Below, in pieces: positions 1 through 64,000 of a stretch of DNA of 64,000 nucleotides (positions are counted from its first letter, which is position 1; the number at the start of each line of letters is the position of its first letter). The notes under the pieces were generated by a model. That model was given only the letters and a program-made list of their open reading frames with translations. It did no database searches and had not been told where the DNA came from. Both the position numbers and the translations under genes were made by a program. Origin of the DNA: Qipengyuania marisflavi. GTDB lineage: Bacteria > Pseudomonadota > Alphaproteobacteria > Sphingomonadales > Sphingomonadaceae. The stretch is from positions 1 to 64,000 of the forward strand of contig NZ_VCAO01000004.1 in assembly GCF_005884405.1 (NCBI RefSeq), given 5' to 3'.

Positions 1-233
1 AAAATCTCCCTCTCCTCCTTGAGGATCCGGTTCTCCAGGCGCAGACGTTCATTCTCACGGGCCAGATCCGCCTGCGGCGCGGCTACCAGATCAGTGGGCC
101 GATATTGCGCGACCCACTTGCCCAGCGTCGACAATCCCACCCCTAAATCTGACGCAACACGCCGACGCGACAGCCCGCTGGCCAGCGCAATCCGCACCGC
201 TTCCCGCTTGAACTCTTCTGTATGCTTCATCAT
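1..233 (-). CDS. IS3/IS911-type transposase OrfA (partial)
   Basis: This is the DNA-binding first protein of an IS3-family transposase, which binds the element's ends and supplies the N-terminal part of the frameshifted OrfAB transposase. The visible 77 residues start with MMKHTEEFKREAVRIA, carry a helix-turn-helix (LSRRRVASDLGVGLSTLGKW), and run into a leucine-zipper-like coil (LARENERLRLENRILKEE) where the window ends. Start codons at 233 and 230 are both possible; a GGAGG-like site precedes them. The C-terminal end and OrfB lie outside. It is transcribed away from the CHAT fragment it interrupts. Confidence 0.88.
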   Translation of the reverse strand, partial: MMKHTEEFKREAVRIALASGLSRRRVASDLGVGLSTLGKWVAQYRPTDLVAAPQADLARENERLRLENRILKEEREI

Positions 234-268
234 CTCGTCGGCCTCCTTGATAGAGTGTTAAACTCTCA
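1..268 (-). mobile_element. IS3-family insertion sequence, partial (5' end of the element)
   Basis: The element runs off the left edge of the window. Read on the minus strand it appears to begin at 268 with TGAGAGTTTAACACTC, the TG start usual for IS3-family ends, followed by a short leader with a GGAGG-like ribosome site and the OrfA start codon. The adjoining plus-strand reading frame at 270 is a CHAT peptidase domain with its front part missing, which supports an insertion boundary here. The exact terminal base and the target duplication cannot be confirmed because the other end lies outside the window. Confidence 0.7.
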
Positions 269-269
269 A

Positions 270-977
270 GTGACCGGCACAAAACCGTTACAAGTCCAAC
301 CGGCGCTGGCGGGCGGCCAGAACTGCCTGTGGGCTCCCGCCATCTGGGACCACCCCATTCTTGCAGACGAGCTGTACACCGCCGCGCGTACATTGGGTGC
401 GGGTAGCGGGGGCGATGCCGTTGTGACAGGCGATGCGTTTACCGACACTGCGCTGCTGGGCATGGACAATCTCGATCAGTATCGGATCCTGCATTTTGCG
501 ACCCACGGACTGGTAACCGCACCGCAACCTGAATGTCCGCCGCGCCCGGCGCTGTTGACCTCGTTTGGTGCAGACGGTTCGGACGGACTGTTGTCCTTTG
601 GCGAGATTTTCGACCTGAACCTCGACGCTGACCTTGTCATCCTGTCCGCTTGCGACACGGCCGGGGCCGCCACCATCGGGGCCACGCGAGAAGCGGGCGT
701 TTCATCGGGTGGCGGTTTCGCGCTGGACGGTCTGGTGCGTGCATTCTTGAGGGCTGGCGGACGTTCCGTGGTGGCCAGCCACTGGCCGGTGCCGGATGAT
801 TACGATGCCACAAACCGGCTGATTGATGGGTTTTTCAAGGCATCTGCAGGCACCTCGATCGCGGCGGCGCTGCAGGGATCGCAACAATCGCTGATGGATC
901 AGGCGGAAACCTCGCACCCGTTCTATTGGGCGGCTTTCGCAATCATCGGCGACGGCGGCGCACCGCTGCGCCGCTGA
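270..977 (+). pseudogene. CHAT-domain cysteine peptidase, 5'-truncated by the IS
   Basis: CHAT domains are caspase-like cysteine peptidases, usually at the C terminus of long TPR proteins and in several systems activated by protein partners. The C-terminal 236 residues remain: the catalytic His lies in HFATHG (codon 504-506), the catalytic Cys in LSACDTA (codon 651-653), followed by the family motifs VASHWPVPDD and HPFYWAAFAIIGDG. The reading frame runs up to the IS end with no convincing native start, and the expected N-terminal repeats are absent. I therefore read it as a gene broken by transposition. Part of the fold may still be made if an upstream promoter reads through, but nothing shows this. 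Confidence 0.8.
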
Positions 978-1054
978 GTCTGAAGGGACATTCAAGCGGC
1001 AAACTTGCCAGCAGGTCCCGATTGCTTCAAACCTAAAGCATTGGGAGAGAAGCC

Positions 1055-3355
1055 ATGAAGATCGCCTGTCTGGGCGGCGGCCCGGCGGGGCTCTATTTCG
1101 CGATTTCGATGAAATTGCGCGATCCCTCGCACTTGGTCGAAGTGTTTGAGCGCAACCGCGCCGATGACACCTTCGGTTGGGGCGTGGTGTTCTCTGACCA
1201 GACGGTCGAAAACCTTTTGGCGAACGATCCGGTCAGCGGCGCGGTGATCGGCGATGCGTTTGCGCATTGGGATGATATCGACGTCCACATTCGCGGCGAA
1301 ACAATCCGCTCTGGCGGGCATGGCTTCATCGGTATTGGCCGCAAGCTGTTGCTGCAAATCCTTCAGAACCGCGCGCGCGAATTGGGCGTGATGCTGCATT
1401 TCGAGCATGAGGCTTCACCCGACCTTGATGCTTGGCAAGGTTACGATCTGGTCATCGCCGCCGACGGCGCCAACAGCCGGATACGCAGCAAATATCAGGA
1501 GCATTTCGGCGCCGATATCGAGATGCGCCGCAACCGTTTCTTCTGGTTCGGGACCAACAAGGCATTTGAAGCCTTCACCTTTGCCTTCGAGCAGCTGCCT
1601 GAAGGCTGGGTCTGGGCACATGCTTATCGCTTCGATGACGATTTTTCGACCTTCATCGTCGAAATGGAGCCGGAGACCTGGGCCGCGCTTGGCTTTGACC
1701 TGATGGACCAAGACGCGGCGATTGCGCGCTGCGAGGAGATTTTTGCCGACCAGCTGGACGGCCATCCATTGCTGTCCAATGCGCGGCATTTGCCGGGGCC
1801 GCAGGCGTGGCTGCAATTCCCACGCATCATTTGCGAGAACTGGCATTATCGCAATCTGATCCTGCTGGGCGATGCGGCGCATACCGCGCATTTCTCGATC
1901 GGATCAGGCACCAAGCTAGCGCTGGAAGATGCGATCAAGCTGGCCGAAGTGCTCAACCGCCCCGGCCTGCCGCTCGCCGATGCGCTGCACGAATATCGCG
2001 AGGAGCGGCATGTCGAAGTGCTCAAGCTGCAAAACAGCGCGCGCAATTCGACCGAATGGTTCGAGACGCTGGACCGCTATCTGCATTTCGACCCGATCCA
2101 GTTCGCCTATTCGCTGCTGACCCGGTCACAGCGGGTCAGTCATGAGAATTTGCGGCTGCGCGATCCGGCATTCGTCGCCGAGGTGGAGCAGTGGTTTCAT
2201 TCGCGCGCGCAGGGTCACTCTGCTGCGCCAGCGCCGCCGATGTTTGCGCCTTTTGCCTTGCGCAAGATGCGGCTGGCGAACCGCATGGTGGTCAGCCCGA
2301 TGGCGATGTATTCGGCGCATGACGGTGCAATCGGTGACTTCCACCGCGTGCATTACGGCGCGCGGGCGCTGGGCGGGGCGGGGCTGGTCTATACCGAAAT
2401 GACCTGCGTTTCGGCTGACGGGCGGATCACGCCGGGCTGTGCGGGGATGTATGCGCCAGAGCATGTGGCAGGATGGCGGACGGTCACTGATTTCGTCCAT
2501 GCCCATAGCAATGCGAAGATCTGCCTCCAGCTTGGGCATTCAGGGCCGAAGGGTTCGACCAAGGTCGGCTGGGAAGGTTATGACATCCCGCTGGACGAAG
2601 GGAACTGGCCGCTGCTTGCCGCCAGCGATGTGCCCTGGAGCGCCGCCAACCAGCCGCCACGCGCGATGACACGAGCGGATATGGACGCCATCACGCAGCA
2701 GTTCGTCGCCGCGACGTTAATGGCGGTGAAGGCGGGTTTCGACATGGTCGAGCTGCACGCGGCGCATGGCTATCTGCTGTCCAGCTTTATCACCCCGCTG
2801 CACAACAAGCGGACCGACGATTATGGTGGGAGCTTAGAGAACCGGCTGCGCTTCCCGCTCGAGGTGTTTGCCGCAATGCGCGCGGCATGGCCCGCCGAAC
2901 GCCCGATGTCAGTGCGGATTTCCGCTAATGACTGGATGGGCGATCTGGGCGTGACGCCGCAGGAAGCTGTCGAAATTGCGCGGGCCTTTGCCGAGGCCGG
3001 AACCGATCTGATCGACGTGTCCGCTGGACAGACCTGGGCCGATTGCCAGCCGATCTATGGCCGGATGTTCCAGACCCCCTTTGCCGACCGCATTCGCAAT
3101 GAAGCGCGGCTGACGACGATGGCGGTGGGCAATATCTTTGAGCCCGATCACGCCAATTCGATATTGGCTGCGGGACGTGCCGATCTGGTCGCGCTGGCGC
3201 GCCCGCATCTGGCGGATGCCGCATGGACGCTGCGCGCGGCGGCGGCGCAGGGCTATACAGGTGACGGCGCCACGATCCCGCGCCCCTATACGGCAGGGCA
3301 TGAACAGCTGGAGCGCACGCTCGCCCGCGCTGCGCAGGATGCGCTGCAACCATGA
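1055..3355 (+). CDS. 2-aminobenzoyl-CoA monooxygenase/reductase-type fusion (salicylyl-CoA 5-hydroxylase/OYE oxidoreductase)
   Basis: This 766-residue fusion has an N-terminal FAD monooxygenase (GGGPAG at 8-13, then IAADGANSR and a late [12 protein letters not shown] flavin motif, to about 380). A C-terminal old-yellow-enzyme-like FMN reductase spans about 395-750 ([27 protein letters not shown]). The same two-domain arrangement is known in 2-aminobenzoyl-CoA monooxygenase/reductase of Azoarcus, which hydroxylates the CoA-activated ring at C5 and then reduces it. Annotated relatives are also called salicylyl-CoA 5-hydroxylase. The linked CoA ligase and RidA-like genes favour an amino-substituted substrate. 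It is the first of seven overlapping genes and shares ATGA with the next one. Confidence 0.88.
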
Positions 3356-4095
3356 GCGGGCTGGCTGGACAGCATGGGGTGATAACCGGCGGCGGCACCG
3401 GGATCGGTGCGGCCATCGCGCGCGCATTGGCGGGCGAGGGCGCGAAAGTCAGCCTGTTTGGGCGGCGGGTCGAACCGCTCAAGGCCATCGCAGAAGAACT
3501 GGGGACAGCTGCTTTCTTCACGACCTGCGATGTGACCGATCCGCAGCGGGTCGCAGGCGCAATGCAGGCCGCGCGCGACCGGCATGGGCATGTTGGCATT
3601 CTGATCAACAATGCGGGTGTTGCCGCCAGCGCGCCCTTTGCCCGGATCACGGATGAGGCGTGGCGTAGCGCGATGGCGGTCAATCTGGACGGCGTATTCC
3701 ATTGCTGCCGCGCGGTGATCGAACCGATGCTGGCCAAGCAGAACGGACGGATCGTCACGGTTGCTTCGACTGCCGGACTGCACGGCTTTGCCTACACCGC
3801 ACCCTATGTCGCGGCGAAACATGGCGCGGTCGGTCTGATGCGCGCTCTGGCGGCGGAATATGCGGGCAAGGGCATCACTGCCAACGCCGTCTGCCCCGGC
3901 TTTACCGACACGGAAATCGTGGCCGAAGCAGTGCGAAATATCGTCGCCAAGACCGGACGCGCCGCCGATGAGGTGCGCGCCGAACTGGCACAGATGAACC
4001 CGTCCGGGCGCTTGATTACGCCGCAGGAAGTTGCCGATCTGGTGCTGGAATTGGTGCTATCGACGCGCACCGGCGAAGCGGCGGAGCTGTCATGA
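3352..4095 (+). CDS. Short-chain dehydrogenase/reductase (SDR)
   Basis: A 247-residue classical SDR with the NAD(P) motif GGGTGIG near residue 13, NNAG near residue 84, a catalytic Ser in VASTAG, and YVAAK as the Tyr-x-x-x-Lys pair. It starts on the ATGA that ends the monooxygenase gene and itself ends on the ATGA that starts the MarR gene. In this operon it probably oxidises or reduces the hydroxy/oxo group on the dearomatised CoA thioester, a beta-oxidation-like step. That role comes from context; the SDR assignment is certain but the substrate is not. Confidence 0.85.
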
Positions 4096-4553
4096 CCGGC
4101 GCGCGCACATATGACGAGGGCAATGTGCGGCTGTGGCTCAGGCTGCTGGGCACGACGCGGGTGATTGAAAAACGTCTTCAGCGCGGCATGGCCGACAAAC
4201 ACTCTACCACCTTGCCCCGCTTCGATGTGCTGGCCGCGCTCGACCGTGCGGGCGAACCGCTGGCGATGGGGGCGCTCAGCCGGGCGCTGCTGGTATCCAA
4301 CGGCAATGTCACCGGCATTGTCAGAACGCTGGAGCGCGATGGCCACGTCACGCTTGAACCGCGCGCCAGTGATCGGCGGGTATCGATGGTATCGCTGACC
4401 GCACAGGGTGCCGCCCATTTTGCCGATCTGGCCGCCGCGCATCACGGCTGGGTGGACACAATGCTGTCCGGTTTGGCCCCCGAGACCCGAGCAAGCCTCA
4501 CTGCCGATCTTGGCGAACTCAAAGCCGTACTTTCCGAAAGGCCTTCCGCATGA
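4092..4553 (+). CDS. MarR-family transcriptional regulator
   Basis: A 153-residue winged-helix protein. The MarR core is visible as [17 protein letters not shown], then [24 protein letters not shown] (recognition helix) and the wing [15 protein letters not shown]. MarR proteins commonly repress aromatic-degradation operons and release DNA when an aromatic acid or its CoA ester binds. Its place inside the operon, overlapping genes on both sides, suggests self-regulation of the whole cluster. No operator palindrome was recognised in the short space before 1055. Confidence 0.88.
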
Positions 4554-5368
4554 CCGCACGCTTGAACCCGCAGACCTACGCGCCGCAGCATTTCCTGTGG
4601 GAGTTTGCCGGCGGGGTAGGGACAGTCACGCTGAACCGGCCCGAACGCAAAAACCCGCTGACCTTTGCAAGCTATGCCGAGCTGCGCGACCTGTTTCGCG
4701 AGCTGACTTATGCGCGAGAGGTCAAGGTTATCGTCATCGCGGGCGCGGGCGGCAATTTCAGCTCGGGCGGCGATGTTTTCGAGATTATCGGCCCGCTCAC
4801 GGAAATGGCGATTCCCGAATTGCTGGCTTTCACCCGCATGACCGGCGATCTGGTCAAGGCGATGCGCGCCTGTCCGCAGCCGATTGTCGCCGCGCTCGAC
4901 GGCATCTGTGTGGGAGCCGGTGCGATCATGGCGATGGCGAGCGATCTGCGGCTGGCCACCCCGCGCACCAAGACCGCGTTTCTGTTTACCCGCGTCGGGT
5001 TGGCGGGTTGTGACATGGGCGCCTGCGCGATCCTGCCGCGCATCATTGGGCAGGGCCGCGCGTCAGAACTGCTTTATACCGGCCGCGTGATGAGCGCAGA
5101 GGAGGGCGAGCGATGGGGATTTCACAATCGGCTGGTCGATGGCGAAGTGGTGGCCGAGGCCGCGCAGCTCGCCGCCGATCTGGCCGCCGGACCGACATTT
5201 GCGCACGGGATCACCAAGACGCAGCTATCCGCCGAATGGAATGTCGGGATTGAAACCGCCATCGAAATGGAGGCTCAGGCGCAGGCGATCTGCATGGCAA
5301 CCAAGGATTTTCGCCGCGCGTTCGAGGCTTTTGCCGATAAGCGCACCCCGGTGTTCGAGGGCGATTGA
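4550..5368 (+). CDS. Enoyl-CoA hydratase/isomerase (crotonase) family protein
   Basis: A 272-residue crotonase-fold protein. The oxyanion-hole elements are visible as [10 protein letters not shown] and [14 protein letters not shown], and the family opening as [14 protein letters not shown]. The positions that in enoyl-CoA hydratase usually hold the two catalytic glutamates read [14 protein letters not shown], so at least the first Glu appears replaced. The chemistry may therefore differ from simple hydration, for example hydrolysis or isomerisation of the alicyclic intermediate. Crotonase-type genes belong to known 2-aminobenzoyl-CoA clusters. It starts on the ATGA ending the MarR gene. Confidence 0.85.
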
Positions 5369-5371
5369 GCG

Positions 5372-5794
5372 GTGGCGGGCGTAATCTCCCGGCTACCCGT
5401 GCGGTTCGCTGACTGCGACCCGGCTGGCATCGCTTATTACCCCGCGCTGTTCGCGCTGTGCGATGCCGCTATCGAAGAGTGGACCGGCGTAGTGATCGGC
5501 GTGTCGCGGCAAGTCATGCATCAGGATATGGCGCTCGCGCTGCCGACTGTCACCATGCAGGCCGATTTCGCCAAAGTGGTGGCTTGGGGGGACCAGCTCG
5601 ACATTGCGATCACGACGCGGCGGGTTGGCTCCAGCTCGGTCGATCTGATTGCGGCGGCGCTCTGCAATGGGGAGCAGCGGTTCACCGTCAGCTATACCCA
5701 AGTGCTGATGCGCATGGCCGGGCAAGTATCGCAACCCTGGCCACAGGATTGGCGCGAGCGGCTTGAACACTCTGTTCAGGAGAATGCCCAATGA
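5372..5794 (+). CDS. 4-hydroxybenzoyl-CoA thioesterase-like hotdog protein
   Basis: A 140-residue hotdog-fold thioesterase with a GTG start three bases after the preceding stop. The motif RFADCDPAGIAYYP at residues 11-24 matches the active-site loop of Pseudomonas-type 4-hydroxybenzoyl-CoA thioesterases, with Asp16 as the catalytic residue. In an aryl-CoA operon it may rescue CoA from dead-end thioesters or release the final acid. It shares an ATGA overlap with the RidA-like gene, so the two are likely translated together. Confidence 0.82.
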   Translation: MAGVISRLPVRFADCDPAGIAYYPALFALCDAAIEEWTGVVIGVSRQVMHQDMALALPTVTMQADFAKVVAWGDQLDIAITTRRVGSSSVDLIAAALCNGEQRFTVSYTQVLMRMAGQVSQPWPQDWRERLEHSVQENAQ

Positions 5795-6192
5795 GCGCAC
5801 ATACTACACTGCTGCCACCCGGCTGGCCGCGCCCCAAAGGCTATGCCAACGGCATTGCGGCTACCGGCACACTGGTGTTCACTGCGGGAGTTGTCGGCTG
5901 GGATGTGCAGGAGAAATTTGCGGCCGACACGGTGGCGGGACAATTCCGGCAAGTGCTGGAAAACACGCTCGCCATCCTGGCCGAGGCAGGTGCCGGGCCG
6001 GAGCATATCGTGCGTATGACGTGGTATGTCACCGACCGGGACGCCTATGTCGCATCGCTGGCGCAGATCGGCGCGCATTACCGCGAACTGGTGGGCAAGA
6101 ATTACCCGGCGATGGCGGTGGTCGAGGTGTCCCGGCTGGTCGAACCGGCGGCGCTGATTGAAATCGAAACCACAGCCGTTGTGCCGCTATGA
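5791..6192 (+). CDS. RidA-family (YjgF/YER057c/UK114) protein, atypical active site
   Basis: A 133-residue RidA-superfamily protein, with the family regions GTLVFTAGVVGWD, HIVRMTWYVTDRDAY and VEVSRLVEPAALIEIE. RidA proteins hydrolyse reactive enamines and imines to ketones and ammonia. Here the position of the catalytic Arg of RidA (Arg105 of the E. coli protein, in PARSxVEV) is occupied by Met108 (PAMAVVEV), so it belongs to an Rid group without the canonical arginine. Its place between the thioesterase and CoA ligase genes, in a pathway whose ring-reduced product is an enamine, suggests it acts on that intermediate. That is inference. Confidence 0.87.
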   Translation: MSAHTTLLPPGWPRPKGYANGIAATGTLVFTAGVVGWDVQEKFAADTVAGQFRQVLENTLAILAEAGAGPEHIVRMTWYVTDRDAYVASLAQIGAHYRELVGKNYPAMAVVEVSRLVEPAALIEIETTAVVPL

Positions 6193-7784
6193 GCGCCGCC
6201 TACGACAGCTTCGTGCGTGACGGCCTGCCCCCTGCGGAGCAACAGCCTGACTTCAGCTTTGACCTGCCGGAATTGCAATATCCCGCCCACTTCAACGCGG
6301 CGGCAGAATTGCTTGCAGGCGGCGCGCCCGGTGACCTCGCAGTGATCAATGCCGCTGGGCGCTGGACCTATGGCGACATGGACGATCTGTCCGCCCGCAT
6401 CGCTCGGGTGCTGGTGGAAGACGAGGGCTTGATACCCGGCAATCGGGTGCTGCTGGCAGGTCGCAATGGCGCGATGCTGTTTGCTGCGTGGCTTGGCATT
6501 CTCAAGGCGGGCGGAGTGGTCACCGCAATCATGCCGATCCTGCGCGGCGGCGAAATCGCCAAGGTGGTGGGCAAGGCGGAAATCACCCATGCGATTGTCG
6601 ATGCGCCCTGCCGCGAAGCTTACGGTGAGGCTGCCGAACAATGCGACAGCCTGCGCTCGGCGCTGTTCTTCGATGGCGATAGCGGATCCGATGCGCTGTC
6701 CGACCGGATCGCCGCCACCGCGCCCGGTTTTGCACCGGTCGCAACACAGCGTGACGATCCCGCGCTGATTGCCTTCACCTCTGGCACTACGGGCGATCCG
6801 AAGGGCTGCGTCCAGTTCCACCGCGATATTCTTGCCAGTGCCGATAGTTTTGCGCGGCACGTCATCCGGCCCCGCACCGGCGCGCGCTGGGCGTGTAGCG
6901 CTCCGCTGGCTTTTACCTTCGGGCTGGGGATGCAATTCGTCTTTCCGTTCCGCTTCGGCGGCTGCGCGGTCACACCCTCGCGGCCCGGCCCGGAGGGGCT
7001 GGCCGAAGCAATCGGCAGCTTTGCCGTCGATATCTGCGCCACGGCGCCCACCGCCTATCGCGCCATGCTCGCCATGCCCGAAGAGGAGCGCGATTTCGCT
7101 TCACTGACAACCTGCATTTCGGCGGGTGAGCACTTGCCCGAAGCCATCTGGCGCGCTTGGCATGAAGCAACCGGCGTGAAGATTATCGATGGTATCGGCG
7201 CGACCGAGATGATGCACATCTTCATCTCGGCCAGCGGCGATGATATTCGCCCCGGCGCCACGGGGCTTGCCGTTCCGGGATACCGCGCAACCGTGCTCGA
7301 TCTGGCGGGTCAGCCAATGGATGAGGGCACCGGGCGGCTCGCCGTCAAAGGCCCGACCGGCTGCCGCTATCTCGCCGACCCGCGTCAGGCCGACTATGTT
7401 CAGGACGGGTGGAATGTTACCGGCGATACCTACCGCCGCGATGCCGAGGGCTACTTCTGGTTCGTCGCCCGCTCCGACGATATGATCATATCGTCCGGCT
7501 ACAACATTGCAGCGCCAGAGGTGGAGCAGGCGCTCTATGCGCATCCTGCGGTTGCCGAATGTGCGGTGATCGGCGTGCCATGCAAGGAGCGCGGGCAGTT
7601 AGTGAAGGCGTTTGTCGTCGCCGCATCAGGATGCGCACCGGGCGAAGCGCTGGCGGCGGAATTGCAGGATCATGTGAAAGCCGCGATTGCGCCGTATAAA
7701 TATCCGCGCGCGGTCGAATTCGTAAGCGCACTGCCCAAAACCGCGACCGGCAAATTGCAGCGCTTCGCTTTGCGCAAGGGCTGA
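6189..7784 (+). CDS. Benzoate/2-aminobenzoate-CoA ligase-type AMP-forming enzyme
   Basis: A 531-residue adenylate-forming ligase of the benzoate-CoA ligase type. It activates an aromatic acid with ATP and CoA to give the aroyl-CoA used by the first gene product. Visible motifs are the P-loop-like FTSGTTGDPKG (about 195-205), a DGIGATEMMHIF stretch as in benzoate-CoA ligases, the hinge region with GDTY and SGYNI, and the catalytic C-terminal Lys in PKTATGKLQR. It is the last gene of the operon and starts on an ATGA overlap. Anthranilate is the likeliest substrate from the operon contents; benzoate or salicylate cannot be excluded. Confidence 0.88.
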   Translation: MSAAYDSFVRDGLPPAEQQPDFSFDLPELQYPAHFNAAAELLAGGAPGDLAVINAAGRWTYGDMDDLSARIARVLVEDEGLIPGNRVLLAGRNGAMLFAAWLGILKAGGVVTAIMPILRGGEIAKVVGKAEITHAIVDAPCREAYGEAAEQCDSLRSALFFDGDSGSDALSDRIAATAPGFAPVATQRDDPALIAFTSGTTGDPKGCVQFHRDILASADSFARHVIRPRTGARWACSAPLAFTFGLGMQFVFPFRFGGCAVTPSRPGPEGLAEAIGSFAVDICATAPTAYRAMLAMPEEERDFASLTTCISAGEHLPEAIWRAWHEATGVKIIDGIGATEMMHIFISASGDDIRPGATGLAVPGYRATVLDLAGQPMDEGTGRLAVKGPTGCRYLADPRQADYVQDGWNVTGDTYRRDAEGYFWFVARSDDMIISSGYNIAAPEVEQALYAHPAVAECAVIGVPCKERGQLVKAFVVAASGCAPGEALAAELQDHVKAAIAPYKYPRAVEFVSALPKTATGKLQRFALRKG

Positions 7785-7822
7785 CCCGTGCCTCACCGCG
7801 CCTTCCGCCCGGCCACCAGCGC
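7746..7822. repeat. Imperfect direct repeat, copy 1 (ligase 3' end plus acs 3' end)
   Basis: Bases 7746-7797, the end of the CoA ligase gene, match 9437-9488 with only a few mismatches. Bases 7793-7822 are identical over 30 bases to 9494-9523, which is the true 3' end of acs. The repeat therefore combines the ends of the two genes that flank the inserted island, as if the island had been placed into, and had duplicated, the original junction. Confidence 0.8.
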
Positions 7823-8020
7823 ATCGCCATCATGCAGGAACCGGCGCGGTCCCTTTGGGGCGCCGCCGATGTAGTTCTCGACATCATAGAGATAGACGCA
7901 ATTGTCATCGGCGGTCAGATTGCCATTGGCATCATAGCAAAACGCCAAGCCCGCGACATCGGTACACTGGTTCAGCCCATTGGCGGTGTAGGTGCGGGTG
8001 ATGTTGGTATGACCGTCTCT
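7793..8020 (-). pseudogene. RHS-repeat protein remnant (C-terminal core fragment)
   Basis: Read on the minus strand this stretch contains classic RHS/YD-repeat sequence: TANGLNQCTDV, FCYDANGNLTADD, YLYDVEN and RFLHDGDALVA. RHS proteins are very large cell-surface or secreted polymorphic toxins. Here only about 70 residues remain, with the usual segment between YDVEN and RFL missing or scrambled. The last codons (ALVAGRKAR and stop) are in frame but come from the copied acs 3' end. No start or N-terminal shell region is present, so it cannot be functional. Confidence 0.75.
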
Positions 8021-8031
8021 GGCGCTCGGAG

Positions 8032-8074
8032 AATTAGGTATTGTGTCCCCGGAATTTGGTGTCCCCGGAATTTG
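8032..8074. repeat. REP-like motif with a perfect 16-bp tandem repeat
   Basis: AATTAGGTATTGTGTCCCC (8032-8050) is followed by two perfect head-to-tail copies of GTGTCCCCGGAATTTG at 8043-8058 and 8059-8074. An inverted copy of the first motif lies at 9364-9382. GGGGACAC/TTAATT motifs of this kind are known beside REP-associated transposase (RAYT) genes, but no such transposase is in this window. Nothing else is recognised between about 8075 and 8300; GC content falls there relative to the flanks. Confidence 0.7.
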
Positions 8075-8311
8075 TGAAGGCGTTAATTGCCGAATGAAGA
8101 CCATCGCCGCTCACGGATACTTCACCAAACCGACCTCCGGGGCCAAGATCGCCTCTGGTGCATCGTCCTCCGCTTTTAGAAAAATCGACGATGGCGTTTG
8201 CTCCGCCAGACAAGAATGAGAAGGCAAATTTCGGGATGTATCCCTTTTGCATACGGAATTGCAGGAGGCGTGAAACACTCCTAGACCGTCACTCTCGAAT
8301 CAGGAGGGATT

Positions 8312-8692
8312 ATGCCAACCGGCGACGATATTGCTGATTTACTTGGTGGAGGCGGGGAGAGTGCCGAGGCGAAAGATGCGTCGGTAAGGGGCAACGGTCC
8401 CGAACAGCCCAGAAACGCAAGCCAGTTAGATATCGTACAAGTGAACGATCCAAAGGATGCACCCACTGTTTTTTCGGATGGCCTGCTGTTCGCTACGTTG
8501 GTCAACGGAGGTGTGCGCTTGCAATTCGCGGAGTACGTTCCACACGCGACCAACGGGCCAAATCCAGGACTTAAAACCCGCGTGGTAGCCAACGTAGTGA
8601 TGCCACTGGAAGGATACCGAGGGATGATGGACTATCTAAGTTCCGTCAACGGCCCGTATATCTTCGGCGAAGAGGCTGCGGATGCAGAATAA
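8312..8692 (+). CDS. Hypothetical protein (126 aa)
   Basis: Not recognised with confidence. It has a strong ribosome site (AGGAGGG) a few bases before the ATG, so it is probably a real gene. The 126-residue product is acidic at both ends, Gly-rich at the start (LLGGGGES), and has a central beta-like part (GGVRLQFAEYVPHA, RVVANVVMPLEGY) that faintly recalls the small DUF3467-type proteins of phages and islands. GC content is lower than in the flanking operons, in keeping with acquired DNA. The next gene begins inside its 3' end. Confidence 0.6.
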   Translation: MPTGDDIADLLGGGGESAEAKDASVRGNGPEQPRNASQLDIVQVNDPKDAPTVFSDGLLFATLVNGGVRLQFAEYVPHATNGPNPGLKTRVVANVVMPLEGYRGMMDYLSSVNGPYIFGEEAADAE

Positions 8693-9071
8693 GCCGCTGG
8701 CGACCGCAAACCAGAATTGGGGTCACGCAACACTGGTTAACACGGACGGCAATCCGTTCCGACCCAACATACCTCCTCAACCGCCATCCAACACTGGCGG
8801 TGGGGGCGGCTCCGGTGGAGAGCCGAACATGAGCACTCGGTTAGACCGGCTCGAACAACATCGGACATGGCTTTGGACTGTAAGCGGAATTGCTTTCGCC
8901 GCAATTGCGAGCAGTTTCCTGTTCCTTCTCACGCAAATTGACAGCCGATTTGATCGCGTTGATGAGCCGTTAGTAACGGTTCGAGAGACAGTTGCGGCCC
9001 AATCTGTTAAAATGGAAAATGTGGAAAGTAGTCTAGATCGAATTGAGGCTAAACTCGATGAGCCAAACTGA
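8682..9071 (+). CDS. Small single-span membrane protein with coiled coil
   Basis: Not recognised as a known family. The 129-residue product has a Pro/Gly-rich N-terminal tail (about 30-48), one hydrophobic span at 63-86 (WLWTVSGIAFAAIASSFLFL), then a heptad-like coil from about 88 to the end (ENVESSLDRIEAKLDE). A start at Met50 (8829) would keep the span and coil. The upstream ATG overlaps the preceding gene, which suggests coupled expression. Such proteins are common as small accessory or holin/antiholin-like genes of islands, but no such role is shown here. Confidence 0.5.
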   Translation: MQNKPLATANQNWGHATLVNTDGNPFRPNIPPQPPSNTGGGGGSGGEPNMSTRLDRLEQHRTWLWTVSGIAFAAIASSFLFLLTQIDSRFDRVDEPLVTVRETVAAQSVKMENVESSLDRIEAKLDEPN

Positions 9072-9231
9072 TTTGAAAACAGCGATAGCGAACGGTGATT
9101 TAAAACAGTTTATAGTCGAGCGCGAGGGCAAAACCGGCGAAGAAGCCGCCTTTGACGCTACGCTGCGCTCAATGGCCGGAAAGTCGAAACCAGCTCCGAA
9201 AACATCGTCTCGGGACGATTGCGACGATTGA
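9058..9231 (+). CDS. Small hypothetical protein (57 aa)
   Basis: Not recognised. The most plausible start is the ATG at 9058, which overlaps the end of the membrane-protein gene. The product is charged, with a helical first half (TDLKTAIANGDLKQFIVERE) and a polar tail ending in acidic residues. It overlaps the remnant transposase on the other strand, and its tail may have been altered by the insertion junction. It could be the last gene of a three-gene cargo operon (8312-9231), or a truncated one. Confidence 0.4.
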   Translation: MSQTDLKTAIANGDLKQFIVEREGKTGEEAAFDATLRSMAGKSKPAPKTSSRDDCDD

Positions 9232-9349
9232 AGCGATACTCGAATTGCTTGGCGTAGAGGTCAAGATATTTCGGGCTGACACTGGTGTGCGTGCCGTTGA
9301 TTGAGCATTTCAGGTGCCGCCAGAAATTCTCGATTGAGTTGACCGAAAC
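9158..9349 (-). pseudogene. IS1595-family (ISXO2-like) transposase remnant
   Basis: The minus strand encodes the C-terminal end of an ISXO2-like DDE transposase: NSIENFWRHLKCSINGTHTS (the family's N/E block), then VSPKYLDLYAKQFEYRFNRR and MFSELVSTF. About 60 of some 300 residues survive. Upstream of VSVNS the reading continues into REP-like and RHS-like sequence, not transposase, so the gene was cut by a later rearrangement. Confidence 0.8.
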
Positions 9350-9363
9350 CGTCCCTGTATTCA

Positions 9364-9382
9364 GGGGACACAATACGTAATT
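9364..9382. repeat. REP-like motif, inverted copy
   Basis: GGGGACACAATACGTAATT is the reverse complement of 8032-8050 with one mismatch in 19. It sits next to a small palindrome, TCCCTG-TATT-CAGGGGA, just before the transposase remnant. The two copies face each other across about 1.3 kb that contains the three small genes. Confidence 0.7.
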
Positions 9383-9385
9383 GTG

Positions 9386-9436
9386 GACCTCGTACAGCAG
9401 CCTCAGCGGATCGTACCGCAGCCGCGCTTTGACCTC
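9386..9436 (-). pseudogene. Second RHS-repeat remnant
   Basis: The minus strand reads EVKARLRYDPLRLLYEV, which matches the RHS core segment that normally lies between YDVEN and RFLYDGDALVAEY, exactly the part missing from the fragment at 7793-8020. The two fragments are probably pieces of one ancestral RHS gene separated by rearrangement and insertion. Confidence 0.6.
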
Positions 9437-9493
9437 ACCGGCATATTGCAACGCTTCGCTTTGTGCCATGGCTGAACCGCGCCTCACTTAACT

Positions 9494-9523
<30 letters not shown>
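9437..9523. repeat. Imperfect direct repeat, copy 2
   Basis: Bases 9437-9488 resemble the CoA-ligase 3' end (7746-7797), and 9494-9523 is identical to 7793-7822. Copy 2 differs by a roughly nine-base insertion between its two halves. The acs half is the native gene end here; the ligase half is the transplanted one. Confidence 0.8.
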
Positions 9524-11443
<1,920 letters not shown>

Positions 11444-11549
11444 ACTATTCCCTCGCCGCTGGATATGCGGGGCGATCATAGCTGCCAGAGCCCCGCGCTG
11501 AAAGGCGGTTTGACCGGGCGGCTATGCAAGTGTCATCCGTATTGCCGAT

Positions 11550-11564
11550 GTTCGTGTTATGTTC
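11550..11564 (+). promoter_or_regulatory. LexA (SOS) box, GTTC-N7-GTTC
   Basis: GTTCGTGTTATGTTC is an exact match to the direct-repeat SOS box of alphaproteobacteria (GTTC, seven bases, GTTC). It ends 12 bases before the ATG of the Y-family polymerase, where bound LexA would block transcription. DNA damage would therefore induce this polymerase. Confidence 0.85.
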
Positions 11565-11576
11565 TAATTCGAAGCC

Positions 11577-12926
11577 ATGGACCAGACCCGGCGATTCGGT
11601 AGCGATGATCATAGCGACGCGAAGCGGCTTTATCTCGACTTCGACAGCTTCTTTGCGACTGCGGAGCAGCATTTTAATCCCGATTTGCGCGGTAAGCCTG
11701 TGGGGGTGGTGCCGCTGGATTCGCCGCATACCGGCTGCATTGCGATCAGCCGGGAGGCCAAGGCACTTGGCCTGAAGACCAATATCTCGATTGCCGAGGC
11801 GCGGCAGGCTGTGCCCGGGATGATCTTCGTGGTGGCGCGGCCCGACGCCTATGTGCGGCTGCATCACCGAATTCTGGCGGTGATCGGGACGTGCCTGCCT
11901 GTCGCCAAGGTCAGGTCGATTGACGAATTGGTATGCCATCTCCTTGCCTTCGAAACCGAGCAACCAGCTGCCTTGGCTCAGAAAGTCAAAGATGCTCTGG
12001 CCAAGCATTTCAGCGCTGTCCTGACCTGCTCCATCGGAATCGCGAGCACCGAGCTGCTGGCAAAAATCGGGGCCGAAATGAACAAGCCCGATGGGTTCGT
12101 GCTTTTGCGCGGGTCCGAACTTCCCGGTAGGCTGAATCACCTCGCGCTCAGGAAAATTCCGGGCATCTCGACCGGGATCGAGGCTCGGTTGCATGCGGCT
12201 GGTATCTTCGACTTTTCAGCCTTGTGGTCGCTTGGCCCCAAACACCTGCGCGCGCTGTGGGGCAATATCGAAGGCGAGCGGTTCTGGAACAGTCTGCATG
12301 GCGAACCTGTCGAACGCCCGCCGACTGTAAAGCGGATGTTCGGGCACAGCCGGATGCTGCCGCAGGATTGGCGCACGCCCGAAAAGGTCCACCAATGCGC
12401 TCGTCAATTGTTGCTGAGCGCCAGCAGGCGGCTGCGCCGTGCCAATCTCAAAGCATCCAAGATGACAATCGGCCTGCGTGGAGGGCGGGATTCCTCCATG
12501 CGCAGGAGAAACAAAATGACCAGACACTGGAATTGCGAAATCGCATTTCCGCCTGCCCGCGATGACATCACATTGCTTAAAACGTTGGCGGAAGCCATGC
12601 GTGATTGCGATCAGGAGCTGCGTTCGAGGCCGGAATTGGTGAGCATCACCCTGCATGGGCTGGTGCCGGAAGAGGAAATCCAGCGCGATCTTTTCAGTGA
12701 CGCTGGATCAGGCTCATCACAGGACAAGGCGAAATGGGAAAGGCTCAGCGACACGCTGGACCGGCTGCGAACGACGCATGGGCCCGCTGCCATCAGCCTG
12801 GGGCCGAAAATGGATATGCCGGGCGGATATGTGGGAGCCAAAATTGCCTTTGGCCGGATTCCCGAATTGGCGGATTTTAGCGAGGCGCAGACGGAGGACG
12901 GAGCGACGCATTTTTGTTCGCTATAG
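11577..12926 (+). CDS. Y-family DNA polymerase (DinB/ImuB-like), SOS-controlled
   Basis: A 449-residue Y-family translesion polymerase. The first metal-binding motif is LYLDFDSFFATAEQ (about 18-31) and the second is RSIDELV (about 118), where DinB usually has SIDEAF. The palm and helix-hairpin regions follow (CSIGIAS, ALRKIPGIS). The C-terminal little-finger region is longer than in DinB and lacks an obvious beta-clamp motif. Both catalytic acids are retained, unlike ImuB. No imuA or dnaE2 lies beside it, so it is probably a free-standing lesion-bypass polymerase. The SOS box just upstream shows its control. Its end overlaps the bufC stop. Confidence 0.85.
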   Translation: MDQTRRFGSDDHSDAKRLYLDFDSFFATAEQHFNPDLRGKPVGVVPLDSPHTGCIAISREAKALGLKTNISIAEARQAVPGMIFVVARPDAYVRLHHRILAVIGTCLPVAKVRSIDELVCHLLAFETEQPAALAQKVKDALAKHFSAVLTCSIGIASTELLAKIGAEMNKPDGFVLLRGSELPGRLNHLALRKIPGISTGIEARLHAAGIFDFSALWSLGPKHLRALWGNIEGERFWNSLHGEPVERPPTVKRMFGHSRMLPQDWRTPEKVHQCARQLLLSASRRLRRANLKASKMTIGLRGGRDSSMRRRNKMTRHWNCEIAFPPARDDITLLKTLAEAMRDCDQELRSRPELVSITLHGLVPEEEIQRDLFSDAGSGSSQDKAKWERLSDTLDRLRTTHGPAAISLGPKMDMPGGYVGAKIAFGRIPELADFSEAQTEDGATHFCSL

Positions 12927-13691
12927 CGCCGCTCCGGCGATCCAGCCGCGGCCCAGCCAGCCGCCCAGCAATCCGCCCGCCATTGCGATCCCAGCTTCCT
13001 CGCCGTGCTGTTCGATCAGCATGGCGCACAATTCGCCGTAGCTGGTGCCAGCCAGCATCGCGGTCAGTGCCTGGCCTTCTGCGGCGCTGACGATCTGGAA
13101 CATGGGCCTCTCCTCTTCGCGCCATACCGCGCAGGCGCTGGGGGCGGCAAGCCGCAGATCATCGGGGGGAAGGGGCTCGGAAGGATCGGAGTTCCAGATT
13201 CTCGGGAGGTCGAACGCCGTGCCTACAACCACCATTCCTGACGCAAACCGCAGGGTGAGATCGGCCCAGTCAGCCTCGGCAAAATCAGCGGTGGCAGCAC
13301 CGAAGCCCGCTGCATCCAGCGGCGCGGCATCCTCGGCCACGAAGGCGGTCTGCATCGCCCATTCGAGCCAGGCCAGCTCGGCCACCTCTGGGTCCTGTGC
13401 GAACAGTTCGGCGCAGGTCGCGTCGAAGCCTTCGCCCAGCAAATCGAGCGTCCAACTGCTGGGCGGATGGGCGATCACATGATGGCTGGCCGCGGCGCGA
13501 AAGGCCTCATCACCCACCCATGCCGCAGTGCGCGCAAAACTTTCACGCAGGGCATCGACCAGCGTGGCGCGGTAAGCGTTGCGGTAGATGGCGAAGCCCT
13601 TGCGCCGCCGGTCGTCCCAGCTGTCCGGCAGCGCGATTTCATCATCGTGAATGGCACCAAGAAATTCGCTTTGCAGCACAGCCAAAGTCAT
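12921..13691 (-). CDS. bufC: BufC: DUF2063-type partner of the bufferin-maturing oxygenase
   Basis: A 256-residue protein with the N-terminal DUF2063 fold ([37 protein letters not shown]) that in bufferin systems recruits the precursor peptide to the DUF692 enzyme. The second half ([15 protein letters not shown] onward) is the usual extension of BufC proteins. It starts on the ATGA-type overlap with bufB, so the two are translated together as the enzyme complex. Its 3' end overlaps the convergent polymerase gene by a few bases. Confidence 0.85.
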
Positions 13692-14521
13692 GCGGCCACC
13701 GCATTGTGCGACAGCGTCAGCGCACGGGCTTGATCCAGCTCGCCAAGCAGCTCGGCAAGCGGCGGGATATTGCCGTCCCGTTCGATCATGGTCGCGACCG
13801 GGCCAAGCGTGGCCACTGCCTGAGCGTAGAGACGCCAGACCGCATCGGGCACTGGCTGGTCATGCGTGTCGATGGCAATCTCGCCCGGCGTATTGCCCGC
13901 CAGATGGATCTGCCGCACCCGGTCGGCGGGGATTCCGGCAAGGTAATCCTGCGCTGAGAACCCGTGATTGTGCGCACTGACGACGATATTGTTCACATCC
14001 AGCAGCAAATAGCACCCAGTGCGGCGGCTGATTTCGGCGAGGAATTCCCATTCCGCCATCTCGTCTTCGGGAAAGGTGAGATAGCTTGACGGGTTTTCGA
14101 TCAACATCGCGCGGCCCAGCGTGTCCTGCGCGTGGTCGATATTGGCGCACACCACCGCCAGCGCCTCTTCGGTCAGCGGCAGCGGCAACAGATCGTGGCT
14201 GTTGTGCGCGCTGGTCCGGGTCCAGCACAGATGGTCGGACATCCACAGCGGCTCGATCCGGTCGGCCAGCTTTTTCAACCGCGCCAGATAGACGGGGTCG
14301 AGACCATCGGCAGAGCCGACCGACATGCTCACCCCGTGCAGGATGACCGGAAAATCGGCGCGCAATTCTTCAAGAATGCGCAGCGGTTTGCCGCCCGCGA
14401 CCATATAGTTTTCGGAAATCACTTCGAGGAGATCGACCGGCACGCCGCCCGCCAGAAAGTCAGGATAATGCGGCTTGCGCAGGCCCAGGCCGAAGCCGCC
14501 AAAGGGGGAAATCGTGCTCAT
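13688..14521 (-). CDS. bufB: BufB: DUF692 multinuclear iron oxygenase (MNIO), bufferin-maturing
   Basis: A 277-residue TIM-barrel enzyme of the DUF692/MbnB family. These multinuclear iron oxygenases turn cysteines of precursor peptides into oxazolone- or thiooxazole-type groups that bind copper. The metal-binding signature is spread along the sequence: VISENY (Glu37), ILHGVSMS (His62), [41 protein letters not shown] and DTHDQPV. It follows bufA2 across a 143-base gap with a strong hairpin and overlaps bufC. The order bufA2-bufB-bufC is the standard minimal bufferin operon. Confidence 0.92.
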
Positions 14522-14556
14522 GCGCCAGCGCCTCGTGCCTCAGGGGAAGGGGTGGC

Positions 14557-14591
14557 GGCCCGGCCTCCGGGGGGAGGGGTCGTGCCGGGCC
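14557..14591 (-). other. Strong intergenic hairpin between bufA2 and bufB
   Basis: GGCCCGG (14557-14563) pairs with CCGGGCC (14585-14591), and inside it CCTCC (14564-14568) pairs with GGAGG (14573-14577) around a GGGG loop. GTGG/CCAC outside can extend the stem. It lies after the bufA2 stop. It has no U-tract, so it is more likely an mRNA-stability or partial-attenuation element that lets the peptide be made in excess over its enzyme than a full terminator. The structure is visible; the role is inferred. Confidence 0.5.
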
Positions 14592-14664
14592 ACCGTGGCT
14601 CTATCGGATGTGGATCATGGGAGGCCGCGCGCCGGAGGGGTCGAAGCGCCCGGCCACCCGCCGG

Positions 14665-14946
14665 TCAGCCGATATCGCCAATTGTGCCGTCCTTGGTCAG
14701 GCAATCACCGGCCTTCATCGCCTTGAAGCCGTGACCGGCGCATTCATTCTGGCCCTTGCATTCGTTCTTGGTGGTGGCGCAGTCGGCGGTCCCCTTGCAC
14801 GTGTTGACACCGTAACAATGCACGGTGTCCCCACTGTTCAGCGCAGCGCCGCGGCTGCCCTCGGGTGCTTCGGCGGCAAAGGCCATGCCAGATGACAGTG
14901 CGAAAGCGGCGGCAGCAGCGGCGGCTGCGGTGGTGCGGTGAAACAT
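14665..14946 (-). CDS. bufA2: BufA2-type bufferin precursor (periplasmic copper-binding RiPP)
   Basis: A 93-residue precursor with a Sec signal peptide (hydrophobic Ala-rich stretch ending AFA-AEA near residue 25) and a mature part with six cysteines (HCYGVNTCKGTADC, NECKGQNECAGHGFK, GDCL). This pattern is the BufA2 form of bufferins, which bind excess copper in the periplasm after BufB/BufC modify their cysteines. It is the first gene of the leftward operon and is preceded by a sigma-F-type promoter at 15003-15028. Confidence 0.9.
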   Translation of the reverse strand: MFHRTTAAAAAAAAFALSSGMAFAAEAPEGSRGAALNSGDTVHCYGVNTCKGTADCATTKNECKGQNECAGHGFKAMKAGDCLTKDGTIGDIG

Positions 14947-15002
14947 TGGGTAATCTCCTGAAACCTGAAAAATCGCGAATGTCCCGCATGGACACTGGAC
15001 AG

Positions 15003-15028
15003 TTCGGAGGGAGGGGCGTGCCGGTTAC
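15003..15028 (-). promoter_or_regulatory. Sigma-F-type ECF promoter of bufA2-bufB-bufC
   Basis: On the minus strand GTAACC (15028-15023) and CGAA (15006-15003) are separated by exactly 16 bases. This matches the GTAACC-N16-CGAA motif described for the Caulobacter sigma-F heavy-metal regulon. The -10 part is about 57 bases before the bufA2 ATG. Confidence 0.85.
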
Positions 15029-15051
15029 AGCAAGAAAAGTTATTTCTGGCC

Positions 15052-15077
15052 GTAACCAGCGCGTGTTCCGGCGCGAA
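15052..15077 (+). promoter_or_regulatory. Sigma-F-type ECF promoter of bufA1-doxX-sigma-antisigma
   Basis: On the plus strand GTAACC (15052-15057) and CGAA (15074-15077) are separated by exactly 16 bases, the same motif as the facing promoter at 15003-15028. The two -35 elements lie 23 bases apart, back to back, so one sigma factor can drive both arms. The sigma gene is in the rightward arm, which makes the circuit self-activating. Confidence 0.85.
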
Positions 15078-15142
15078 CCCTGTGACAGCTCCGGCATCGG
15101 CCAGGGCACTGTGTTCACCCCTGATTTCGAGGAACCCCTGAG

Positions 15143-15427
15143 ATGACATCCACAATTACCCGCGTCGCCGGTATCGCCCTGACCGCCAGCATTGCCGCCG
15201 GGCTGGCCGCTGCCGCCCCCGCAGCCGCGCAGAAGGCGCAGACCGAGAAATGTTATGGTATTGCCAAGGCGGGCAAGAACGATTGCGCCGCCGGTCCCGG
15301 CACCAGCTGCGCGGGAACCAGCACCAAGGATTATCAGGGCAATGCCTGGAAGCTGGTCAAGAAAGGCACCTGCGTGACGACCAAGACGCCCAAGGGCAAC
15401 GGTTCGCTCACCGCGATCAAGCGCTGA
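15143..15427 (+). CDS. bufA1: BufA1-type bufferin precursor (DUF2282)
   Basis: A 94-residue DUF2282 protein: Sec signal with the cleavage motif AAAQ near residue 29, then the conserved four-cysteine core [28 protein letters not shown] and KGTC. This is the BufA1 class of copper-buffering bufferins. It faces bufA2 across a shared regulatory region. It has no modifying enzyme pair of its own in the window, so BufB/BufC from the other arm may serve both peptides. Confidence 0.92.
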
Positions 15428-15444
15428 TCGGCGGGGCTGGAGCC

Positions 15445-15909
15445 ATGACGATGCAACCCGCGCTTTCGCTCTACGCCCGTGTGGTCACATTGATCTCGGG
15501 CCGCTGGACTGAAAGCGCGGCCTTGCTGCTTGCCCGCATTGCGCTGGCCGGGATCTTCTGGCGCTCTGGCCGCACCAAGGTGACCGAGGGCAGCTGGCTG
15601 GAAATCAGCGACATCACATATGTGCTGTTCGACAGCGAATATGCCGGGGTGCCGCTGCCGCCGGAAATCGCTGCGCCAATGGCGACCTATGCCGAACATC
15701 TGTTTCCGATCCTGCTGGTGGTTGGTCTGGCGACCCGGTTTTCCGCGTTGTCGCTACTGCTGATGACGCTGGTCATCCAGATTTTCGTCTATCCAGAGGC
15801 GTGGTGGAGCGTACATATCGTCTGGGCCGCCTTGGCCGGGTTGTTAATTGTGCGCGGCGGCGGGCTGTTCTCGCTCGATGCCTTGATGGGCAGAAAGGTG
15901 CAGGGGTGA
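15445..15909 (+). CDS. DoxX-family membrane protein
   Basis: A 154-residue four-helix inner-membrane protein of the DoxX family: RIALAGIFWRSGRTKVTE near residue 30 is the family's first helix and loop, and LFPILLVVGLATRFSALSLL begins the third helix. DoxX proteins accompany bufferin/DUF2282 operons very often, possibly as membrane redox partners, but the exact role is not known. The ATG at 15445 follows GGAGCC. Its stop overlaps the GTG start of the sigma gene. Confidence 0.85.
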   Translation: MTMQPALSLYARVVTLISGRWTESAALLLARIALAGIFWRSGRTKVTEGSWLEISDITYVLFDSEYAGVPLPPEIAAPMATYAEHLFPILLVVGLATRFSALSLLLMTLVIQIFVYPEAWWSVHIVWAALAGLLIVRGGGLFSLDALMGRKVQG

Positions 15910-16436
15910 AATCCGAAGAGGCCACTCTGGCGCGGATGATGCGCGCTGCGCAGACGGGTGACAAACGCGCCTATGCGGTGCTGTTGTCGGAGTCTTCAGC
16001 GTGGCTGGCCCGTTACTACCGCCGCCGGGTGCCCGCGCCGCAGATCGATGATCTGGTGCAGGAAGTGCTGATGGCGGTTCATGCCAAGCGCGCGAGCTAT
16101 GATCCCGCAAGGCCGTTCCTGCCGTGGCTGGCCGCAATTGCCCGCTATCGCTGGGTCGATCACCTGCGCAAGGTTTACCGCGCCGACGAAACCGAGCTGT
16201 TCGACGACAGCGCGGTGCAGGATAGCGAGGAAGACGTGGTGATTGCCCGCGTCAGCCTGGAACGGATGTTCGGCGCCTTGTCCGACAATCAGGCCACCGC
16301 CATCGAACTGGTCAAGATCGAAGGCCATTCGGTGCGCGATGCAGCCCACAAAAGCGGCCAGAGCGAAAGCGCTATCAAGGTCAATATTCATCGCGGACTG
16401 AAAAAGCTGTCCGCGCTTATCGAGAAGGCAGAATAA
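15906..16436 (+). CDS. ECF RNA polymerase sigma factor, sigma-F type
   Basis: A 176-residue ECF sigma factor with a GTG start overlapping the doxX stop (GTGA). Region 2 contains QIDDLVQEVLMAVHAKRASYD and FLPWLAAIARYRWVDHLRK; region 4 contains ATAIELVKIEGHSVRDAAHKSGQSESAIKVNIHRGLKKL. It is followed two bases later by an NrsF-type anti-sigma gene. Both promoters in the bufferin region carry the sigma-F motif, so it very likely transcribes its own operon and the facing bufA2BC operon under copper or other metal stress. Confidence 0.9.
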   Translation: MKSEEATLARMMRAAQTGDKRAYAVLLSESSAWLARYYRRRVPAPQIDDLVQEVLMAVHAKRASYDPARPFLPWLAAIARYRWVDHLRKVYRADETELFDDSAVQDSEEDVVIARVSLERMFGALSDNQATAIELVKIEGHSVRDAAHKSGQSESAIKVNIHRGLKKLSALIEKAE

Positions 16437-16437
16437 T

Positions 16438-17079
16438 ATGAGCCGGGTCAATCAAACCCTGATCGACAGCATGGTCGACGATATGCAGCCGGTCGCACCG
16501 CTGCGCGCCAATTATGGTTGGGCGCTGGTCGCTGCTGCTGCCGCCATCGGCGCGCTGGGCGTGTGGTTGACTGCGGGCCTGTGGCGCGGCGGTTATCGCG
16601 GCGATGCCGAGGCGATTTTCTATGCCGCCAACGGGATGCTGCTGGTGCTGGGCGCAGCCGCGTCGGCCAGTGCTGTGGTGATGGCATCGCCCGGCGTCGG
16701 CACGCGGCACGACGGCCCGCGCTGGGGCATGGCGATGCTGGCGGTATTGCCGCTGGCTGCAGTGGTCAGCGCTTTGGCAAAGGGCAGCACGGGCGCGATC
16801 CTGAACGATCCTTACGGTTTGGAATGCATGGCCCACGCGCTGGTAGCTTCATCCGCCACCGCCATCGCGCTGACGCTGTGGCTGCGCCGCGGCGCGCCGG
16901 TCAATCCGCGCAACGCCGGAATGCTGGCCGGGGTTGCGGCAGGGGCGCTGGGCAGTGCTGCCTATGGCTTGTCCTGCCCAATCGATACGCTGGAACATCT
17001 GGCGATCTGGCACACGCTGCCGGTGCTGATCGGCGGCGTGGTGGGCCGCTATGCCATCGCGCGAGTGCTCTCGTGGTGA
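16438..17079 (+). CDS. NrsF-type (DUF1109) membrane anti-sigma factor
   Basis: A 213-residue protein with a short cytoplasmic start and six hydrophobic helices, typical of NrsF/DUF1109 anti-sigma factors. It keeps two cysteines, Cys130 (GLECMAH) and Cys180 (LSCPIDTLEH). Their spacing fits the two cysteines reported as needed for metal-responsive control in the Caulobacter protein. It would hold the sigma factor at the membrane until metal stress releases it. It is the last gene of the bufA1 operon. Confidence 0.9.
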   Translation: MSRVNQTLIDSMVDDMQPVAPLRANYGWALVAAAAAIGALGVWLTAGLWRGGYRGDAEAIFYAANGMLLVLGAAASASAVVMASPGVGTRHDGPRWGMAMLAVLPLAAVVSALAKGSTGAILNDPYGLECMAHALVASSATAIALTLWLRRGAPVNPRNAGMLAGVAAGALGSAAYGLSCPIDTLEHLAIWHTLPVLIGGVVGRYAIARVLSW

Positions 17080-17149
17080 TGGGCGGATAGGTCTGCGCGC
17101 GGCAGGTTGTGCGATATACAAACCGGGTGTGCTGGCGTAACGCACGTGC

Positions 17150-18082
17150 ATGACCGAAACTGATCAAGCATTGCACGCTGCCACAGCCCAGATCAAGGCT
17201 GTTCGCAGCGACAAATCACTCCGCCCCACTATTGCCGGGTTCTTTGACGAGGCGACCAATACCGTCACCTATGTTGTTCACGATGCAGCTTCACGTGAGG
17301 CGGCGATAATCGACTCTGTGCTCGATTATGATGCGGCATCCGGGCGCACGGGTCATGCCTCGGCGGACCGGATCGTCGAATATGTCGGCGACAGCGCGCT
17401 GTCGGTGAAATGGATCATCGAGACCCACGCCCACGCCGATCACCTGTCCGCTGCGCCCTATCTGCAAGAACGGCTGGGCGGCAAGCTGGGGATCGGGCGC
17501 GAGATCACCCGGGTGCAGGACGAATTCGGGAAAGTCTTCAATGCGGGGACCGATTTCCAGCGTGATGGCTCGCAATTTGACCGCCTGTTCGATGATGGCG
17601 ATACTCTGGAGCTTGGCGCAATCCGCGGGACGGTGCTGCATGTGCCGGGCCATACGCCTGCCGACATGGCGTTTGTCTTCGGCGACGCTTCCTTTGTCGG
17701 CGATACGATTTTCATGCCCGATTACGGCACCGCGCGCGCCGATTTTCCCGGCGGGGATGCGGCGCAACTATTCCGATCTATCCGCCGTCTGCTCTCGCTC
17801 CCCGGCGATACTCGGGTGTTCCTGTGTCATGATTACAAGGCACCGGGGCGCGACGAATTTGCGTGGGAGACCACGGTCGAATTGCAACGGACCGGCAATG
17901 TCCATGTCCGCGACGGCGTGACCGAGGAGGAATTTGTCGCCATGCGTACCGATCGCGACAGCAAGCTGGGAATGCCGAAGCTGATCCTGCCATCAATTCA
18001 GGTGAATATCCGCGGCGGGCATCTGCCCGAGCCGGAGGGTAATGGCGTCAGCTACATCAAGATCCCGGTGAACGCGCTGTGA
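17150..18082 (+). CDS. MBL-fold persulfide dioxygenase-like hydrolase (BLH/ETHE1 group)
   Basis: A 310-residue metallo-beta-lactamase-fold protein. The metal site is in ETHAHADHLS (His93, His95, Asp97, His98), with VPGHTPADM, FVGDTIF and VFLCHDY completing it. This matches the BLH/ETHE1-like sulfur dioxygenases that oxidise glutathione persulfide to sulfite. The following genes, YeeE/YedE halves and a TauE/SafE exporter, are the usual companions in BigR-type operons. The sulfur sensor BigR itself is not next to it here. It is coupled to the next gene by TGATG. Confidence 0.85.
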   Translation: MTETDQALHAATAQIKAVRSDKSLRPTIAGFFDEATNTVTYVVHDAASREAAIIDSVLDYDAASGRTGHASADRIVEYVGDSALSVKWIIETHAHADHLSAAPYLQERLGGKLGIGREITRVQDEFGKVFNAGTDFQRDGSQFDRLFDDGDTLELGAIRGTVLHVPGHTPADMAFVFGDASFVGDTIFMPDYGTARADFPGGDAAQLFRSIRRLLSLPGDTRVFLCHDYKAPGRDEFAWETTVELQRTGNVHVRDGVTEEEFVAMRTDRDSKLGMPKLILPSIQVNIRGGHLPEPEGNGVSYIKIPVNAL

Positions 18083-18528
18083 TGCTGCCCGGATATCCCG
18101 ATGCCGCCCCGCTGGCCGGTCTGGCGGGCGGCGCCCTGATCGGTCTGGCCGCTGCGGTGATGCTGCTGGGCGCGGGGCGCATTGCCGGTGTTTCCGGCGT
18201 GCTGGCGCGCGCGGTGGGGCTTGCCGATGGCAGCATGACGCGGCCCGCGGCCTGGGCATTCGTGCTCGGCCTGCCGCTTGGCGCGCTGATCGTGATGCTG
18301 CTGCGCGGCGGTTTGGAGGCGCAGTTTGCCGGACCTGTCCCGCTGGTCATCGCCGGGTTGATTGTTGGCGTAGGGACCCGCATCGGCAGCGGCTGCACCA
18401 GCGGCCACGGCGTGTGCGGGGTCAGCCGCCTGTCGCAGCGCTCGATTGTCGCCACCGTAACCTTCATGGCCGCCGGGATTGCCACCGTCACCGCTATGAA
18501 TGCGCTGGGCTGGGAGATATTGCCATGA
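18082..18528 (+). CDS. YeeE/YedE-family transporter, first half
   Basis: A 148-residue membrane protein with about four helices and the conserved cysteine loop RIGSGCTSGHGVCGVSRLS near residues 97-116. It is the first half of a sulfur-species transporter split over two genes. The ATG at 18082 overlaps the preceding stop. Full-length YeeE is known to import thiosulfate; the split two-gene type in persulfide operons is thought to move sulfur compounds across the inner membrane, direction unproven. Confidence 0.85.
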   Translation: MLPGYPDAAPLAGLAGGALIGLAAAVMLLGAGRIAGVSGVLARAVGLADGSMTRPAAWAFVLGLPLGALIVMLLRGGLEAQFAGPVPLVIAGLIVGVGTRIGSGCTSGHGVCGVSRLSQRSIVATVTFMAAGIATVTAMNALGWEILP

Positions 18529-18938
18529 TCCGCGCGACTGGAGTGCCGCTGGCATCGGGCACGCTGTTTGGCGGCGGGCTGGCGCTGGGCGGGATGACCG
18601 ACCCGGCACGGGTGCGCGGTTTCCTCGATCTGTTTGGCGCGTGGGATCCCACGCTGGCCTTTGTGATGGGCGGCGCGGTGCTGGTCATGGCGCTGGCCTG
18701 GCAGGTGCAGCGGCGGATGCAGGTGCCGCTGTTCGCCGAAGGTTTCTCGCTTCCCGAACGCAGTGATTTGTCGCCAGCCTTGATCAGCGGCGCGGCGCTG
18801 TTCGGCGTCGGATGGGGAATTGCGGGCCTGTGCCCCGGTCCGGGTCTTGCTGCACTGGTGATCGAGCCTGCTTCGGCGGCGATCTTTGTCATCGCTATGC
18901 TGGCCGGAATGGGCATTGCGCGGCTGATCGGCAAGTGA
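18525..18938 (+). CDS. YeeE/YedE-family transporter, second half
   Basis: A 137-residue membrane protein beginning MIRATGVPLASGTLFGGG, with GGMTDPARVRGFLDLFGAWDP and the cysteine loop GIAGLCPGPGLAAL. It is the natural partner of the preceding protein: both halves carry the inverted-repeat cysteine motif that lines the pore in this family. It starts on ATGA and ends on GTGA, so all four genes from 17150 to 19720 are translationally linked. Confidence 0.85.
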   Translation: MIRATGVPLASGTLFGGGLALGGMTDPARVRGFLDLFGAWDPTLAFVMGGAVLVMALAWQVQRRMQVPLFAEGFSLPERSDLSPALISGAALFGVGWGIAGLCPGPGLAALVIEPASAAIFVIAMLAGMGIARLIGK

Positions 18939-19720
18939 TCGACCTTGCCTATGTAATCGCCAGCCTACTGTCGGGCGCCTTGGTCGGCTTTACGCTGGGC
19001 CTGGTCGGCGGCGGCGGTTCAATTCTGGCCGTGCCGCTGATGGTCTATGTGGTTGGCGTCGCCAGCCCGCATATCGCCATTGGCACCAGCGCATTGGCGG
19101 TGGCGGTCAATGCCGCGACCGGACTGTTGCAGCACGCACGCAAGGGTACTGTGAAGTGGCGCTGCGGGCTGGTCTTTGCCGCCGCAGGGATGCTGGGCGC
19201 GTTGGGCGGATCGACGCTGGGTAAGAATTTTGACGGCGACAAGCTGTTGTTCCTGTTCGCGCTGGTGATGATCGCGGTCGGCGCGATGATGCTGCGCAAA
19301 CGCAGCGGCGCGGATGACGGGGCAGTGGTGCTGGGCCGCGATAACGCGCCAAAGCTGCTGGGTTTTGGACTGGGCAGCGGCATATTCTCGGGCTTTTTCG
19401 GGATTGGCGGCGGGTTTCTGATCGTGCCGGGCCTGATGGCTGCGACGCGGATGCCGATGATCAATGCCGTTGGCACCAGTCTGGTCGCTGTGACTGCATT
19501 CGGCCTGACCACTGCGGCCAATTATGCAGTGTCGGGACTGGTCGACTGGGTGCTGGCAGGGTTGTTTATTGCTGGCGGAGTGCTGGGCGGTTTCGGCGGG
19601 GCAGCGCTGGCCCGCCGCCTGTCGGGGACTGGAGCGCTGACGCGGGTTTTTGCCGGTCTGATCTTTGTCGTGGCCGCCTATATGCTGTGGCAGAGCGCCG
19701 CCGCTGTGGGCATCGGCTGA
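18935..19720 (+). CDS. TauE/SafE-family sulfite/organosulfonate exporter
   Basis: A 261-residue membrane protein with eight predicted helices and the paired family motifs LGLVGGGGSILAVPLM (about 24-39) and GFFGIGGGFLIVPGLM (about 153-168). TauE/SafE proteins export sulfite or sulfonates. After a persulfide dioxygenase, removal of sulfite is the obvious task. The GTG at 18935 is chosen because it overlaps the previous stop (GTGA) and gives full family length. Confidence 0.88.
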   Translation: MIDLAYVIASLLSGALVGFTLGLVGGGGSILAVPLMVYVVGVASPHIAIGTSALAVAVNAATGLLQHARKGTVKWRCGLVFAAAGMLGALGGSTLGKNFDGDKLLFLFALVMIAVGAMMLRKRSGADDGAVVLGRDNAPKLLGFGLGSGIFSGFFGIGGGFLIVPGLMAATRMPMINAVGTSLVAVTAFGLTTAANYAVSGLVDWVLAGLFIAGGVLGGFGGAALARRLSGTGALTRVFAGLIFVVAAYMLWQSAAAVGIG

Positions 19721-19766
19721 CACAAGCGGGCTTGCGCGCCGCGCCGCGCCGCTTACTCTGTGCGCA

Positions 19767-22700
19767 ATGATGACTCAGGCCCCTGCATGGCGCTTCGCAA
19801 TCGATCGCGGGGGCACGTTCACTGACGTCGTGGCGTCAACGCCCGACGGGCGGCTGGTGACTGACAAATTGTTATCCGAAAACCCCGGCCATTATGCCGA
19901 TGCGGCCAGCGAAGCGGTGCGCCGGTTGATGGCAGCACATGGCGAGGGGCCGATTGCCGAGGTGCGGATCGGCACCACGGTCGCCACCAATGCTCTGCTC
20001 GAACGCAAGGGGGAGCGGCTGGCGCTGGCGATTACTGCCGGATTTGCCGATGCGCTGCGGATCGGCACGCAGGCCCGGCCCGAGATTTTCGCACATCACA
20101 TCGTGCTGCCCGAACAATTGCCCGAACGTGTAGTCGAGATTGCCGAACGCGTGGCGGTCGATGGCGAAGTGCTGACCGTGCTTGACGAGGACGCCGCGCG
20201 GGCTTCGCTTGCCCAGCTGCGCGAAGCGGGCTTTGACGCGCTCGCCATCGTGTTAATGCATGGTTGGAAATACACTAAGCACGAGGTGCGGGTGGCGCAG
20301 ATTGCGCGCGAACTGGGCTTTGCGCAGGTGAGCGTCAGTCATGAAATCGCACCGCTGATCCGGCTAGTGCCGCGCGGCGATACCACTGTAGTCGACGCGT
20401 ATCTCTCGCCCGTGCTGCGCCGCTATACCGACAGGCTGACCGCCAGCCTGCCGCAGGTGGACAGCCTGCGGTTTATGCAATCGAATGGCGGGCTGGCGCA
20501 GGTTGGCGCGTTTCGCGGCAAGGATGCGATTCTGTCCGGCCCGGCTGGTGGCGTGGTCGGCATGGTCGCCGCCTCTGCCCCGCTGGACCATAACCGGCTG
20601 ATCGGCTTCGACATGGGCGGGACCAGCACCGATGTCGCTCATTATGCGGGCACTTTCGAACTGACTGGCGACAGCGTGGTGGCGGGCGTGCGCGTAGCGG
20701 CGCCAATGATGCAGATCCATACGGTGGCGGCGGGCGGCGGCTCGATCTGCCGTTTCGACGGGGCGCGGTTCCGGGTGGGACCAGAGAGTGCGGGCGCCGA
20801 CCCCGGCCCCGCATGTTACCGCAAGGGCGGCCCGCTGACCGTTACCGACTGCAATCTGTTTCTTGGCCGCATCGACCCGGCGTTCTTCCCCGCAGTCTTC
20901 GGGCCGCAGGGCGATGCGCCGCTTGATCCCGCCGCCTCCCGCACACGGTTGGAGGAAATCGCAGGCCAGCTTCCGGAGCCGCGCCCGCTGGCCGATATTG
21001 CTCAGGGTTTCCTCGCCATCGCAGTGGACGCGATGGCCAAAGCGATCCGCAAAATCAGCGTGGCGCGCGGGCATGATGTGACCCGCTATGCGCTGGCGTG
21101 CTTTGGCGGAGCGGGTGGGCAGCACGCCTGCAAAGTGGCCGATGCGCTAGGGATCGAAACCGTGCTGGTTCACCCGCTGGCAGGAATGCTGTCAGCTTAC
21201 GGGATCGGCCTTGCTCCGGTAAAGGCGATCCGCGAGACCAGCCTGCTGCGACCGCTCGAGGGCGGATTTGCTTCTGACCTCGCAAGGCTGGAGGACGAGG
21301 CACACGGTGATCTGCGCGCGCAGGGCGTGGCCGATGATGCAATAGAGCTGGCCGCCACCGCGCGGCTGCGCTTTGCGGGCAGCGACAGCGTGCTGGCGAT
21401 TGCCTGCGGCGATCTGGCAGCTATGGATGCCGAGTTCCGCGCCGCGCACCGCCAGCGCTTCGGCTATTCCGATGCCGAGGGGCAGATTGTGGTCGAGGCA
21501 CTAAGCGTCGAAGCCAGCAGCGCAGCGGGCGGACTGGCGCAGGCGGTGCCCGAACCCTATGCCGCAGCGGGCAAGCCATCGGGCGACTGGCCCACCACCC
21601 AGCGAGCCGCGATGCACGAGGGCGAGATCATTGCCGGTCCTGCGTTGGTCATCGATCCGGGCTCAACCACCGTGATCGAGCGCGGCTGGCAGGCAAGGTT
21701 GGCGCAAGAGGGCAGCCTGGTCCTGACCCGCACAGAAGTGCTGGACCGCACGCTGGCCGCAGGCACGCAGGCCGATCCAGTGCGACTGGAGATTTTCAAC
21801 AATCTGTTCATGGCCATTGCCGAGGAAATGGGCGTGGTGCTGCAATCCACCGCCACTTCGGTCAACATCAAGGAGCGGCTCGACTTCTCCTGCGCGCTGT
21901 TCGATGCGGACGGGGCGCTGATCGCCAATGCGCCGCATATCCCGGTGCATCTGGGGTCGATGGGTGACAGCATCCGGCGGATTATCGAGGCGCGCGGACC
22001 AGACGGTGGGGGCGCTCCAGCGGACGGGCGCGGCATCCGGCGCGGCGATGCCTATGTGCTCAACGATCCCTATCGCGGCGGTACGCATTTGCCCGACATC
22101 ACAGTGATTGTGCCGGTTTTCTATGACGACAGCAGCGCCGCGCCCGACGCCTTTGTGGCGGCACGCGGGCACCATGCGGATATCGGCGGGATAGCGCCCG
22201 GCTCCATGCCACCAGACAGCCGGACCATCACGGATGAGGGCGTGCTGATCGACAACCTGCTGTTGGTCGACAGGGGCAGTTTTTGTGAAGCTGCCATCCG
22301 CGAAGCACTGGCCGATGCCCGCTGGCCCGCGCGCAATCCCGATCGCAATATCTCCGACCTGCGCGCGCAGCTTGCCGCCTGCACGCGCGGCTCCGAATTG
22401 CTGGTGTCTGCCGCGCAGGAACAGGGCGGCGCGGTGGTCGCGGCCTATATGGATCACGTCCTTGCCAATGCGGAGGAATCGGTGCGCCGACTGCTGGTCG
22501 GGCTGGAGGATGGCGCGTACAGCTATAAGATGGACAATGGTGCGGCGGTCAGCGTTGCGATCCGCATCGACCGCGCGAGCCGGTCCGCCGTGTTCGATTT
22601 TACTGGCACCAGCGCGCAATTGCCTGACAATTTCAACGCTCCGCGATCCATCACCCGCGCCGCCGCGCTCTATGTCCTGCGCACGCTGATCGACGATGTG

Positions 22701-23366
22701 ATCCCGATGAACGACGGCTGCCTGCGCCCGGTCGAACTGGTTATCCCCGATGGCTCGATGCTTGGCCCACAGCCGCCTGCTGCGGTGGTGGCGGGCAACG
22801 TGGAAACCAGCCAGGTGGTCACCGACGCGCTGTTTGCGGCGACCGGCAGACTTGCGCCCAGTCAGGGGACCATGAACAACTTCACCTTTGGCAATGAAAC
22901 GCACCAATATTACGAGACGATCGCGGGTGGATCGGGCGCGGGTCCGGATCATGACGGCACCAGCGCGGTGCAGACGCATATGACCAACAGCCGCCTGACC
23001 GATCCCGAGATTCTGGAGACGCGCCTGCCGGTGCGGTTGGAAACTTTCGCCATCCGGCGCGATTCGGGCGGGACAGGGCGGCACAGGGGCGGCGACGGGG
23101 TGGAGCGGCGAGTGATTTTCCTTGAACCGATGCGCGCCAATATGCTCGCCAACCGGCGTAAAATCGCGCCGCAGGGTATCAAGGGCGGCGGCGCTGCGCT
23201 GCCGGGCAAAAACTGGGTCGAGCGCAGCGATGGCTCGGTTCAGCATCTGGGCGCGACAGGATCGGCAGACATGGCAATAGGCGATAGTTTCGTGATCCTG
23301 ACTCCCGGCGGCGGGGGCTTCGGCGGCGAACTTTCCGGCAACGAGTTGGGGGACGGGGACAAATGA
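19767..23366 (+). CDS. 5-oxoprolinase (hydantoinase A/B fusion)
   Basis: A 1199-residue fused hydantoinase/oxoprolinase. The HyuA part (about 1-690) opens with DRGGTFTDVV and holds the actin-like ATPase motifs FDMGGTSTDVAHY, DPGPACYRKGG and FGGAGGQHACKVADALG. The HyuB part (about 695-1199) has TSVNIKERLDFSCALFDADG, LNDPYRGGTHLPDIT and the Gly-rich end LTPGGGGFGG. ATP-dependent 5-oxoprolinase opens pyroglutamate to glutamate. The size and the following DUF969/DUF979 genes support pyroglutamate over hydantoins. ATG 19767 and 19770 are both possible starts. It overlaps the next gene by four bases. Confidence 0.88.
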   Translation: MMTQAPAWRFAIDRGGTFTDVVASTPDGRLVTDKLLSENPGHYADAASEAVRRLMAAHGEGPIAEVRIGTTVATNALLERKGERLALAITAGFADALRIGTQARPEIFAHHIVLPEQLPERVVEIAERVAVDGEVLTVLDEDAARASLAQLREAGFDALAIVLMHGWKYTKHEVRVAQIARELGFAQVSVSHEIAPLIRLVPRGDTTVVDAYLSPVLRRYTDRLTASLPQVDSLRFMQSNGGLAQVGAFRGKDAILSGPAGGVVGMVAASAPLDHNRLIGFDMGGTSTDVAHYAGTFELTGDSVVAGVRVAAPMMQIHTVAAGGGSICRFDGARFRVGPESAGADPGPACYRKGGPLTVTDCNLFLGRIDPAFFPAVFGPQGDAPLDPAASRTRLEEIAGQLPEPRPLADIAQGFLAIAVDAMAKAIRKISVARGHDVTRYALACFGGAGGQHACKVADALGIETVLVHPLAGMLSAYGIGLAPVKAIRETSLLRPLEGGFASDLARLEDEAHGDLRAQGVADDAIELAATARLRFAGSDSVLAIACGDLAAMDAEFRAAHRQRFGYSDAEGQIVVEALSVEASSAAGGLAQAVPEPYAAAGKPSGDWPTTQRAAMHEGEIIAGPALVIDPGSTTVIERGWQARLAQEGSLVLTRTEVLDRTLAAGTQADPVRLEIFNNLFMAIAEEMGVVLQSTATSVNIKERLDFSCALFDADGALIANAPHIPVHLGSMGDSIRRIIEARGPDGGGAPADGRGIRRGDAYVLNDPYRGGTHLPDITVIVPVFYDDSSAAPDAFVAARGHHADIGGIAPGSMPPDSRTITDEGVLIDNLLLVDRGSFCEAAIREALADARWPARNPDRNISDLRAQLAACTRGSELLVSAAQEQGGAVVAAYMDHVLANAEESVRRLLVGLEDGAYSYKMDNGAAVSVAIRIDRASRSAVFDFTGTSAQLPDNFNAPRSITRAAALYVLRTLIDDVIPMNDGCLRPVELVIPDGSMLGPQPPAAVVAGNVETSQVVTDALFAATGRLAPSQGTMNNFTFGNETHQYYETIAGGSGAGPDHDGTSAVQTHMTNSRLTDPEILETRLPVRLETFAIRRDSGGTGRHRGGDGVERRVIFLEPMRANMLANRRKIAPQGIKGGGAALPGKNWVERSDGSVQHLGATGSADMAIGDSFVILTPGGGGFGGELSGNELGDGDK

Positions 23367-24046
23367 ATTACTGGCCGCTAATCGGCATTGCGCTGGTCGT
23401 GCTGGGCTTCGCGCTAAGGTTCAATCCGCTGCTGGTGGTGGCGATTGCCGCCATTGCCACCGGAATGCTGGGGGGGCTGGATCTGGTCCCCGTGGTGGAG
23501 GCGCTGGGCAAGGCGTTCAACGACAATCGCTATATCTCGATCACCTGGATCGTGCTGCCGGTGATCGGACTGCTCGAACGCTATGGCTTGCAGCAACGTG
23601 CGCGGACTCTGATCGAAAATGTGCGTGCGGCCACAATGGGGCGGCTGTTGCTGCTCTATCTGATATTCCGGCAGGCAACCGCTGCACTGGGTCTCACGTC
23701 GGTGGCAGGCCATGCGCAGACCGTGCGCCCGCTGGTTGCGCCCATGGCCGAAGCCGCAGCGGTCAAAACGCATGGCGAACTGGGCGAGGATGAGCGCGAG
23801 CAAGTTCTGGGCATGGCAGCGGCGACCGATAATGTTGGGCTGTTTTTTGGCGAGGATATCTTTGTCGCCATCGCTTCGATCCTGCTGATTCAGGGCGTGT
23901 TCGACAGCTATGGCTATGAACTCACGCCCTTGCAGCTGTCGGTCTGGGCGATCCCCACTGCGATCTGCGCGTTTCTGATCCACGGCGGACGGCTCTTGTG
24001 GTTCGACCGCAGATTGGGCCCGGCCAGTGGGGGAACGCAGCCATGA
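23363..24046 (+). CDS. DUF969 membrane protein (putative 5-oxoproline transport component)
   Basis: A 227-residue integral membrane protein of the DUF969 family, with about six helices and conserved stretches GLLERYGLQQRA, LTSVAGHAQTVRPLVAPMAEAAA and ATDNVGLFFGEDIFVAIASILL. DUF969 is nearly always followed by DUF979, and the pair travels with pyroglutamyl peptidase or oxoprolinase genes. It is therefore probably a two-part carrier for 5-oxoproline. That function is a context-based proposal. It starts on ATGA from the oxoprolinase gene. Confidence 0.82.
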   Translation: MNYWPLIGIALVVLGFALRFNPLLVVAIAAIATGMLGGLDLVPVVEALGKAFNDNRYISITWIVLPVIGLLERYGLQQRARTLIENVRAATMGRLLLLYLIFRQATAALGLTSVAGHAQTVRPLVAPMAEAAAVKTHGELGEDEREQVLGMAAATDNVGLFFGEDIFVAIASILLIQGVFDSYGYELTPLQLSVWAIPTAICAFLIHGGRLLWFDRRLGPASGGTQP

Positions 24047-24996
24047 TCACGCTCGAATGGCTCTATGCACTCACCGGGGCAGTGTTTGCCGCCTGGAGCG
24101 TGCTCAGCGCGCTGGACCGGGGCAATGCCAAGCGCTGGGGCAATGCCGCGTTCTGGGGGCTGATGGCAGTCAGCTTCTTCTTTGGTGGGGTGCTGTCTGA
24201 TCTGATCAACGGCGTGCTGGTGCTGGCGCTGGTGGGCATTGCCGGGGCAGGCTGGCTGGCGCGCGGCGAACCGGAAACAACCACAGTGGAGCAGCGCGAG
24301 ACGCTGTCGGCGCGCTTTGGTAACCGGCTGTTCGTGCCCGCGTTGATCATCCCGATCACGGCCTTTGCCGGGACGCTGCTGTACAAATTCACAGCGCTGG
24401 GTGACGCGGGGCTGTTCGAAGATCGCTGGGTGACGCTGATCCTGCTGGGGGCAGGGGTTTTGATCGCGCTGGCGGTGTGCATGGCATGGCTGCGCCCGCC
24501 GCTGCTTGCACCGCTGGAGGAAGGGCGGCGGCTGATGGACTCTATCGGCTGGGCTGCGGTGCTGCCGCAGATGCTGGCGGCACTGGGCGCAGTGTTCGCG
24601 CTGGCCGGTGTGGGCGAAATTATCGGCGCGCTGGCAGGGCAGGTGATCCCTGAAGGCAGCCTGTTCCTGTCCGTGCTGGTCTATTGCCTTGGCATGGCGG
24701 GCTTCACCATGATCATGGGCAATGCCTTTGCCGCCTTCCCGGTGATGGCGGCGGCAATTGGAATACCGGTGCTGGTGCAGGGCTTTGGCGGCAACGCGCC
24801 AGTCATCGGCGCCATTGGGATGCTAGCCGGGTTCTGCGGCACGCTGATGACCCCGATGGCGGCCAATTTTAACATCGTGCCCGCTGCGCTGCTTGATCTG
24901 AAAAGCCAGTACGGCGTGATCCGGATGCAGGTGGCGACCGCAGTGCCGCTGCTGGCCTGCAATATCCTGCTGATCTATTTTCTGGCGTTCCGATGA
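24043..24996 (+). CDS. DUF979 membrane protein (partner of DUF969)
   Basis: A 317-residue membrane protein of the DUF979 family, about nine helices, with the family stretch GFTMIMGNAFAAFPVMAAAI followed by GNAPVIGAIGMLAGFCGTLM. The ATG at 24043 lies on the ATGA that ends the DUF969 gene, and the gene ends on the ATGA starting the DUF2891 gene. Such helix-rich, Gly-rich pairs resemble carboxylate transporter halves. Confidence 0.82.
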   Translation: MITLEWLYALTGAVFAAWSVLSALDRGNAKRWGNAAFWGLMAVSFFFGGVLSDLINGVLVLALVGIAGAGWLARGEPETTTVEQRETLSARFGNRLFVPALIIPITAFAGTLLYKFTALGDAGLFEDRWVTLILLGAGVLIALAVCMAWLRPPLLAPLEEGRRLMDSIGWAAVLPQMLAALGAVFALAGVGEIIGALAGQVIPEGSLFLSVLVYCLGMAGFTMIMGNAFAAFPVMAAAIGIPVLVQGFGGNAPVIGAIGMLAGFCGTLMTPMAANFNIVPAALLDLKSQYGVIRMQVATAVPLLACNILLIYFLAFR

Positions 24997-25979
24997 GGTT
25001 GACCCCAGACATCGCCAGCAGCTTTGCGCGGATCGCGCTGGGCCATGTGGCGCGCGAATACCCGCACAAGCTGGATCATGTGATGGCGTCCGACAGTGAT
25101 GTGCTGCCCCCGCGTGTGCTGCATCCGGTGTTCTTCGGCAGTTTCGACTGGCACAGCTGCGTGCATGGTTGGTGGACGCTGTTGACGCTGCGGCGGCGAT
25201 TTCCCGATATGGCCGAGGCGGCAGCGATTGCCGAACTGGCCAAAAATAGTTTCACCCCGGACAAACTCTCCGCCGAACTGGCCTATCTCGACCGGCCCGA
25301 AGCGCGCGGGTTCGAGCGGCCCTATGGCTGGGGCTGGTTGCTCTACCTGCATCTGGAGGCTCAGCGGCATGGCGACAGCGCATGGGCCGCACAGATTGAA
25401 CCGCTGGCGCGCGCCTTTGCTGTGCGGTTTCGCGAATTTTTAGCCCTGCTGACCTACCCCATCACGGTGGGCACGCATTTCAACACCGCCTTCGCGCTGG
25501 TGCTGGCGCGGGAATGGGCAGAGGCCAACGATGCCGTTTTGCTGGCCGATATTGACGACTGGGCGAATGGCGCCTTTGCCGCTCGCAGCAGTTACCGCGG
25601 GTGGGAGCCGGGCGGAGATGAATTTCTCTCCCCCGTGCTCACAGCTGCGCTGTTGATGAGCCGGGTGTGGGAGCGTGCAAAGTTCGCGCCCTGGTTCGCC
25701 GCGCTGGTGATTGAGAATGGCTGGCTTGAGCGTGAGTGCTACCCGGTCACAGTTTCGGATCGCAGCGACGGCAAGATCGCGCATCTCGACGGGCTTAACC
25801 TCAGCCGCGCGTGGTGCTTGCGAGGTGTTGCGGGATGTGTCGCTGATGAGGCGGTTGCAAGCCTGCTCGAAACCCACGCGCAGCAGCATCTGGCCGCCGC
25901 GCTGCCGCATGTTGCAGGCGATTATATGGGCGAACACTGGCTGGCAAGCTTCGCACTGCTCGCACTTGGCGAGCGTTAG
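24993..25979 (+). CDS. DUF2891 family protein
   Basis: A 328-residue soluble protein of the DUF2891 family, with conserved HPVFFGSFDWHSCVHGWW (about 44-61), PYGWGWLLYLHLEA and GGDEFLSPVLTAALLM. The alternating helices and Trp/His-rich cavity motifs look like an alpha/alpha barrel. No reaction is established. It is the last gene of the oxoprolinase-DUF969-DUF979 operon, a linkage that suggests a role with pyroglutamate or peptide-derived substrates. Its stop overlaps the stop of the convergent GH3 gene. Confidence 0.8.
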   Translation: MRLTPDIASSFARIALGHVAREYPHKLDHVMASDSDVLPPRVLHPVFFGSFDWHSCVHGWWTLLTLRRRFPDMAEAAAIAELAKNSFTPDKLSAELAYLDRPEARGFERPYGWGWLLYLHLEAQRHGDSAWAAQIEPLARAFAVRFREFLALLTYPITVGTHFNTAFALVLAREWAEANDAVLLADIDDWANGAFAARSSYRGWEPGGDEFLSPVLTAALLMSRVWERAKFAPWFAALVIENGWLERECYPVTVSDRSDGKIAHLDGLNLSRAWCLRGVAGCVADEAVASLLETHAQQHLAAALPHVAGDYMGEHWLASFALLALGER

Positions 25980-28024
25980 GCGCTACGCAAATCCGCACGG
26001 CCAGACGACGGGAAGCGGCGACCAGTGCGCATCGCCTCGGCCATGGCGGGCGAAACCGACACTTGTGACATGTGACCATGCGCTGCGTTCAGCCCCACAC
26101 GAATATCGTAAATACCCGGCGCGACGTCATATTTGCCGTCATCGCCAAGCTCGCCCAATTCCGCCCCGCCGATTTCGAAATTGACCCGTTCCCGCTCGCC
26201 GGACGCCAGCGTCAGCCGCACAAAGCCGCGCAGCTCTGCATCGCACGGTCCACCTTCGCCATCGCTGCGGCAGGCATACAGCTGGACAGTTTCGGTTCCA
26301 GCGCGCTCGGAGACATTGCGCAATTCGGCACTGGCGTAGAGACAATGCGCGCCGCGTTCGAGAGTTAGGTCTGATAGGATGAATTCGCCATAACCCAGCC
26401 CGTGGCCCATTGGCAGCAAGCGGGGCGAACCCGCTTTGCCAAAGGCGTGCGGCAGCCGCCCGACCGGGGCGAAATCGCCGGTCAGCACCTGCGTGATAGC
26501 ATGGCCGCTCATGGTCCCGAGTTGACCCGCGTGCAGCACACAGGGCAGGCTCCTGCCATCAAGCACCGGGTCGAGCGGGTGCGAACCAAGCGTGATCAGC
26601 GCCACCCTGTCAGTCACCGCACATAGCGTTTCGAGCAGCAGCCTGTGCGCCTCGCCCAGCTGCTTGGTCTCACCCAGCACCAGCAATACGGTCTTGGCCG
26701 TCCGCGCCGCGCCGGCGGCCATGCCAATCGCCATGCGGTCAGCCTCCAACATATGGCGCGCCTGCGAGCCATCGTGGCGCAGCGCCAGTCCGGGGACATA
26801 TTTGAAAGCGATGCCGCGCTGCTCCAGCCCGTCGATCAGGCTTGCGGAGGTGCCTTCCTGGTCACCTAGGGGAAGCTGCCGGTCGCCCGCACAAGTACCC
26901 ACCACCAACAGTTCGCCTGAATCCACAGAGAGCGGCAGCAACGCGGGATTATTGCGCAACAGGACGATAGATTTACGCGCCAGATCAAGGGCGGCGGCAC
27001 GATGACGGCGCTTGGTAATAACAGAGTTTTCGGCAGCGTACTGATGCGGCCTGAAATCGGCGCGGAACAGGCCGAGCGAAAGTTTGGCCCGCAGCACAGC
27101 GCGCACCGCAATATCGATCCGCCGCTTTTCGATCCGGCCCGCATCAATCGCCGCCACCAGCCGGTCGACCGACAGGCCGCAAAATGGCGGCTGGGTGCTG
27201 TGCAGTCCGCACAGGCGCGCAAATTCGGCCCATTCTGACAATACGATGCCCGGATAGGAGCCCAGCCGGGCAAGCGGCTCCACGGAGACTCCCGCATGAT
27301 AGGCGTCACCCGCCATCGCGCGCTGGTCGATATCTATGGCGATACTGGCTACGTGTTCCTCGCGCAGCACACCTCGCAAAACCGCCAACTCGGCCCCGGA
27401 GCTATTGCGGGGGCCGTGCAGGGCGCCGAGCAATTCGCCCGCCGTTGCGGAAGCGAGTGTCAGACAGGCCAGTAGCGTGTGTTCAAACTCTTCGCCGCCG
27501 CCCTGCAACCCGCGAATCCGCGCCAGTGCCCCAAGCTGTGCCAGATAGGCCGAAGTGCCCGAAACACCGCCGTCGCGGCGGACGGAAAGGTCGATGCGCG
27601 GCGCCAGCGCCCAGTTGATGCCTGCTTCACGCGCTTCAGCGGCGACCGCGTGTTCTGCGCTTTCGATCGCCGCAGAATCCCAGCTTGCTGCGGCTGCTTC
27701 GCGGGTGGGCATGATCGTTTCGAAGCCAGTGCCAGTCTCGCCCGCGAACAGCAGCGGGATGCCAAGCCGCGTTTCTTCGATAGCAATGCGTTGCAGCGCA
27801 TCAGCGTGGGATTTGCTGGCAACGCCGCCAACCCCGGAAATCTCGCCGCGCCGCAGATTGTCGAAAAACAGTGAATCGTTGCGCTCTGAACCGGGGATCG
27901 TGGGATCGGGGGCCTGCGGCATCACGACCAGCTGACCCAGCCGGTCTTCAAGCGACATATAGGTGAGCAGGTCCTCGACGAACCGCTCTCGTTCCGCTGT
28001 AAAATCAGGCGAATGCGCGCGCAT
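25976..28024 (-). CDS. Glycoside hydrolase family 3-like protein with altered active site
   Basis: A 682-residue GH3-type protein with the N-terminal barrel (MSLEDRLGQLVV), the second domain (ARKSIVLLRNNPALLPL, LLVLGETKQ) and a fibronectin-like end (RNVSERAGTETVQLYA). Bacterial GH3 enzymes are mostly beta-glucosidases. Here the nucleophile position normally in (S/T)DW reads LSEW (Glu264 in place of Asp), the Lys-His substrate motif is absent (LLACLTLASATAG), and the Arg-rich loop after NW is changed. It may therefore be inactive or act differently. No signal peptide is seen. The ATG at 28024 is preferred to a TTG 45 bases upstream. Confidence 0.75.
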   Translation of the reverse strand: MRAHSPDFTAERERFVEDLLTYMSLEDRLGQLVVMPQAPDPTIPGSERNDSLFFDNLRRGEISGVGGVASKSHADALQRIAIEETRLGIPLLFAGETGTGFETIMPTREAAAASWDSAAIESAEHAVAAEAREAGINWALAPRIDLSVRRDGGVSGTSAYLAQLGALARIRGLQGGGEEFEHTLLACLTLASATAGELLGALHGPRNSSGAELAVLRGVLREEHVASIAIDIDQRAMAGDAYHAGVSVEPLARLGSYPGIVLSEWAEFARLCGLHSTQPPFCGLSVDRLVAAIDAGRIEKRRIDIAVRAVLRAKLSLGLFRADFRPHQYAAENSVITKRRHRAAALDLARKSIVLLRNNPALLPLSVDSGELLVVGTCAGDRQLPLGDQEGTSASLIDGLEQRGIAFKYVPGLALRHDGSQARHMLEADRMAIGMAAGAARTAKTVLLVLGETKQLGEAHRLLLETLCAVTDRVALITLGSHPLDPVLDGRSLPCVLHAGQLGTMSGHAITQVLTGDFAPVGRLPHAFGKAGSPRLLPMGHGLGYGEFILSDLTLERGAHCLYASAELRNVSERAGTETVQLYACRSDGEGGPCDAELRGFVRLTLASGERERVNFEIGGAELGELGDDGKYDVAPGIYDIRVGLNAAHGHMSQVSVSPAMAEAMRTGRRFPSSGRADLRSA

Positions 28025-28124
28025 GGCCAGGAGTGTTCGGCCCGAATGGTAAATTTCGCGTAAGCGCAACGATGAAGCGGTGTTGGCGTAAGGCGCGGGA
28101 GATTACCCAGAGTATGATTTACAG

Positions 28125-28144
28125 ATATAAAAATATCTTTATAT
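28125..28144 (+). promoter_or_regulatory. Palindromic operator before the ArsR-methyltransferase/metF/metH operon
   Basis: ATATAAAAATATCTTTATAT is a 20-base palindrome with nine of ten pairs matched, ending 12 bases before the ATG at 28157. AT-rich palindromes of this kind are the usual sites of ArsR-fold regulators, including SAH-responsive SahR-type regulators of methionine genes. The first gene of the operon encodes such a regulator, so self-control is likely. Assignment to that protein is inferred. Confidence 0.7.
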
Positions 28145-28156
28145 GCTGTTTCAGCA

Positions 28157-29128
28157 ATGCAGATTGTATCCCTCTTTAGCGCCCTGTCCGACCCCACGCG
28201 TTTGCGCATTTTGCGGCTGATAGCGTCGATGGAGCTGGCCGTGGGCGAAGTGGCGCTGGTGCTGGGCCAGAGCCAGCCGCGCGTGTCGCGCCAGGTTGGC
28301 ATTCTGTGCGACGTAGGACTGGCGGAGCGCCGCCGTGAAGGCAGCTGGACATTTTTGCGGGCATGCCAACCGGCGGGCGACAATTCGCCGTTCTCCGCGA
28401 TTCTGATGAAGCTTCTGGCCGAGGCTGAAGAGCATGATGCCGAACTGGCCGCATTATGCGCGCAGGACCGGCGCAGGCTGGCGGAAATTCGCGCCGCGCG
28501 AGATGCCGATGCGCAGGCCTATTTCGCGCAGCATTCCCAGGATTGGGACGAGCTGCGGCGTATGCACAGTTCCGATGAACGGATTGAGGCTGAACTGACC
28601 CGCGCGTTGGACGGGCTGGCATTGGGCGAATTGCTCGATATCGGAACCGGAACCGGGCGGATGGCGGAGATTTTTTCTGCTGGTGCAGAACGGATTGTCG
28701 CGCTCGACAAGAGTCCGGCGATGCTGCGCGTGGCCCGCGCCAAATTGCAGCATTTGCCCACCCAATGTGTCGATCTGGTGCAGGGTGACTTCACCAGCCT
28801 GCCGTTTCCCGATGCCAGTTTCGACACGGTCCTGTTCCATCAAGTGCTGCATTTCGCGCAAAGCCCTGCTGCAGTGCTGGCAGAGGCGGCCCGTGTCACG
28901 CGCGCTGCCGGGCGGATCGCCATCGTCGATTTCGCCGCCCATCACCGCGAGGAGCTGCGCGAGCGCCATGCCCATGCGCGGTTGGGTTTCGAAGACGATC
29001 AGATGGCGTCACTTCTGGCCGATGCCGGCTTCAAGCCCGCCGTGCCCAAGGCGCTCGAAGATGGCGAACTCACCGTGAAAATATGGCTCGCAGAGCGCTA
29101 TAAAGAAACAACAGGAACACCATCATGA
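28157..29128 (+). CDS. ArsR-family regulator fused to a SAM-dependent methyltransferase
   Basis: A 323-residue fusion. Residues 1-95 form an ArsR winged helix (LSDPTRLRILRLIASMELAVGEVA, SQPRVSRQVGILCDVGLAERRREG), without the usual metal-binding Cys pair. Residues about 145-315 form a class I methyltransferase (LLDIGTGTGRMAEI, VQGDFTSLPFPDASFDTVLFHQVLH). Proteins of this type commonly sit before metF/metH in alphaproteobacteria and probably sense SAM or S-adenosylhomocysteine to control methionine synthesis. The palindrome at 28125-28144 is its likely operator. It overlaps metF by ATGA. Confidence 0.87.
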   Translation: MQIVSLFSALSDPTRLRILRLIASMELAVGEVALVLGQSQPRVSRQVGILCDVGLAERRREGSWTFLRACQPAGDNSPFSAILMKLLAEAEEHDAELAALCAQDRRRLAEIRAARDADAQAYFAQHSQDWDELRRMHSSDERIEAELTRALDGLALGELLDIGTGTGRMAEIFSAGAERIVALDKSPAMLRVARAKLQHLPTQCVDLVQGDFTSLPFPDASFDTVLFHQVLHFAQSPAAVLAEAARVTRAAGRIAIVDFAAHHREELRERHAHARLGFEDDQMASLLADAGFKPAVPKALEDGELTVKIWLAERYKETTGTPS

Positions 29129-30048
29129 GCCCCACCCTGGACCAAATGCGCGAATCGCAACGGGCGCTGGAGCAGCCGCTGTTTTCCGGCCTGCCTGGCG
29201 ATATCGAGGTGAGCTTTGAATTCTTCCCGCCGAAGAACGACAAGATGGCCGAAACCTTGTGGCAGAGCATCGAGACGCTGGCGCCGTTGGGGCCGCGCTT
29301 CGTTTCCGTGACCTATGGTGCGGGCGGGACAACGCGCGAACGTACGCATCAGCAGGTCGTGCGGATCAATCAGGAAACCGGCATACCGGCGGCGGCGCAT
29401 CTCACATGTGTGGAGGCCACGCGGGACGAGGTTGACGCGATTGCCCGGCATTATTGGGAAAGCGGCGTGCGCCATATCGTGGCGCTGCGCGGCGACGCGC
29501 CCGATGGCAAAAGCGCTTACACCCCGCATCCCGGTGGTTATGAGAATGCCGCCGATTTGATCGCTGGCCTGAATGCCATCGCGCCGTTCGAAATATCGGT
29601 TGCCGCCTATCCCGAAACCCATCCGGATTCGCCCGATGCGCAGGCCGATCTGGACAATCTGAAACGCAAATTCGATGCCGGGGCGACCCGCGCGATCACG
29701 CAGTTTTTCTTCGATCCAGAATGCTTCTTCCGCTTCCGCGATCAGGCGGCGGCAGCCGGCATCCACGGCGAGATTGTACCGGGCATTATGCCGGTCATGA
29801 GCTTTGCGAGTGTCCAGCGGATGTCGGGCCTGTGCGGCACCGCCATTCCTGACTGGATGGAGGGGCTGTTTGACGGGTTGGACGAACGCCCAGCCGCGCG
29901 CCAGCTGGTGTCGGCCACCATCGCCGCCGAGATGTGCCGACGCCTCTATGCCGGCGGTGTGCGCCAGTTTCACTTCTACACATTGAACCGCGCCGAGTTG
30001 AGCTATGCGATCTGCCATATGCTCGGTCTGCGGCCGAAGGATAATTGA
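29125..30048 (+). CDS. metF: Methylenetetrahydrofolate reductase
   Basis: A 307-residue FAD enzyme reducing 5,10-methylene-THF to 5-methyl-THF, the methyl donor for MetH. Visible are VSFEFFPPKND (about 32-42), SVTYGAGGTTRERT, HLTCVEATRDE, ALRGDAPDG and the C-terminal RQFHFYTLNRAELSY. Length fits the family. It starts on the ATGA that ends the regulator gene and is followed directly by the two metH genes, so folate methyl supply and use are expressed together. Confidence 0.95.
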   Translation: MSPTLDQMRESQRALEQPLFSGLPGDIEVSFEFFPPKNDKMAETLWQSIETLAPLGPRFVSVTYGAGGTTRERTHQQVVRINQETGIPAAAHLTCVEATRDEVDAIARHYWESGVRHIVALRGDAPDGKSAYTPHPGGYENAADLIAGLNAIAPFEISVAAYPETHPDSPDAQADLDNLKRKFDAGATRAITQFFFDPECFFRFRDQAAAAGIHGEIVPGIMPVMSFASVQRMSGLCGTAIPDWMEGLFDGLDERPAARQLVSATIAAEMCRRLYAGGVRQFHFYTLNRAELSYAICHMLGLRPKDN

Positions 30049-30049
30049 G

Positions 30050-31096
30050 ATGAGCAAGCGCGAAGAGTTCATTGCCGCTGCGGCGCAGCGCATTCTGGTC
30101 AAGGACGGCCCCTATGGTACGCAGGTTCAGGCCGCTGGTCTGAAGGCGGAGGATTATGCTGGCGACACCGGCCTGCCGCAGGATCAGAAGGGCAACAATG
30201 ATCTGGTCAATCTGACCCAGCCCCACGTCGTGCGCGCCATTTGCGACCGCTATATTGCCGCCGGTGCGCATGTTCTGGCCACCAACACATTCAACGCCAA
30301 CCGGATTAGTCAGGCGGATTACGGCGCCGAAGGTCTGGTGCGCGAAATCAATATCGCGGCGGCGCAGATTATCCGTACCGCAATTGACGAAGCGACGGCA
30401 AAGGACGGCATTCCCCGCTTTGTGGCTGGAGCCGTCGGGCCGACCAACAAGACGCTGTCGCTGTCGCCCGATGTCGAAGACCCCGGTTTTCGCGAAGTGA
30501 CTTATGACGAAATCGCCGCAGTTTACCGCGAGCAATGCGCCGCATTGCTGGAAGGCGGGGCCGATTTCATCCTGATCGAAACCGTATTCGACACGCTGAA
30601 TTGCAAGGCGGCGATCATGGCGGTGAAGCAGCTTGAGCAGGAACTGGGCCGCGATATCCCGCTGATGATCTCGCTCACCCTGACAGATTTGTCGGGACGC
30701 AATCTGTCGGGCCACACGGTCGAGGCATTCTGGTATTCGGTGCGCCACGCCAAACCGCTGGCCATCGGGCTGAATTGCAGCTTTGGCGCGGAGCAATTGC
30801 GCCCGCATGTCCAGCTGCTGTCTGATATCGCCGACACCTATCTGATGGCCTATCCCAATGCCGGCCTGCCCAACGAATTGGGCGAATATGACGAAGAGCC
30901 CGAAACTACTGCCGGACTGGTGCGGCAATGGGCCGAGAACGGGCGCGTCAATGCGCTGGGCGGTTGCTGCGGATCGACGCCTGAACACATCGCGGCGATT
31001 GCCCGCGCAGTGGACGGCATAGAGCCGCGCCAGATCCCGGACGGCAGTTCGCAAATGCGTCTTGCCGGCCTCGAACCCTTTACGATTGCTGCATAA
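30050..31096 (+). CDS. metH: Methionine synthase, homocysteine-binding subunit (split MetH N-part)
   Basis: A 348-residue homocysteine S-methyltransferase domain corresponding to the first third of E. coli MetH. It has the zinc ligands: the first Cys in [10 protein letters not shown] and the CC pair in [19 protein letters not shown] and [11 protein letters not shown] match the family's N-terminal loop. It ends one base before the start of the gene for the rest of MetH, an arrangement usual in sphingomonads and related alphaproteobacteria. The ATG at 30050 has GAAGGA upstream. Confidence 0.93.
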
Positions 31097-33712
31097 ATGT
31101 CAGAACAGAACACTGCCCGTTTCGTCAATATCGGCGAACGCACCAATGTCACCGGATCGGCGCGCTTCAAGAAGCTGATCATGGCGGATGACTATGCCAC
31201 CGCGGTCGAGGTCGCGCGTGAGCAGGTCGAAAACGGCGCGCAGGTGGTCGACGTCAATATGGACGAAGGGCTGCTCGATTCCGAGCATGCCATGACCACC
31301 TTCCTCAAGCTGATTTCCGCCGAACCCGACATTGCACGTGTGCCGGTGATGATCGACAGTTCGAAATGGACAGTGATCGAGGCCGGGCTGAAATGCGTCA
31401 GCGGCAAACCCATCGTCAATTCGATCAGCATGAAGGAAGGCGAAGAGGCCTTTCTGGCGCAGGCGCGCAAGTGCATGGAATATGGCGCGGCGGCGGTGGT
31501 CATGGCCTTTGATGAAACCGGCCAGGCTGATACCCGCGATCGCAAGGTGGAAATTTGTAGCCGCGCCTATGACCTGCTGACCGGCATGGGCTTCCCGCCC
31601 GAAGACATTATTTTCGATCCCAATATCTTTGCCGTGGCAACCGGGATCGAGGAACACGATCGTTACGGACTGGATTTCCTTGAGGCGGTGGCGGAGATCA
31701 AGCGGCGCTGTCCGCATGCCAAGACCAGTGGCGGGTTGTCGAATTTGTCGTTCAGCTTCCGCGGCAACGAAACCGTGCGCCGCGCGATGCATTCGGTGTT
31801 CCTGTTCCACGCGATTCCCGCCGGGCTCGACATGGCGATTGTCAATGCGGGCCAGCTCGACGTTTATGACCAGATCGATCCAAAATTGCGCGAGGCGTGC
31901 GAGGATGTGATCCTGATGCGCCGCCCGGATTCGACGCAACGACTGATCGATCTTGCCGAAAGCTATAAAGGCCACGATCCGCGCGCCGAGAAGGAAGCCG
32001 CCGAATGGCGCGGCTGGCCGGTTGCCAAGCGGCTGGAACACGCGTTGGTCAAGGGCATCGACGCGGACGTAGTTGCCGATACCGAGGAAGCACGGCAGGA
32101 ATTTGCCCGGCCTATCGAGGTGATCGAAGGCCCGCTGATGGACGGCATGAATGTCGTTGGCGATCTGTTCGGCAGCGGCAAGATGTTCCTGCCCCAAGTG
32201 GTCAAATCAGCGCGCGTGATGAAGAAGGCGGTCGCCCATCTAATCCCCTTCATCGAGGCTGAAAAAGACAAGCTCGCACCCGAGGACCGCAAGGCCAAGG
32301 GCAAGATCGTGATGGCGACTGTGAAGGGCGATGTTCACGATATCGGCAAGAATATCGTCGGCGTGGTGTTGCAATGCAATGGCTATGACGTGGTCGATCT
32401 GGGCGTGATGGCGCCGTGGTCCACGATCTTGCAAACCGCGCAAGACGAGAAGGCCGATATGATCGGTCTATCGGGGCTGATCACTCCCTCGCTTGATGAA
32501 ATGGTGACGGTTGCCGAAGAAATGACGCGCGCTGGCATGACGATGCCGCTGCTGATCGGCGGGGCGACCACCAGCAAGGTGCACACCGCGCTCAGGATCG
32601 ATCCGGCCTATGATGGCCCGGTGATCTATGTGCTGGATGCCAGCCGCGCGGTGGGCGTCGCCAGCCGCCTGCTGTCGGATACGCAGTGCGATGAATTCGT
32701 CGCGACCACGGCGGCGGATTACGAGCATGTGCGCGAAGTGCGTGCGGGTAAAACACAAAGCGCGCTGCTCAGCCTGGCCGATGCGCGTGCCAATGGTTTC
32801 GATGCGGATATGAGCGACAAGCCCGCGCCCCCCGCCAAGCCCGGTGTACATGTGTTCGACGATTGGTCGCTGGCCGAACTGACCGATTACATCGACTGGA
32901 CGCCGTTCTTCCGGGCGTGGGAATTGCATGGCAACTACCCGGCGATCCTCGAAGATCCCGTGGTGGGCGAAACCGCGCGCAGCCTGTTCGCCGATGCGCA
33001 AGACATGCTGGGTAAGATCGTTGCGGAGAAATGGCTGACCGCCAAGGGCGTCTGCGGCTTCTGGCCCTGCGCGCGCGATGATGACGATGTCACCATCCAC
33101 CGGGTCAATCGCGAAGAGCATGTGCGGCTGCCCTTCCTGCGCCAGCAGGTGAAGAAAAGCCGCGAGCGGGCCAATTTCTGCCTCGCCGATTTTATCGACC
33201 GCGATGGCGACTGGATCGGCGGATTTGCCGTTGGCATCCACGGAATCGAACCGCATTCGGCACGCTTTCTGGCGGATAAGGATGATTATTCCGACATTTT
33301 GCTCAAGGCCTTGTCCGACCGGCTGGCCGAAGCCTTTGCCGAGACGCTGCACCGTCATGTCCGCACCGATCTGTGGGGCTATGCGCCGGGCGAACAGCTC
33401 GACAATACAGCGCTGATCAAAGAGAAATATCGCGGCATTCGTCCGGCTCCGGGCTATCCCGCGTGCCCCGACCACAGCCTGAAGCCTATCCTGTTCGACC
33501 TGCTCGATGTGCCCGGTAGCGCCGGTATCACTTTGACCGAGAATTTCGCCATGCTGCCAACCTCTGCGGTGAGCGGGTTCTACTTTGCGCATCCGCAGGC
33601 CGAATATTTCGGCGTGGCGCGCATCGGGCGCGATCAGCTGGCTGATTATACCGAGCGGCGCGGGGCCGATCTGGCGGTCACCGAACGCTGGCTGCGCCCC
33701 AATCTTGATTGA
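31097..33712 (+). CDS. metH: Methionine synthase, folate/cobalamin/activation subunit (split MetH C-part)
   Basis: An 871-residue protein with the remaining MetH modules: pterin-binding barrel ([17 protein letters not shown] at the start), cobalamin cap and Rossmann domain ([16 protein letters not shown], His414 as the lower cobalt ligand), and AdoMet-activation domain ([15 protein letters not shown], with [17 protein letters not shown] near the end). It starts directly after the homocysteine subunit's stop. With that subunit it makes a complete cobalamin-dependent methionine synthase. No cobalamin riboswitch was seen upstream. Confidence 0.95.
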
Positions 33713-33746
33713 CGGGGCACGTGGTTTCGCGCGATCATCGCGCGTG

Positions 33747-34931
33747 ATGCGTATCCCGATAATCTGGAGCCTAGCAATGATGCTGTCCGCCTGCGCCCCG
33801 ACGCTGGGCGGGGTCAGCCCGCCTGCCGGGGTCGCCGTAGGTTTTAACCGTCAGCAGATTACGCCGCTGGTGGTGGAGGGGGCCGCGGACCGCACGACTG
33901 GTCGTATTGTGACCGCGGATGATCCGGTGCGTATTGCCAGTATCTCCAAGCTGATCGTCGCGCTGGGCGTGATGCGTATGGTCGAGGCGGGTCAGCTTGA
34001 TCTTGATCGCGATGTCTCGGATTATCTCGGCTGGACGCTGCGCAATCCTCATGCTCCGCAGCAACCGCTCACGCTGCGGCTGCTGCTGTCGCACCGTGCG
34101 GGTCTGCGCGATGCAGCGGATTATGTCATTCCGCTGGGCGATAGTGTCCGCGCCCGCCTGTCGCGCAAAACGGCATGGGTGCCGCCTGCGCCGGGCGGCG
34201 TATATCCGTTCGAATATGGCAATATCAATTTCCCCGTTATCGCCAGCGTCATGGAGACGGTGAGCGGCGAGCGGTTCGACCGCCTGATGACCCGGCAGGT
34301 GTTCGCGCCGCTGGGGATTGATGCCTGCCTCAATTGGTCGGGTTGCTCGGACGCAGCGGTGGCGCGTGCGGTGGTACTGTATCGCTCCACGGGCGAAGTC
34401 GCGCGTGATGATATGGGCGGGGCACGTCCCGGTTGCATCGTGGTGGCCGCCGATGACGGCAGCTGTGATCTGACGGATTATGCACTCGGCACCAATGGTT
34501 CGCTGTTTTCGCCGCAAGGCGGCGTGCGGATATCTGCGAACGGGTTGGCGCGGATCGGGCAGATGCTGCTGCGCGGGGGTGATGATTTCCTGACCGCCGC
34601 CAGTATCGCCGAACTGGCGCGCCCGGTGGGTGAAGACACTTCCGGCCTGCCGTTTTTCTGCCGTTATGGCCTGGCCGTGCAAACGCTGGGTGGCGGGGGT
34701 GCGGGCTGTGACGATGCACTGTTTGCCGATGGCCGCTCCCGGATCGGTCACGCGGGCGAGGCTTACGGCCTGCGCTCGGGCCTGTGGCTCGACATGGAGC
34801 GCGGCACGGGCATGGCCTATTTCCTCACGGGCGTGCCTGATCGCACCAGCGTGGAGGAAGGCGGCTTCGCTGATGAGGAACGCGCCTTTGTCGCCCGCGC
34901 TGAAGCTGCGATCGGCGCACAGCGAAAATAA
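33747..34931 (+). CDS. Beta-lactamase-family serine hydrolase lipoprotein
   Basis: A 394-residue serine hydrolase of the class C beta-lactamase/esterase fold. The signal peptide ends in a lipobox (MMLSAC, Cys about 15), so it is a lipoprotein. Catalytic motifs are SISK (Ser-x-x-Lys, about residue 70), YGN in the Tyr-x-Asn position, and GHAGEAYG as the late His-x-Gly. These proteins are mostly carboxylesterases, DD-peptidases or peptidases, not antibiotic-degrading enzymes. It stands alone between metH and the glycine riboswitch. ATG 33747 gives the best signal peptide. Confidence 0.85.
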   Translation: MRIPIIWSLAMMLSACAPTLGGVSPPAGVAVGFNRQQITPLVVEGAADRTTGRIVTADDPVRIASISKLIVALGVMRMVEAGQLDLDRDVSDYLGWTLRNPHAPQQPLTLRLLLSHRAGLRDAADYVIPLGDSVRARLSRKTAWVPPAPGGVYPFEYGNINFPVIASVMETVSGERFDRLMTRQVFAPLGIDACLNWSGCSDAAVARAVVLYRSTGEVARDDMGGARPGCIVVAADDGSCDLTDYALGTNGSLFSPQGGVRISANGLARIGQMLLRGGDDFLTAASIAELARPVGEDTSGLPFFCRYGLAVQTLGGGGAGCDDALFADGRSRIGHAGEAYGLRSGLWLDMERGTGMAYFLTGVPDRTSVEEGGFADEERAFVARAEAAIGAQRK

Positions 34932-35014
34932 GCCGGAAAACCGCGTCCACGCCCCATTGACGCTGGCATGGCAATCGCGCAGGGATTGCACCGTCTTCCG
35001 CGCGCGAAGCGATT

Positions 35015-35215
35015 CTTGCGCGGGTGGACGAGCGGGAGAGCCCGCCGGCTTCACAGCCGGAGGCGCCGAAGGAGCAACCGCCCCGGAAACTCTCAGGCCA
35101 ATGGACCGCTCGGCTGCTTGACACTCTGGAAAGCGCACTCGCTTGCGGGTGCCACCGAAGGGGTAAGCCTGCACACTTGCGGGCCAGTCTCTCAGGTTTC
35201 CCGACAGAGGGGGCA
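35015..35215 (+). ncRNA. Tandem glycine riboswitch
   Basis: Two glycine aptamers lie in series. Aptamer I (about 35015-35119) shows GGACGAGCGGGAGAG, CGCCGAAGGAGCAA, AAACTCTCAGG and a closing GGACCG. Aptamer II (about 35120-35215) shows ACTCTGGAAAG, CACCGAAGGGGTAA, TCTCTCAGGT and GACAGAGGGGG. The short linker is typical of cooperative tandem aptamers. The sequence from 35216 to 35276 would hold the expression platform and includes the gcvT ribosome site. It should switch on the glycine cleavage genes when glycine is high. It fills most of the 345-base gap before gcvT; nothing else was seen from 34932 to 35014. Confidence 0.93.
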
Positions 35216-35276
35216 TGTAAACGCGTCTCGAAAACGGGGCGGGTGATGCTTGCTTGCTGATTGCCGGGGACGAATT

Positions 35277-36413
35277 TTGAGCGACGATACCGAACTGGAA
35301 ACCGAGATTGAAACTGGCACGCTGCCGCTGGATGCCTGGCATCGCAGCAATGGCGCGCGTATGGTCGAATTCGCCGGATATTGGATGCCGATTCAGTACA
35401 CGGGCGAACATGGCGGGATTTTCGCGGAACACGAATGGACGCGCAATTCGGCCAGCCTGTTCGATGTCAGTCACATGGGCCAATTGGCGCTGTCAGGGGA
35501 CGATGTCGCGGCGGAGCTGGAAAAGCTGCTGCCAGGTGCAATCACGACGCTGAAACAAGGCCGCATCCGGTATTCGTTGCTGCTTAACGAAGACGGCGGC
35601 GTGCTTGACGATCTGATGGTGACCAATGGCAGCGACCAGTATTTCCTGGTGGTCAACGGCGCGACCAAATGGGACGATATTGCCCATCTGCGCGAGCATT
35701 TGCCCGATGAAGTCACGCTCCATTATGGCGATGACCGAGCCTTGCTGGCCCTGCAGGGGCCGCAGGCCGCAGCGGCGCTGGAGAACATCGTGCCCGGTGT
35801 GAGCGAGCTGGTGTTCATGCAACACGGCATGTTCGACTGGGGCGATTACCGGCTGGGCGTCAGCCGCTCGGGCTATACTGGCGAGGATGGCTACGAGATT
35901 TCCGTGCGGGCCGAAGATGTCCAAGCCTTTGCCGACGCTCTGCTGGCCGATACGCGGGTGCGTCCCGCCGGGCTTGGCGCGCGCGACAGCTTGCGGCTGG
36001 AGGCGGGCCTGCCGCTGTATGGCCACGACATGGACGAAAATATCGACCCGGTCAGCGCCGATCTGACTTTCGCTCTGACCAAGAAACGGCGCGAGAGCGG
36101 CGGCTGGTTGGGCCACGCCCCGGTCGCCAAGGTTCTTGCAGACGGGCCGGCGGAAAAGCGCGTTGGCCTGGCAATCGAAGGGCGGATGCCCGCGCGCGAA
36201 GGCGCAGCAATCTTTGCCGGTGACACGCAAGTCGGCCGCGTCACCAGCGGCGGGTTCTCACCCACGCTCGGCCGCCCGATCGCGATGGGCTATGTCGCCA
36301 GCGACTGGGCGCAGGACGGCGCTGAACTGGAAATCGAGGTTCGCGGCAAGCGGTTGTCCGCTCGCGTAACTCCCATGCCTTTTGTCCCCCACCGCTATCA
36401 CCGAGGGAGCTGA
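35277..36413 (+). CDS. gcvT: Glycine cleavage system T protein (aminomethyltransferase)
   Basis: A 378-residue aminomethyltransferase that moves the methylene unit from lipoyl-GcvH to THF and releases ammonia. Visible are [48 protein letters not shown] and [21 protein letters not shown] prefer a TTG start at 35277 because GGGGA lies about eight bases before it; an in-frame TTG at 35250 is possible and no ATG fits. The tandem glycine riboswitch directly upstream controls it. Confidence 0.93.
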
Positions 36414-36417
36414 TCCG

Positions 36418-36789
36418 ATGGCGCGTTATTTTACTGAAGACCACGAGTGGATCGATGTTGACGGCGACACCGCCACAGTCGGCATCACCGATTATGCGCA
36501 AGGCCAGCTGGGCGATATCGTCTTTGTTGAACTGCCCGATGCGGGTGCGAAAGTGGCCAAGGGCAAGGATGCTGCCGTGGTCGAAAGCGTCAAGGCTGCC
36601 AGCGATGTCTATGCGCCGATCACCGGCGAAGTGACCGAAGGCAATCCCGCGCTGGAAGACGATCCGGCGCTGGTCAACAGCGACCCGGAAGACGGCGGCT
36701 GGTTCTTCAAGCTGACCATCGCTGACACGGGCGAGTTGGACGGGTTGATGGATGAAGCCGCTTACAAGAGCTTCTGCGACGGGCTTTAA
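36418..36789 (+). CDS. gcvH: Glycine cleavage system H protein
   Basis: A 123-residue lipoyl carrier protein that shuttles the aminomethyl group between GcvP and GcvT. The lipoylated lysine is Lys59 in [19 protein letters not shown] at the start and [18 protein letters not shown] are family hallmarks. It begins five bases after gcvT, with GAGGGAG ahead of the ATG. A pair of REP-like hairpins separates it from gcvPA. Confidence 0.96.
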
Positions 36790-36800
36790 GTCCAGTAGGC

Positions 36801-36873
36801 ATCCCGGCCGCCGCCGGGATCTGGCTCAGCCAAACAAGACCTAATGGACAGCAATCCCGGCGTTTGCCGGGAT
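36801..36873. repeat. Pair of REP-like hairpins between gcvH and gcvPA
   Basis: Two near-identical palindromes sit 33 bases apart: ATCCCGGC-CGCC-GCCGGGAT (36801-36820) and ATCCCGGC-GTTT-GCCGGGAT (36854-36873). ATCCCGGC/GCCGGGAT hairpins of this form are widespread intergenic repeats in alphaproteobacteria. Inside the operon they may protect the gcvTH message or lower gcvP expression. Neither is followed by a U-tract. Confidence 0.8.
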
Positions 36874-36889
36874 GACGGGAATTCAAGCG

Positions 36890-38266
36890 ATGCGTTATCT
36901 ACCCCTGACCGACACAGACCGTACCGAAATGCTCGCCAGGATCGGCGCGCCTGATGTGGACGCATTGTTTGTCGATGTGCCCGAAGTGGCACGGCTGGAC
37001 GGGCCGATCCACGGCCTGCCGATGCATGCCAGCGAGATGGCGGTTGAACAGCACATGCGGCGTTTGTCGGACAAGAATCTGGCAGCGGGCGATGCGGCGT
37101 TCTTTCTGGGGGCAGGGGCGTACCGCCACCATGTGCCCGCCAGTGTCGATCACATCATCCAGCGCGGCGAATTCCTGACTGCCTACACCCCCTACCAGCC
37201 CGAAATCGCGCAGGGCACGTTGCAGATGCTGTTTGAATTCCAGAGCCAGGTTGCGCGGCTGTATGGCTGCGCGGTGGCGAATGCTTCGATGTATGATGGC
37301 TCCACCGCGTGCTGGGAAGCAATCAGCATGGCGGGCCGTGTAACACGCAAGAGCCGCGCCGTGCTGGCCGATGGATTGCACCCGCATTACGTCAGCGTGG
37401 TCGACACGATGGCCAAGTTTACCGGCGACACCATCCTGTCTGCCACGCCCAAGCTTGATGCGGGCTGCGACGAGGATGCGCTGATTGCGCAGATCGATGA
37501 CCAGACCAGCTGCGTCGTGGTGCAATATCCCGATATTCTGGGCCGCCTGCCCGATCTGGCGAAAATCGCCGAGGTAGCACAGGCCAAGGGCGCGCTGCTG
37601 ATCGCAGTCAATACCGAGCCGGTGGCGCTTGGGGCAATCGCCTCGCCCGGCGAGCTGGGCGCGGATATTGTGGTTGGCGAGGGGCAGGCGCTGGGCGTTG
37701 GGCTGCAATTCGGCGGGCCGTATCTTGGCCTGTTCGCTGTGCGCAATCCCAAGCATGTGCGTCAGATGCCAGGGCGGCTGTGCGGCGAGACTGTCGATGC
37801 CGAGGGCAAGCGCGGCTTTGTGCTGACACTGTCCACCCGCGAACAGCATATTCGCCGCGAAAAGGCGACGAGCAATATCTGCACCAACTCGGGCCTGTGC
37901 GCATTGGCGTTCAGTGTTCACATGACGCTGCTGGGCGAAAAGGGCCTGCGCGCGCTGGCGATGGAGAACCACCGGCTGGCCTGTCTGGCCGCTGACCGGC
38001 TGGCCACCGTGCCCGGTGTGACTGTGATCAATGACAGCTATTTCAACGAATTTACCGTGACACTGGGCACCGATGCCCGCGATGTGGTGCGCAAACTCAG
38101 CGATGACGGCGTGCTGGCGGGGGTCTCGCTCGGCAGGCTCTATCCCGATGCGGATGGGCTGGCGAACGGCCTGCTGGTGGCGGTCACCGAAACCACAAGC
38201 GAGGATGATATCGAGATGCTGGCGTCCGCACTTGAAGAAGCCTTGGGCGTGGAGGTGTCGGCATGA
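36890..38266 (+). CDS. gcvPA: Glycine dehydrogenase (decarboxylating) subunit 1
   Basis: A 458-residue N-terminal subunit of the split P protein, with family stretches AFFLGAGAYRHHVPASVDHI, EFLTAYTPYQPEIAQGTLQ, MYDGSTACWEA and GRLCGETVDAEGKRGFVLTL. With subunit 2 it binds PLP and decarboxylates glycine. The ATG at 36890 is chosen because the ATG 18 bases upstream lies within the REP hairpin tail. It shares ATGA with gcvPB. Confidence 0.94.
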   Translation: MRYLPLTDTDRTEMLARIGAPDVDALFVDVPEVARLDGPIHGLPMHASEMAVEQHMRRLSDKNLAAGDAAFFLGAGAYRHHVPASVDHIIQRGEFLTAYTPYQPEIAQGTLQMLFEFQSQVARLYGCAVANASMYDGSTACWEAISMAGRVTRKSRAVLADGLHPHYVSVVDTMAKFTGDTILSATPKLDAGCDEDALIAQIDDQTSCVVVQYPDILGRLPDLAKIAEVAQAKGALLIAVNTEPVALGAIASPGELGADIVVGEGQALGVGLQFGGPYLGLFAVRNPKHVRQMPGRLCGETVDAEGKRGFVLTLSTREQHIRREKATSNICTNSGLCALAFSVHMTLLGEKGLRALAMENHRLACLAADRLATVPGVTVINDSYFNEFTVTLGTDARDVVRKLSDDGVLAGVSLGRLYPDADGLANGLLVAVTETTSEDDIEMLASALEEALGVEVSA

Positions 38267-39831
38267 GCGCGCCCAACGCATCCGGCTGGAAACCCGGCAT
38301 TCCCACCGCTGGCGATACGCCTGCTGGCCCCGCGACTGCCACCGGCAACCGTGCGCTGATGCTGGAAGAGCCGCTGATTTTCGAGCTGGCAGGCAATGAC
38401 ACCACCGGGGTCGATATGCCCGAGCCGGACAATGCTGCTCCCAATCGTCTGGGCGGGCGAGAACGGTCTGCGCCCATCGGCCTGCCCGGCCTGTCGGAAC
38501 CGGAAACTGTGCGCCATTACACGCGCCTGAGCCGTCAGAATTATGCCATCGATCTGGGCCTGTTCCCGCTGGGCAGTTGCACGATGAAGCACAATCCGCG
38601 CCTCAACGAAAAAGTCGCGCGGATGCCGGGTTTCCTCGATTGCCACCCGCTGACCCCGACGCAATCGGCTCAGGGCGCGCTGGAAGTGATTCACCAGTTG
38701 GGCGAATGGCTCAAGACACTGACCGGCATGCCCGCCGTGGCGATGAGCCCCAAGGCGGGTGCCCATGGCGAGCTGTGCGGGATTCTGGCGATCAGGGCTG
38801 CGCTGGAGGCGCGCGGTGATGCCCGCAAGGTCATCCTGTGCCCTGAAAGTGCGCATGGCACCAATCCCGCCACAGCCGCCTTTGCCGGTTACGAGGTCGA
38901 GGATATCCCCGCCAACGCCAATGGCCGCGTAGATCTGGCAGCGCTGGAGGCGCGGCTTGGCCCCGATGTCGCAGGCGTGATGATTACCAATCCGAACACC
39001 TGCGGATTGTTCGAACCCGATTTCCGCAAGATCGCGGATGCGGTTCATGCCGCGGGCGGTTTCGTTTATTGCGACGGGGCAAATTTCAACGCCATCGTCG
39101 GGCGAGTGCGTCCGGGCGATCTGGGCGTCGATGCGATGCACATCAATCTTCACAAGACGTTTTCCACCCCGCATGGCGGCGGCGGACCGGGTAGCGGGCC
39201 GGTGGTGTTCTCAGAAGCGCTGGCCCCCTATGCCCCATTGCCCTTTGTGGAGCAGCTGGGCGATGGCAGCTTCCATCTGGTCGAGGAAGAAACCGCAGGC
39301 GAGCATCATGCCAAGAGCTTTGGCCGGATGACGGCATTCAACGGCCAGATGGGCATGTTCACCCGCGCGCTGACCTATATCCTCAGCCACGGTGCCGATG
39401 GCCTGCGTCAGGTGGCAGAAGACGCCGTGCTCAATGCCAATTATGTGCTGCGCAGCCTTGAAGACGTGCTGCATGCTCCCTTCGCGCACAGCGGGCCATG
39501 CATGCACGAAGCGCTGTTCGGGGATAAGAACTTCACCGGCGGGCTGTCGACTTTGGATCTGGCCAAGGGGCTGATCGACGAAGGCTATCACCCGATGACC
39601 ATGTATTTCCCGCTGGTGGTGCACGGCGCGATGCTGGTCGAACCGACTGAAACCGAGAGCAAGGCGGCGCTCGACCAGTTTATCATGGCGCTGCGTAGCG
39701 TAGCGGAGCGGGCGAATGCTGGCGATCCCACGCTCAAGACCGCACCGCATTTCGCTCCGCGGCGGCGGCTGGATGAAACGCAGGCGGCGCGCAAGCCGTT
39801 GCTGGCGTGGAGCGACCCTGCACTGGTGTGA
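38263..39831 (+). CDS. gcvPB: Glycine dehydrogenase (decarboxylating) subunit 2
   Basis: A 522-residue C-terminal subunit of the split P protein. It carries the PLP-binding Lys298 in MHINLHKTFSTPHGGGGPG and family stretches LGSCTMKHNPRLNE and MSPKAGAHGELCGILAI. It is the last gene of the riboswitch-controlled operon gcvT-gcvH-gcvPA-gcvPB and overlaps gcvPA by four bases. No serine hydroxymethyltransferase or lpd gene is beside it. Confidence 0.95.
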   Translation: MSAPNASGWKPGIPTAGDTPAGPATATGNRALMLEEPLIFELAGNDTTGVDMPEPDNAAPNRLGGRERSAPIGLPGLSEPETVRHYTRLSRQNYAIDLGLFPLGSCTMKHNPRLNEKVARMPGFLDCHPLTPTQSAQGALEVIHQLGEWLKTLTGMPAVAMSPKAGAHGELCGILAIRAALEARGDARKVILCPESAHGTNPATAAFAGYEVEDIPANANGRVDLAALEARLGPDVAGVMITNPNTCGLFEPDFRKIADAVHAAGGFVYCDGANFNAIVGRVRPGDLGVDAMHINLHKTFSTPHGGGGPGSGPVVFSEALAPYAPLPFVEQLGDGSFHLVEEETAGEHHAKSFGRMTAFNGQMGMFTRALTYILSHGADGLRQVAEDAVLNANYVLRSLEDVLHAPFAHSGPCMHEALFGDKNFTGGLSTLDLAKGLIDEGYHPMTMYFPLVVHGAMLVEPTETESKAALDQFIMALRSVAERANAGDPTLKTAPHFAPRRRLDETQAARKPLLAWSDPALV

Positions 39832-39927
39832 AACCCCTTGGGGCTTGCAGTAGCGGGCAGCCCGTATAGAACCCTTGAATAACAATAAGGCGAGGGGTCG
39901 CTCACGGTCCGAGGGGGGGATAGCGGT

Positions 39928-42027
39928 TTGGGCGAGGTCAAGCGGGAAAACCTGCTGAAACGCGGCTGGCGCAATGTGCGCGAGGCCGGAACGAACAGGC
40001 TCGCGCTGACCGGCATTCTGGTGCTGCTCGCCCTGCTGGTTGCGCGCTACAGCTGGGACCTTCCCGAAGAGATAGTGCCTGACAGTCTGCGGGTCGAAGG
40101 CACCGAGGGGACCGACCTCAAAACACCCGGCACCGGCGATGCGGAGCGGGCGCTGTACGATTTGCGCAGCGCGCAGCTGTCACAGACAGTGGCCGAACAG
40201 GATGACCGCGTCACACTGGTGGTGTTTGACGATCAGACGCTGATCAAGGCGCGCAAACGCTCACCGCTCGACCGCGGCCTGCTGGCCAAGGCATTGCGCA
40301 ATCTCGACACGATGGGCGCCAAGGCGATCGGGATCGATATTCTGTTTGACCAACCGCAGGATGAAGATGCCGAGCTTATCACCGCGCTGCGGTCGATGGA
40401 GACCCCAACAATGGTCGCCTATGCCGACATCGCCACCAATGCGAGCGACATTGGTTACGAGCAGCAGGAATATCTGCGGGCGTTCCTGGCGCAGCTGGAA
40501 GGCTCCAAGGCGCAGCCTGCCAGCATCCGGCTGGACAATTCCTATGGCGTGACGCGCAAATGGCCAAAGATCGAGCCGGGCCTGCCGCCCCTGCTGGGCC
40601 GCGCAATGTTGCAGGCAGCGGGCGAGGGTGACAAGGCGTTCCCCGGTTACGAAGGCTCGATCCGCTATCGCAAGGCGGGGTTTGAAAACCTGCCGATGTA
40701 TTCGACCATCCAGATCGACAATTACGTCGATGACGAGCTGCTGGCGATTCCAGAATTTGCCGAGATGATCAGCGCCCAGATCACTGGACGCTATATCCTG
40801 ATCGGCGGCGACATCATCGATTATGACCGCGTCCAGACAACGCTTTCCAGCGTGACTGGAGAGAATCCGGCGGGACTGCGCGTTCATGCCGATCTGGTCA
40901 CCCAGATGCTCGACGGTGACCGGCGCGGCAAAGTGGCCGGAATTTCGCTATGGGCGTTTGCGTTTCTGGTGGTGGCGACAGCGGTTCTGACCGGCTTGCT
41001 CGAATGGGGCAGTTGGCGGGTGTATGTCCTGCTGGCTGCGCAATTCGGGCTGTTTCTGGGCGTTCCCTTCGTGCTTGAGGCACGGGGGGTGGATACTTTT
41101 GGCGTTCCGGCGGCTGGGTGGTTGCTGGGCTGGATTGTCGCTTTTACAGCCATCACGTCTGCCGCGCGCGCGTCGAGCGCGGTGCAGCGCACTTTTGCTC
41201 AAGGCGCATTGGGTAAATATCTGCCCAAGGAAATGGCCGCAGAGATTATCGAGAACCCCAAGCTGCTGGCGCTGCACGGGGTGAAGCGCGAGATTTACGT
41301 GCTGTTTTCCGATCTCGAAGGCTTCACCAAGATGAGCCACGCGCAGGAGCCGGAAATGGTCGCCAAACTGCTCAATCGTTATCTCGACCTGCTGAGCGAA
41401 GTCGTGCTCGACCATGGCGGAGTCATCGACAAATTCGTCGGCGACGCGGTGGTGGCCTTCTGGGGTGCGCCGATTGCCAAGCCTGACGATGGCGAACGCG
41501 CCGCGCGGGCGGGCTATGCGATCTGGCAAGCGGGCGAGGCATTCCGCGAAGAGGTGGCTGCAATGGACGCCGCGCTGCCCAAGATCGGCAAGACCCGCGT
41601 CGGCCTGCATTACGGCGAGGCAGTGGTCGGCAATTTCGGCGGTGAAACCCGGATCCAATACACGGCACTGGGTGACAGCATGAACACCGCGGCACGGCTG
41701 GAAGCCGCGAACAAGGCGCTCGACAGCTCGGTGATGGCTAGCAGCGAATTCGCCGAGCGTTCGGGCATGGATTGGTGGCGGGCCATGGGCCGCGTGCGCT
41801 TGCGCGGCCGGGCGCAGGCGGTCGAAATCATGGAGCCTGCTCCTGACTTCCCGCGTGAAGATGCCGCGCTGTTGTCGCAGGCGCACAATCTGGCGAATGA
41901 AGATGCTGCTAAGGCTGTTCTCATTATACAGGACCTTGTGGCCCGTTATCCGGCTGACAAAGCCCTGGCAAATCTGCTACACCGCTTGAATAATTTGGGC
42001 GAAGGAGGAACTTATGTTCTTGGCTAA
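39928..42027 (+). CDS. CHASE2-domain class III adenylate cyclase
   Basis: A 699-residue membrane cyclase: one helix near 25-43, a periplasmic CHASE2 sensor (about 50-325), further helices (about 335-415), then a cytoplasmic class III cyclase domain (about 445-635). The metal-binding aspartates are Asp462 (FSDLEGFT) and Asp506 (KFVGDAVVAFWG). Lys502 and Thr579 (QYTALGD) are an adenine-specifying Lys/Thr pair, and Asn586/Arg590 complete the transition-state site, so it should be active and ATP-specific. The TTG start follows GAGGGGGG. It opens the plus-strand arm of the multiheme locus and overlaps the next gene. Confidence 0.9.
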   Translation: MGEVKRENLLKRGWRNVREAGTNRLALTGILVLLALLVARYSWDLPEEIVPDSLRVEGTEGTDLKTPGTGDAERALYDLRSAQLSQTVAEQDDRVTLVVFDDQTLIKARKRSPLDRGLLAKALRNLDTMGAKAIGIDILFDQPQDEDAELITALRSMETPTMVAYADIATNASDIGYEQQEYLRAFLAQLEGSKAQPASIRLDNSYGVTRKWPKIEPGLPPLLGRAMLQAAGEGDKAFPGYEGSIRYRKAGFENLPMYSTIQIDNYVDDELLAIPEFAEMISAQITGRYILIGGDIIDYDRVQTTLSSVTGENPAGLRVHADLVTQMLDGDRRGKVAGISLWAFAFLVVATAVLTGLLEWGSWRVYVLLAAQFGLFLGVPFVLEARGVDTFGVPAAGWLLGWIVAFTAITSAARASSAVQRTFAQGALGKYLPKEMAAEIIENPKLLALHGVKREIYVLFSDLEGFTKMSHAQEPEMVAKLLNRYLDLLSEVVLDHGGVIDKFVGDAVVAFWGAPIAKPDDGERAARAGYAIWQAGEAFREEVAAMDAALPKIGKTRVGLHYGEAVVGNFGGETRIQYTALGDSMNTAARLEAANKALDSSVMASSEFAERSGMDWWRAMGRVRLRGRAQAVEIMEPAPDFPREDAALLSQAHNLANEDAAKAVLIIQDLVARYPADKALANLLHRLNNLGEGGTYVLG

Positions 42028-42745
42028 GAAGATTTTGGCAGCATCTGCTCTGGCGGTTGCCACACTTGGTGCGTTTGCGGCGACTCCGGCTCAGGCTGGT
42101 GTGGTCGTCAAGGCGAGCGGCCCCTCATCCGCGCAATATCCGGTTGGCAAGAAGCTGGACGACATGTCCAATGTCACTCTGAAGGACGGTGATGTGATCA
42201 CTGTGCTGACCTCTACCGGAACCCGCATCATCAAAGGCCCCGGTACTCACCGCGTGGGTGCCCGTGGCAAGAGCAAAAACACCGCCTTCGCCCTGCTCAC
42301 CCGCCAGCGAGCTGGCGCACGGGTGCGGACGGGTGCGGTGCGCGGTTCCGGTTCTGCAATGGCCTCGACCAATCCCAGCCTGTGGAACATAGATATTTCG
42401 CAAAGCGGTCAGATGTGCGTGACCGAGGGCGAAACCATCAGCTTCTGGCGCCCCTCCACCGATGGCGCGGAAACCTATATGTTCAAGGCTGCACAGTCGG
42501 ACTTTCACGTCCACGTGATGTTCAGCGACGGTGATGCGACTGCCTCGATTAGTACCGAGGAACTGCCGCTTGGCCAGAATTTGGCTTATGAGGTTTCAGG
42601 CCCGGACGGCACTGCGCCTTCGGCCATGAATTTTGTGGTGCTCGACACTGCGCCGGACAATGCCGAAGATATGGCCGTTACGCTTGCCGAGAGTGGATGC
42701 ACGGGACAACTCGACCTGCTCGCGACAAAGCTCGCGGTTAATTGA
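42014..42745 (+). CDS. Secreted protein of unknown function next to CHASE2 cyclase
   Basis: Not a family I can name. The 243-residue product has a clear Sec signal peptide (hydrophobic core to ATPAQA-G near residue 29). The first mature half (VGKKLDDMSNVTLKDGDVITVLTSTGTR) looks like a small beta domain. The second half holds two Cys (MCVTEGETISFW and ESGCTGQ), perhaps a disulfide. It overlaps the cyclase gene by 14 bases, so the pair is translated together; it may feed a periplasmic signal to the CHASE2 domain. Confidence 0.75.
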   Translation: MFLAKKILAASALAVATLGAFAATPAQAGVVVKASGPSSAQYPVGKKLDDMSNVTLKDGDVITVLTSTGTRIIKGPGTHRVGARGKSKNTAFALLTRQRAGARVRTGAVRGSGSAMASTNPSLWNIDISQSGQMCVTEGETISFWRPSTDGAETYMFKAAQSDFHVHVMFSDGDATASISTEELPLGQNLAYEVSGPDGTAPSAMNFVVLDTAPDNAEDMAVTLAESGCTGQLDLLATKLAVN

Positions 42746-42760
42746 GGGCCGTTTGAATTT

Positions 42761-42794
42761 CTGCCAGGCAGCGGTAAAAACTGCTGCCTGGCAG
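42761..42794 (+). other. Perfect 12-bp inverted repeat (hairpin) before the cytochrome genes
   Basis: CTGCCAGGCAGC (42761-42772) and GCTGCCTGGCAG (42783-42794) form a perfect 12-pair stem with a ten-base loop, 15 bases after the stop of the secreted-protein gene. No run of T follows, so it is not a textbook terminator. It may limit read-through from the cyclase gene into the cytochrome operon, protect the upstream message, or bind a protein. Confidence 0.6.
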
Positions 42795-42856
42795 GCGCCG
42801 CCGGGGGGTGGCCACGTTTCTGATGCGTATGCGCGCATCTGTTCGAGGGGAGGCAT

Positions 42857-44284
42857 ATGGGGGACCGGACGAGGGGGCTATCGGATAGCGCGCGGCCACG
42901 CCGCTTGCTTGGCCATGTCCGTATTCCATTTATCGCGGGGCTCTTGGCTCTTTGCGCCTTCTCAGCTTCATTCACCGATTTTGGTGCCTCGCGCGCCGAA
43001 GCGCAGAGCGCAGGCGGCGGGACTTACGTCGGGGTAGCAACCTGTGCCGGATCGACTTGCCATGGCCGCGCCGAAGGCAATGGCGCGATTGTCCGGCAGG
43101 ACGAGATTGCGACATGGCAGGAACCCTCTGCCGCCAGCGGCGCACACAGCCGGGCTTACTCGGTACTGGCCAGCGCCCGCGGACGGCAGATTACGGCCAC
43201 TCTGGGCATGGGAGCGGCCACATCGGCACCCGCATGTCTGGGCTGTCATTCGACATATGTTCCGCAGGCACAGCGCGGCGGCCGCTTCCAGACCAGTGAC
43301 GGCGTCGGCTGCGAAAGCTGTCACGGCCCCGCCAATGGCTGGCTGGCCGTGCATTATGCCAAATCGGCGAGCCATCCTGCCAATGTCCGCGCCGGCCTGC
43401 GCCCGCTGGAACAGCCGCAGGTGCGCGCCAAGGTCTGCCTCGATTGCCATTATGGCAGCAGCGACACCGGTCAGTTCGTAACGCACGCAATGATGGCCGC
43501 CGGGCACCCGCGCATCTCGTTCGAGCTGGACCTGTTCTCCACCTTGCAACAGCACCACGATCAGGACGCCGATTACGTCCGCCGCAAAGGCCGCACCGAC
43601 AGCGTGCGATTGTGGGCGGTCGGCCAGGCCGAGGCAGTGCGCCGCCAGACCGATCTGTTCGCGCGCAACGATCTGGCGAGTGAAGGGATGTTCCCGCAGT
43701 TCTATTTCTATGACTGCCACAGCTGCCACCGCGCGATCACCGATGGGCCGCAGCGGCGTCTGACCTTTGAAACCAATCCTGCCAGACCGATCCCGTTCGG
43801 CAATCCGCCTTTCAATGACGAGAACATTATCCTGCTGTCCGCAGTTTCCCGCGCGCTGGCTCCCGGCGCGGCGGCATCGTTCGACGAAGCCAGCAAGGCG
43901 TTTCACCGCGCGATGGGCAGCAATCGCGGCGCAGCGCAGCAGGCGGCGATCACGCTACGCGGCCGCGCTGGGGCGTTGTCAGACGCGCTGGCGGCACGGT
44001 CTTACTCAGGAAATGACGCGTTCAGCGTGGTCCAGACCATTGCTGCCAAGGCCACAACAGTGCGCTTTACCGATTACGCCGGGTCCGTGCAGGCGGTGAT
44101 GGCTGTCGACACGCTGCTCAATGCACTGGTGCGCGAAGGTCGCATTACGGTTGGCGCAGCGGCGGGTATCCGTGCCAATATTAACCGTGCCTATGCCGCT
44201 GTCAGCGCGCCTGAGGCATACAGTCCGGCTGCCTTCCGCTCGTCGCTTGGATCGGCTGCATCGGCGATTGGAAGCTTGCAATGA
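42857..44284 (+). CDS. Pentaheme c-type cytochrome, cytochrome c554-like
   Basis: A 475-residue exported cytochrome. The signal peptide ends near AEAQ (50). Heme-binding motifs are CAGSTCH (63-69, with four spacer residues instead of two), CLGCH (127-131), CESCH (152-156), CLDCH (194-198) and CHSCH (287-291). The opening YVGVATCAGSTCHG and a following Trp/His segment resemble cytochrome c554-type electron carriers. The last 170 residues carry no heme and look helical. GAGGGGAGG precedes the ATG. Its stop overlaps the lipoprotein gene (ATGA), so the four genes from 42857 to 52324 form one unit. Likely a periplasmic carrier. Confidence 0.87.
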   Translation: MGDRTRGLSDSARPRRLLGHVRIPFIAGLLALCAFSASFTDFGASRAEAQSAGGGTYVGVATCAGSTCHGRAEGNGAIVRQDEIATWQEPSAASGAHSRAYSVLASARGRQITATLGMGAATSAPACLGCHSTYVPQAQRGGRFQTSDGVGCESCHGPANGWLAVHYAKSASHPANVRAGLRPLEQPQVRAKVCLDCHYGSSDTGQFVTHAMMAAGHPRISFELDLFSTLQQHHDQDADYVRRKGRTDSVRLWAVGQAEAVRRQTDLFARNDLASEGMFPQFYFYDCHSCHRAITDGPQRRLTFETNPARPIPFGNPPFNDENIILLSAVSRALAPGAAASFDEASKAFHRAMGSNRGAAQQAAITLRGRAGALSDALAARSYSGNDAFSVVQTIAAKATTVRFTDYAGSVQAVMAVDTLLNALVREGRITVGAAAGIRANINRAYAAVSAPEAYSPAAFRSSLGSAASAIGSLQ

Positions 44285-46269
44285 TCCGCGCAGCACGCGC
44301 CTCGAAACTGTGCCTTGCCGGGGCGCTGGCGATGGTTCTGGCCAGCTGCGGCGGCGGTGATTCCTCGACCGCGCCTTCGCCAATCGGCGGCGGCGGCGGT
44401 ACGCCCACTCTGACCCCGCCCACCAGCGGGCGGCAGTTTGCCGACCCTGCGAAAGAGGCGCTTTCGGTCGGCGATGTCCAGCGGGTTATCGCGCAGGCGG
44501 CTGGCGAAGCGCAGCGGCGCGGCCTGCCCTCGACCATCGCGGTGGTGGACCGGGTGGGCAATGTGCTGGGCGTTTTCGTCATGGCCGGGGCACCGGGCAC
44601 AATGACGATCAGCCGCCAGACCATTTCCGGCACAGCGGGGCCGGGGGAGGAAGTCGGTCTGCAGGGCGCGCGCGTCCCCAGCGCCGCCGCCGCCATCGCG
44701 AAGGCCATTACCGGCGCATATCTGTCGAGCGGCGGCAATGCCTTTTCGACCCGCACGGCCAGCCAGATTGTGCAAGAACACTTCCCGCCCGCACCCAATA
44801 CTGTCGGACTGGAAAGCGGCCCGCTGTTTGGCGTGCAGTTCAGCCAGCTGCCCTGTTCCGACCTGTCCACGCGGATGCAGGATGGCCGGATCGGTCCCCA
44901 GCGATCGCCGCTGGGACTGGCCGCCGATGCGGGCGGTTTTCCGCTGTACAAGAACGGTGTGGTGGTCGGCGGCATCGGCATCGCAGGTGACGGACTGTAT
45001 GGTTTCGATGCCAATATCCGCAATCGCGACCAGAGCGACGAAGAAGGCATCGCACTGGCGGGAACCCAGGGTTTTGTCGCCCCGCGTGCCATTCTGGCCG
45101 ACCGGATCACGGTCGACGGCACCAGCCTGCGCTATAGCGATGTCACAGTCAGCGACATCGGCCCGCTGCAAGGCAGCTTTGGCGCGGTAAACGGCCCGCT
45201 GGGCACGTTGGCGCCGGTCACGGGATACAATAACGGTACCATCCGCGCAGGCACGGCCTATGGCTCTGAGGCATCGGGCGTGCGCCCAAGCAAACCGTCC
45301 GAATTTGCCCTGCGCGATGCCTATGTGCTGAGCGATGGCAATGGCAATGGCCGCTATCCGATCCGCGCCGGGACAGACGGGGCCAGCGTGGCGCAGCCGC
45401 TAACCGCTGCCGAAGTCCGGATCATTCTGGAAGAAGCCTTCGCCGTGCTGTCACGGGCACGTGGACAAATCCGCCGCCCGCTCGACAGCCGGATGCAGGC
45501 GACGGTCAGCATGGTCGATACGCACGGCGTGGTGCTGGGCATTGTCCGTTCGCCCGATGGCCCGCTGTTCGGCACCGATGTCAGCCTGCAAAAGGCTCGC
45601 ACCGCCGCGTTTTTCTCCAACCCCGTGGCCGCGCAGCAATTGCAAAGCTCGACCCCCGACATAGCTCGTTATGTCGAACGCGTGCGCGCCTTTCTGGACG
45701 ATCCCAGGGCGCTGACTGGGGAATTTGCGTTTGCCGATCGGTCGGGCGGCAATCTGTCGCGCCCCTATTTTCCCGATGGCGAGGTTGGCCCCGTGGCGGG
45801 CCCATTGTCCGTCGAACAGCCGGGCCAGTTCAATCCGTTCATGACCGGCCTGCAAACCGATCTGATTGTGCCCAATTTGCTCGAGCATCTTGGTTTCGTG
45901 GTGTCTGGCGGGGCGCAGCCGGACACGTTGCGCGGCTGTACCAAGCTGGCCGATGCGCCGGGCGGGACCAAGCGGATTGCCAATGGTATCCAGATTTTCC
46001 CCGGCTCGGTGCCGATCTATCGCGGCGGCCGGTTGGTTGGCGGGATCGGGGTGTCGGGTGACGGGATCGACCAGGATGACATGGTCAGCTTCCTTGGCCT
46101 GCACAATGGCGGCCAGCGGGCTGGCGGCGTCGGCAATGCCCCCGTCGAAATTCGCGCCGACCGGATCGTGGTCAATCTGGGCGGGCGCAATGTCCGCCTG
46201 CGCTATGTCAGCTGTCCCTTTGCACCGTTCCTTGACGATCCGGCGCAGAATGTATGCCAGGGGCTGTGA
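44281..46269 (+). CDS. Lipoprotein with two HbpS/GlcG-like (heme-binding) domains
   Basis: A 662-residue lipoprotein: the signal ends in a lipobox (MVLASC) and is followed by a Gly/Pro linker. Two related halves each begin with an HbpS/GlcG-type segment: LSVGDVQRVIAQAAGEAQRRG with STIAVVDRVGNVLGVFVM (about 60-100), and LTAAEVRIILEEAFAVLSRA with ATVSMVDTHGVVLGIVR (about 375-425). Each half later contains a similar ending (VVGGIGIAGDG and LVGGIGVSGDG). HbpS-like domains bind heme or sense redox state in some bacteria. Between a pentaheme cytochrome and a barrel it may anchor hemes at the outer membrane. Overlap with both neighbours indicates coupling. Confidence 0.82.
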   Translation: MIRAARASKLCLAGALAMVLASCGGGDSSTAPSPIGGGGGTPTLTPPTSGRQFADPAKEALSVGDVQRVIAQAAGEAQRRGLPSTIAVVDRVGNVLGVFVMAGAPGTMTISRQTISGTAGPGEEVGLQGARVPSAAAAIAKAITGAYLSSGGNAFSTRTASQIVQEHFPPAPNTVGLESGPLFGVQFSQLPCSDLSTRMQDGRIGPQRSPLGLAADAGGFPLYKNGVVVGGIGIAGDGLYGFDANIRNRDQSDEEGIALAGTQGFVAPRAILADRITVDGTSLRYSDVTVSDIGPLQGSFGAVNGPLGTLAPVTGYNNGTIRAGTAYGSEASGVRPSKPSEFALRDAYVLSDGNGNGRYPIRAGTDGASVAQPLTAAEVRIILEEAFAVLSRARGQIRRPLDSRMQATVSMVDTHGVVLGIVRSPDGPLFGTDVSLQKARTAAFFSNPVAAQQLQSSTPDIARYVERVRAFLDDPRALTGEFAFADRSGGNLSRPYFPDGEVGPVAGPLSVEQPGQFNPFMTGLQTDLIVPNLLEHLGFVVSGGAQPDTLRGCTKLADAPGGTKRIANGIQIFPGSVPIYRGGRLVGGIGVSGDGIDQDDMVSFLGLHNGGQRAGGVGNAPVEIRADRIVVNLGGRNVRLRYVSCPFAPFLDDPAQNVCQGL

Positions 46270-48146
46270 TGGCGGCTGAGTTCATTGCCCCGCTACTGCT
46301 GCACATGGCAGCGCAACCAGCGGGTGAACTGCCGCCGCAGACCGAGCCTGTACCGGCTGCGGAGCCAGCACCTGCCGCCGAGCCGGCCATCACCGCTGAA
46401 CCGCCAGAGCCGCCGCCGGTCGATAACGAGCTGATCGAAGGGCGCCGCCGCCCCGACTATACCGAACCGCTGCCCGATGAGGTCAGCCAGTTCAACGAAG
46501 GCGCAGTGCGCGCACCGCCGCCTGAGGCGTTCCCGACCGATCAAATTCCCATCCCCGACCGCTGGCGGCTGATCGAGAGCCTTGGGCTGGTCAAGGAGCG
46601 CTGGTTCGATCCCTACAATCAGAACACCTATAAGGGTGATCGCCCGATCAACCCGGACAAGGTGCCGTGGTTGCCGATCAAGGGAAAAGACTGGTTCTTT
46701 ATCGTCAATGCGGTGAGCGATACCGTTATCGAGCCGCGCACTTTCCCAATTCCCGTCGGCGTGCAGACGACCGAGCGCCCACAGAGTCTGGACGTGTTTG
46801 GCAAAGACGCCAGCTATGTTCTGTCGCAGACCTTTATCGCCGGGGTGGCGCTGCTCAAGGGATCGACCGCATACAAGCCGCCCAATGTCGAATATCGCGT
46901 AACGCTGGCAGTGAACGCAAACTTTGTCGACGTGCCCGAACGCCGCGTGCTGTTTGTCGAACCGTCCAAGCCATCGCGGCGGTTCGATTATTTTGTCGGG
47001 TTGCAGGAAGCCTTCGTCGACTACCATTTCCGCAATGTGTCGGCACGTTATGATTTCGATTCGGTGCGGATCGGAATCCAGCCTTTTCAGGCCGATTTTC
47101 GCGGCTTCCTGTTCAATGATAACCAGCTGGGTGTGCGGTTCTTCGGCAATCGCGACAACAACCGCTTTCAGTACAATTTCGGCGGCTTCTGGCGTCTGGA
47201 GAAAGACACCAACAGCGGCCTGAACGCGGTGCTCCAGCGGCCCCGCGATGACTTCCTGTTCTTCGCCAATGCCTATCGCCAGGATTTCCTGATCCCCGCG
47301 CTGACCAGCCAGGTGACTTTCGCGTGGAATGCCAATCGCGAAGGCGACGAAATCGAGATCGACGATAACGGATTTCCCGTCCGTCCGGCTTTGCTCGGCA
47401 CCTTGCGCGGGCGCGATTACGATGTGTTTTACCTCGGCTATAATGCCGATGGCCGGGTGGGCCGGATTAACATCACGGGCAGCGCCTATTATGCCTTTGG
47501 CCAAGACCGCAACAGCTTCTTCACCGACCAGAAGGCCGACATCAGCGCATATTTCGCCGCCGCAGAGCTGAGCTATGACAAGGACTGGATGCGGTTCCGC
47601 CTGTCAGGCGCCTTTGCCAGTGGCGATTCCGATCCTTATGACAATGTCGAAACCGGCTATGATGCGGTGTTTGAAAACCCCGTGTTCGCCGGTGCCGACA
47701 CCTCATACTGGATCCGCCAGACGATCCCCTTTGCCGGGGGCGGGCGCGCGGTATCGGTGAATGGCCGCAATGGCCTGCTCAATTCGCTGCGCAGTTCCAA
47801 GGAACAGGGGCAATCCAACTTTAACAACCCGGGTTTGATGCTGGTTGGCGTAGGGGCAGATTTCGATCTTACCCCCGAACTGCGCCTCTCGGGCAATGCC
47901 AATCATTTGTGGTTCGAGAACACGGCGACGCTGCAGGCGCTGCGCAATGAAGGCAGCATTCCCAAGGATATTGGCTGGGATTTGTCGGCGGCCGCGATCT
48001 GGCGTCCTAAGGCCACGCAGAACATCGTTATGCGGCTGTCCGCTGCGGCATTGATATCGGGGGATGGCTTCCGCGATCTGTTCGACAATGTCGGCAATAG
48101 AGGGGAATATTTCTCTGTGCTTGCCAATGTGATCCTGACCTACTGA
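46269..48146 (+). CDS. Predicted outer-membrane beta-barrel protein
   Basis: A 625-residue protein with a hydrophobic N-terminal segment, a Pro/Ala/Glu-rich linker (about 20-55), then a long series of alternating amphipathic strands with aromatic ends. It finishes on GEYFSVLANVILTY, a typical barrel-insertion signal with a terminal aromatic residue. There are no heme motifs. It lies between the lipoprotein and the decaheme gene, where a barrel would sit in a porin-cytochrome conduit (MtrB-like role); sequence similarity to MtrB is not apparent to me. The start at 46269 uses TGATG coupling; an in-frame ATG at 46254 is also possible. Confidence 0.8.
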   Translation: MAAEFIAPLLLHMAAQPAGELPPQTEPVPAAEPAPAAEPAITAEPPEPPPVDNELIEGRRRPDYTEPLPDEVSQFNEGAVRAPPPEAFPTDQIPIPDRWRLIESLGLVKERWFDPYNQNTYKGDRPINPDKVPWLPIKGKDWFFIVNAVSDTVIEPRTFPIPVGVQTTERPQSLDVFGKDASYVLSQTFIAGVALLKGSTAYKPPNVEYRVTLAVNANFVDVPERRVLFVEPSKPSRRFDYFVGLQEAFVDYHFRNVSARYDFDSVRIGIQPFQADFRGFLFNDNQLGVRFFGNRDNNRFQYNFGGFWRLEKDTNSGLNAVLQRPRDDFLFFANAYRQDFLIPALTSQVTFAWNANREGDEIEIDDNGFPVRPALLGTLRGRDYDVFYLGYNADGRVGRINITGSAYYAFGQDRNSFFTDQKADISAYFAAAELSYDKDWMRFRLSGAFASGDSDPYDNVETGYDAVFENPVFAGADTSYWIRQTIPFAGGGRAVSVNGRNGLLNSLRSSKEQGQSNFNNPGLMLVGVGADFDLTPELRLSGNANHLWFENTATLQALRNEGSIPKDIGWDLSAAAIWRPKATQNIVMRLSAAALISGDGFRDLFDNVGNRGEYFSVLANVILTY

Positions 48147-51100
48147 TGCGCAGATTCCGCCATCTTGTCGCTCCTGCTGCGCTGGTGGTGTTCGCCAGCG
48201 CGTTTGGGTTTGGTCAGCTGAGTGCGGCGGAGGAAGAAAAGGCGGTCAAGCGTGACTACAGCCTGGTCACTGCCGCTCCGGCACCGCGCAATCAGAGTGT
48301 GGAGCAGATGGCGGCCAAGTCCGATGGTTGTTTCTCCTGCCATGTCCAGACTGATCAGCCGACCATGCACGCCACCCCTGCTGTCCGGCTGGGCTGTGTG
48401 GATTGCCACGGCGGCGATGCCAATGTGCGCGGCAATAGCGAACTGGAGCATAACGATCCCGCTTATATCGCGGCGCGCAATGCGGCCCATGTCCTGCCGA
48501 CCTATCCCGAAAGCTGGCACTGGCCGTCATCGGCCAATCCCAAGCGGTCCTACTCGCTGCTCAACCGCGAAGATCCGGTCTTCGTGCGCTTCGTCAATCC
48601 CAGCGATTACCGCGTCGCACGGGAGGCCTGCGGTGCCTGTCATATCGAAACGGTCGAGGCGGCCGAACGCTCGATCATGGCGACCGGCGCGATGCTATGG
48701 GGCGGGGCGTCCTACAATAACGGAATTCTGCCGTTCAAAAACTATATTATTGGCGAGGCTTACACCCGCGAAGGCGAGGCCGCGAAATTGCAGTCACCCG
48801 GTGTGCCCGCCAGCACTGTAACACCGATGCAAAAGGCGCGCGGCGCGCTGGCCGAACTTTATCCGCTGCCCACTTGGCACGTGGTCCCGCCGGGCGATGT
48901 ATTCCGCGTGTTCGAGCGTGGCGGGCGCAATATCGCCTCGCAATTCCCCGAGATCGGCCTGCCCAACCCAACCGGTTCGATCCAGCGGCTGGAAGAGCCG
49001 GGACGTCCCGATCTCAAGCAGTCAAACCGCGGCCCGGCCACTGGCCTGCGGGTGGCCATTCCGGTGCTCAATATCCATAAGACCCGTCTGAACGATCCTT
49101 TCATGTGGTTCATGGGGACCAATGATCAGCCGGGCGATTATCGCCATTCGGGGTGTTCGGGCTGCCATGTGGTCTATGCCAATGACCGCGAACCGCGCCA
49201 TTCGCTGATCTATGCCAAGCTTGGGCGTGACGGGCAGAGCGTGACCATCGATCCCACAATTGCCGCACTTTACGAAGGCGCGCGGGGCGATGGGCATGGC
49301 GGCGGACATGGTGATGCCAAAGCAGAGGATCACGGCGACACGCATGGCGATGAGCCGAAAGCTGCGCATGGTGACAATGATCACGGCGCGCTGAAGCAAC
49401 CCGGCGATCATGACGGCAAAGGGCCGGTAAAGGAAAAGGGGCACCCGCTCCAGCACACCTTCACCCGGTCCATCCCGACCGCGCAGTGCATGAATTGTCA
49501 TATGCACCAGCCCAACATCTTCCTGAATTCCTATCTCGGCTACACCATGTGGGATTACGAGAGTGACGCGCCGCTGATGTGGCCGGAGGATCAGAAATAT
49601 CCCACCGCGCAAGAAGTGCACGACGTGCTGGAACGCAATCCCGAAGGCGCTGCGCCCAAGGGCAAGTGGGCCGATCTCGATTTCCTGCGCAATGTCTATG
49701 ACCTCAATGCCGTGGCCAAGGACACGCAATTTGCCGATTATCACGGCCACGGCTGGAATTTCCGCGCGATCTTCAAGCGCGACCGTGAAGGCAATCTGCT
49801 AGATGCCGATGGCGCGATTGTCGACAATGACGACCCCGAAAAATGGCGCCGCGAAGGTGAGGGCAAGTTTGTCGAGCCCGGCATAAATCCCGGCAAGGCG
49901 GTCCACATGATGGACATCCATGCGGAAAAGGGCCTGCAATGCGCCGATTGCCATTTCGCGCAGGACAGCCACGGTAACGGGCTGATCTATGGCGAAGTCG
50001 CCAATGCGGTCGAGATCGGTTGCAAGGATTGCCACGGCACAGCCGACGCGCTGCCGACGCTGCTGACCAGCGGACCGGCAGCACCGCCCAAGGGCAACAA
50101 TCTGGCGCTGCTTCGCAACCCTGATGGCCAGCGGCGGTTCGAATGGACCTATGGCAATGACGGGCGGCAGGTGCTGATCCAGCGGTCCATCGTCGATCCC
50201 AGCTTGGAGTGGGAGATCAGCCTGACGCGCGACAGCGTCGATCCCGCCAGCAGCCATTTCAACGCCAAGTCGGCCCGCGCCAAGCTGATGAGCAAGACCG
50301 GCGCGGAAACCGGCATGTTCGAATTCGGCACCGGCATTGCGCCAGACGAGCGGGCGCATGGCGAAACCGAGATGGCGTGTTTCACCTGCCATTTGTCATG
50401 GACCACAAGCTGCGGCGGGTGTCATCTGCCGATCGAAGCGAACTGGCAGACCGAGGCGCACAAATATGACGGCGGTACGACGCGCAATTTCGCGACCTAC
50501 AATCCGCAGGTCGCGCGCGACCAGATGTTCCAGCTTGGCAAGCATCAGACGACCAAGGGTAATCAGATCGCGCCGATCCGTTCGACCAGCGCGCTGGTGC
50601 TGTCATCGACCAATATCAATCGTGAGCGCATTTATGTCCAGCAGCCGCCCGTGTCCGCAGCAGGCTACTCCAGTCAGGCCTTTGCGCCGCATTTCCCGCA
50701 TACTGTCCGGCTGACCGAGACCAAGACCTGCACAGATTGTCACCTGTCCGACGCCGATGATAACAATGCGATCATGAGCCAGCTGCTGCTGCTCGGCACC
50801 AATTTCGTCAACTTCGTCGGGATGAATGCATGGATCGGGCAGGAGGATGGATTCGAGGCGATCCGCGTTACCGAATGGGACGAACCGCAAACCGTGCTGG
50901 GCTCGTACCTGCACAAATATGCCTATCCCGACTACTGGCGCCGTCACGTCGAGGACAATGGCCGCGAACTGAAGGACTGGACACGCGGGCAAACCTTTGA
51001 TGACGATATCAGCGGCGAAACCCATGCGTTCGAACAATTCGCCAATGTTCGTGAGGGCACGCGTGACCGTGTCGCCTGCCTGCAATTGCGCGGCGAATAT

Positions 51101-52324
51101 ATGTTCGTGGCCGAGGGGCGCGGCGGCTTCAGGGTCTATGATGTCGCCTCCATCGCCAACAAGGGCGTGTCCGAACGCATCATCACCGCACCATTCGGCG
51201 CGGGCGGGCATGACAGTCACGTGAAGACCAAGAACGCCACCTGCATGGCGCTGGCGACCAATCAGCCGGTTCGGCCTGATCGCAACAAGGCGATGGCGCA
51301 GACCGAGGTGAAGGATGCCGATGGCAACACCATTCCCGGCGCTGACGGCACGCCGATGACGCTGCTGCATGTGAACCAGGAACAGGTGATGCGCCCGATC
51401 TATGATTATGCGGTCATCACTGACAGCGTCGAAGGGCTTATCCTGGTCGACATCAACACGATGGCTGATGGCGAGTTTCGCAACAACAATCTGAAGCGCG
51501 CCGTTACGTGGAACGAGGGCGGCGTACTGGCCGGCGCGCGCCACGTCACGCTGGCAGGCGACATTGCTTATATCACCGCTGACAAGGGGCTGGTGGTAAT
51601 CGATCTGGCCGATCCGCTGGCGCCGCAGCTGATGGCCGTACGCGAGCTGAACGATGCCCGCGCCAGTGCGATCCAGTTCCGTTATCTGTGGGTCACCGAC
51701 GCGCAGGGGCTCAAGCTGTTTGATGTCACCGATATGCGCAATCCTGTGGCAATGCCGCAAGGGACAGTGGCGATGGCGGATGCACGGCGGCTCTATGTCG
51801 CACGCACCTATGCCTATGTCGCGGCGAAGCAGGACGGGCTGGTGATCCTTGATGTGAAGAACCCGCTGGCCCCGCGGATCGACCAGCGGGTGACGCTGGA
51901 CGGTACGCTGAACGATGCCGAGGATGTGATCGTCGCATCGACCAACGCGACGCTGTTTGCTTACATTGCCGATGGACGGAACGGGATGAAGATCCTCCAG
52001 CTGACCAGCCCCGACAGCCAGCGCAATTTCTACGGCTTTAGCCCCGCGCCCCGGCCTGAACTGATAGCCTGGGCCAAGACCAAGGGACCGGCAATTGCGC
52101 TCAGCAAGGGGCTCGACCGTGATCGCGGCGTCGATGAAACCGGCGGCCAGATTGCGATCTTCGGCAGACTCGGCTCACGCCCCTTCACTCGCCCAGAGAT
52201 GGAGCGACTGTTCCTGACTCGCTCGGGCGTGCCTTGGAAGGTTTCGGACCAGCCGGATATGAATTCTTGGGTGGGCGGTAGCGGGCCGTGGCTCAAGCAA
52301 CCGCAAGCCGCGCTTGGTCAGTAG
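48146..52324 (+). CDS. Large decaheme c-type cytochrome with C-terminal LVIVD repeats
   Basis: A 1392-residue exported protein (signal to about LSAA at 28). Ten heme motifs are visible: CFSCH 62, CVDCH 84, CGACH 162, CSGCH 337, CMNCH 448, CADCH 599, CKDCH 626, CFTCH 745, CGGCH 756 and CTDCH 862. A His/Asp/Gly-rich insert spans about 382-437. The last third (about 960-1330) is a series of LVIVD-type repeats (GLVVIDLADPLAPQL, GLKLFDVTDMRNP, GLVILDVKNPLAPRI) that should fold as a beta-propeller. It has no lipobox or anchor. It may be the terminal surface or periplasmic reductase/oxidase of the conduit. It begins on the TGATG overlap with the barrel gene. Confidence 0.88.
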   Translation: MRRFRHLVAPAALVVFASAFGFGQLSAAEEEKAVKRDYSLVTAAPAPRNQSVEQMAAKSDGCFSCHVQTDQPTMHATPAVRLGCVDCHGGDANVRGNSELEHNDPAYIAARNAAHVLPTYPESWHWPSSANPKRSYSLLNREDPVFVRFVNPSDYRVAREACGACHIETVEAAERSIMATGAMLWGGASYNNGILPFKNYIIGEAYTREGEAAKLQSPGVPASTVTPMQKARGALAELYPLPTWHVVPPGDVFRVFERGGRNIASQFPEIGLPNPTGSIQRLEEPGRPDLKQSNRGPATGLRVAIPVLNIHKTRLNDPFMWFMGTNDQPGDYRHSGCSGCHVVYANDREPRHSLIYAKLGRDGQSVTIDPTIAALYEGARGDGHGGGHGDAKAEDHGDTHGDEPKAAHGDNDHGALKQPGDHDGKGPVKEKGHPLQHTFTRSIPTAQCMNCHMHQPNIFLNSYLGYTMWDYESDAPLMWPEDQKYPTAQEVHDVLERNPEGAAPKGKWADLDFLRNVYDLNAVAKDTQFADYHGHGWNFRAIFKRDREGNLLDADGAIVDNDDPEKWRREGEGKFVEPGINPGKAVHMMDIHAEKGLQCADCHFAQDSHGNGLIYGEVANAVEIGCKDCHGTADALPTLLTSGPAAPPKGNNLALLRNPDGQRRFEWTYGNDGRQVLIQRSIVDPSLEWEISLTRDSVDPASSHFNAKSARAKLMSKTGAETGMFEFGTGIAPDERAHGETEMACFTCHLSWTTSCGGCHLPIEANWQTEAHKYDGGTTRNFATYNPQVARDQMFQLGKHQTTKGNQIAPIRSTSALVLSSTNINRERIYVQQPPVSAAGYSSQAFAPHFPHTVRLTETKTCTDCHLSDADDNNAIMSQLLLLGTNFVNFVGMNAWIGQEDGFEAIRVTEWDEPQTVLGSYLHKYAYPDYWRRHVEDNGRELKDWTRGQTFDDDISGETHAFEQFANVREGTRDRVACLQLRGEYMFVAEGRGGFRVYDVASIANKGVSERIITAPFGAGGHDSHVKTKNATCMALATNQPVRPDRNKAMAQTEVKDADGNTIPGADGTPMTLLHVNQEQVMRPIYDYAVITDSVEGLILVDINTMADGEFRNNNLKRAVTWNEGGVLAGARHVTLAGDIAYITADKGLVVIDLADPLAPQLMAVRELNDARASAIQFRYLWVTDAQGLKLFDVTDMRNPVAMPQGTVAMADARRLYVARTYAYVAAKQDGLVILDVKNPLAPRIDQRVTLDGTLNDAEDVIVASTNATLFAYIADGRNGMKILQLTSPDSQRNFYGFSPAPRPELIAWAKTKGPAIALSKGLDRDRGVDETGGQIAIFGRLGSRPFTRPEMERLFLTRSGVPWKVSDQPDMNSWVGGSGPWLKQPQAALGQ

Positions 52325-52382
52325 CCAGCGGGATTTTGCAAACAACGCTGGAAACGCTTGAGGCTTAGTTGAACCCGCTAAG

Positions 52383-53234
52383 TCATGCGCGTTCGGAGAA
52401 CATTTCGCGGATCATCGGTTTTAGGTGCTCGCCATAACTGGCCAGAACTTCCCAATCGCCCACCGTCTCGTAATGCGTGACCAGATTGCGGCCATCCCAG
52501 CAGTGTAGTGCAAAGCTGGGTGGTTCGGTGGTGATCAGCGCGCGGTTGTCAGCCTTGTCAGGAGAAATTTCATTGAGGTCCAGCGCCACCAGCGGCGCGA
52601 CCGATGGCGTTACGCTGAGCGGGACGCCGCGAAAGCGGGTGGTAATCGGGCGGTGCAGATGGCCGCAATGGATTGCCTCGATATGCGTTTCGTGCCCGGC
52701 AATGGCCGCGCCGAAACGTTCGATCCATTCCTCGTCCGGGGCTGGGTCCATCCAGCCTATCCCGCTGACGATCGGGGGGTGGTGCATGAAGATCAGAACG
52801 GGTGTGCCGGGTGCCTCGTCAAGACGGGCACGCAGCCAGCGAGCCCGTTCCTCGCAGAACGCACCGCCGTGGCGGCCCGGTTCAAAGGTGTCGAGGCAGA
52901 GGATGCGCAGTCCGTCCTGTTCGACCAGATAATGGACAAAGCCGCCCTCGTGCCCGGTTTCGGAAAAGGCACGGAGCAATTCTTCGCGCGTGTCGTGATT
53001 GCCCACGAGCGGCAACAGGGGGCACGGGCATTCAGCGAGGATCGCGGCGGTCTTGGTGAAACTGTCCGCGTCACCGTGATCAGTCAAATCGCCGGACAGC
53101 ACCAGCAGGTCGGGCGCGGTTGGCAGGTTGAGCACCCGGTCGAGCACGGCGCGAAACCGGATGCGGTTCAGCTCTTCCGGCTTTGCATCAGGATCGAACC
53201 CGATGTGGATGTCGGTCATTTGCGCGATCAGCAT
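52383..53234 (-). CDS. Class III cyclic-nucleotide phosphodiesterase-like metallophosphoesterase (CpdA/Icc type)
   Basis: A 283-residue calcineurin-like phosphoesterase with every metal-binding motif: QMTDIHIGF, SGDLTDHG, VGNHD, MHHPP and CGHLHRP. The short N-terminal TDxH followed by GNHD and GHLH is the layout of CpdA/Icc enzymes, which hydrolyse 3',5'-cAMP. The ATG at 53234 follows GGGGAA. It lies 40 bases after the FHA-decaheme gene on the same strand and so probably ends the four-gene minus operon. With the CHASE2 cyclase and the cNMP-binding oxidoreductase nearby, cAMP is the likely substrate. Confidence 0.87.
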   Translation of the reverse strand: MLIAQMTDIHIGFDPDAKPEELNRIRFRAVLDRVLNLPTAPDLLVLSGDLTDHGDADSFTKTAAILAECPCPLLPLVGNHDTREELLRAFSETGHEGGFVHYLVEQDGLRILCLDTFEPGRHGGAFCEERARWLRARLDEAPGTPVLIFMHHPPIVSGIGWMDPAPDEEWIERFGAAIAGHETHIEAIHCGHLHRPITTRFRGVPLSVTPSVAPLVALDLNEISPDKADNRALITTEPPSFALHCWDGRNLVTHYETVGDWEVLASYGEHLKPMIREMFSERA

Positions 53235-53274
53235 CGCTGCGTTCCCCCGTTTTCCGACCCCATTGCGTTTTATC

Positions 53275-55023
53275 CTATCCTGTTTCCCGCGAAATGCGAG
53301 CGACCTGTTTGGGCGCGCCATCCGGATGATCTTCGGGCTTGCGGCCCTTGGGATGGTAAGAATGGCACATCGCGCAGGTGGAAGGCACATCGGCCTGTTT
53401 CGCGGCTTCGCCCAGATGGCATTCGCGGCAGGTGGCTATTCCCGGCAGCAATACATCCGTGGCCGCATCCGAGCTGTCAGCCTTGTGGCAGGTGGAGCAT
53501 TCCTCCTGCTCATGCGCTTCGTGATCGAAGCGTCCGTTGATAAAATAATCGCTGCGCAGATTGACCGGTATCACGCTGGGCCGCCCCTTGTCAGTCGTGG
53601 GCAAATGGCATTCGCCGCACACCCCGTCGCGGCTGAGCGCGCGGGATATACCGATGTAGTTCTGCGTCGGCTTACCGAAGTTCTGATAGTAGCGCCCGCC
53701 GCGCGCGAAATCGCCCGGACGGCGGCGGCCACTGGTGATCGGGCGGCGCGGCGCACGGTCCATCGCAATCAGATCGGCGCGCATCTGGTCGACATCGCCA
53801 TGGCGCAGCGTGCGGAACGTGGTGCCCACCTTGTCATAGACGAGGCTGTGACAGCTTTCGCAATCCTCCTCCATCCGCACCGGCAGGAAGCCGTTATTGT
53901 CGTCAGTGGGGCGGTGGCAATCGGCACATTCCAGCGCTTCGCCATATTTGCCCAGATTGCCCGCCATGCGTGCCACGCCATTGCTTTGCGACAAGTGCAT
54001 GTCATGCGGAAAGCGCAGCCCGCTGTTCTCACGCGCTTTGCCGTCCAGCGCTATGCGGGTCACGGTCTCGCTGCCAGGCGTTTGGTATACTAGCGCCTGC
54101 AATTGCGGATGGTTGGTGCCAAAATCGCTCGCATTAGCCAGCGCGGTGTCGGCCAGGCGCTGGTCCATAGTGTCATGGCAGGACGAGCAGAATTGCTGCG
54201 CTGCGGGTTCCATCCGTCCGGCGCCTTCATGTTCCGTGTGGCAGGTGGTGCAGGCTTCCGGACCTTCCTTGCCAAAGGTTTCGGCGACTTCCCACAACAG
54301 CGCATCGCCGCGCGACAGTGGCCCGCGCGCGCTGGCCAGCCGTGGCTTGCCTGCGTGATAGCCAATGCTTTCGTGACAGGTCAGGCAGGTTTCATCGCGC
54401 ACGGACTGGAAGGGCTCAACGTGGCAAGCTTCGCAATTCTGTTCCAGCGCATGGTGCGCCTGGCTCAGCTTGCCAGTGCTCCACGCCGCATCCATGCGGA
54501 CCTGATCGGTGCCGTCGGCGCCGGGGGCAGGATTGGCACGATTAAGATGGGTCCATATTGGCACGGCGAGAAACGCGAGCAGGATTGCGGCCATGCCAAG
54601 CCAGGCCAAGATCCGCTTGCTGGGCATGGCAGCGTCCAGATCGAAACCGCGTATCGCATCGCGATTGCCAAACTCGCGTTCCTGCTGGGTGATCGTGATT
54701 GCGGCGCGCCCGTCGCTCTCTTTGGCGAACAGCAGCGAATAAAGCCCGAACACAAATTCGCCGCCACCGCCTGCGCGGAAACTGGAATCAGTCGTCTTTC
54801 GACCATCATGCACAAAACCATGCGCGCTGGTCGAAACCATGCGCAGACGTCCGTCAGCAACGCGCTCCAGCACTGCATGATGCTGTTCCACGGCCAGATC
54901 GGGCAGGACAATATCGTTCGTGGTTGCGCGGCCAATCGTGAGCTTGTCGCCAGCCACTTCGCGCTCGCGCACGATTTCGCGGCCTGTGGCGGTACGGTCG
55001 ACTGTGCGGATGAGGAAGGTCAT
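53275..55023 (-). CDS. FHA domain - transmembrane helix - decaheme cytochrome protein
   Basis: A 582-residue protein of unusual build. Residues 1-100 form an FHA domain (TIGRATTNDIVLPD, then EQHHAVLE) where the usual SxxH pThr-site serine is not obvious. Residues 138-157 form one helix with no cleavage site. Residues 190-560 hold ten heme motifs: CEACH 197, CLTCH 213, CTTCH 258, CSSCH 279, CADCH 366, CESCH 388, CGECH 469, CSTCH 509, CRECH 532 and CAMCH 550. The FHA part must be cytoplasmic and the hemes periplasmic. The ATG at 55023 gives the FHA domain its natural start, ten bases after the b-cytochrome gene. Confidence 0.88.
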   Translation of the reverse strand: MTFLIRTVDRTATGREIVREREVAGDKLTIGRATTNDIVLPDLAVEQHHAVLERVADGRLRMVSTSAHGFVHDGRKTTDSSFRAGGGGEFVFGLYSLLFAKESDGRAAITITQQEREFGNRDAIRGFDLDAAMPSKRILAWLGMAAILLAFLAVPIWTHLNRANPAPGADGTDQVRMDAAWSTGKLSQAHHALEQNCEACHVEPFQSVRDETCLTCHESIGYHAGKPRLASARGPLSRGDALLWEVAETFGKEGPEACTTCHTEHEGAGRMEPAAQQFCSSCHDTMDQRLADTALANASDFGTNHPQLQALVYQTPGSETVTRIALDGKARENSGLRFPHDMHLSQSNGVARMAGNLGKYGEALECADCHRPTDDNNGFLPVRMEEDCESCHSLVYDKVGTTFRTLRHGDVDQMRADLIAMDRAPRRPITSGRRRPGDFARGGRYYQNFGKPTQNYIGISRALSRDGVCGECHLPTTDKGRPSVIPVNLRSDYFINGRFDHEAHEQEECSTCHKADSSDAATDVLLPGIATCRECHLGEAAKQADVPSTCAMCHSYHPKGRKPEDHPDGAPKQVARISRETG

Positions 55024-55033
55024 CTCCGGTCGC

Positions 55034-55930
55034 TCACCAGTAATAAAACACGCTGAGGATATGCGCGGCCAGCGCGGCGAGAAGCGCAATCGTCAGTGGG
55101 ACGTGGACATACAGCCAGATCTCAAGCAGCGCCTTGTACCGCATATGCTTGCGGATCTGGTCCAGCTGGGCCGAGCGGCGGCCCAGCAATGTGCGCACCT
55201 TCTGCTGCGCGGCGTCATCGGCATCGTCGGCATAGGCGCGCTTGGTCGAAATATGTTCCAGAGCGCGGCGGGTCGGCGCGCGACCGCGGCGGCCGGTGAG
55301 GCGCTGCCACAGCCCCTCCTTGAACACGTCATGCTCCAGCGCGGCGATGACCATATCGGTATCCTCACGCGCCAGCGGCAGGGCGGCTGCCTCAAGCTGG
55401 CGGTCGATTGCGGACAGGCTTTCGACCATCTGTTCGCGGGTCATCTCGCGGCGGTTTTCCGAAAGCTTTTCCGGCAGCATGGAATAGACCGATATGCCGT
55501 AAATGCCCGATGCGATCACCAGCACCATCAGCGCCCATGCCAGCGTGTGGACATTCCAGCCCAGCTGGAACCCGGTATGCAAAGTGCCGATCACCACTAG
55601 CGACAGGCCCAGATAGACATGCGCGCTGGTCCACGCTTTGACACTCCAATTGCCGGGATTGGCGCGCCGCTTGCGGATGCCGAGCAGCGCCAGCCAGACG
55701 ATCAGCCCGGCGCCAATTGTGCCCAGCGTATAGCCCAGCCAGCTGCCACCATTATGGCGCGGCTCGACATCGACCAGCAGATAAACCGTCAGGAAAAACA
55801 CGCTGATGAAAACGGCGATCTTGAGCCAGCGGTATCCGGCATATTCAAGAAAGCTGCCATGTTCGGCGGCATGGCGACGCTCGCGGCTTTGCGCGCGGCG
55901 CTCGCCAGCGCTTTTGAACAGCGAGGCCAT
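55034..55930 (-). CDS. Five-helix membrane protein, predicted diheme cytochrome b
   Basis: A 298-residue membrane protein with helices at about 35-55, 65-85, 103-121, 128-149 and 271-295. A long charged loop (150-270) lies between helices four and five. His104 and His118 on helix three, and His276 and His290 on helix five, are each 14 residues apart and would face each other if both helices run the same way; this is the spacing of bis-His diheme b cytochromes. I do not know a named family. Sitting between an Fe-S/flavin oxidoreductase and a periplasmic decaheme protein, it is the natural membrane electron path. It overlaps the upstream gene (TGATG). Confidence 0.8.
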   Translation of the reverse strand: MASLFKSAGERRAQSRERRHAAEHGSFLEYAGYRWLKIAVFISVFFLTVYLLVDVEPRHNGGSWLGYTLGTIGAGLIVWLALLGIRKRRANPGNWSVKAWTSAHVYLGLSLVVIGTLHTGFQLGWNVHTLAWALMVLVIASGIYGISVYSMLPEKLSENRREMTREQMVESLSAIDRQLEAAALPLAREDTDMVIAALEHDVFKEGLWQRLTGRRGRAPTRRALEHISTKRAYADDADDAAQQKVRTLLGRRSAQLDQIRKHMRYKALLEIWLYVHVPLTIALLAALAAHILSVFYYW

Positions 55931-58380
55931 CAGTCGATATCCTCCAGCCGCGCTACCGAGAGGAATTTTTCAGGTGACACGCGGATCGCCGCGCCGGTGG
56001 GGCAGGCGCGCACGCAGGCCGGACCGCCGGTAACGCCCGAACACATATCGCATTTGATCGCGACCTTGGGCGTTTCCTTGCCTTCTGCCTCGGCCTTTTT
56101 CTTGCGCCAGGAATAGTTGGCTTCGCCGGGGCCAGGGCCGGCGCCGAACAACAGCCATGACAGTAGGCCGGGCTTCTTGGGCGGGCGCGCATCCATGCGG
56201 ATCACGCCATAGGGGCAATTGCGCTGGCAATTGCCGCAGCCGATGCAGGTGTCATCGATGAACACTTCGCCATCGGGGCCGCGCTTGATCGCATTGGGCG
56301 GGCAATCGGCCATGCAATGCGGATGTTCGCAGTGACGGCAAGAAGTTGGGACGTGCAGATGCGCGTAGGTTTTGCCAGCCTCGCGGTCGAGGCGGCTCAG
56401 TCCATCATGGCTGTCGGCGCAGGCCTTTTCGCAATTGTCGCAGCCCACGCACAGCTTCTCGTCGATCAGCAGCACGTCGGTTGCTTCGCCAAGTCCGTTA
56501 TCGACCAGGAATTGGGCGGTTTGCGAATACATATCGACCGCGCCGCCAAAGCTGGCTTTCCGGCTTTCGACAAAATCGTTGATCTCGCGCCGCCCGGCCA
56601 TATCGCCCATCGCCTTTTCGCGCAGTTCGGGCTTGGCATCGAGCAGGGCGTTAAAGGCATCACCGGGCAGGCGGATGACCTCGCTCTTGATCGCGGCTTT
56701 TACTGATGCGGTCCGTTTCGACCCGTCGATCACAGCCATTTCGCCGAAATAGGAACCGGCAGGCAGGTAGGAGAGAAACACCGGGTGGCCGCCCAGATCC
56801 TTTTCAACGATCATCGATCCGCGGCGGACGATAAAGATGTCCTTGTCGTCGGCACCCTCGTTAATCACCGTTTCGCCAGCGCGCACATTCACGACTTCGG
56901 ATTGATCGACAAGATCGGCGACATCGGCGGGGTTCAGGCCCGATCCGAATAACTGCAACAGCTGCCGCTCGACAGAAATACGGTTGACCGCGCGGTTGGC
57001 CGATGGCGAGGTCGCCAGCAGTTTCAGCGCCGCTTGGCGTGAGAGCTCCATCACTACTGTGGGTTCGGCTGCACGGACGGTAGCACCGCGGCGGCGGCCC
57101 GAGATCAGCCCGACTTCACCAAAGATCGAACCCTGTTCGATGGGCACGGTGAAGTCGGTATCGTCAGGGTTCACCTCGACCGCCACCGAACCTTCGGCAA
57201 TAGCGAACATGGATGAACCGGAATCATTGCGGGTGAACACCACATCGCCGGGGCCAAAGGCGTGGACATCGCTGTCGAGCATCAGCTCGCGCATTTGCAA
57301 GGGCGACAATTCCTGCAGGATCACGACCTGGCTGCGGAACGTCTCCAGCCATTCCTCGACCGATTTGCGGCCCGGCAGAGCATTGAATTTGGCGGCCAGG
57401 ATCGGCTCGTCCGCAGGTTTGAGGTCGAGATTGCCATTAAGGAACTCGATCGCGTCATAGCCCTGGTTCATGCAGTGCTTGATCAGCGGATAGCCCGCCA
57501 ATGCGCCGATGACATGGATGCCGTTCTTGGTGGTTTCGAAGCTGGGGGAAAGCTGCGGGAACGCCCCGCGATCTTCACTGGTAAAGTCGATTCCGGCGGC
57601 TTCGACAAAAGCGCGGGGCGGCTGCGAGCCGGTGCGCGCGATGATCCGGTCACAGGGGATGGTTTCCTGCCCGTCACGCGTGTCCAGCACCATTTCGCCG
57701 GGCCGCACTTCGGCGGGGGTCGTATCGCGCCGTACGCTGATACGGCCATCGGCCTCCGCTTCTTCAAGCAGTTTGACGTTGGCGCTCTTGGCGCGCGCGA
57801 ATTCTGCGCCGCGGTTCAGGATAGTGACGACATTGCCCTGCATTTTGTCCGCAGCCAGACCCAGCGCGTTCTCGATCCCGGCGTCGCCTGATCCGATGAC
57901 CGTGATATGCTCATCAACATATTCTGTGGGGTCATCGAGCTGGTACTGGATATGCGGCAAATCCGCGCCGGGTACGCGCAAGACATTGGGATTGCCCTGC
58001 GTGCCGATCGCCAGCACCACGGCCTCTGCCGCAATGGTGTCACCGCTTTTCAGGTTGAGTGTGAAATTGCCGGTTTCGCCTTCTATGGCAGCGACTTCAG
58101 CATTGAGACGGACAGTGACCTTCTGGTCGGCCATCTGCTGGTCCCAAGTGTCGAGGATCACCTCACGCTTGCCAGCGTCGAAATCCAGCGGCGAGCGCAG
58201 CACCAGATTGCTGGGCGTCGCCATGACGTGCTTGCCCTTCTGGTATTTGTAAATCGTATCGGAGAGGTGGTCGGTCTTTTCGAGCAGGACGTGGCTCATT
58301 CCCAACTCGGCCGCGCGCGCGGCGGCGCTCAGCCCGGCAGGGCCGGACCCGACAATCGCCACACGCACTTTATCGGCCAA
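55930..58380 (-). CDS. FAD/NAD(P) oxidoreductase - two cNMP-binding domains - four-cluster ferredoxin fusion
   Basis: An 816-residue fusion. Residues 5-330 are a flavin disulfide reductase-like module (VAIVGSGPAGLSAA for FAD, ITVIGSGDAGIENALGL for NAD(P)). Residues about 355-465 and 480-585 are two cyclic-nucleotide-binding domains, each with a phosphate-binding cassette keeping its Arg (GEVGLISGRRRGATV, GEMAVIDGSKRTASV). Residues 640-800 carry 16 cysteines in four 4Fe-4S motifs (644-654, 681-693, 712-722, 777-793), like DmsB/HybA electron-transfer subunits. No signal peptide, so cytoplasmic. The TTG at 58380 is chosen because GGGGGGA precedes it; no ATG fits. First gene of the operon. Confidence 0.9.
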   Translation of the reverse strand: MADKVRVAIVGSGPAGLSAAARAAELGMSHVLLEKTDHLSDTIYKYQKGKHVMATPSNLVLRSPLDFDAGKREVILDTWDQQMADQKVTVRLNAEVAAIEGETGNFTLNLKSGDTIAAEAVVLAIGTQGNPNVLRVPGADLPHIQYQLDDPTEYVDEHITVIGSGDAGIENALGLAADKMQGNVVTILNRGAEFARAKSANVKLLEEAEADGRISVRRDTTPAEVRPGEMVLDTRDGQETIPCDRIIARTGSQPPRAFVEAAGIDFTSEDRGAFPQLSPSFETTKNGIHVIGALAGYPLIKHCMNQGYDAIEFLNGNLDLKPADEPILAAKFNALPGRKSVEEWLETFRSQVVILQELSPLQMRELMLDSDVHAFGPGDVVFTRNDSGSSMFAIAEGSVAVEVNPDDTDFTVPIEQGSIFGEVGLISGRRRGATVRAAEPTVVMELSRQAALKLLATSPSANRAVNRISVERQLLQLFGSGLNPADVADLVDQSEVVNVRAGETVINEGADDKDIFIVRRGSMIVEKDLGGHPVFLSYLPAGSYFGEMAVIDGSKRTASVKAAIKSEVIRLPGDAFNALLDAKPELREKAMGDMAGRREINDFVESRKASFGGAVDMYSQTAQFLVDNGLGEATDVLLIDEKLCVGCDNCEKACADSHDGLSRLDREAGKTYAHLHVPTSCRHCEHPHCMADCPPNAIKRGPDGEVFIDDTCIGCGNCQRNCPYGVIRMDARPPKKPGLLSWLLFGAGPGPGEANYSWRKKKAEAEGKETPKVAIKCDMCSGVTGGPACVRACPTGAAIRVSPEKFLSVARLEDID

Positions 58381-58494
58381 ATCGCAGTCCCCCCGGCTAG
58401 CGACCCCAGGTCTTTTTGTTGTCCGTTCTGCATCATAGGGAAATGTGGCGCGGTGGCAATTGCTGAACCGTAAGATGATTGGTAATCGCGGAGC

Positions 58495-59451
58495 ATGACA
58501 GAAAATAGCGAAACGCCTGAGAAATCCGGCACCGCAACTCGAAGCGGCGTCCTGCTGTTGGGCGTGGCGCTTGCCGTGGTCGCTGCGGCGATCGGCTATC
58601 GCGCGCTGGATGACCGTGAGGCGAGACCGGTTGCGGGCGGAGAAGAGCCTGCGGCGCTGACCATCGAGGATCTGCAACGCCGCGCCGATGCCGCGCCCGA
58701 TGACTCTGTGGCATGGCAAGAATTGGGCTTTGCACGCTATGAACGCGGCGAATTTGCCGAGGCTGTGACTGCCTATGCCCGCGCGACCGAACTGGATCCC
58801 GATCAGGCGATTTTATGGTCCGCTTTGGGTGAGGCGCGGGTGATGGCAAGCGCGCGCGATCCGCTGCCGGTAGAGGCGCTGATCGCTTTTGAACAGGCCT
58901 TGAAAATCGATCCGGATGATCCGCGTGCAGGCTATTTCCTGGCCGTGAAGCGTGATCTGGCGGGCGACCATGAGGGCGCGATTGCCGATTGGCTCGCCCT
59001 GCTGGCGAAAACGCCGCCCGGTGCGCCGTGGGAAAGCGACCTCGCGCGCACGATCGAGCAGGTGGGCAAGGTCAACGACATCCCAACCGAGGCGCGCATC
59101 AAGGCTGCGCAGGAGGCGCGCGGCGGTACGTTTGCAGCGGCTGCGCCAGCTCCCGCACCGACCTTGGCGGCGGCGCAGGGCATTCCCGGCCCCTCTGCGG
59201 ACCAGATCGCGGCGGCGCGCACCATGTCGCCGGGCCAGCAGCGCGAAATGGCCGAGGGCATGGTCGCCAGCCTTGAAAGCAAGCTAAAGGCTAACCCCGC
59301 CAATGTCGATGGCTGGGCCATGCTAATGCGCAGTCGTGCGACGCTGGGCCAGACCGATCTGGCGCGCAAGGCGCTGGCCGATGCGCTGGCCGCCAATCCG
59401 GGCGCGGCGCAGCGGCTGCGGTCGGAAGCCGAAGTGCTCGGCATCCGCTAA
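58495..59451 (+). CDS. Membrane-anchored TPR protein, CcmI/CycH-like cytochrome c biogenesis factor
   Basis: A 318-residue protein with one N-terminal helix (about 18-38) and a periplasmic TPR domain: WQELGFARYERGEFAEAVTAYARATELDPD and a second repeat near residue 130. A final repeat-like segment lies at about 270-310 (NVDGWAMLMRSRATLGQTDLARKALA). The layout matches the TPR portion of CcmI/CycH, which holds apocytochrome c for heme attachment. It is divergent from the oxidoreductase operon, next to genes needing 25 heme attachments, which supports this reading. The rest of the ccm operon is not in the window. Confidence 0.8.
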   Translation: MTENSETPEKSGTATRSGVLLLGVALAVVAAAIGYRALDDREARPVAGGEEPAALTIEDLQRRADAAPDDSVAWQELGFARYERGEFAEAVTAYARATELDPDQAILWSALGEARVMASARDPLPVEALIAFEQALKIDPDDPRAGYFLAVKRDLAGDHEGAIADWLALLAKTPPGAPWESDLARTIEQVGKVNDIPTEARIKAAQEARGGTFAAAAPAPAPTLAAAQGIPGPSADQIAAARTMSPGQQREMAEGMVASLESKLKANPANVDGWAMLMRSRATLGQTDLARKALADALAANPGAAQRLRSEAEVLGIR

Positions 59452-59456
59452 ACACT

Positions 59457-60194
59457 GTGCGGATCGTCTTCAGCCGCAAGGGCTTCGACAGCGCAGCGGG
59501 CGGCGGACCTTCGCCGATAGTCGATGATGGTCGGCCCGTCAGCCTGCCCATTCCCGCCGGGACCGCATCGCGCACCAGCTATGGCGCGCTGGGGCTGGGC
59601 GATCTGGCGGCACGCGCGAGCCGTGGACGATTGGGCGCGGACGATCTGTGCCATCACGACCCGATGTTCCTACCCGATGACACCTGCCTGTTCGGCCAAT
59701 GCGGCGCGGCGCAAACGCATCTGGCCAACCAAGGTGTGGGGAAGGGCGATGTTTTCCTGTTCTTCGGCCTGTTCCGCGAGGCTGGCGGCAAGCCGCACCA
59801 CCGTATTTTCGGCTATCTTGAAGTTGCAGAGATGACCCGATTGGCGGAGTGCGTCCCTGACCAGCGGGAGCGTTTCGCCGCGCAGGACCATCCACATGCG
59901 CTGGCAATGCATGCCGCCAATGATGTAATTTATTCCGGGCCGGGCACGACAGCCGAGGCCGCGAGTGCGGCGCTCCGCCTGACCGTTCCCGAAGGCCCGC
60001 CCAGCCTGTGGACCATCCCGCAATGGCTGACGCGCGGCAATCTGAGCTATCACGACCGCGCCGACCGCTGGCTGGACGACAGCCGGTTGCGGAGCGTGGC
60101 GCGAGGTCAGGAATTTGTCGCCGATATCGGTGACAGACGCGATGCGCGCGACTGGCTCGCCGCGATTTTGCGCGAGATTGGCCGCGAGATTTAG
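59457..60194 (+). CDS. Nmad3-like putative nucleotide-modification-associated protein
   Basis: A 245-residue protein with GTG start five bases after the TPR gene. Its opening RIVFSRKGFDSAAGGGPSPI followed by DGRPVSLPIP resembles the Nmad3 family, proposed from genome context to work with modified nucleotides. HHDPMF, GDVFLFFGLFRE and YLEV follow in the order usual for that family. No modification genes are nearby, so its job is open. Its end overlaps the convergent mmsB gene by four bases. Confidence 0.65.
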   Translation: MRIVFSRKGFDSAAGGGPSPIVDDGRPVSLPIPAGTASRTSYGALGLGDLAARASRGRLGADDLCHHDPMFLPDDTCLFGQCGAAQTHLANQGVGKGDVFLFFGLFREAGGKPHHRIFGYLEVAEMTRLAECVPDQRERFAAQDHPHALAMHAANDVIYSGPGTTAEAASAALRLTVPEGPPSLWTIPQWLTRGNLSYHDRADRWLDDSRLRSVARGQEFVADIGDRRDARDWLAAILREIGREI

Positions 60195-61057
60195 AGCGAG
60201 CGGATAATTGCCGAGAAATCGAGCCCGCCATGCTCTTCGGCAAAGCGCTCGTAGAGCTCCTTGGCATGACGGCCGAGCGGGGTGGAGGCATCGGTACTCT
60301 CAGCCGCTTCCATCGCCAGCTTCAGATCCTTGAGCATCAGCGCCGTGGCAAAACCGCCCTGATAGTCATTATCCGCAGGCGTTTGCGGGCCAACACCGGG
60401 GACGGGGCAATAGGATGTCATCGACCAGTTCTGGCCCGAACTTACCGAGGAAATATCGTAGAAAGTCTGCGGGTCGAGCCCCAGCTTCTGCGCCATTGTG
60501 AACGCTTCTGCCGTGCCGATCATGTGGATGCCCAGCAGCATATTGTTGCAGATCTTGGCCGCCTGCCCATTGCCCGCATCGCCCGCGTGGATCACCGCCT
60601 TGCCCATCGCCTGAAGCACTGGCTCGGCGCGGGTGAAGGCCTTGGCTGTGCCGCCCACCATGAAGGTCAGCGTGCCGGAGTTTGCTGCCGCGATACCGCC
60701 AGATACCGGCGCGTCGACCATGTCGTAACCGGTGTCAATCGAGCGCTTGATTACCTCCCGAGCAGTGGCAACATCGATGGTTGAACAGTCGAGAAGCACT
60801 GCACCGTTCGGCGCATGGCCAAACACGCTGGCCTCATAGACCGATTTCACGATTCTGCCATTGGGCAACATGGTGACCACTGCGTCAACGCCTGCACAGG
60901 CTTCGGCGGCATCAGTGAAGGGCTCGCAGCCATGTTCGGCTGCGGCGGTTAAGGCCTCCTCGCTCAAATCGAAAGCGCGGACCGCGTGGCCAGCCTTGAC
61001 GAGGTTCGCGGCCATTCCGCCGCCCATGTTGCCGAGGCCGATAAAGGCAATTTTCAT
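60191..61057 (-). CDS. mmsB: 3-hydroxyisobutyrate dehydrogenase
   Basis: A 288-residue beta-hydroxyacid dehydrogenase. NAD binding is shown by FIGLGNMGGGMAANLVKAGH at the start; the catalytic lysine is in GNGQAAKICNNMLLGIH; DAPVSGGIAAANSGTLTFMVGG is the substrate loop. It oxidises 3-hydroxyisobutyrate to methylmalonate semialdehyde in valine breakdown. The enzymes for the preceding steps are encoded upstream on the same strand, so the operon order follows the pathway. Confidence 0.93.
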   Translation of the reverse strand: MKIAFIGLGNMGGGMAANLVKAGHAVRAFDLSEEALTAAAEHGCEPFTDAAEACAGVDAVVTMLPNGRIVKSVYEASVFGHAPNGAVLLDCSTIDVATAREVIKRSIDTGYDMVDAPVSGGIAAANSGTLTFMVGGTAKAFTRAEPVLQAMGKAVIHAGDAGNGQAAKICNNMLLGIHMIGTAEAFTMAQKLGLDPQTFYDISSVSSGQNWSMTSYCPVPGVGPQTPADNDYQGGFATALMLKDLKLAMEAAESTDASTPLGRHAKELYERFAEEHGGLDFSAIIRSL

Positions 61058-61063
61058 GTCAGG

Positions 61064-61405
61064 TCATCCCTTGAACTTGTGGCCCAGAAGAACAGCGGCG
61101 CTGTCGCCGTCATGTTTCCAGCCGAGATAGGTCAGATAGGGTAGCAGGAATCCCGCCCCGCCAAAAAATGCCATCACGGCGAGGGCCCAGCCGTGCAGGG
61201 AGAAGCCGTTGCGCCACGCGGTCCAGCTTGCCGACAAGAACAGCATCAGGGTGAAGTCCAGATTGAACTGGCCCGGCCACGACCATTCTCCCATGTCGCC
61301 CAAGAAGTGGGTGAACAGCGTCAGCCCATGTTCTGCAATTACTGCGCCGGTATAGAACGCCAGAATGCCCCACAGCACCATCAAGATGAAATAAAAGGGT
61401 TTCAA
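61064..61405 (-). CDS. Small integral membrane protein, unknown family
   Basis: A 113-residue hydrophobic protein with three or four helices (FILMVLWGILAFYTGAVIAE, FNLDFTLMLFLSASWTAW, WALAVMAFFGGAGFLLPYL). It ends LGHKFKG. I see no catalytic motif. A TTG start at 61405 lies one base after the enoyl-CoA hydratase stop, fitting coupled translation; an ATG at 61444 inside the hydratase gene would add a charged tail. Placement within the valine operon suggests a linked membrane role, perhaps related to substrate entry. It resembles DUF2834-type small membrane proteins only loosely. Confidence 0.7.
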   Translation of the reverse strand: MKPFYFILMVLWGILAFYTGAVIAEHGLTLFTHFLGDMGEWSWPGQFNLDFTLMLFLSASWTAWRNGFSLHGWALAVMAFFGGAGFLLPYLTYLGWKHDGDSAAVLLGHKFKG

Positions 61406-61406
61406 A

Positions 61407-62201
61407 TCACCGCCCCTTCCACTGCCCCTCACGCTTTTCGACAAACGCCGCCATGCCTTCGGCCTTGTCTTCGCTGGCGGCGAGGATCTGGAAGATGCGG
61501 CGTTCGATGATCAGGCCCTGATCCAGCGAAGTTTCGAAGGCGGCGTTGACCATTTCCTTGTTCGCGATGGCGGCCATTGGCGGCATCGCGGCAATCATGG
61601 CGGCGGTTTTCATCGCTTCGTCCAGCAGGCTGTCATGCGGCACCACGCGCGCCACCAGATTGGCGCGTTCGGCTTCCTCGGCGCCCATCATCCGGCCCGT
61701 CAGGCACATTTCCATCGCCTTGCTCTTGCCGATGGCGCGGGTCAGGCGCTGGCTACCGCCCATGCCGGGCGCAACGCCCAGCTTGATTTCCGGCTGCCCG
61801 AATTTGGCATTCTCCGAAGCAATGATGAAATCGGCCATCATCGCCAGCTCGCACCCGCCGCCCAGCGCGAAGCCATTGACCGCGGCGATCCACGGCTTGC
61901 GGGTCTTGCGGACAATCTCGCTGGTCCAGGGCGCGAAAAAGTCGTCGAGGTAGAAGTCGGCAGCGGGCTTTTCGCTCATTTCCTTGATGTCGGCACCGGC
62001 GGCAAAGGCCTTGTCGCCCGACCCGGTGAGCACGGCACACCGCTGGCTGCTGTCCGCCTGATACGCTGCAAAGGCGTGGATCAGATCGTCCAGCACTGCC
62101 GAATTCAGCGCATTGAGCGCCTTGGGGCGGTTGAGTGTGATCAGCGTGACCGCCTCATGTGTTTCGGGGCGCTGTTCGACTGTGATGGTTTCATAGCTCA
62201 T
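61407..62201 (-). CDS. Enoyl-CoA hydratase
   Basis: A 264-residue crotonase. ALTGSGDKAFAAGAD-type oxyanion loop (VLTGSGDKAFAAGADIKEM), NGFALGGGCELAMMAD, and both catalytic glutamates (FGQPEIKLGVAPGMGGSQR and surrounding) are present, unlike the atypical crotonase at 4550. It hydrates methacrylyl-CoA to 3-hydroxyisobutyryl-CoA in valine catabolism. The ATG at 62201 overlaps the end of the preceding hydrolase gene; an ATG twelve bases upstream is possible. Confidence 0.9.
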   Translation of the reverse strand: MSYETITVEQRPETHEAVTLITLNRPKALNALNSAVLDDLIHAFAAYQADSSQRCAVLTGSGDKAFAAGADIKEMSEKPAADFYLDDFFAPWTSEIVRKTRKPWIAAVNGFALGGGCELAMMADFIIASENAKFGQPEIKLGVAPGMGGSQRLTRAIGKSKAMEMCLTGRMMGAEEAERANLVARVVPHDSLLDEAMKTAAMIAAMPPMAAIANKEMVNAAFETSLDQGLIIERRIFQILAASEDKAEGMAAFVEKREGQWKGR

Positions 62202-63259
62202 AGCGGTTTCCATTCTTCATTGTCCGGCAGCGGCGCGAAGATGCTGTCGATCAGCGCGTCCGACACATCTTCGGGCGTTGCGGGGTTCCATGCCGGATCG
62301 CCGGTCTTGTCGACGATCACGGCGCGCACGCCTTCGGCAAAGTCGGGCCGCGTGATCACCCGGCTGGCGATGCGGTATTCATTGCGCATATTTTCCGCAA
62401 AATCGGTAAATCCGGCAGCTTCGGACAGCTGGCGCAGCGCCACCTTGCAGGTCTGCGGACTTTTGGTGCCCAGGGTATCGCGTTCCTTATGCGACCAATC
62501 GCTATCCTCGGCTTCAAGCGAGGCGAGAATATCCTCATAGCGGTCCGAGCCGAAATGCTTGGCGATCTTGTCCGCGTTCTTCTCGATCCGCGCATCGGGC
62601 GGGGTGACCGCCAATTCGGACAGGATGCCTGAAATGCGGCTGGGATCGGCGATGATCCGCGCCTTGGCCTCGGCCAGCTTGTCACTGGGCAGATAATGCG
62701 TCGCCAGACCGGTCCACAGGCATTCCGCCCCGTCCAGCCGTGCTCCGGTCAGCGCCAGGAATTGCCCCATCCGCCCGCTCAGCCGCGAAAGATACCAGCC
62801 GCCGCCGACATCGGGAAACAGGCCGATTCCGGTTTCGGGCATGGCAAAACGCGTGTTTTCGGTCGCGACACGGTATCTGGCAGGCTGGCTGATTCCGACC
62901 CCGCCGCCCATCGTGATCCCGTCCATAAAGGCGACCACAGGCTTGCCGAACGTGAACAGCTGGTGGTTGAGCTGATATTCATCGTGGAAGAACTTGCGGC
63001 CCGAAACGCCGCCATCGTTCAAAGCGGAATTGCGCAGGAAGGTGATATCGCCCCCGGCGCAGAAGCCGCGGCCCTCGGCGTGGTCGATCACTACCGCCTC
63101 GACCGCATCGTCATTTGCCCAATCCGCCAGCGCCGCGCTCATCGCGTGGCACATCTCCAGCGTCAGCGCATGGAGCGCCTTGGGGCGGTTGAGCGAGAGG
63201 TGCCCGATCGCGCCATGGGTATGGGTGTGGACGTCTGGCGTCTTGGTCTGGGCGGTCAT
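62198..63259 (-). CDS. 3-hydroxyisobutyryl-CoA hydrolase
   Basis: A 353-residue crotonase-fold hydrolase, longer than enoyl-CoA hydratases, as expected for HIBCH. GRGFCAGGDITFLRN, FMDGITMGGGVGISQPARYRV and AMPETGIGLFPDVGGGWYLSRL are diagnostic. It splits 3-hydroxyisobutyryl-CoA to the free acid for MmsB. It starts on an overlap with the acyl-CoA dehydrogenase stop and overlaps the hydratase start. Confidence 0.93.
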   Translation of the reverse strand: MTAQTKTPDVHTHTHGAIGHLSLNRPKALHALTLEMCHAMSAALADWANDDAVEAVVIDHAEGRGFCAGGDITFLRNSALNDGGVSGRKFFHDEYQLNHQLFTFGKPVVAFMDGITMGGGVGISQPARYRVATENTRFAMPETGIGLFPDVGGGWYLSRLSGRMGQFLALTGARLDGAECLWTGLATHYLPSDKLAEAKARIIADPSRISGILSELAVTPPDARIEKNADKIAKHFGSDRYEDILASLEAEDSDWSHKERDTLGTKSPQTCKVALRQLSEAAGFTDFAENMRNEYRIASRVITRPDFAEGVRAVIVDKTGDPAWNPATPEDVSDALIDSIFAPLPDNEEWKPL

Positions 63260-64000
63260 TGGCGCAGCATCTCCCGTCCGACGATCATTCGCATGACCTG
63301 ATTTGTGCCCTCAAGGATCGAATGCACCCGCAGATCGCGCCAGAACCGTTCGATCGGGTAGTCTTTCAGATAGCCATAGCCGCCGAACAATTGCAGCGCG
63401 TCATCGACGATCTTGCTCCCGTTATCGGTTGCCAGCCGCTTGGCCATTGCGGAAAACTTGCTTTTGTCGGGCGCGTTTTCGGTGACCTTGACCGCCGCCA
63501 GATACAGCAGCGCACGCGCCGCCTCCAGATCGGTTGCCATATCGGCCAGCATGAACTGGGTGTTCTGGAAATCGGCAATCGGCGTACCGAATTGCTGGCG
63601 TTCCTTGGTGTAATTGACCGCTTCGTCCAGACAGCGCTGCGCCCCGCCGAGCGAGCAGGCACCGATGTTCAGCCGGCCGCCGTCGAGGCCCATCATGGCA
63701 AAGCGGAAGCCTTCACCCTCTGCGCCCACCAGATTTTCTGCAGGAACGCGGGCATCTTCGAACACGACCTGCGCGGTGGGGGAGGCGTTCCAGCCCAGTT
63801 TCTTCTCTGGCGCGCCGAAGGAAACGCCGGGCGTGTCCTTGTCGATTACCAGGCAGGTGATGCCCTTGGTCTTGTGGTCGCTGGTGCGCACCATCGTGAC
63901 ATAGACATCGTTGAAGCCGCCGCCCGAAATGAACTGCTTGGTGCCGTTGAGCACATAATGATCGCCGCCCAGCCTGGCGCTGGTCTTGAGGCCGGCAGCG
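63256..64000 (-). CDS. Acyl-CoA dehydrogenase (isobutyryl-CoA dehydrogenase type), partial
   Basis: The C-terminal 247 residues are visible; the 5' part is beyond the right edge. The FAD and substrate regions read KQFISGGGFNDVY, EDARVPAENLVGAEGEGF, GLDGGRLNIGACSLG, YTKERQQFGTPIADFQ and LFGGYGYLKDYPIERFWRDL (with the conserved RD). The ending EGTNQVMRMIVGREM is typical of short-chain acyl-CoA dehydrogenases. Its place as the first of the HIBCH/hydratase/MmsB group suggests isobutyryl-CoA as substrate. Confidence 0.9.
   Translation of the reverse strand, partial: AAGLKTSARLGGDHYVLNGTKQFISGGGFNDVYVTMVRTSDHKTKGITCLVIDKDTPGVSFGAPEKKLGWNASPTAQVVFEDARVPAENLVGAEGEGFRFAMMGLDGGRLNIGACSLGGAQRCLDEAVNYTKERQQFGTPIADFQNTQFMLADMATDLEAARALLYLAAVKVTENAPDKSKFSAMAKRLATDNGSKIVDDALQLFGGYGYLKDYPIERFWRDLRVHSILEGTNQVMRMIVGREMLRQ

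Follow-up and report, generated by a model that had tools for sequence, protein, structure and literature searches.

The locus described here lies in a stretch of 64,000 nucleotides that was analysed as a whole (the window), and it raised the question of whether electrons drawn from NAD(P)H could cross the cell envelope under the control of a cyclic nucleotide. A preliminary description had placed four linked minus-strand genes, here called A, B, C and D, at 52383-58380, and all four open reading frames were found there. The four genes are real, but those coordinates are too short, since convergent multiheme-barrel genes and a cyclase gene at 39928-52324 on the plus strand, which had been missed, belong to the system; the functional unit extends over about 39928-58380 (Table 1). 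The CXXCH count compared with shuffled sequences, the invariant Fe-S cysteines and the invariant histidines of B place the cluster far beyond chance, and a chance neighbourhood of the four genes was ruled out by their adjacency in relatives together with the invariant residues. A scan of the region for promoters and terminators gave counts no higher than in shuffled sequences, an Rfam search of 39000-59500 gave no match at gathering scores, and no tRNA was found in the 64,000 nucleotides.

Table 1. Features of the cluster and its surroundings (positions in the window).
Feature	Position	Strand	Description	Basis
A	55930..58380	-	816 aa; TrxR/FNR-type FAD-NAD(P) domain, tandem cNMP domains, four [4Fe-4S]	Pfam, alignment, model and fold search
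B	55034..55930	-	298 aa; inner-membrane protein, putative diheme cytochrome b	Alignment, motif definition (PMC5566968), hydropathy
C	53275..55023	-	582 aa; FHA-TM-decaheme protein	Pfam, 10 CXXCH, hydropathy, conservation
D	52383..53234	-	Metallophosphoesterase, likely 283 aa	Pfam, NCBIfam, conservation, start-site comparison
Cyc	39928..42027	+	699 aa; CHASE2, TM and class III nucleotide cyclase
Sec	42014..42745	+	243 aa; probably secreted, without Pfam match, partner of Cyc
c554-like multiheme cytochrome	42857..44284	+	4 CXXCH plus one CX4CH	Pfam
HbpS-like probable lipoprotein	44281..46269	+	Four HbpS-like stretches	Pfam
Por	46254..48146	+	630 aa; outer-membrane beta-barrel, AlgE-like	Structure model
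LVIVD	48146..52324	+	1392 aa; decaheme cytochrome, C-terminal LVIVD repeats, probably exported	Pfam, CXXCH count, hydropathy
CcmH/CycH-type TPR protein (cytochrome c biogenesis family)	58495..59451	+	Divergent neighbour
Weak sigma-70-like site upstream of A	58432..58459	-	1 in region	2.1 expected by shuffling

Protein A, whose gene starts with a TTG codon preceded by a G-rich stretch, comprises an FAD-NAD(P) domain (residues ~1-320), two cNMP domains (~370-600) and four [4Fe-4S] ferredoxin-like motifs (~640-800). The Pfam search matched cNMP_binding (PF00027) in two stretches with 113.3 bits (cut-off 27.5), together with Pyr_redox_3 and Fer4 families (Fer4_11, E 1.3e-10). As had been proposed, A is an FAD/NAD(P) module with four 4Fe-4S motifs and two intact cNMP-binding domains: across 35 aligned A proteins, a subset of those retrieved that was chosen for complete frames, the 16 Fe-S cysteines are invariant, and so are E422, R431, E547 and R556, the Glu and Arg of the phosphate-binding cassettes (GE...R) in the two cNMP pockets (35/35). 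A strict cassette pattern applied to 39 A proteins found two motifs in all except that of L048, which scores one because an Ile stands before its second GE. The tandem also matched solved cNMP-binding proteins in sequence. In a fold search with the structure model, the FAD domain aligned with YpdA (7a7b; Z 32.6, 311 residues, rmsd 3.0) and with FNR2 (8c16; Z 27.8, 299 residues, rmsd 2.9), the former match assigning it to the thioredoxin reductase/bacillithiol disulfide reductase fold; the redox-active CxxC of thioredoxin reductase was found neither in residues 1-330 of A nor in the matching alignment consensus. The Fe-S part of the model has long stretches with a pLDDT below 50, so that inter-cofactor distances cannot be judged from it. 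Two further PF00027 proteins were found in the genome, both of them Fnr-like and without the cassette, and among the PF00027 proteins searched A holds the sole intact cNMP cassettes found in the genome.

The two 14-spaced His pairs noted earlier in B, H104/H118 and H276/H290, are invariant in 26 aligned sequences, as are W100, G142/G145 and W272, with S141 nearly so; N126 and H128, which follow TM3, are further invariant polar residues. A crude hydropathy prediction gave four segments above threshold, against five helices assigned. Pfam returned only a sub-threshold match to Ni_hydr_CYTB and, at E 0.1, no match to the ferric reductase/NOX domain (PF01794), while matches to solved structures were at chance level, and B is best regarded as a putative diheme cytochrome b. 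C was confirmed as a decaheme protein with an FHA domain, carrying 10 CXXCH motifs and one TM segment (~138-156), whereas 2000 shuffles of its sequence contained 0.03 CXXCH on average and 1 at most. Its FHA domain scored 25.1 bits (cut-off 20.7) beside c3/c7 multiheme families, and solved structures gave weak matches only, to hydroxylamine-oxidoreductase and the Rv1747 FHA domain. The FHA domain would lie in the cytoplasm and the decaheme domain in the periplasm. Among 113 C homologues, two have 9 CXXCH, one has 5 and one has 0; the latter two, which are probably fragmentary or read in a wrong frame, were kept in the conservation count. FHA domains that bind phospho-Thr conserve a loop Arg, a Ser and a His. 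R32 is kept in 114/114 sequences and H49 in 102/114 (counts for C, D and the cyclase include the window's own protein), but the Ser position is mostly E or N, which makes phospho-Thr docking by C doubtful.

On the plus strand, the LVIVD gene (4179 bp) overlaps the Por gene by 1 base. With a pLDDT of 61, the Por model is of mediocre quality; it has 18 strands and is closest, among the matches listed, to the alginate exporter AlgE; no MtrB-like barrel appeared among the 50 structure matches listed, which in itself excludes nothing. LVIVD gave no match to solved structures, and no description of an LVIVD-multiheme cytochrome pairing was found in the open-licence literature, where LVIVD-repeat papers were covered by title and abstract.

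Linkage in other genomes supported the cluster. C adjoins B in 29/29 strong loci (L006-L008 and L014-L039) and A does so in 25; no A stands beside B in L020, L030, L033 and L034, and the L030 genome has A elsewhere on the same contig (L077). Extended stretches were retrieved for 27 strong loci (L043-L068 and L077). A, B, C, HbpS, Por and LVIVD are consecutive on one strand in 14 loci of other families, and L265, whose genome belongs to another class, shows the same row; in the retrieved stretch of five strong other-family loci (L050, L063-L066), no HbpS, Por or LVIVD was found. A further 80 named loci are the best-scoring of 581 and thus the nearest relatives, many of them cut by contig ends and most of them hosted by sphingomonads. 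B was present in 52 of 149 genomes of the window's own family, and LVIVD in all 52 compared with 1/97 of the others, that one genome being incomplete (Fisher values for own-family co-occurrence ignore shared ancestry). In 14 of these 52 genomes B and LVIVD share a contig but are separated by more than 30 kb; in 11 they stand on separate contigs, some of these cases perhaps reflecting assembly breaks. The distance matrices of A and Por over 28 loci correlated with r 0.88, a value reached in 0/5000 permutations, shared ancestry again being ignored.

The earlier view that no complex with this set had been described proved too strong, as PCC4 (PMC5566968) and a porin-decaheme group of 2026 (PMC13264449) share its frame. 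According to the main text of He et al. 2017, PCC4 consists of a porin, three multiheme cytochromes (MHCs) with 4, 5 and 10 hemes, a 5-TM inner-membrane protein with two HX13H stretches (SGXXG and two WX3HX13H motifs) and a 4Fe-4S protein of pfam13247 (PMC5566968). Both systems have a porin, multiheme cytochromes with a decaheme one among them, a 5-TM inner-membrane protein and a 4Fe-4S protein: B, of ~300 aa, has two WX3HX13H motifs as well as SGXXG in TM4, and A (Fer4_11) adjoins it where PCC4 has its pfam13247 protein. Unlike PCC4, the window's system has flavin, cNMP and Fe-S parts fused in one protein, an FHA domain in C, an added HbpS-like protein and cyclase, and an outer cytochrome with 10 hemes and LVIVD repeats rather than 5 hemes, so that its set of 4 CXXCH plus one CX4CH, 10 and 10 departs from 4, 5 and 10. 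Eight loci were called PCC4-like by inference from the gene content of four (L070, L071, L078, L080), in which Pfam likewise found a protein with cNMP and 4Fe-4S domains upstream of the B-like gene; in L080 the flavin part stands apart, as an FNR that has a 2Fe-2S domain, whereas that of A is TrxR-type. Por and LVIVD had no match in the eight loci at E 1e-4 (tblastn), and homology with the PCC4 porin was thus not found. Supplementary Figure 4 of He et al. shows PCC4 domain architectures, and a cNMP domain may be drawn there.

In group 1 of the 2026 report, a decaheme gene of 4-5 kb stands beside a porin of ~20 strands, with a ferredoxin-NADP reductase gene nearby in 7/11 (PMC13264449). The 4179-bp decaheme gene, Por (18 strands in a middling model) and the FNR-like domain of A correspond, and the two are probably the same system, likened by description rather than by sequence, although the passage on group 1 in PMC13264449 names no FHA, inner-membrane protein or cyclase for it. 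PCC3, whose MHCs have medians of 34 and 21 hemes (He et al. 2017, PMC5566968), has an inner-membrane protein similar to B in size and motifs, and PCC3-like clusters L072-L074 in relatives of the window's genus have a TrxR-like FAD and 4Fe-4S protein nearby. Their MHCs differ: L072 and L073 have 24 and 35-39 hemes, together with a barrel of 963 aa, L074 has 21 and 5 hemes, and L075 of another genus has 21 and 33; the families shown for the FAD protein of L073, the one scanned, did not include a cNMP domain. Membership of PCC3 was ruled out by heme numbers, which reach at most 10 in the window. NADPH oxidases and ferric reductases share with A and B the use of NADPH and FAD, a pair of hemes placed between two HX13H helices and transmembrane transfer, but B has no FRD match, the flavin domain of A belongs to another fold family, and the window's system adds Fe-S clusters and a multiheme chain.

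The cyclase bears directly on the question of gating. Class III adenylyl cyclases have two metal-binding Asp, an Asn/Arg transition-state pair and purine-selecting Lys and Thr. Cyc keeps D462, K502, D506, T579, N586 and R590 in 41/41 sequences, as expected of that class, and its best solved matches are the adenylate cyclases 6fht, 3r5g (CyaB) and 1wc1. A profile search found one PF00211 match in the genome, Cyc, and the window holds the sole class III cyclase found in it. In the own-family genomes, the cyclase occurs in 46/52 with B versus 3/97 others; it is missing from six B genomes, and in a further one (G760) its identity is only 39%. Within the genus, a strong B and a cyclase orthologue (at least 67%) occur in the same 4/37 genomes, a cyclase fragment being found also in one genome that is 75% complete. 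The search covered 49 named loci with A, B and C (of 50 chosen from the 80, L179 being left out): a near-full-length cyclase (at least 49%) was found in 45 of the genomes, and in 34 of these 45 it lies no more than 25 kb from B, as judged by coordinates rather than contig names. The genomes of L130, L134, L147 and L161 gave weaker matches only; in that of L130, a cyclase of 30% and a Sec-like gene stand next to c554 (L284). Cluster and cyclase are present together in named isolates such as Qipengyuania flava DSM 16421 and Erythrobacter sanguineus DSM 11032. No cyclase match was found in the retrieved stretches of 22 strong loci from other families, where gating would need an unlinked messenger source; outside the family, a CHASE2-cyclase lies near A-B-C in L270, and a cyclase near 2/8 PCC4-like clusters (L070 and L078).

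Taken together, these data lead us to favour, with moderate confidence, NADPH-driven electron export across the envelope, the inner end of which would be a cyclic-nucleotide-gated NADPH dehydrogenase. The path from NAD(P)H over flavin, Fe-S clusters and heme b to a decaheme protein, suggested earlier, is supported by the gene set and the A-B-C adjacency. NADPH would reduce the FAD of A, in a TrxR-type ferredoxin-NADP reductase domain without the redox CxxC; the four fused [4Fe-4S] clusters would pass the electrons to two b hemes of B, which would conduct them through the inner membrane to C with its ten hemes in the fashion of an NADPH oxidase, with the FHA domain of C docking A or a regulator; and the c554-like protein, the Por barrel and the decaheme LVIVD protein would then deliver them to an extracellular acceptor. 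The two cNMP domains, placed between the flavin and the Fe-S clusters, would control the passage of electrons. Their messenger would most likely be cAMP, made by the membrane CHASE2-cyclase of the same island, whose CHASE2 domain may sense an envelope signal; in the window's own family, D may break the messenger down. With an inner end apparently made for cNMP binding and a cyclase gene beside it, the chain may be switched directly by a second messenger. More tentatively, and with somewhat less than even confidence, we propose that this would be the first electron-export chain allosterically switched by a second messenger, the nucleotide bound to A opening or closing the route from flavin to Fe-S clusters, that in this organism the cyclase, A and possibly D form a private circuit dedicated to this chain, in which envelope sensing by CHASE2 would be turned directly into electron flow, and that the gate would be present also in PCC4-type conduits of other bacteria. 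We infer the cofactors, NADPH as donor, the outward direction, the gating and cAMP as ligand from a gene set whose motifs are intact, conserved and co-occurring.

It is unlikely, in our judgement, that B is instead a quinone-linked cytochrome b that exchanges with the quinone pool, the quinol feeding the conduit and A only delivering or sensing: exchange with quinones is what He et al. propose for inner-membrane proteins of this type (PMC5566968), and the invariant N126 and H128 of B are consistent with it, but A, a complete FAD/Fe-S reductase, adjoins B in most strong loci (25/29), and a flavin protein is present also in one PCC3-like (L073) and one PCC4-like (L080) cluster scanned. We give the same low weight to the view that the cNMP domains are structural or serve another ligand, the cyclase having other targets and the linkage being historical. 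The genomes with B in which the cyclase is absent (6/52) would agree with this, yet the pocket residues do not vary in any of the 35 A proteins, the cassette motif recurs in 8/8 PCC4-like Fe-S proteins, and no other PF00027 protein found in the genome has the cassette. Less probable still is the opposite direction, in which an extracellular donor such as Fe(II) or Mn(II) would feed LVIVD, Por, c554, C, B and finally NADP+ or Fe-S clusters, with cNMP-gated uptake. In the models of He et al. 2017, PCC3 and PCC4 serve iron oxidizers for electron uptake (PMC5566968), and a ten-heme forkhead-associated cluster occurs in 27/87 iron-oxidizing Gallionellaceae genomes (PMC10734462, Table 1). That cluster is probably C-type, likened by description and not by sequence. 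The potential of Fe(II) at neutral pH is, however, too high for NADP+ reduction unless energy is supplied, and no part resembles a coupling module; moreover, the named hosts are mostly sphingomonads, which are generally heterotrophs. Extracellular superoxide or another small reduced molecule as the product, rather than transfer to a solid acceptor, is very improbable. The NADPH oxidase layout of A and B (NADPH, FAD, two HX13H helices) would agree with it, but the long multiheme chain and the outer-membrane barrel would then be superfluous.

Returning to NADPH-driven, messenger-gated export, its trans-envelope frame is already known (PCC4, 2017; the porin-decaheme group, 2026), and the element that would be new is the cNMP gate. 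The open-licence texts searched, taken without supplements, contained no mention of a cNMP gate on an electron-export chain, and the term 'cyclic nucleotide' is absent from the main texts of PMC5566968 and PMC13264449. If true, gated export would provide a defined electron-export route for sphingomonads, common aerobic bacteria, a biochemical role for the unnamed cNMP-FeS proteins in porin-cytochrome clusters, and a simple system in which all cyclic-mononucleotide signalling parts found in the cell serve one machine. In Shewanella, cAMP-CRP controls Mtr and extracellular electron transfer through transcription. A cyclic nucleotide influences extracellular electron transfer there as well, but the messenger would here act on the enzyme itself, as a fast switch compared with the known transcriptional control.

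The preliminary description had further supposed that the messenger is reset locally by the product of the last gene. The D reading frame as listed runs over 52383-53390; the ATG at 53234, which would give 283 aa, is preferred because of a better ribosome-binding-like stretch and no overlap with C. D matched Metallophos with 57.6 bits, resembles the class III metallophosphoesterases CpdA/SpdA/Rv0805 and has the metal-site motifs, with D60, H62, D101, N131, H132 and H203 in 76/76 sequences, H244 and H246 in 75/76 (one gap) and D104 replaced by E in 8. It fell short of the NCBIfam equivalog cut-offs for CpdA (72.7 vs 225 bits) and SpdA (128.1 vs 400 bits), and may be a cAMP hydrolase. Local reset is borne out in part, by linkage near the window's relatives: D follows C in 75 of the named loci (best 80 of 581, mostly sphingomonads) and in all 5 own-family loci among the 27 extended ones, whereas it does so in none of the 22 strong loci from other families. 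As a core part of the system D was ruled out, its linkage to the cluster, like that of the cyclase, being found mainly in the own family. Among 7 further loci, only L270, from another family of the same class, has a D-like gene, which adjoins the CHASE2-cyclase, the pair lying 4.7 kb after C. The divergent CcmH/CycH-type TPR gene is linked to the cluster in 59 of the 80 best-scoring named loci.

The four minus-strand open reading frames proposed in the preliminary description were borne out by our analysis, arranged head to tail: A (an FAD and iron–sulfur protein with two cNMP-binding domains), B (a five-helix, presumed diheme cytochrome b), C (an FHA-decaheme protein), and D (a metallophosphoesterase). 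Base 55930 is common to A and B, and 10 bases separate B from C. The likeliest start of D is at 53234, which leaves it clear of C. The plus-strand half of the island is convergent with A–D across a gap of 58 bases, and its six co-directional genes overlap at four of the five junctions. In the c554-like protein, the first heme motif is CX4CH (CAGSTCH) and the other four are CXXCH. HbpS is a haem-degrading family, and the HbpS-like gene is kept beside the barrel gene in relatives. The stretches before the island (29125-33712 and 35250-39831) contain genes for MTHFR, a split methionine synthase (methyltransferase and B12 parts), and glycine cleavage T and two-part P proteins.

Genes of the plus-strand half of the island (39928-52324)
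Gene	Position	Strand	Remark
CHASE2 nucleotide cyclase (Cyc)	first of the six genes	+	
Small, probably secreted protein (Sec)	42014-42745	+	without Pfam match
c554-like multiheme protein	42857-44284	+	
HbpS-like probable lipoprotein	44281-46269	+	four HbpS-like stretches
Beta-barrel (Por)	between HbpS-like and LVIVD genes	+	
LVIVD	last of the six genes, ends 52324	+	1392-aa decaheme protein, LVIVD repeats at C-terminal end

The Pfam and NCBIfam searches assigned to A a pyridine-nucleotide disulphide oxidoreductase fold, two cNMP-binding domains, and ferredoxin-type Fe-S domains. The fold of its FAD part resembles YpdA and TrxR-type ferredoxin-NADP reductases, and the CxxC of thioredoxin reductase is absent, which fits electron transfer to the fused Fe-S clusters of A itself. 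R190 is nearly invariant and no acidic residue follows the second GxGxxG, suggesting that NADPH is the donor. B matched no family above threshold in Pfam or NCBIfam; two histidine pairs, H104/H118 and H276/H290, each spaced 14 residues apart, were invariant in 26 aligned sequences, the others being 37–71% identical to B of the window. C combines an FHA domain with multiheme cytochrome families (Pfam, NCBIfam) and has one hydrophobic segment, and ten CXXCH motifs were present in 109 of 113 homologues. The model of Por (pLDDT 61) was an 18-strand, AlgE-like barrel (5d5d; Z 23.9, 363 aligned, rmsd 3.3), and LVIVD is probably exported, because it carries a hydrophobic segment at its N-terminal end. 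Electrons would pass from NADPH to the FAD of A, through its four 4Fe4S clusters to the heme b of B and on to the decaheme protein C, and then by way of the c554-like protein, Por, and LVIVD to an acceptor outside. Inward flow is possible, as is flow fed by quinone; the outward direction is favoured, given the strength of NADPH as a donor and the generally heterotrophic hosts.

In 35 of 35 aligned sequences, the two phosphate-binding cassettes of A retained Gly-Glu and Arg, the arginines being R431 and R556. The best solved match to the cNMP tandem was 9ya0, a multi-domain Toxoplasma protein of this kind; protein kinase G and A regulatory domains came next. Because CNB2 of A contains RTA, as in protein kinase G, cGMP is kept as a possible ligand alternative to cAMP. 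For the island cyclase, six catalytic and purine-selecting positions were identical in 41 of 41 sequences, and both its Lys-Thr pair and its matches to adenylate cyclases point to cAMP as the product. No class III cyclase besides the island copy turned up in the genome. Two of the four PF00027 matches of the genome lie in A, and the remaining two belong to Fnr-like proteins that lack the cassette. With a single class III cyclase and both Crp/Fnr-type proteins devoid of the cassette, the island seems to be the one place of cyclic-mononucleotide signalling in the genome. The same genome has 23 GGDEF matches versus one class III cyclase. D belongs to Metallophos (Pfam), with metal ligands present, and resembles Rv0805 and the GpdQ-type 2zo9; its score fell below the NCBIfam cut-offs for CpdA and SpdA.

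A near-full-length cyclase with at least 49% identity was found in 45 of 49 named genomes with A, B, and C, and within 25 kb of B in 34 of these 45. Within the genus, a strong B and a cyclase orthologue occurred in the same 4 of 37 genomes, and one cyclase fragment was found in a 75% complete genome. Outside the Sphingomonadaceae, the linkage is a mixed picture: no cyclase match was observed in the fetched stretches of 22 strong loci of other families, and a locus from another family of the class (L270) has a CHASE2-cyclase (16941-19487, plus strand) adjoining a D-like phosphoesterase, 4.7 kb after A-B-C. Sec accompanies the CHASE2-cyclase even in loci where the two are separated from the outer cytochromes (L272-L274, L276, L277, and L279); it is possibly a ligand or regulator of CHASE2.

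The functional unit is the whole island, including both convergent halves. Among 80 named loci, the best of 581 and many of them interrupted by contig ends, A, B, and C were present in all 80, D in 75, a CcmH-like TPR protein in 59, and LVIVD in 50. Of 27 strong extended loci, 14, each from another family, carry A, B, C, HbpS, Por, and LVIVD as a single series on the same strand; the 27 include five loci of the own family, in which the two halves are convergent. LVIVD lay inside the fetched stretch in 20 of the 27, none of HbpS, Por, and LVIVD was found in the fetched stretch of five, and two of the 27 end at contig ends. The same series from A to LVIVD is present in L265, from another class of the phylum. 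At class level, 45 of 289 genomes contained B (27 with E < 1e-50, the own genome included), and at phylum level 28 of 398.

Co-occurrence over 149 own-family genomes was the sharpest evidence for one unit. B was found in 52; LVIVD was found in all 52 and in one further genome (67% complete), and the cyclase in 46 of the 52 (in one, G760, with a match of only 39%) versus 3 of the other 97. In 14 of the 52, B and LVIVD share a contig at a distance of over 30 kb, and in 11 they lie on separate contigs, with assembly breaks possible in some of the latter; the LVIVD gene of Sphingopyxis indica sits on a 404-kb plasmid record that gave no match for A. Selection, beyond inherited adjacency, therefore seems to preserve the set. 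The divergence of A tracks that of Por (r 0.88, 28 loci), a correlation that shared descent alone could yield. A and LVIVD were also seen on large secondary replicons, NZ_CP020539.1 and 11 other Sphingobium replicons (0.88–1.28 Mb); NZ_CP020539.1 has A to D and the outer genes.

The conduit type is already known, and earlier studies have probably caught sight of the island's system. The porin-cytochrome complexes PCC3 and PCC4 are described by He et al. 2017 (PMC5566968) with the same type of inner-membrane protein. A 2026 metagenome paper (PMC13264449) gives 11 clusters in which a large decaheme cytochrome is paired with a porin, seven with a ferredoxin-NADP reductase; these are very likely the same system as the island's. 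A ten-heme "Forkhead-associated protein" occurs in 27 of 87 iron oxidizers, according to a 2023 pangenome study (PMC10734462). In the NCBI annotation of one plasmid copy, A is a cyclic nucleotide-binding domain-containing protein, B is hypothetical, and C is a cytochrome c3 family protein. The term "cyclic nucleotide" is absent from the main text of PMC5566968 and from that of PMC13264449 as well, and the literature open to search contained no description of the putative gate, the cyclase, or their tie to the conduit.

By gene content, a distant tier of loci (L069-L071 and L078-L082) is PCC4-like (hemes read in four of eight), and a second tier within the order (L072-L076) is PCC3-like (hemes read in four of five). 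Like A, the PCC4-like Fe-S protein has cNMP domains (Pfam, four of four scanned) and an RTA-type cassette motif (eight of eight; none in 9629 control residues). It is 553–592 aa long with 16 cysteines in the last 170 residues, and the stretches of two of the eight contain class III cyclases (L070, 18045-19499, minus strand; L078, 91-1380, plus strand). CHASE2 was found in the cyclases of L078 and L270. The cNMP gate may be common to a whole class of porin-cytochrome conduits. In the PCC3-like loci of the own genus (L072-L074), a TrxR-like FAD protein and a CcmH-like TPR protein are encoded near the inner-membrane protein, and the Pfam scan of L073 placed 4Fe-4S in its TrxR-like protein, suggesting a putative NAD(P)H link for PCC3 as well.
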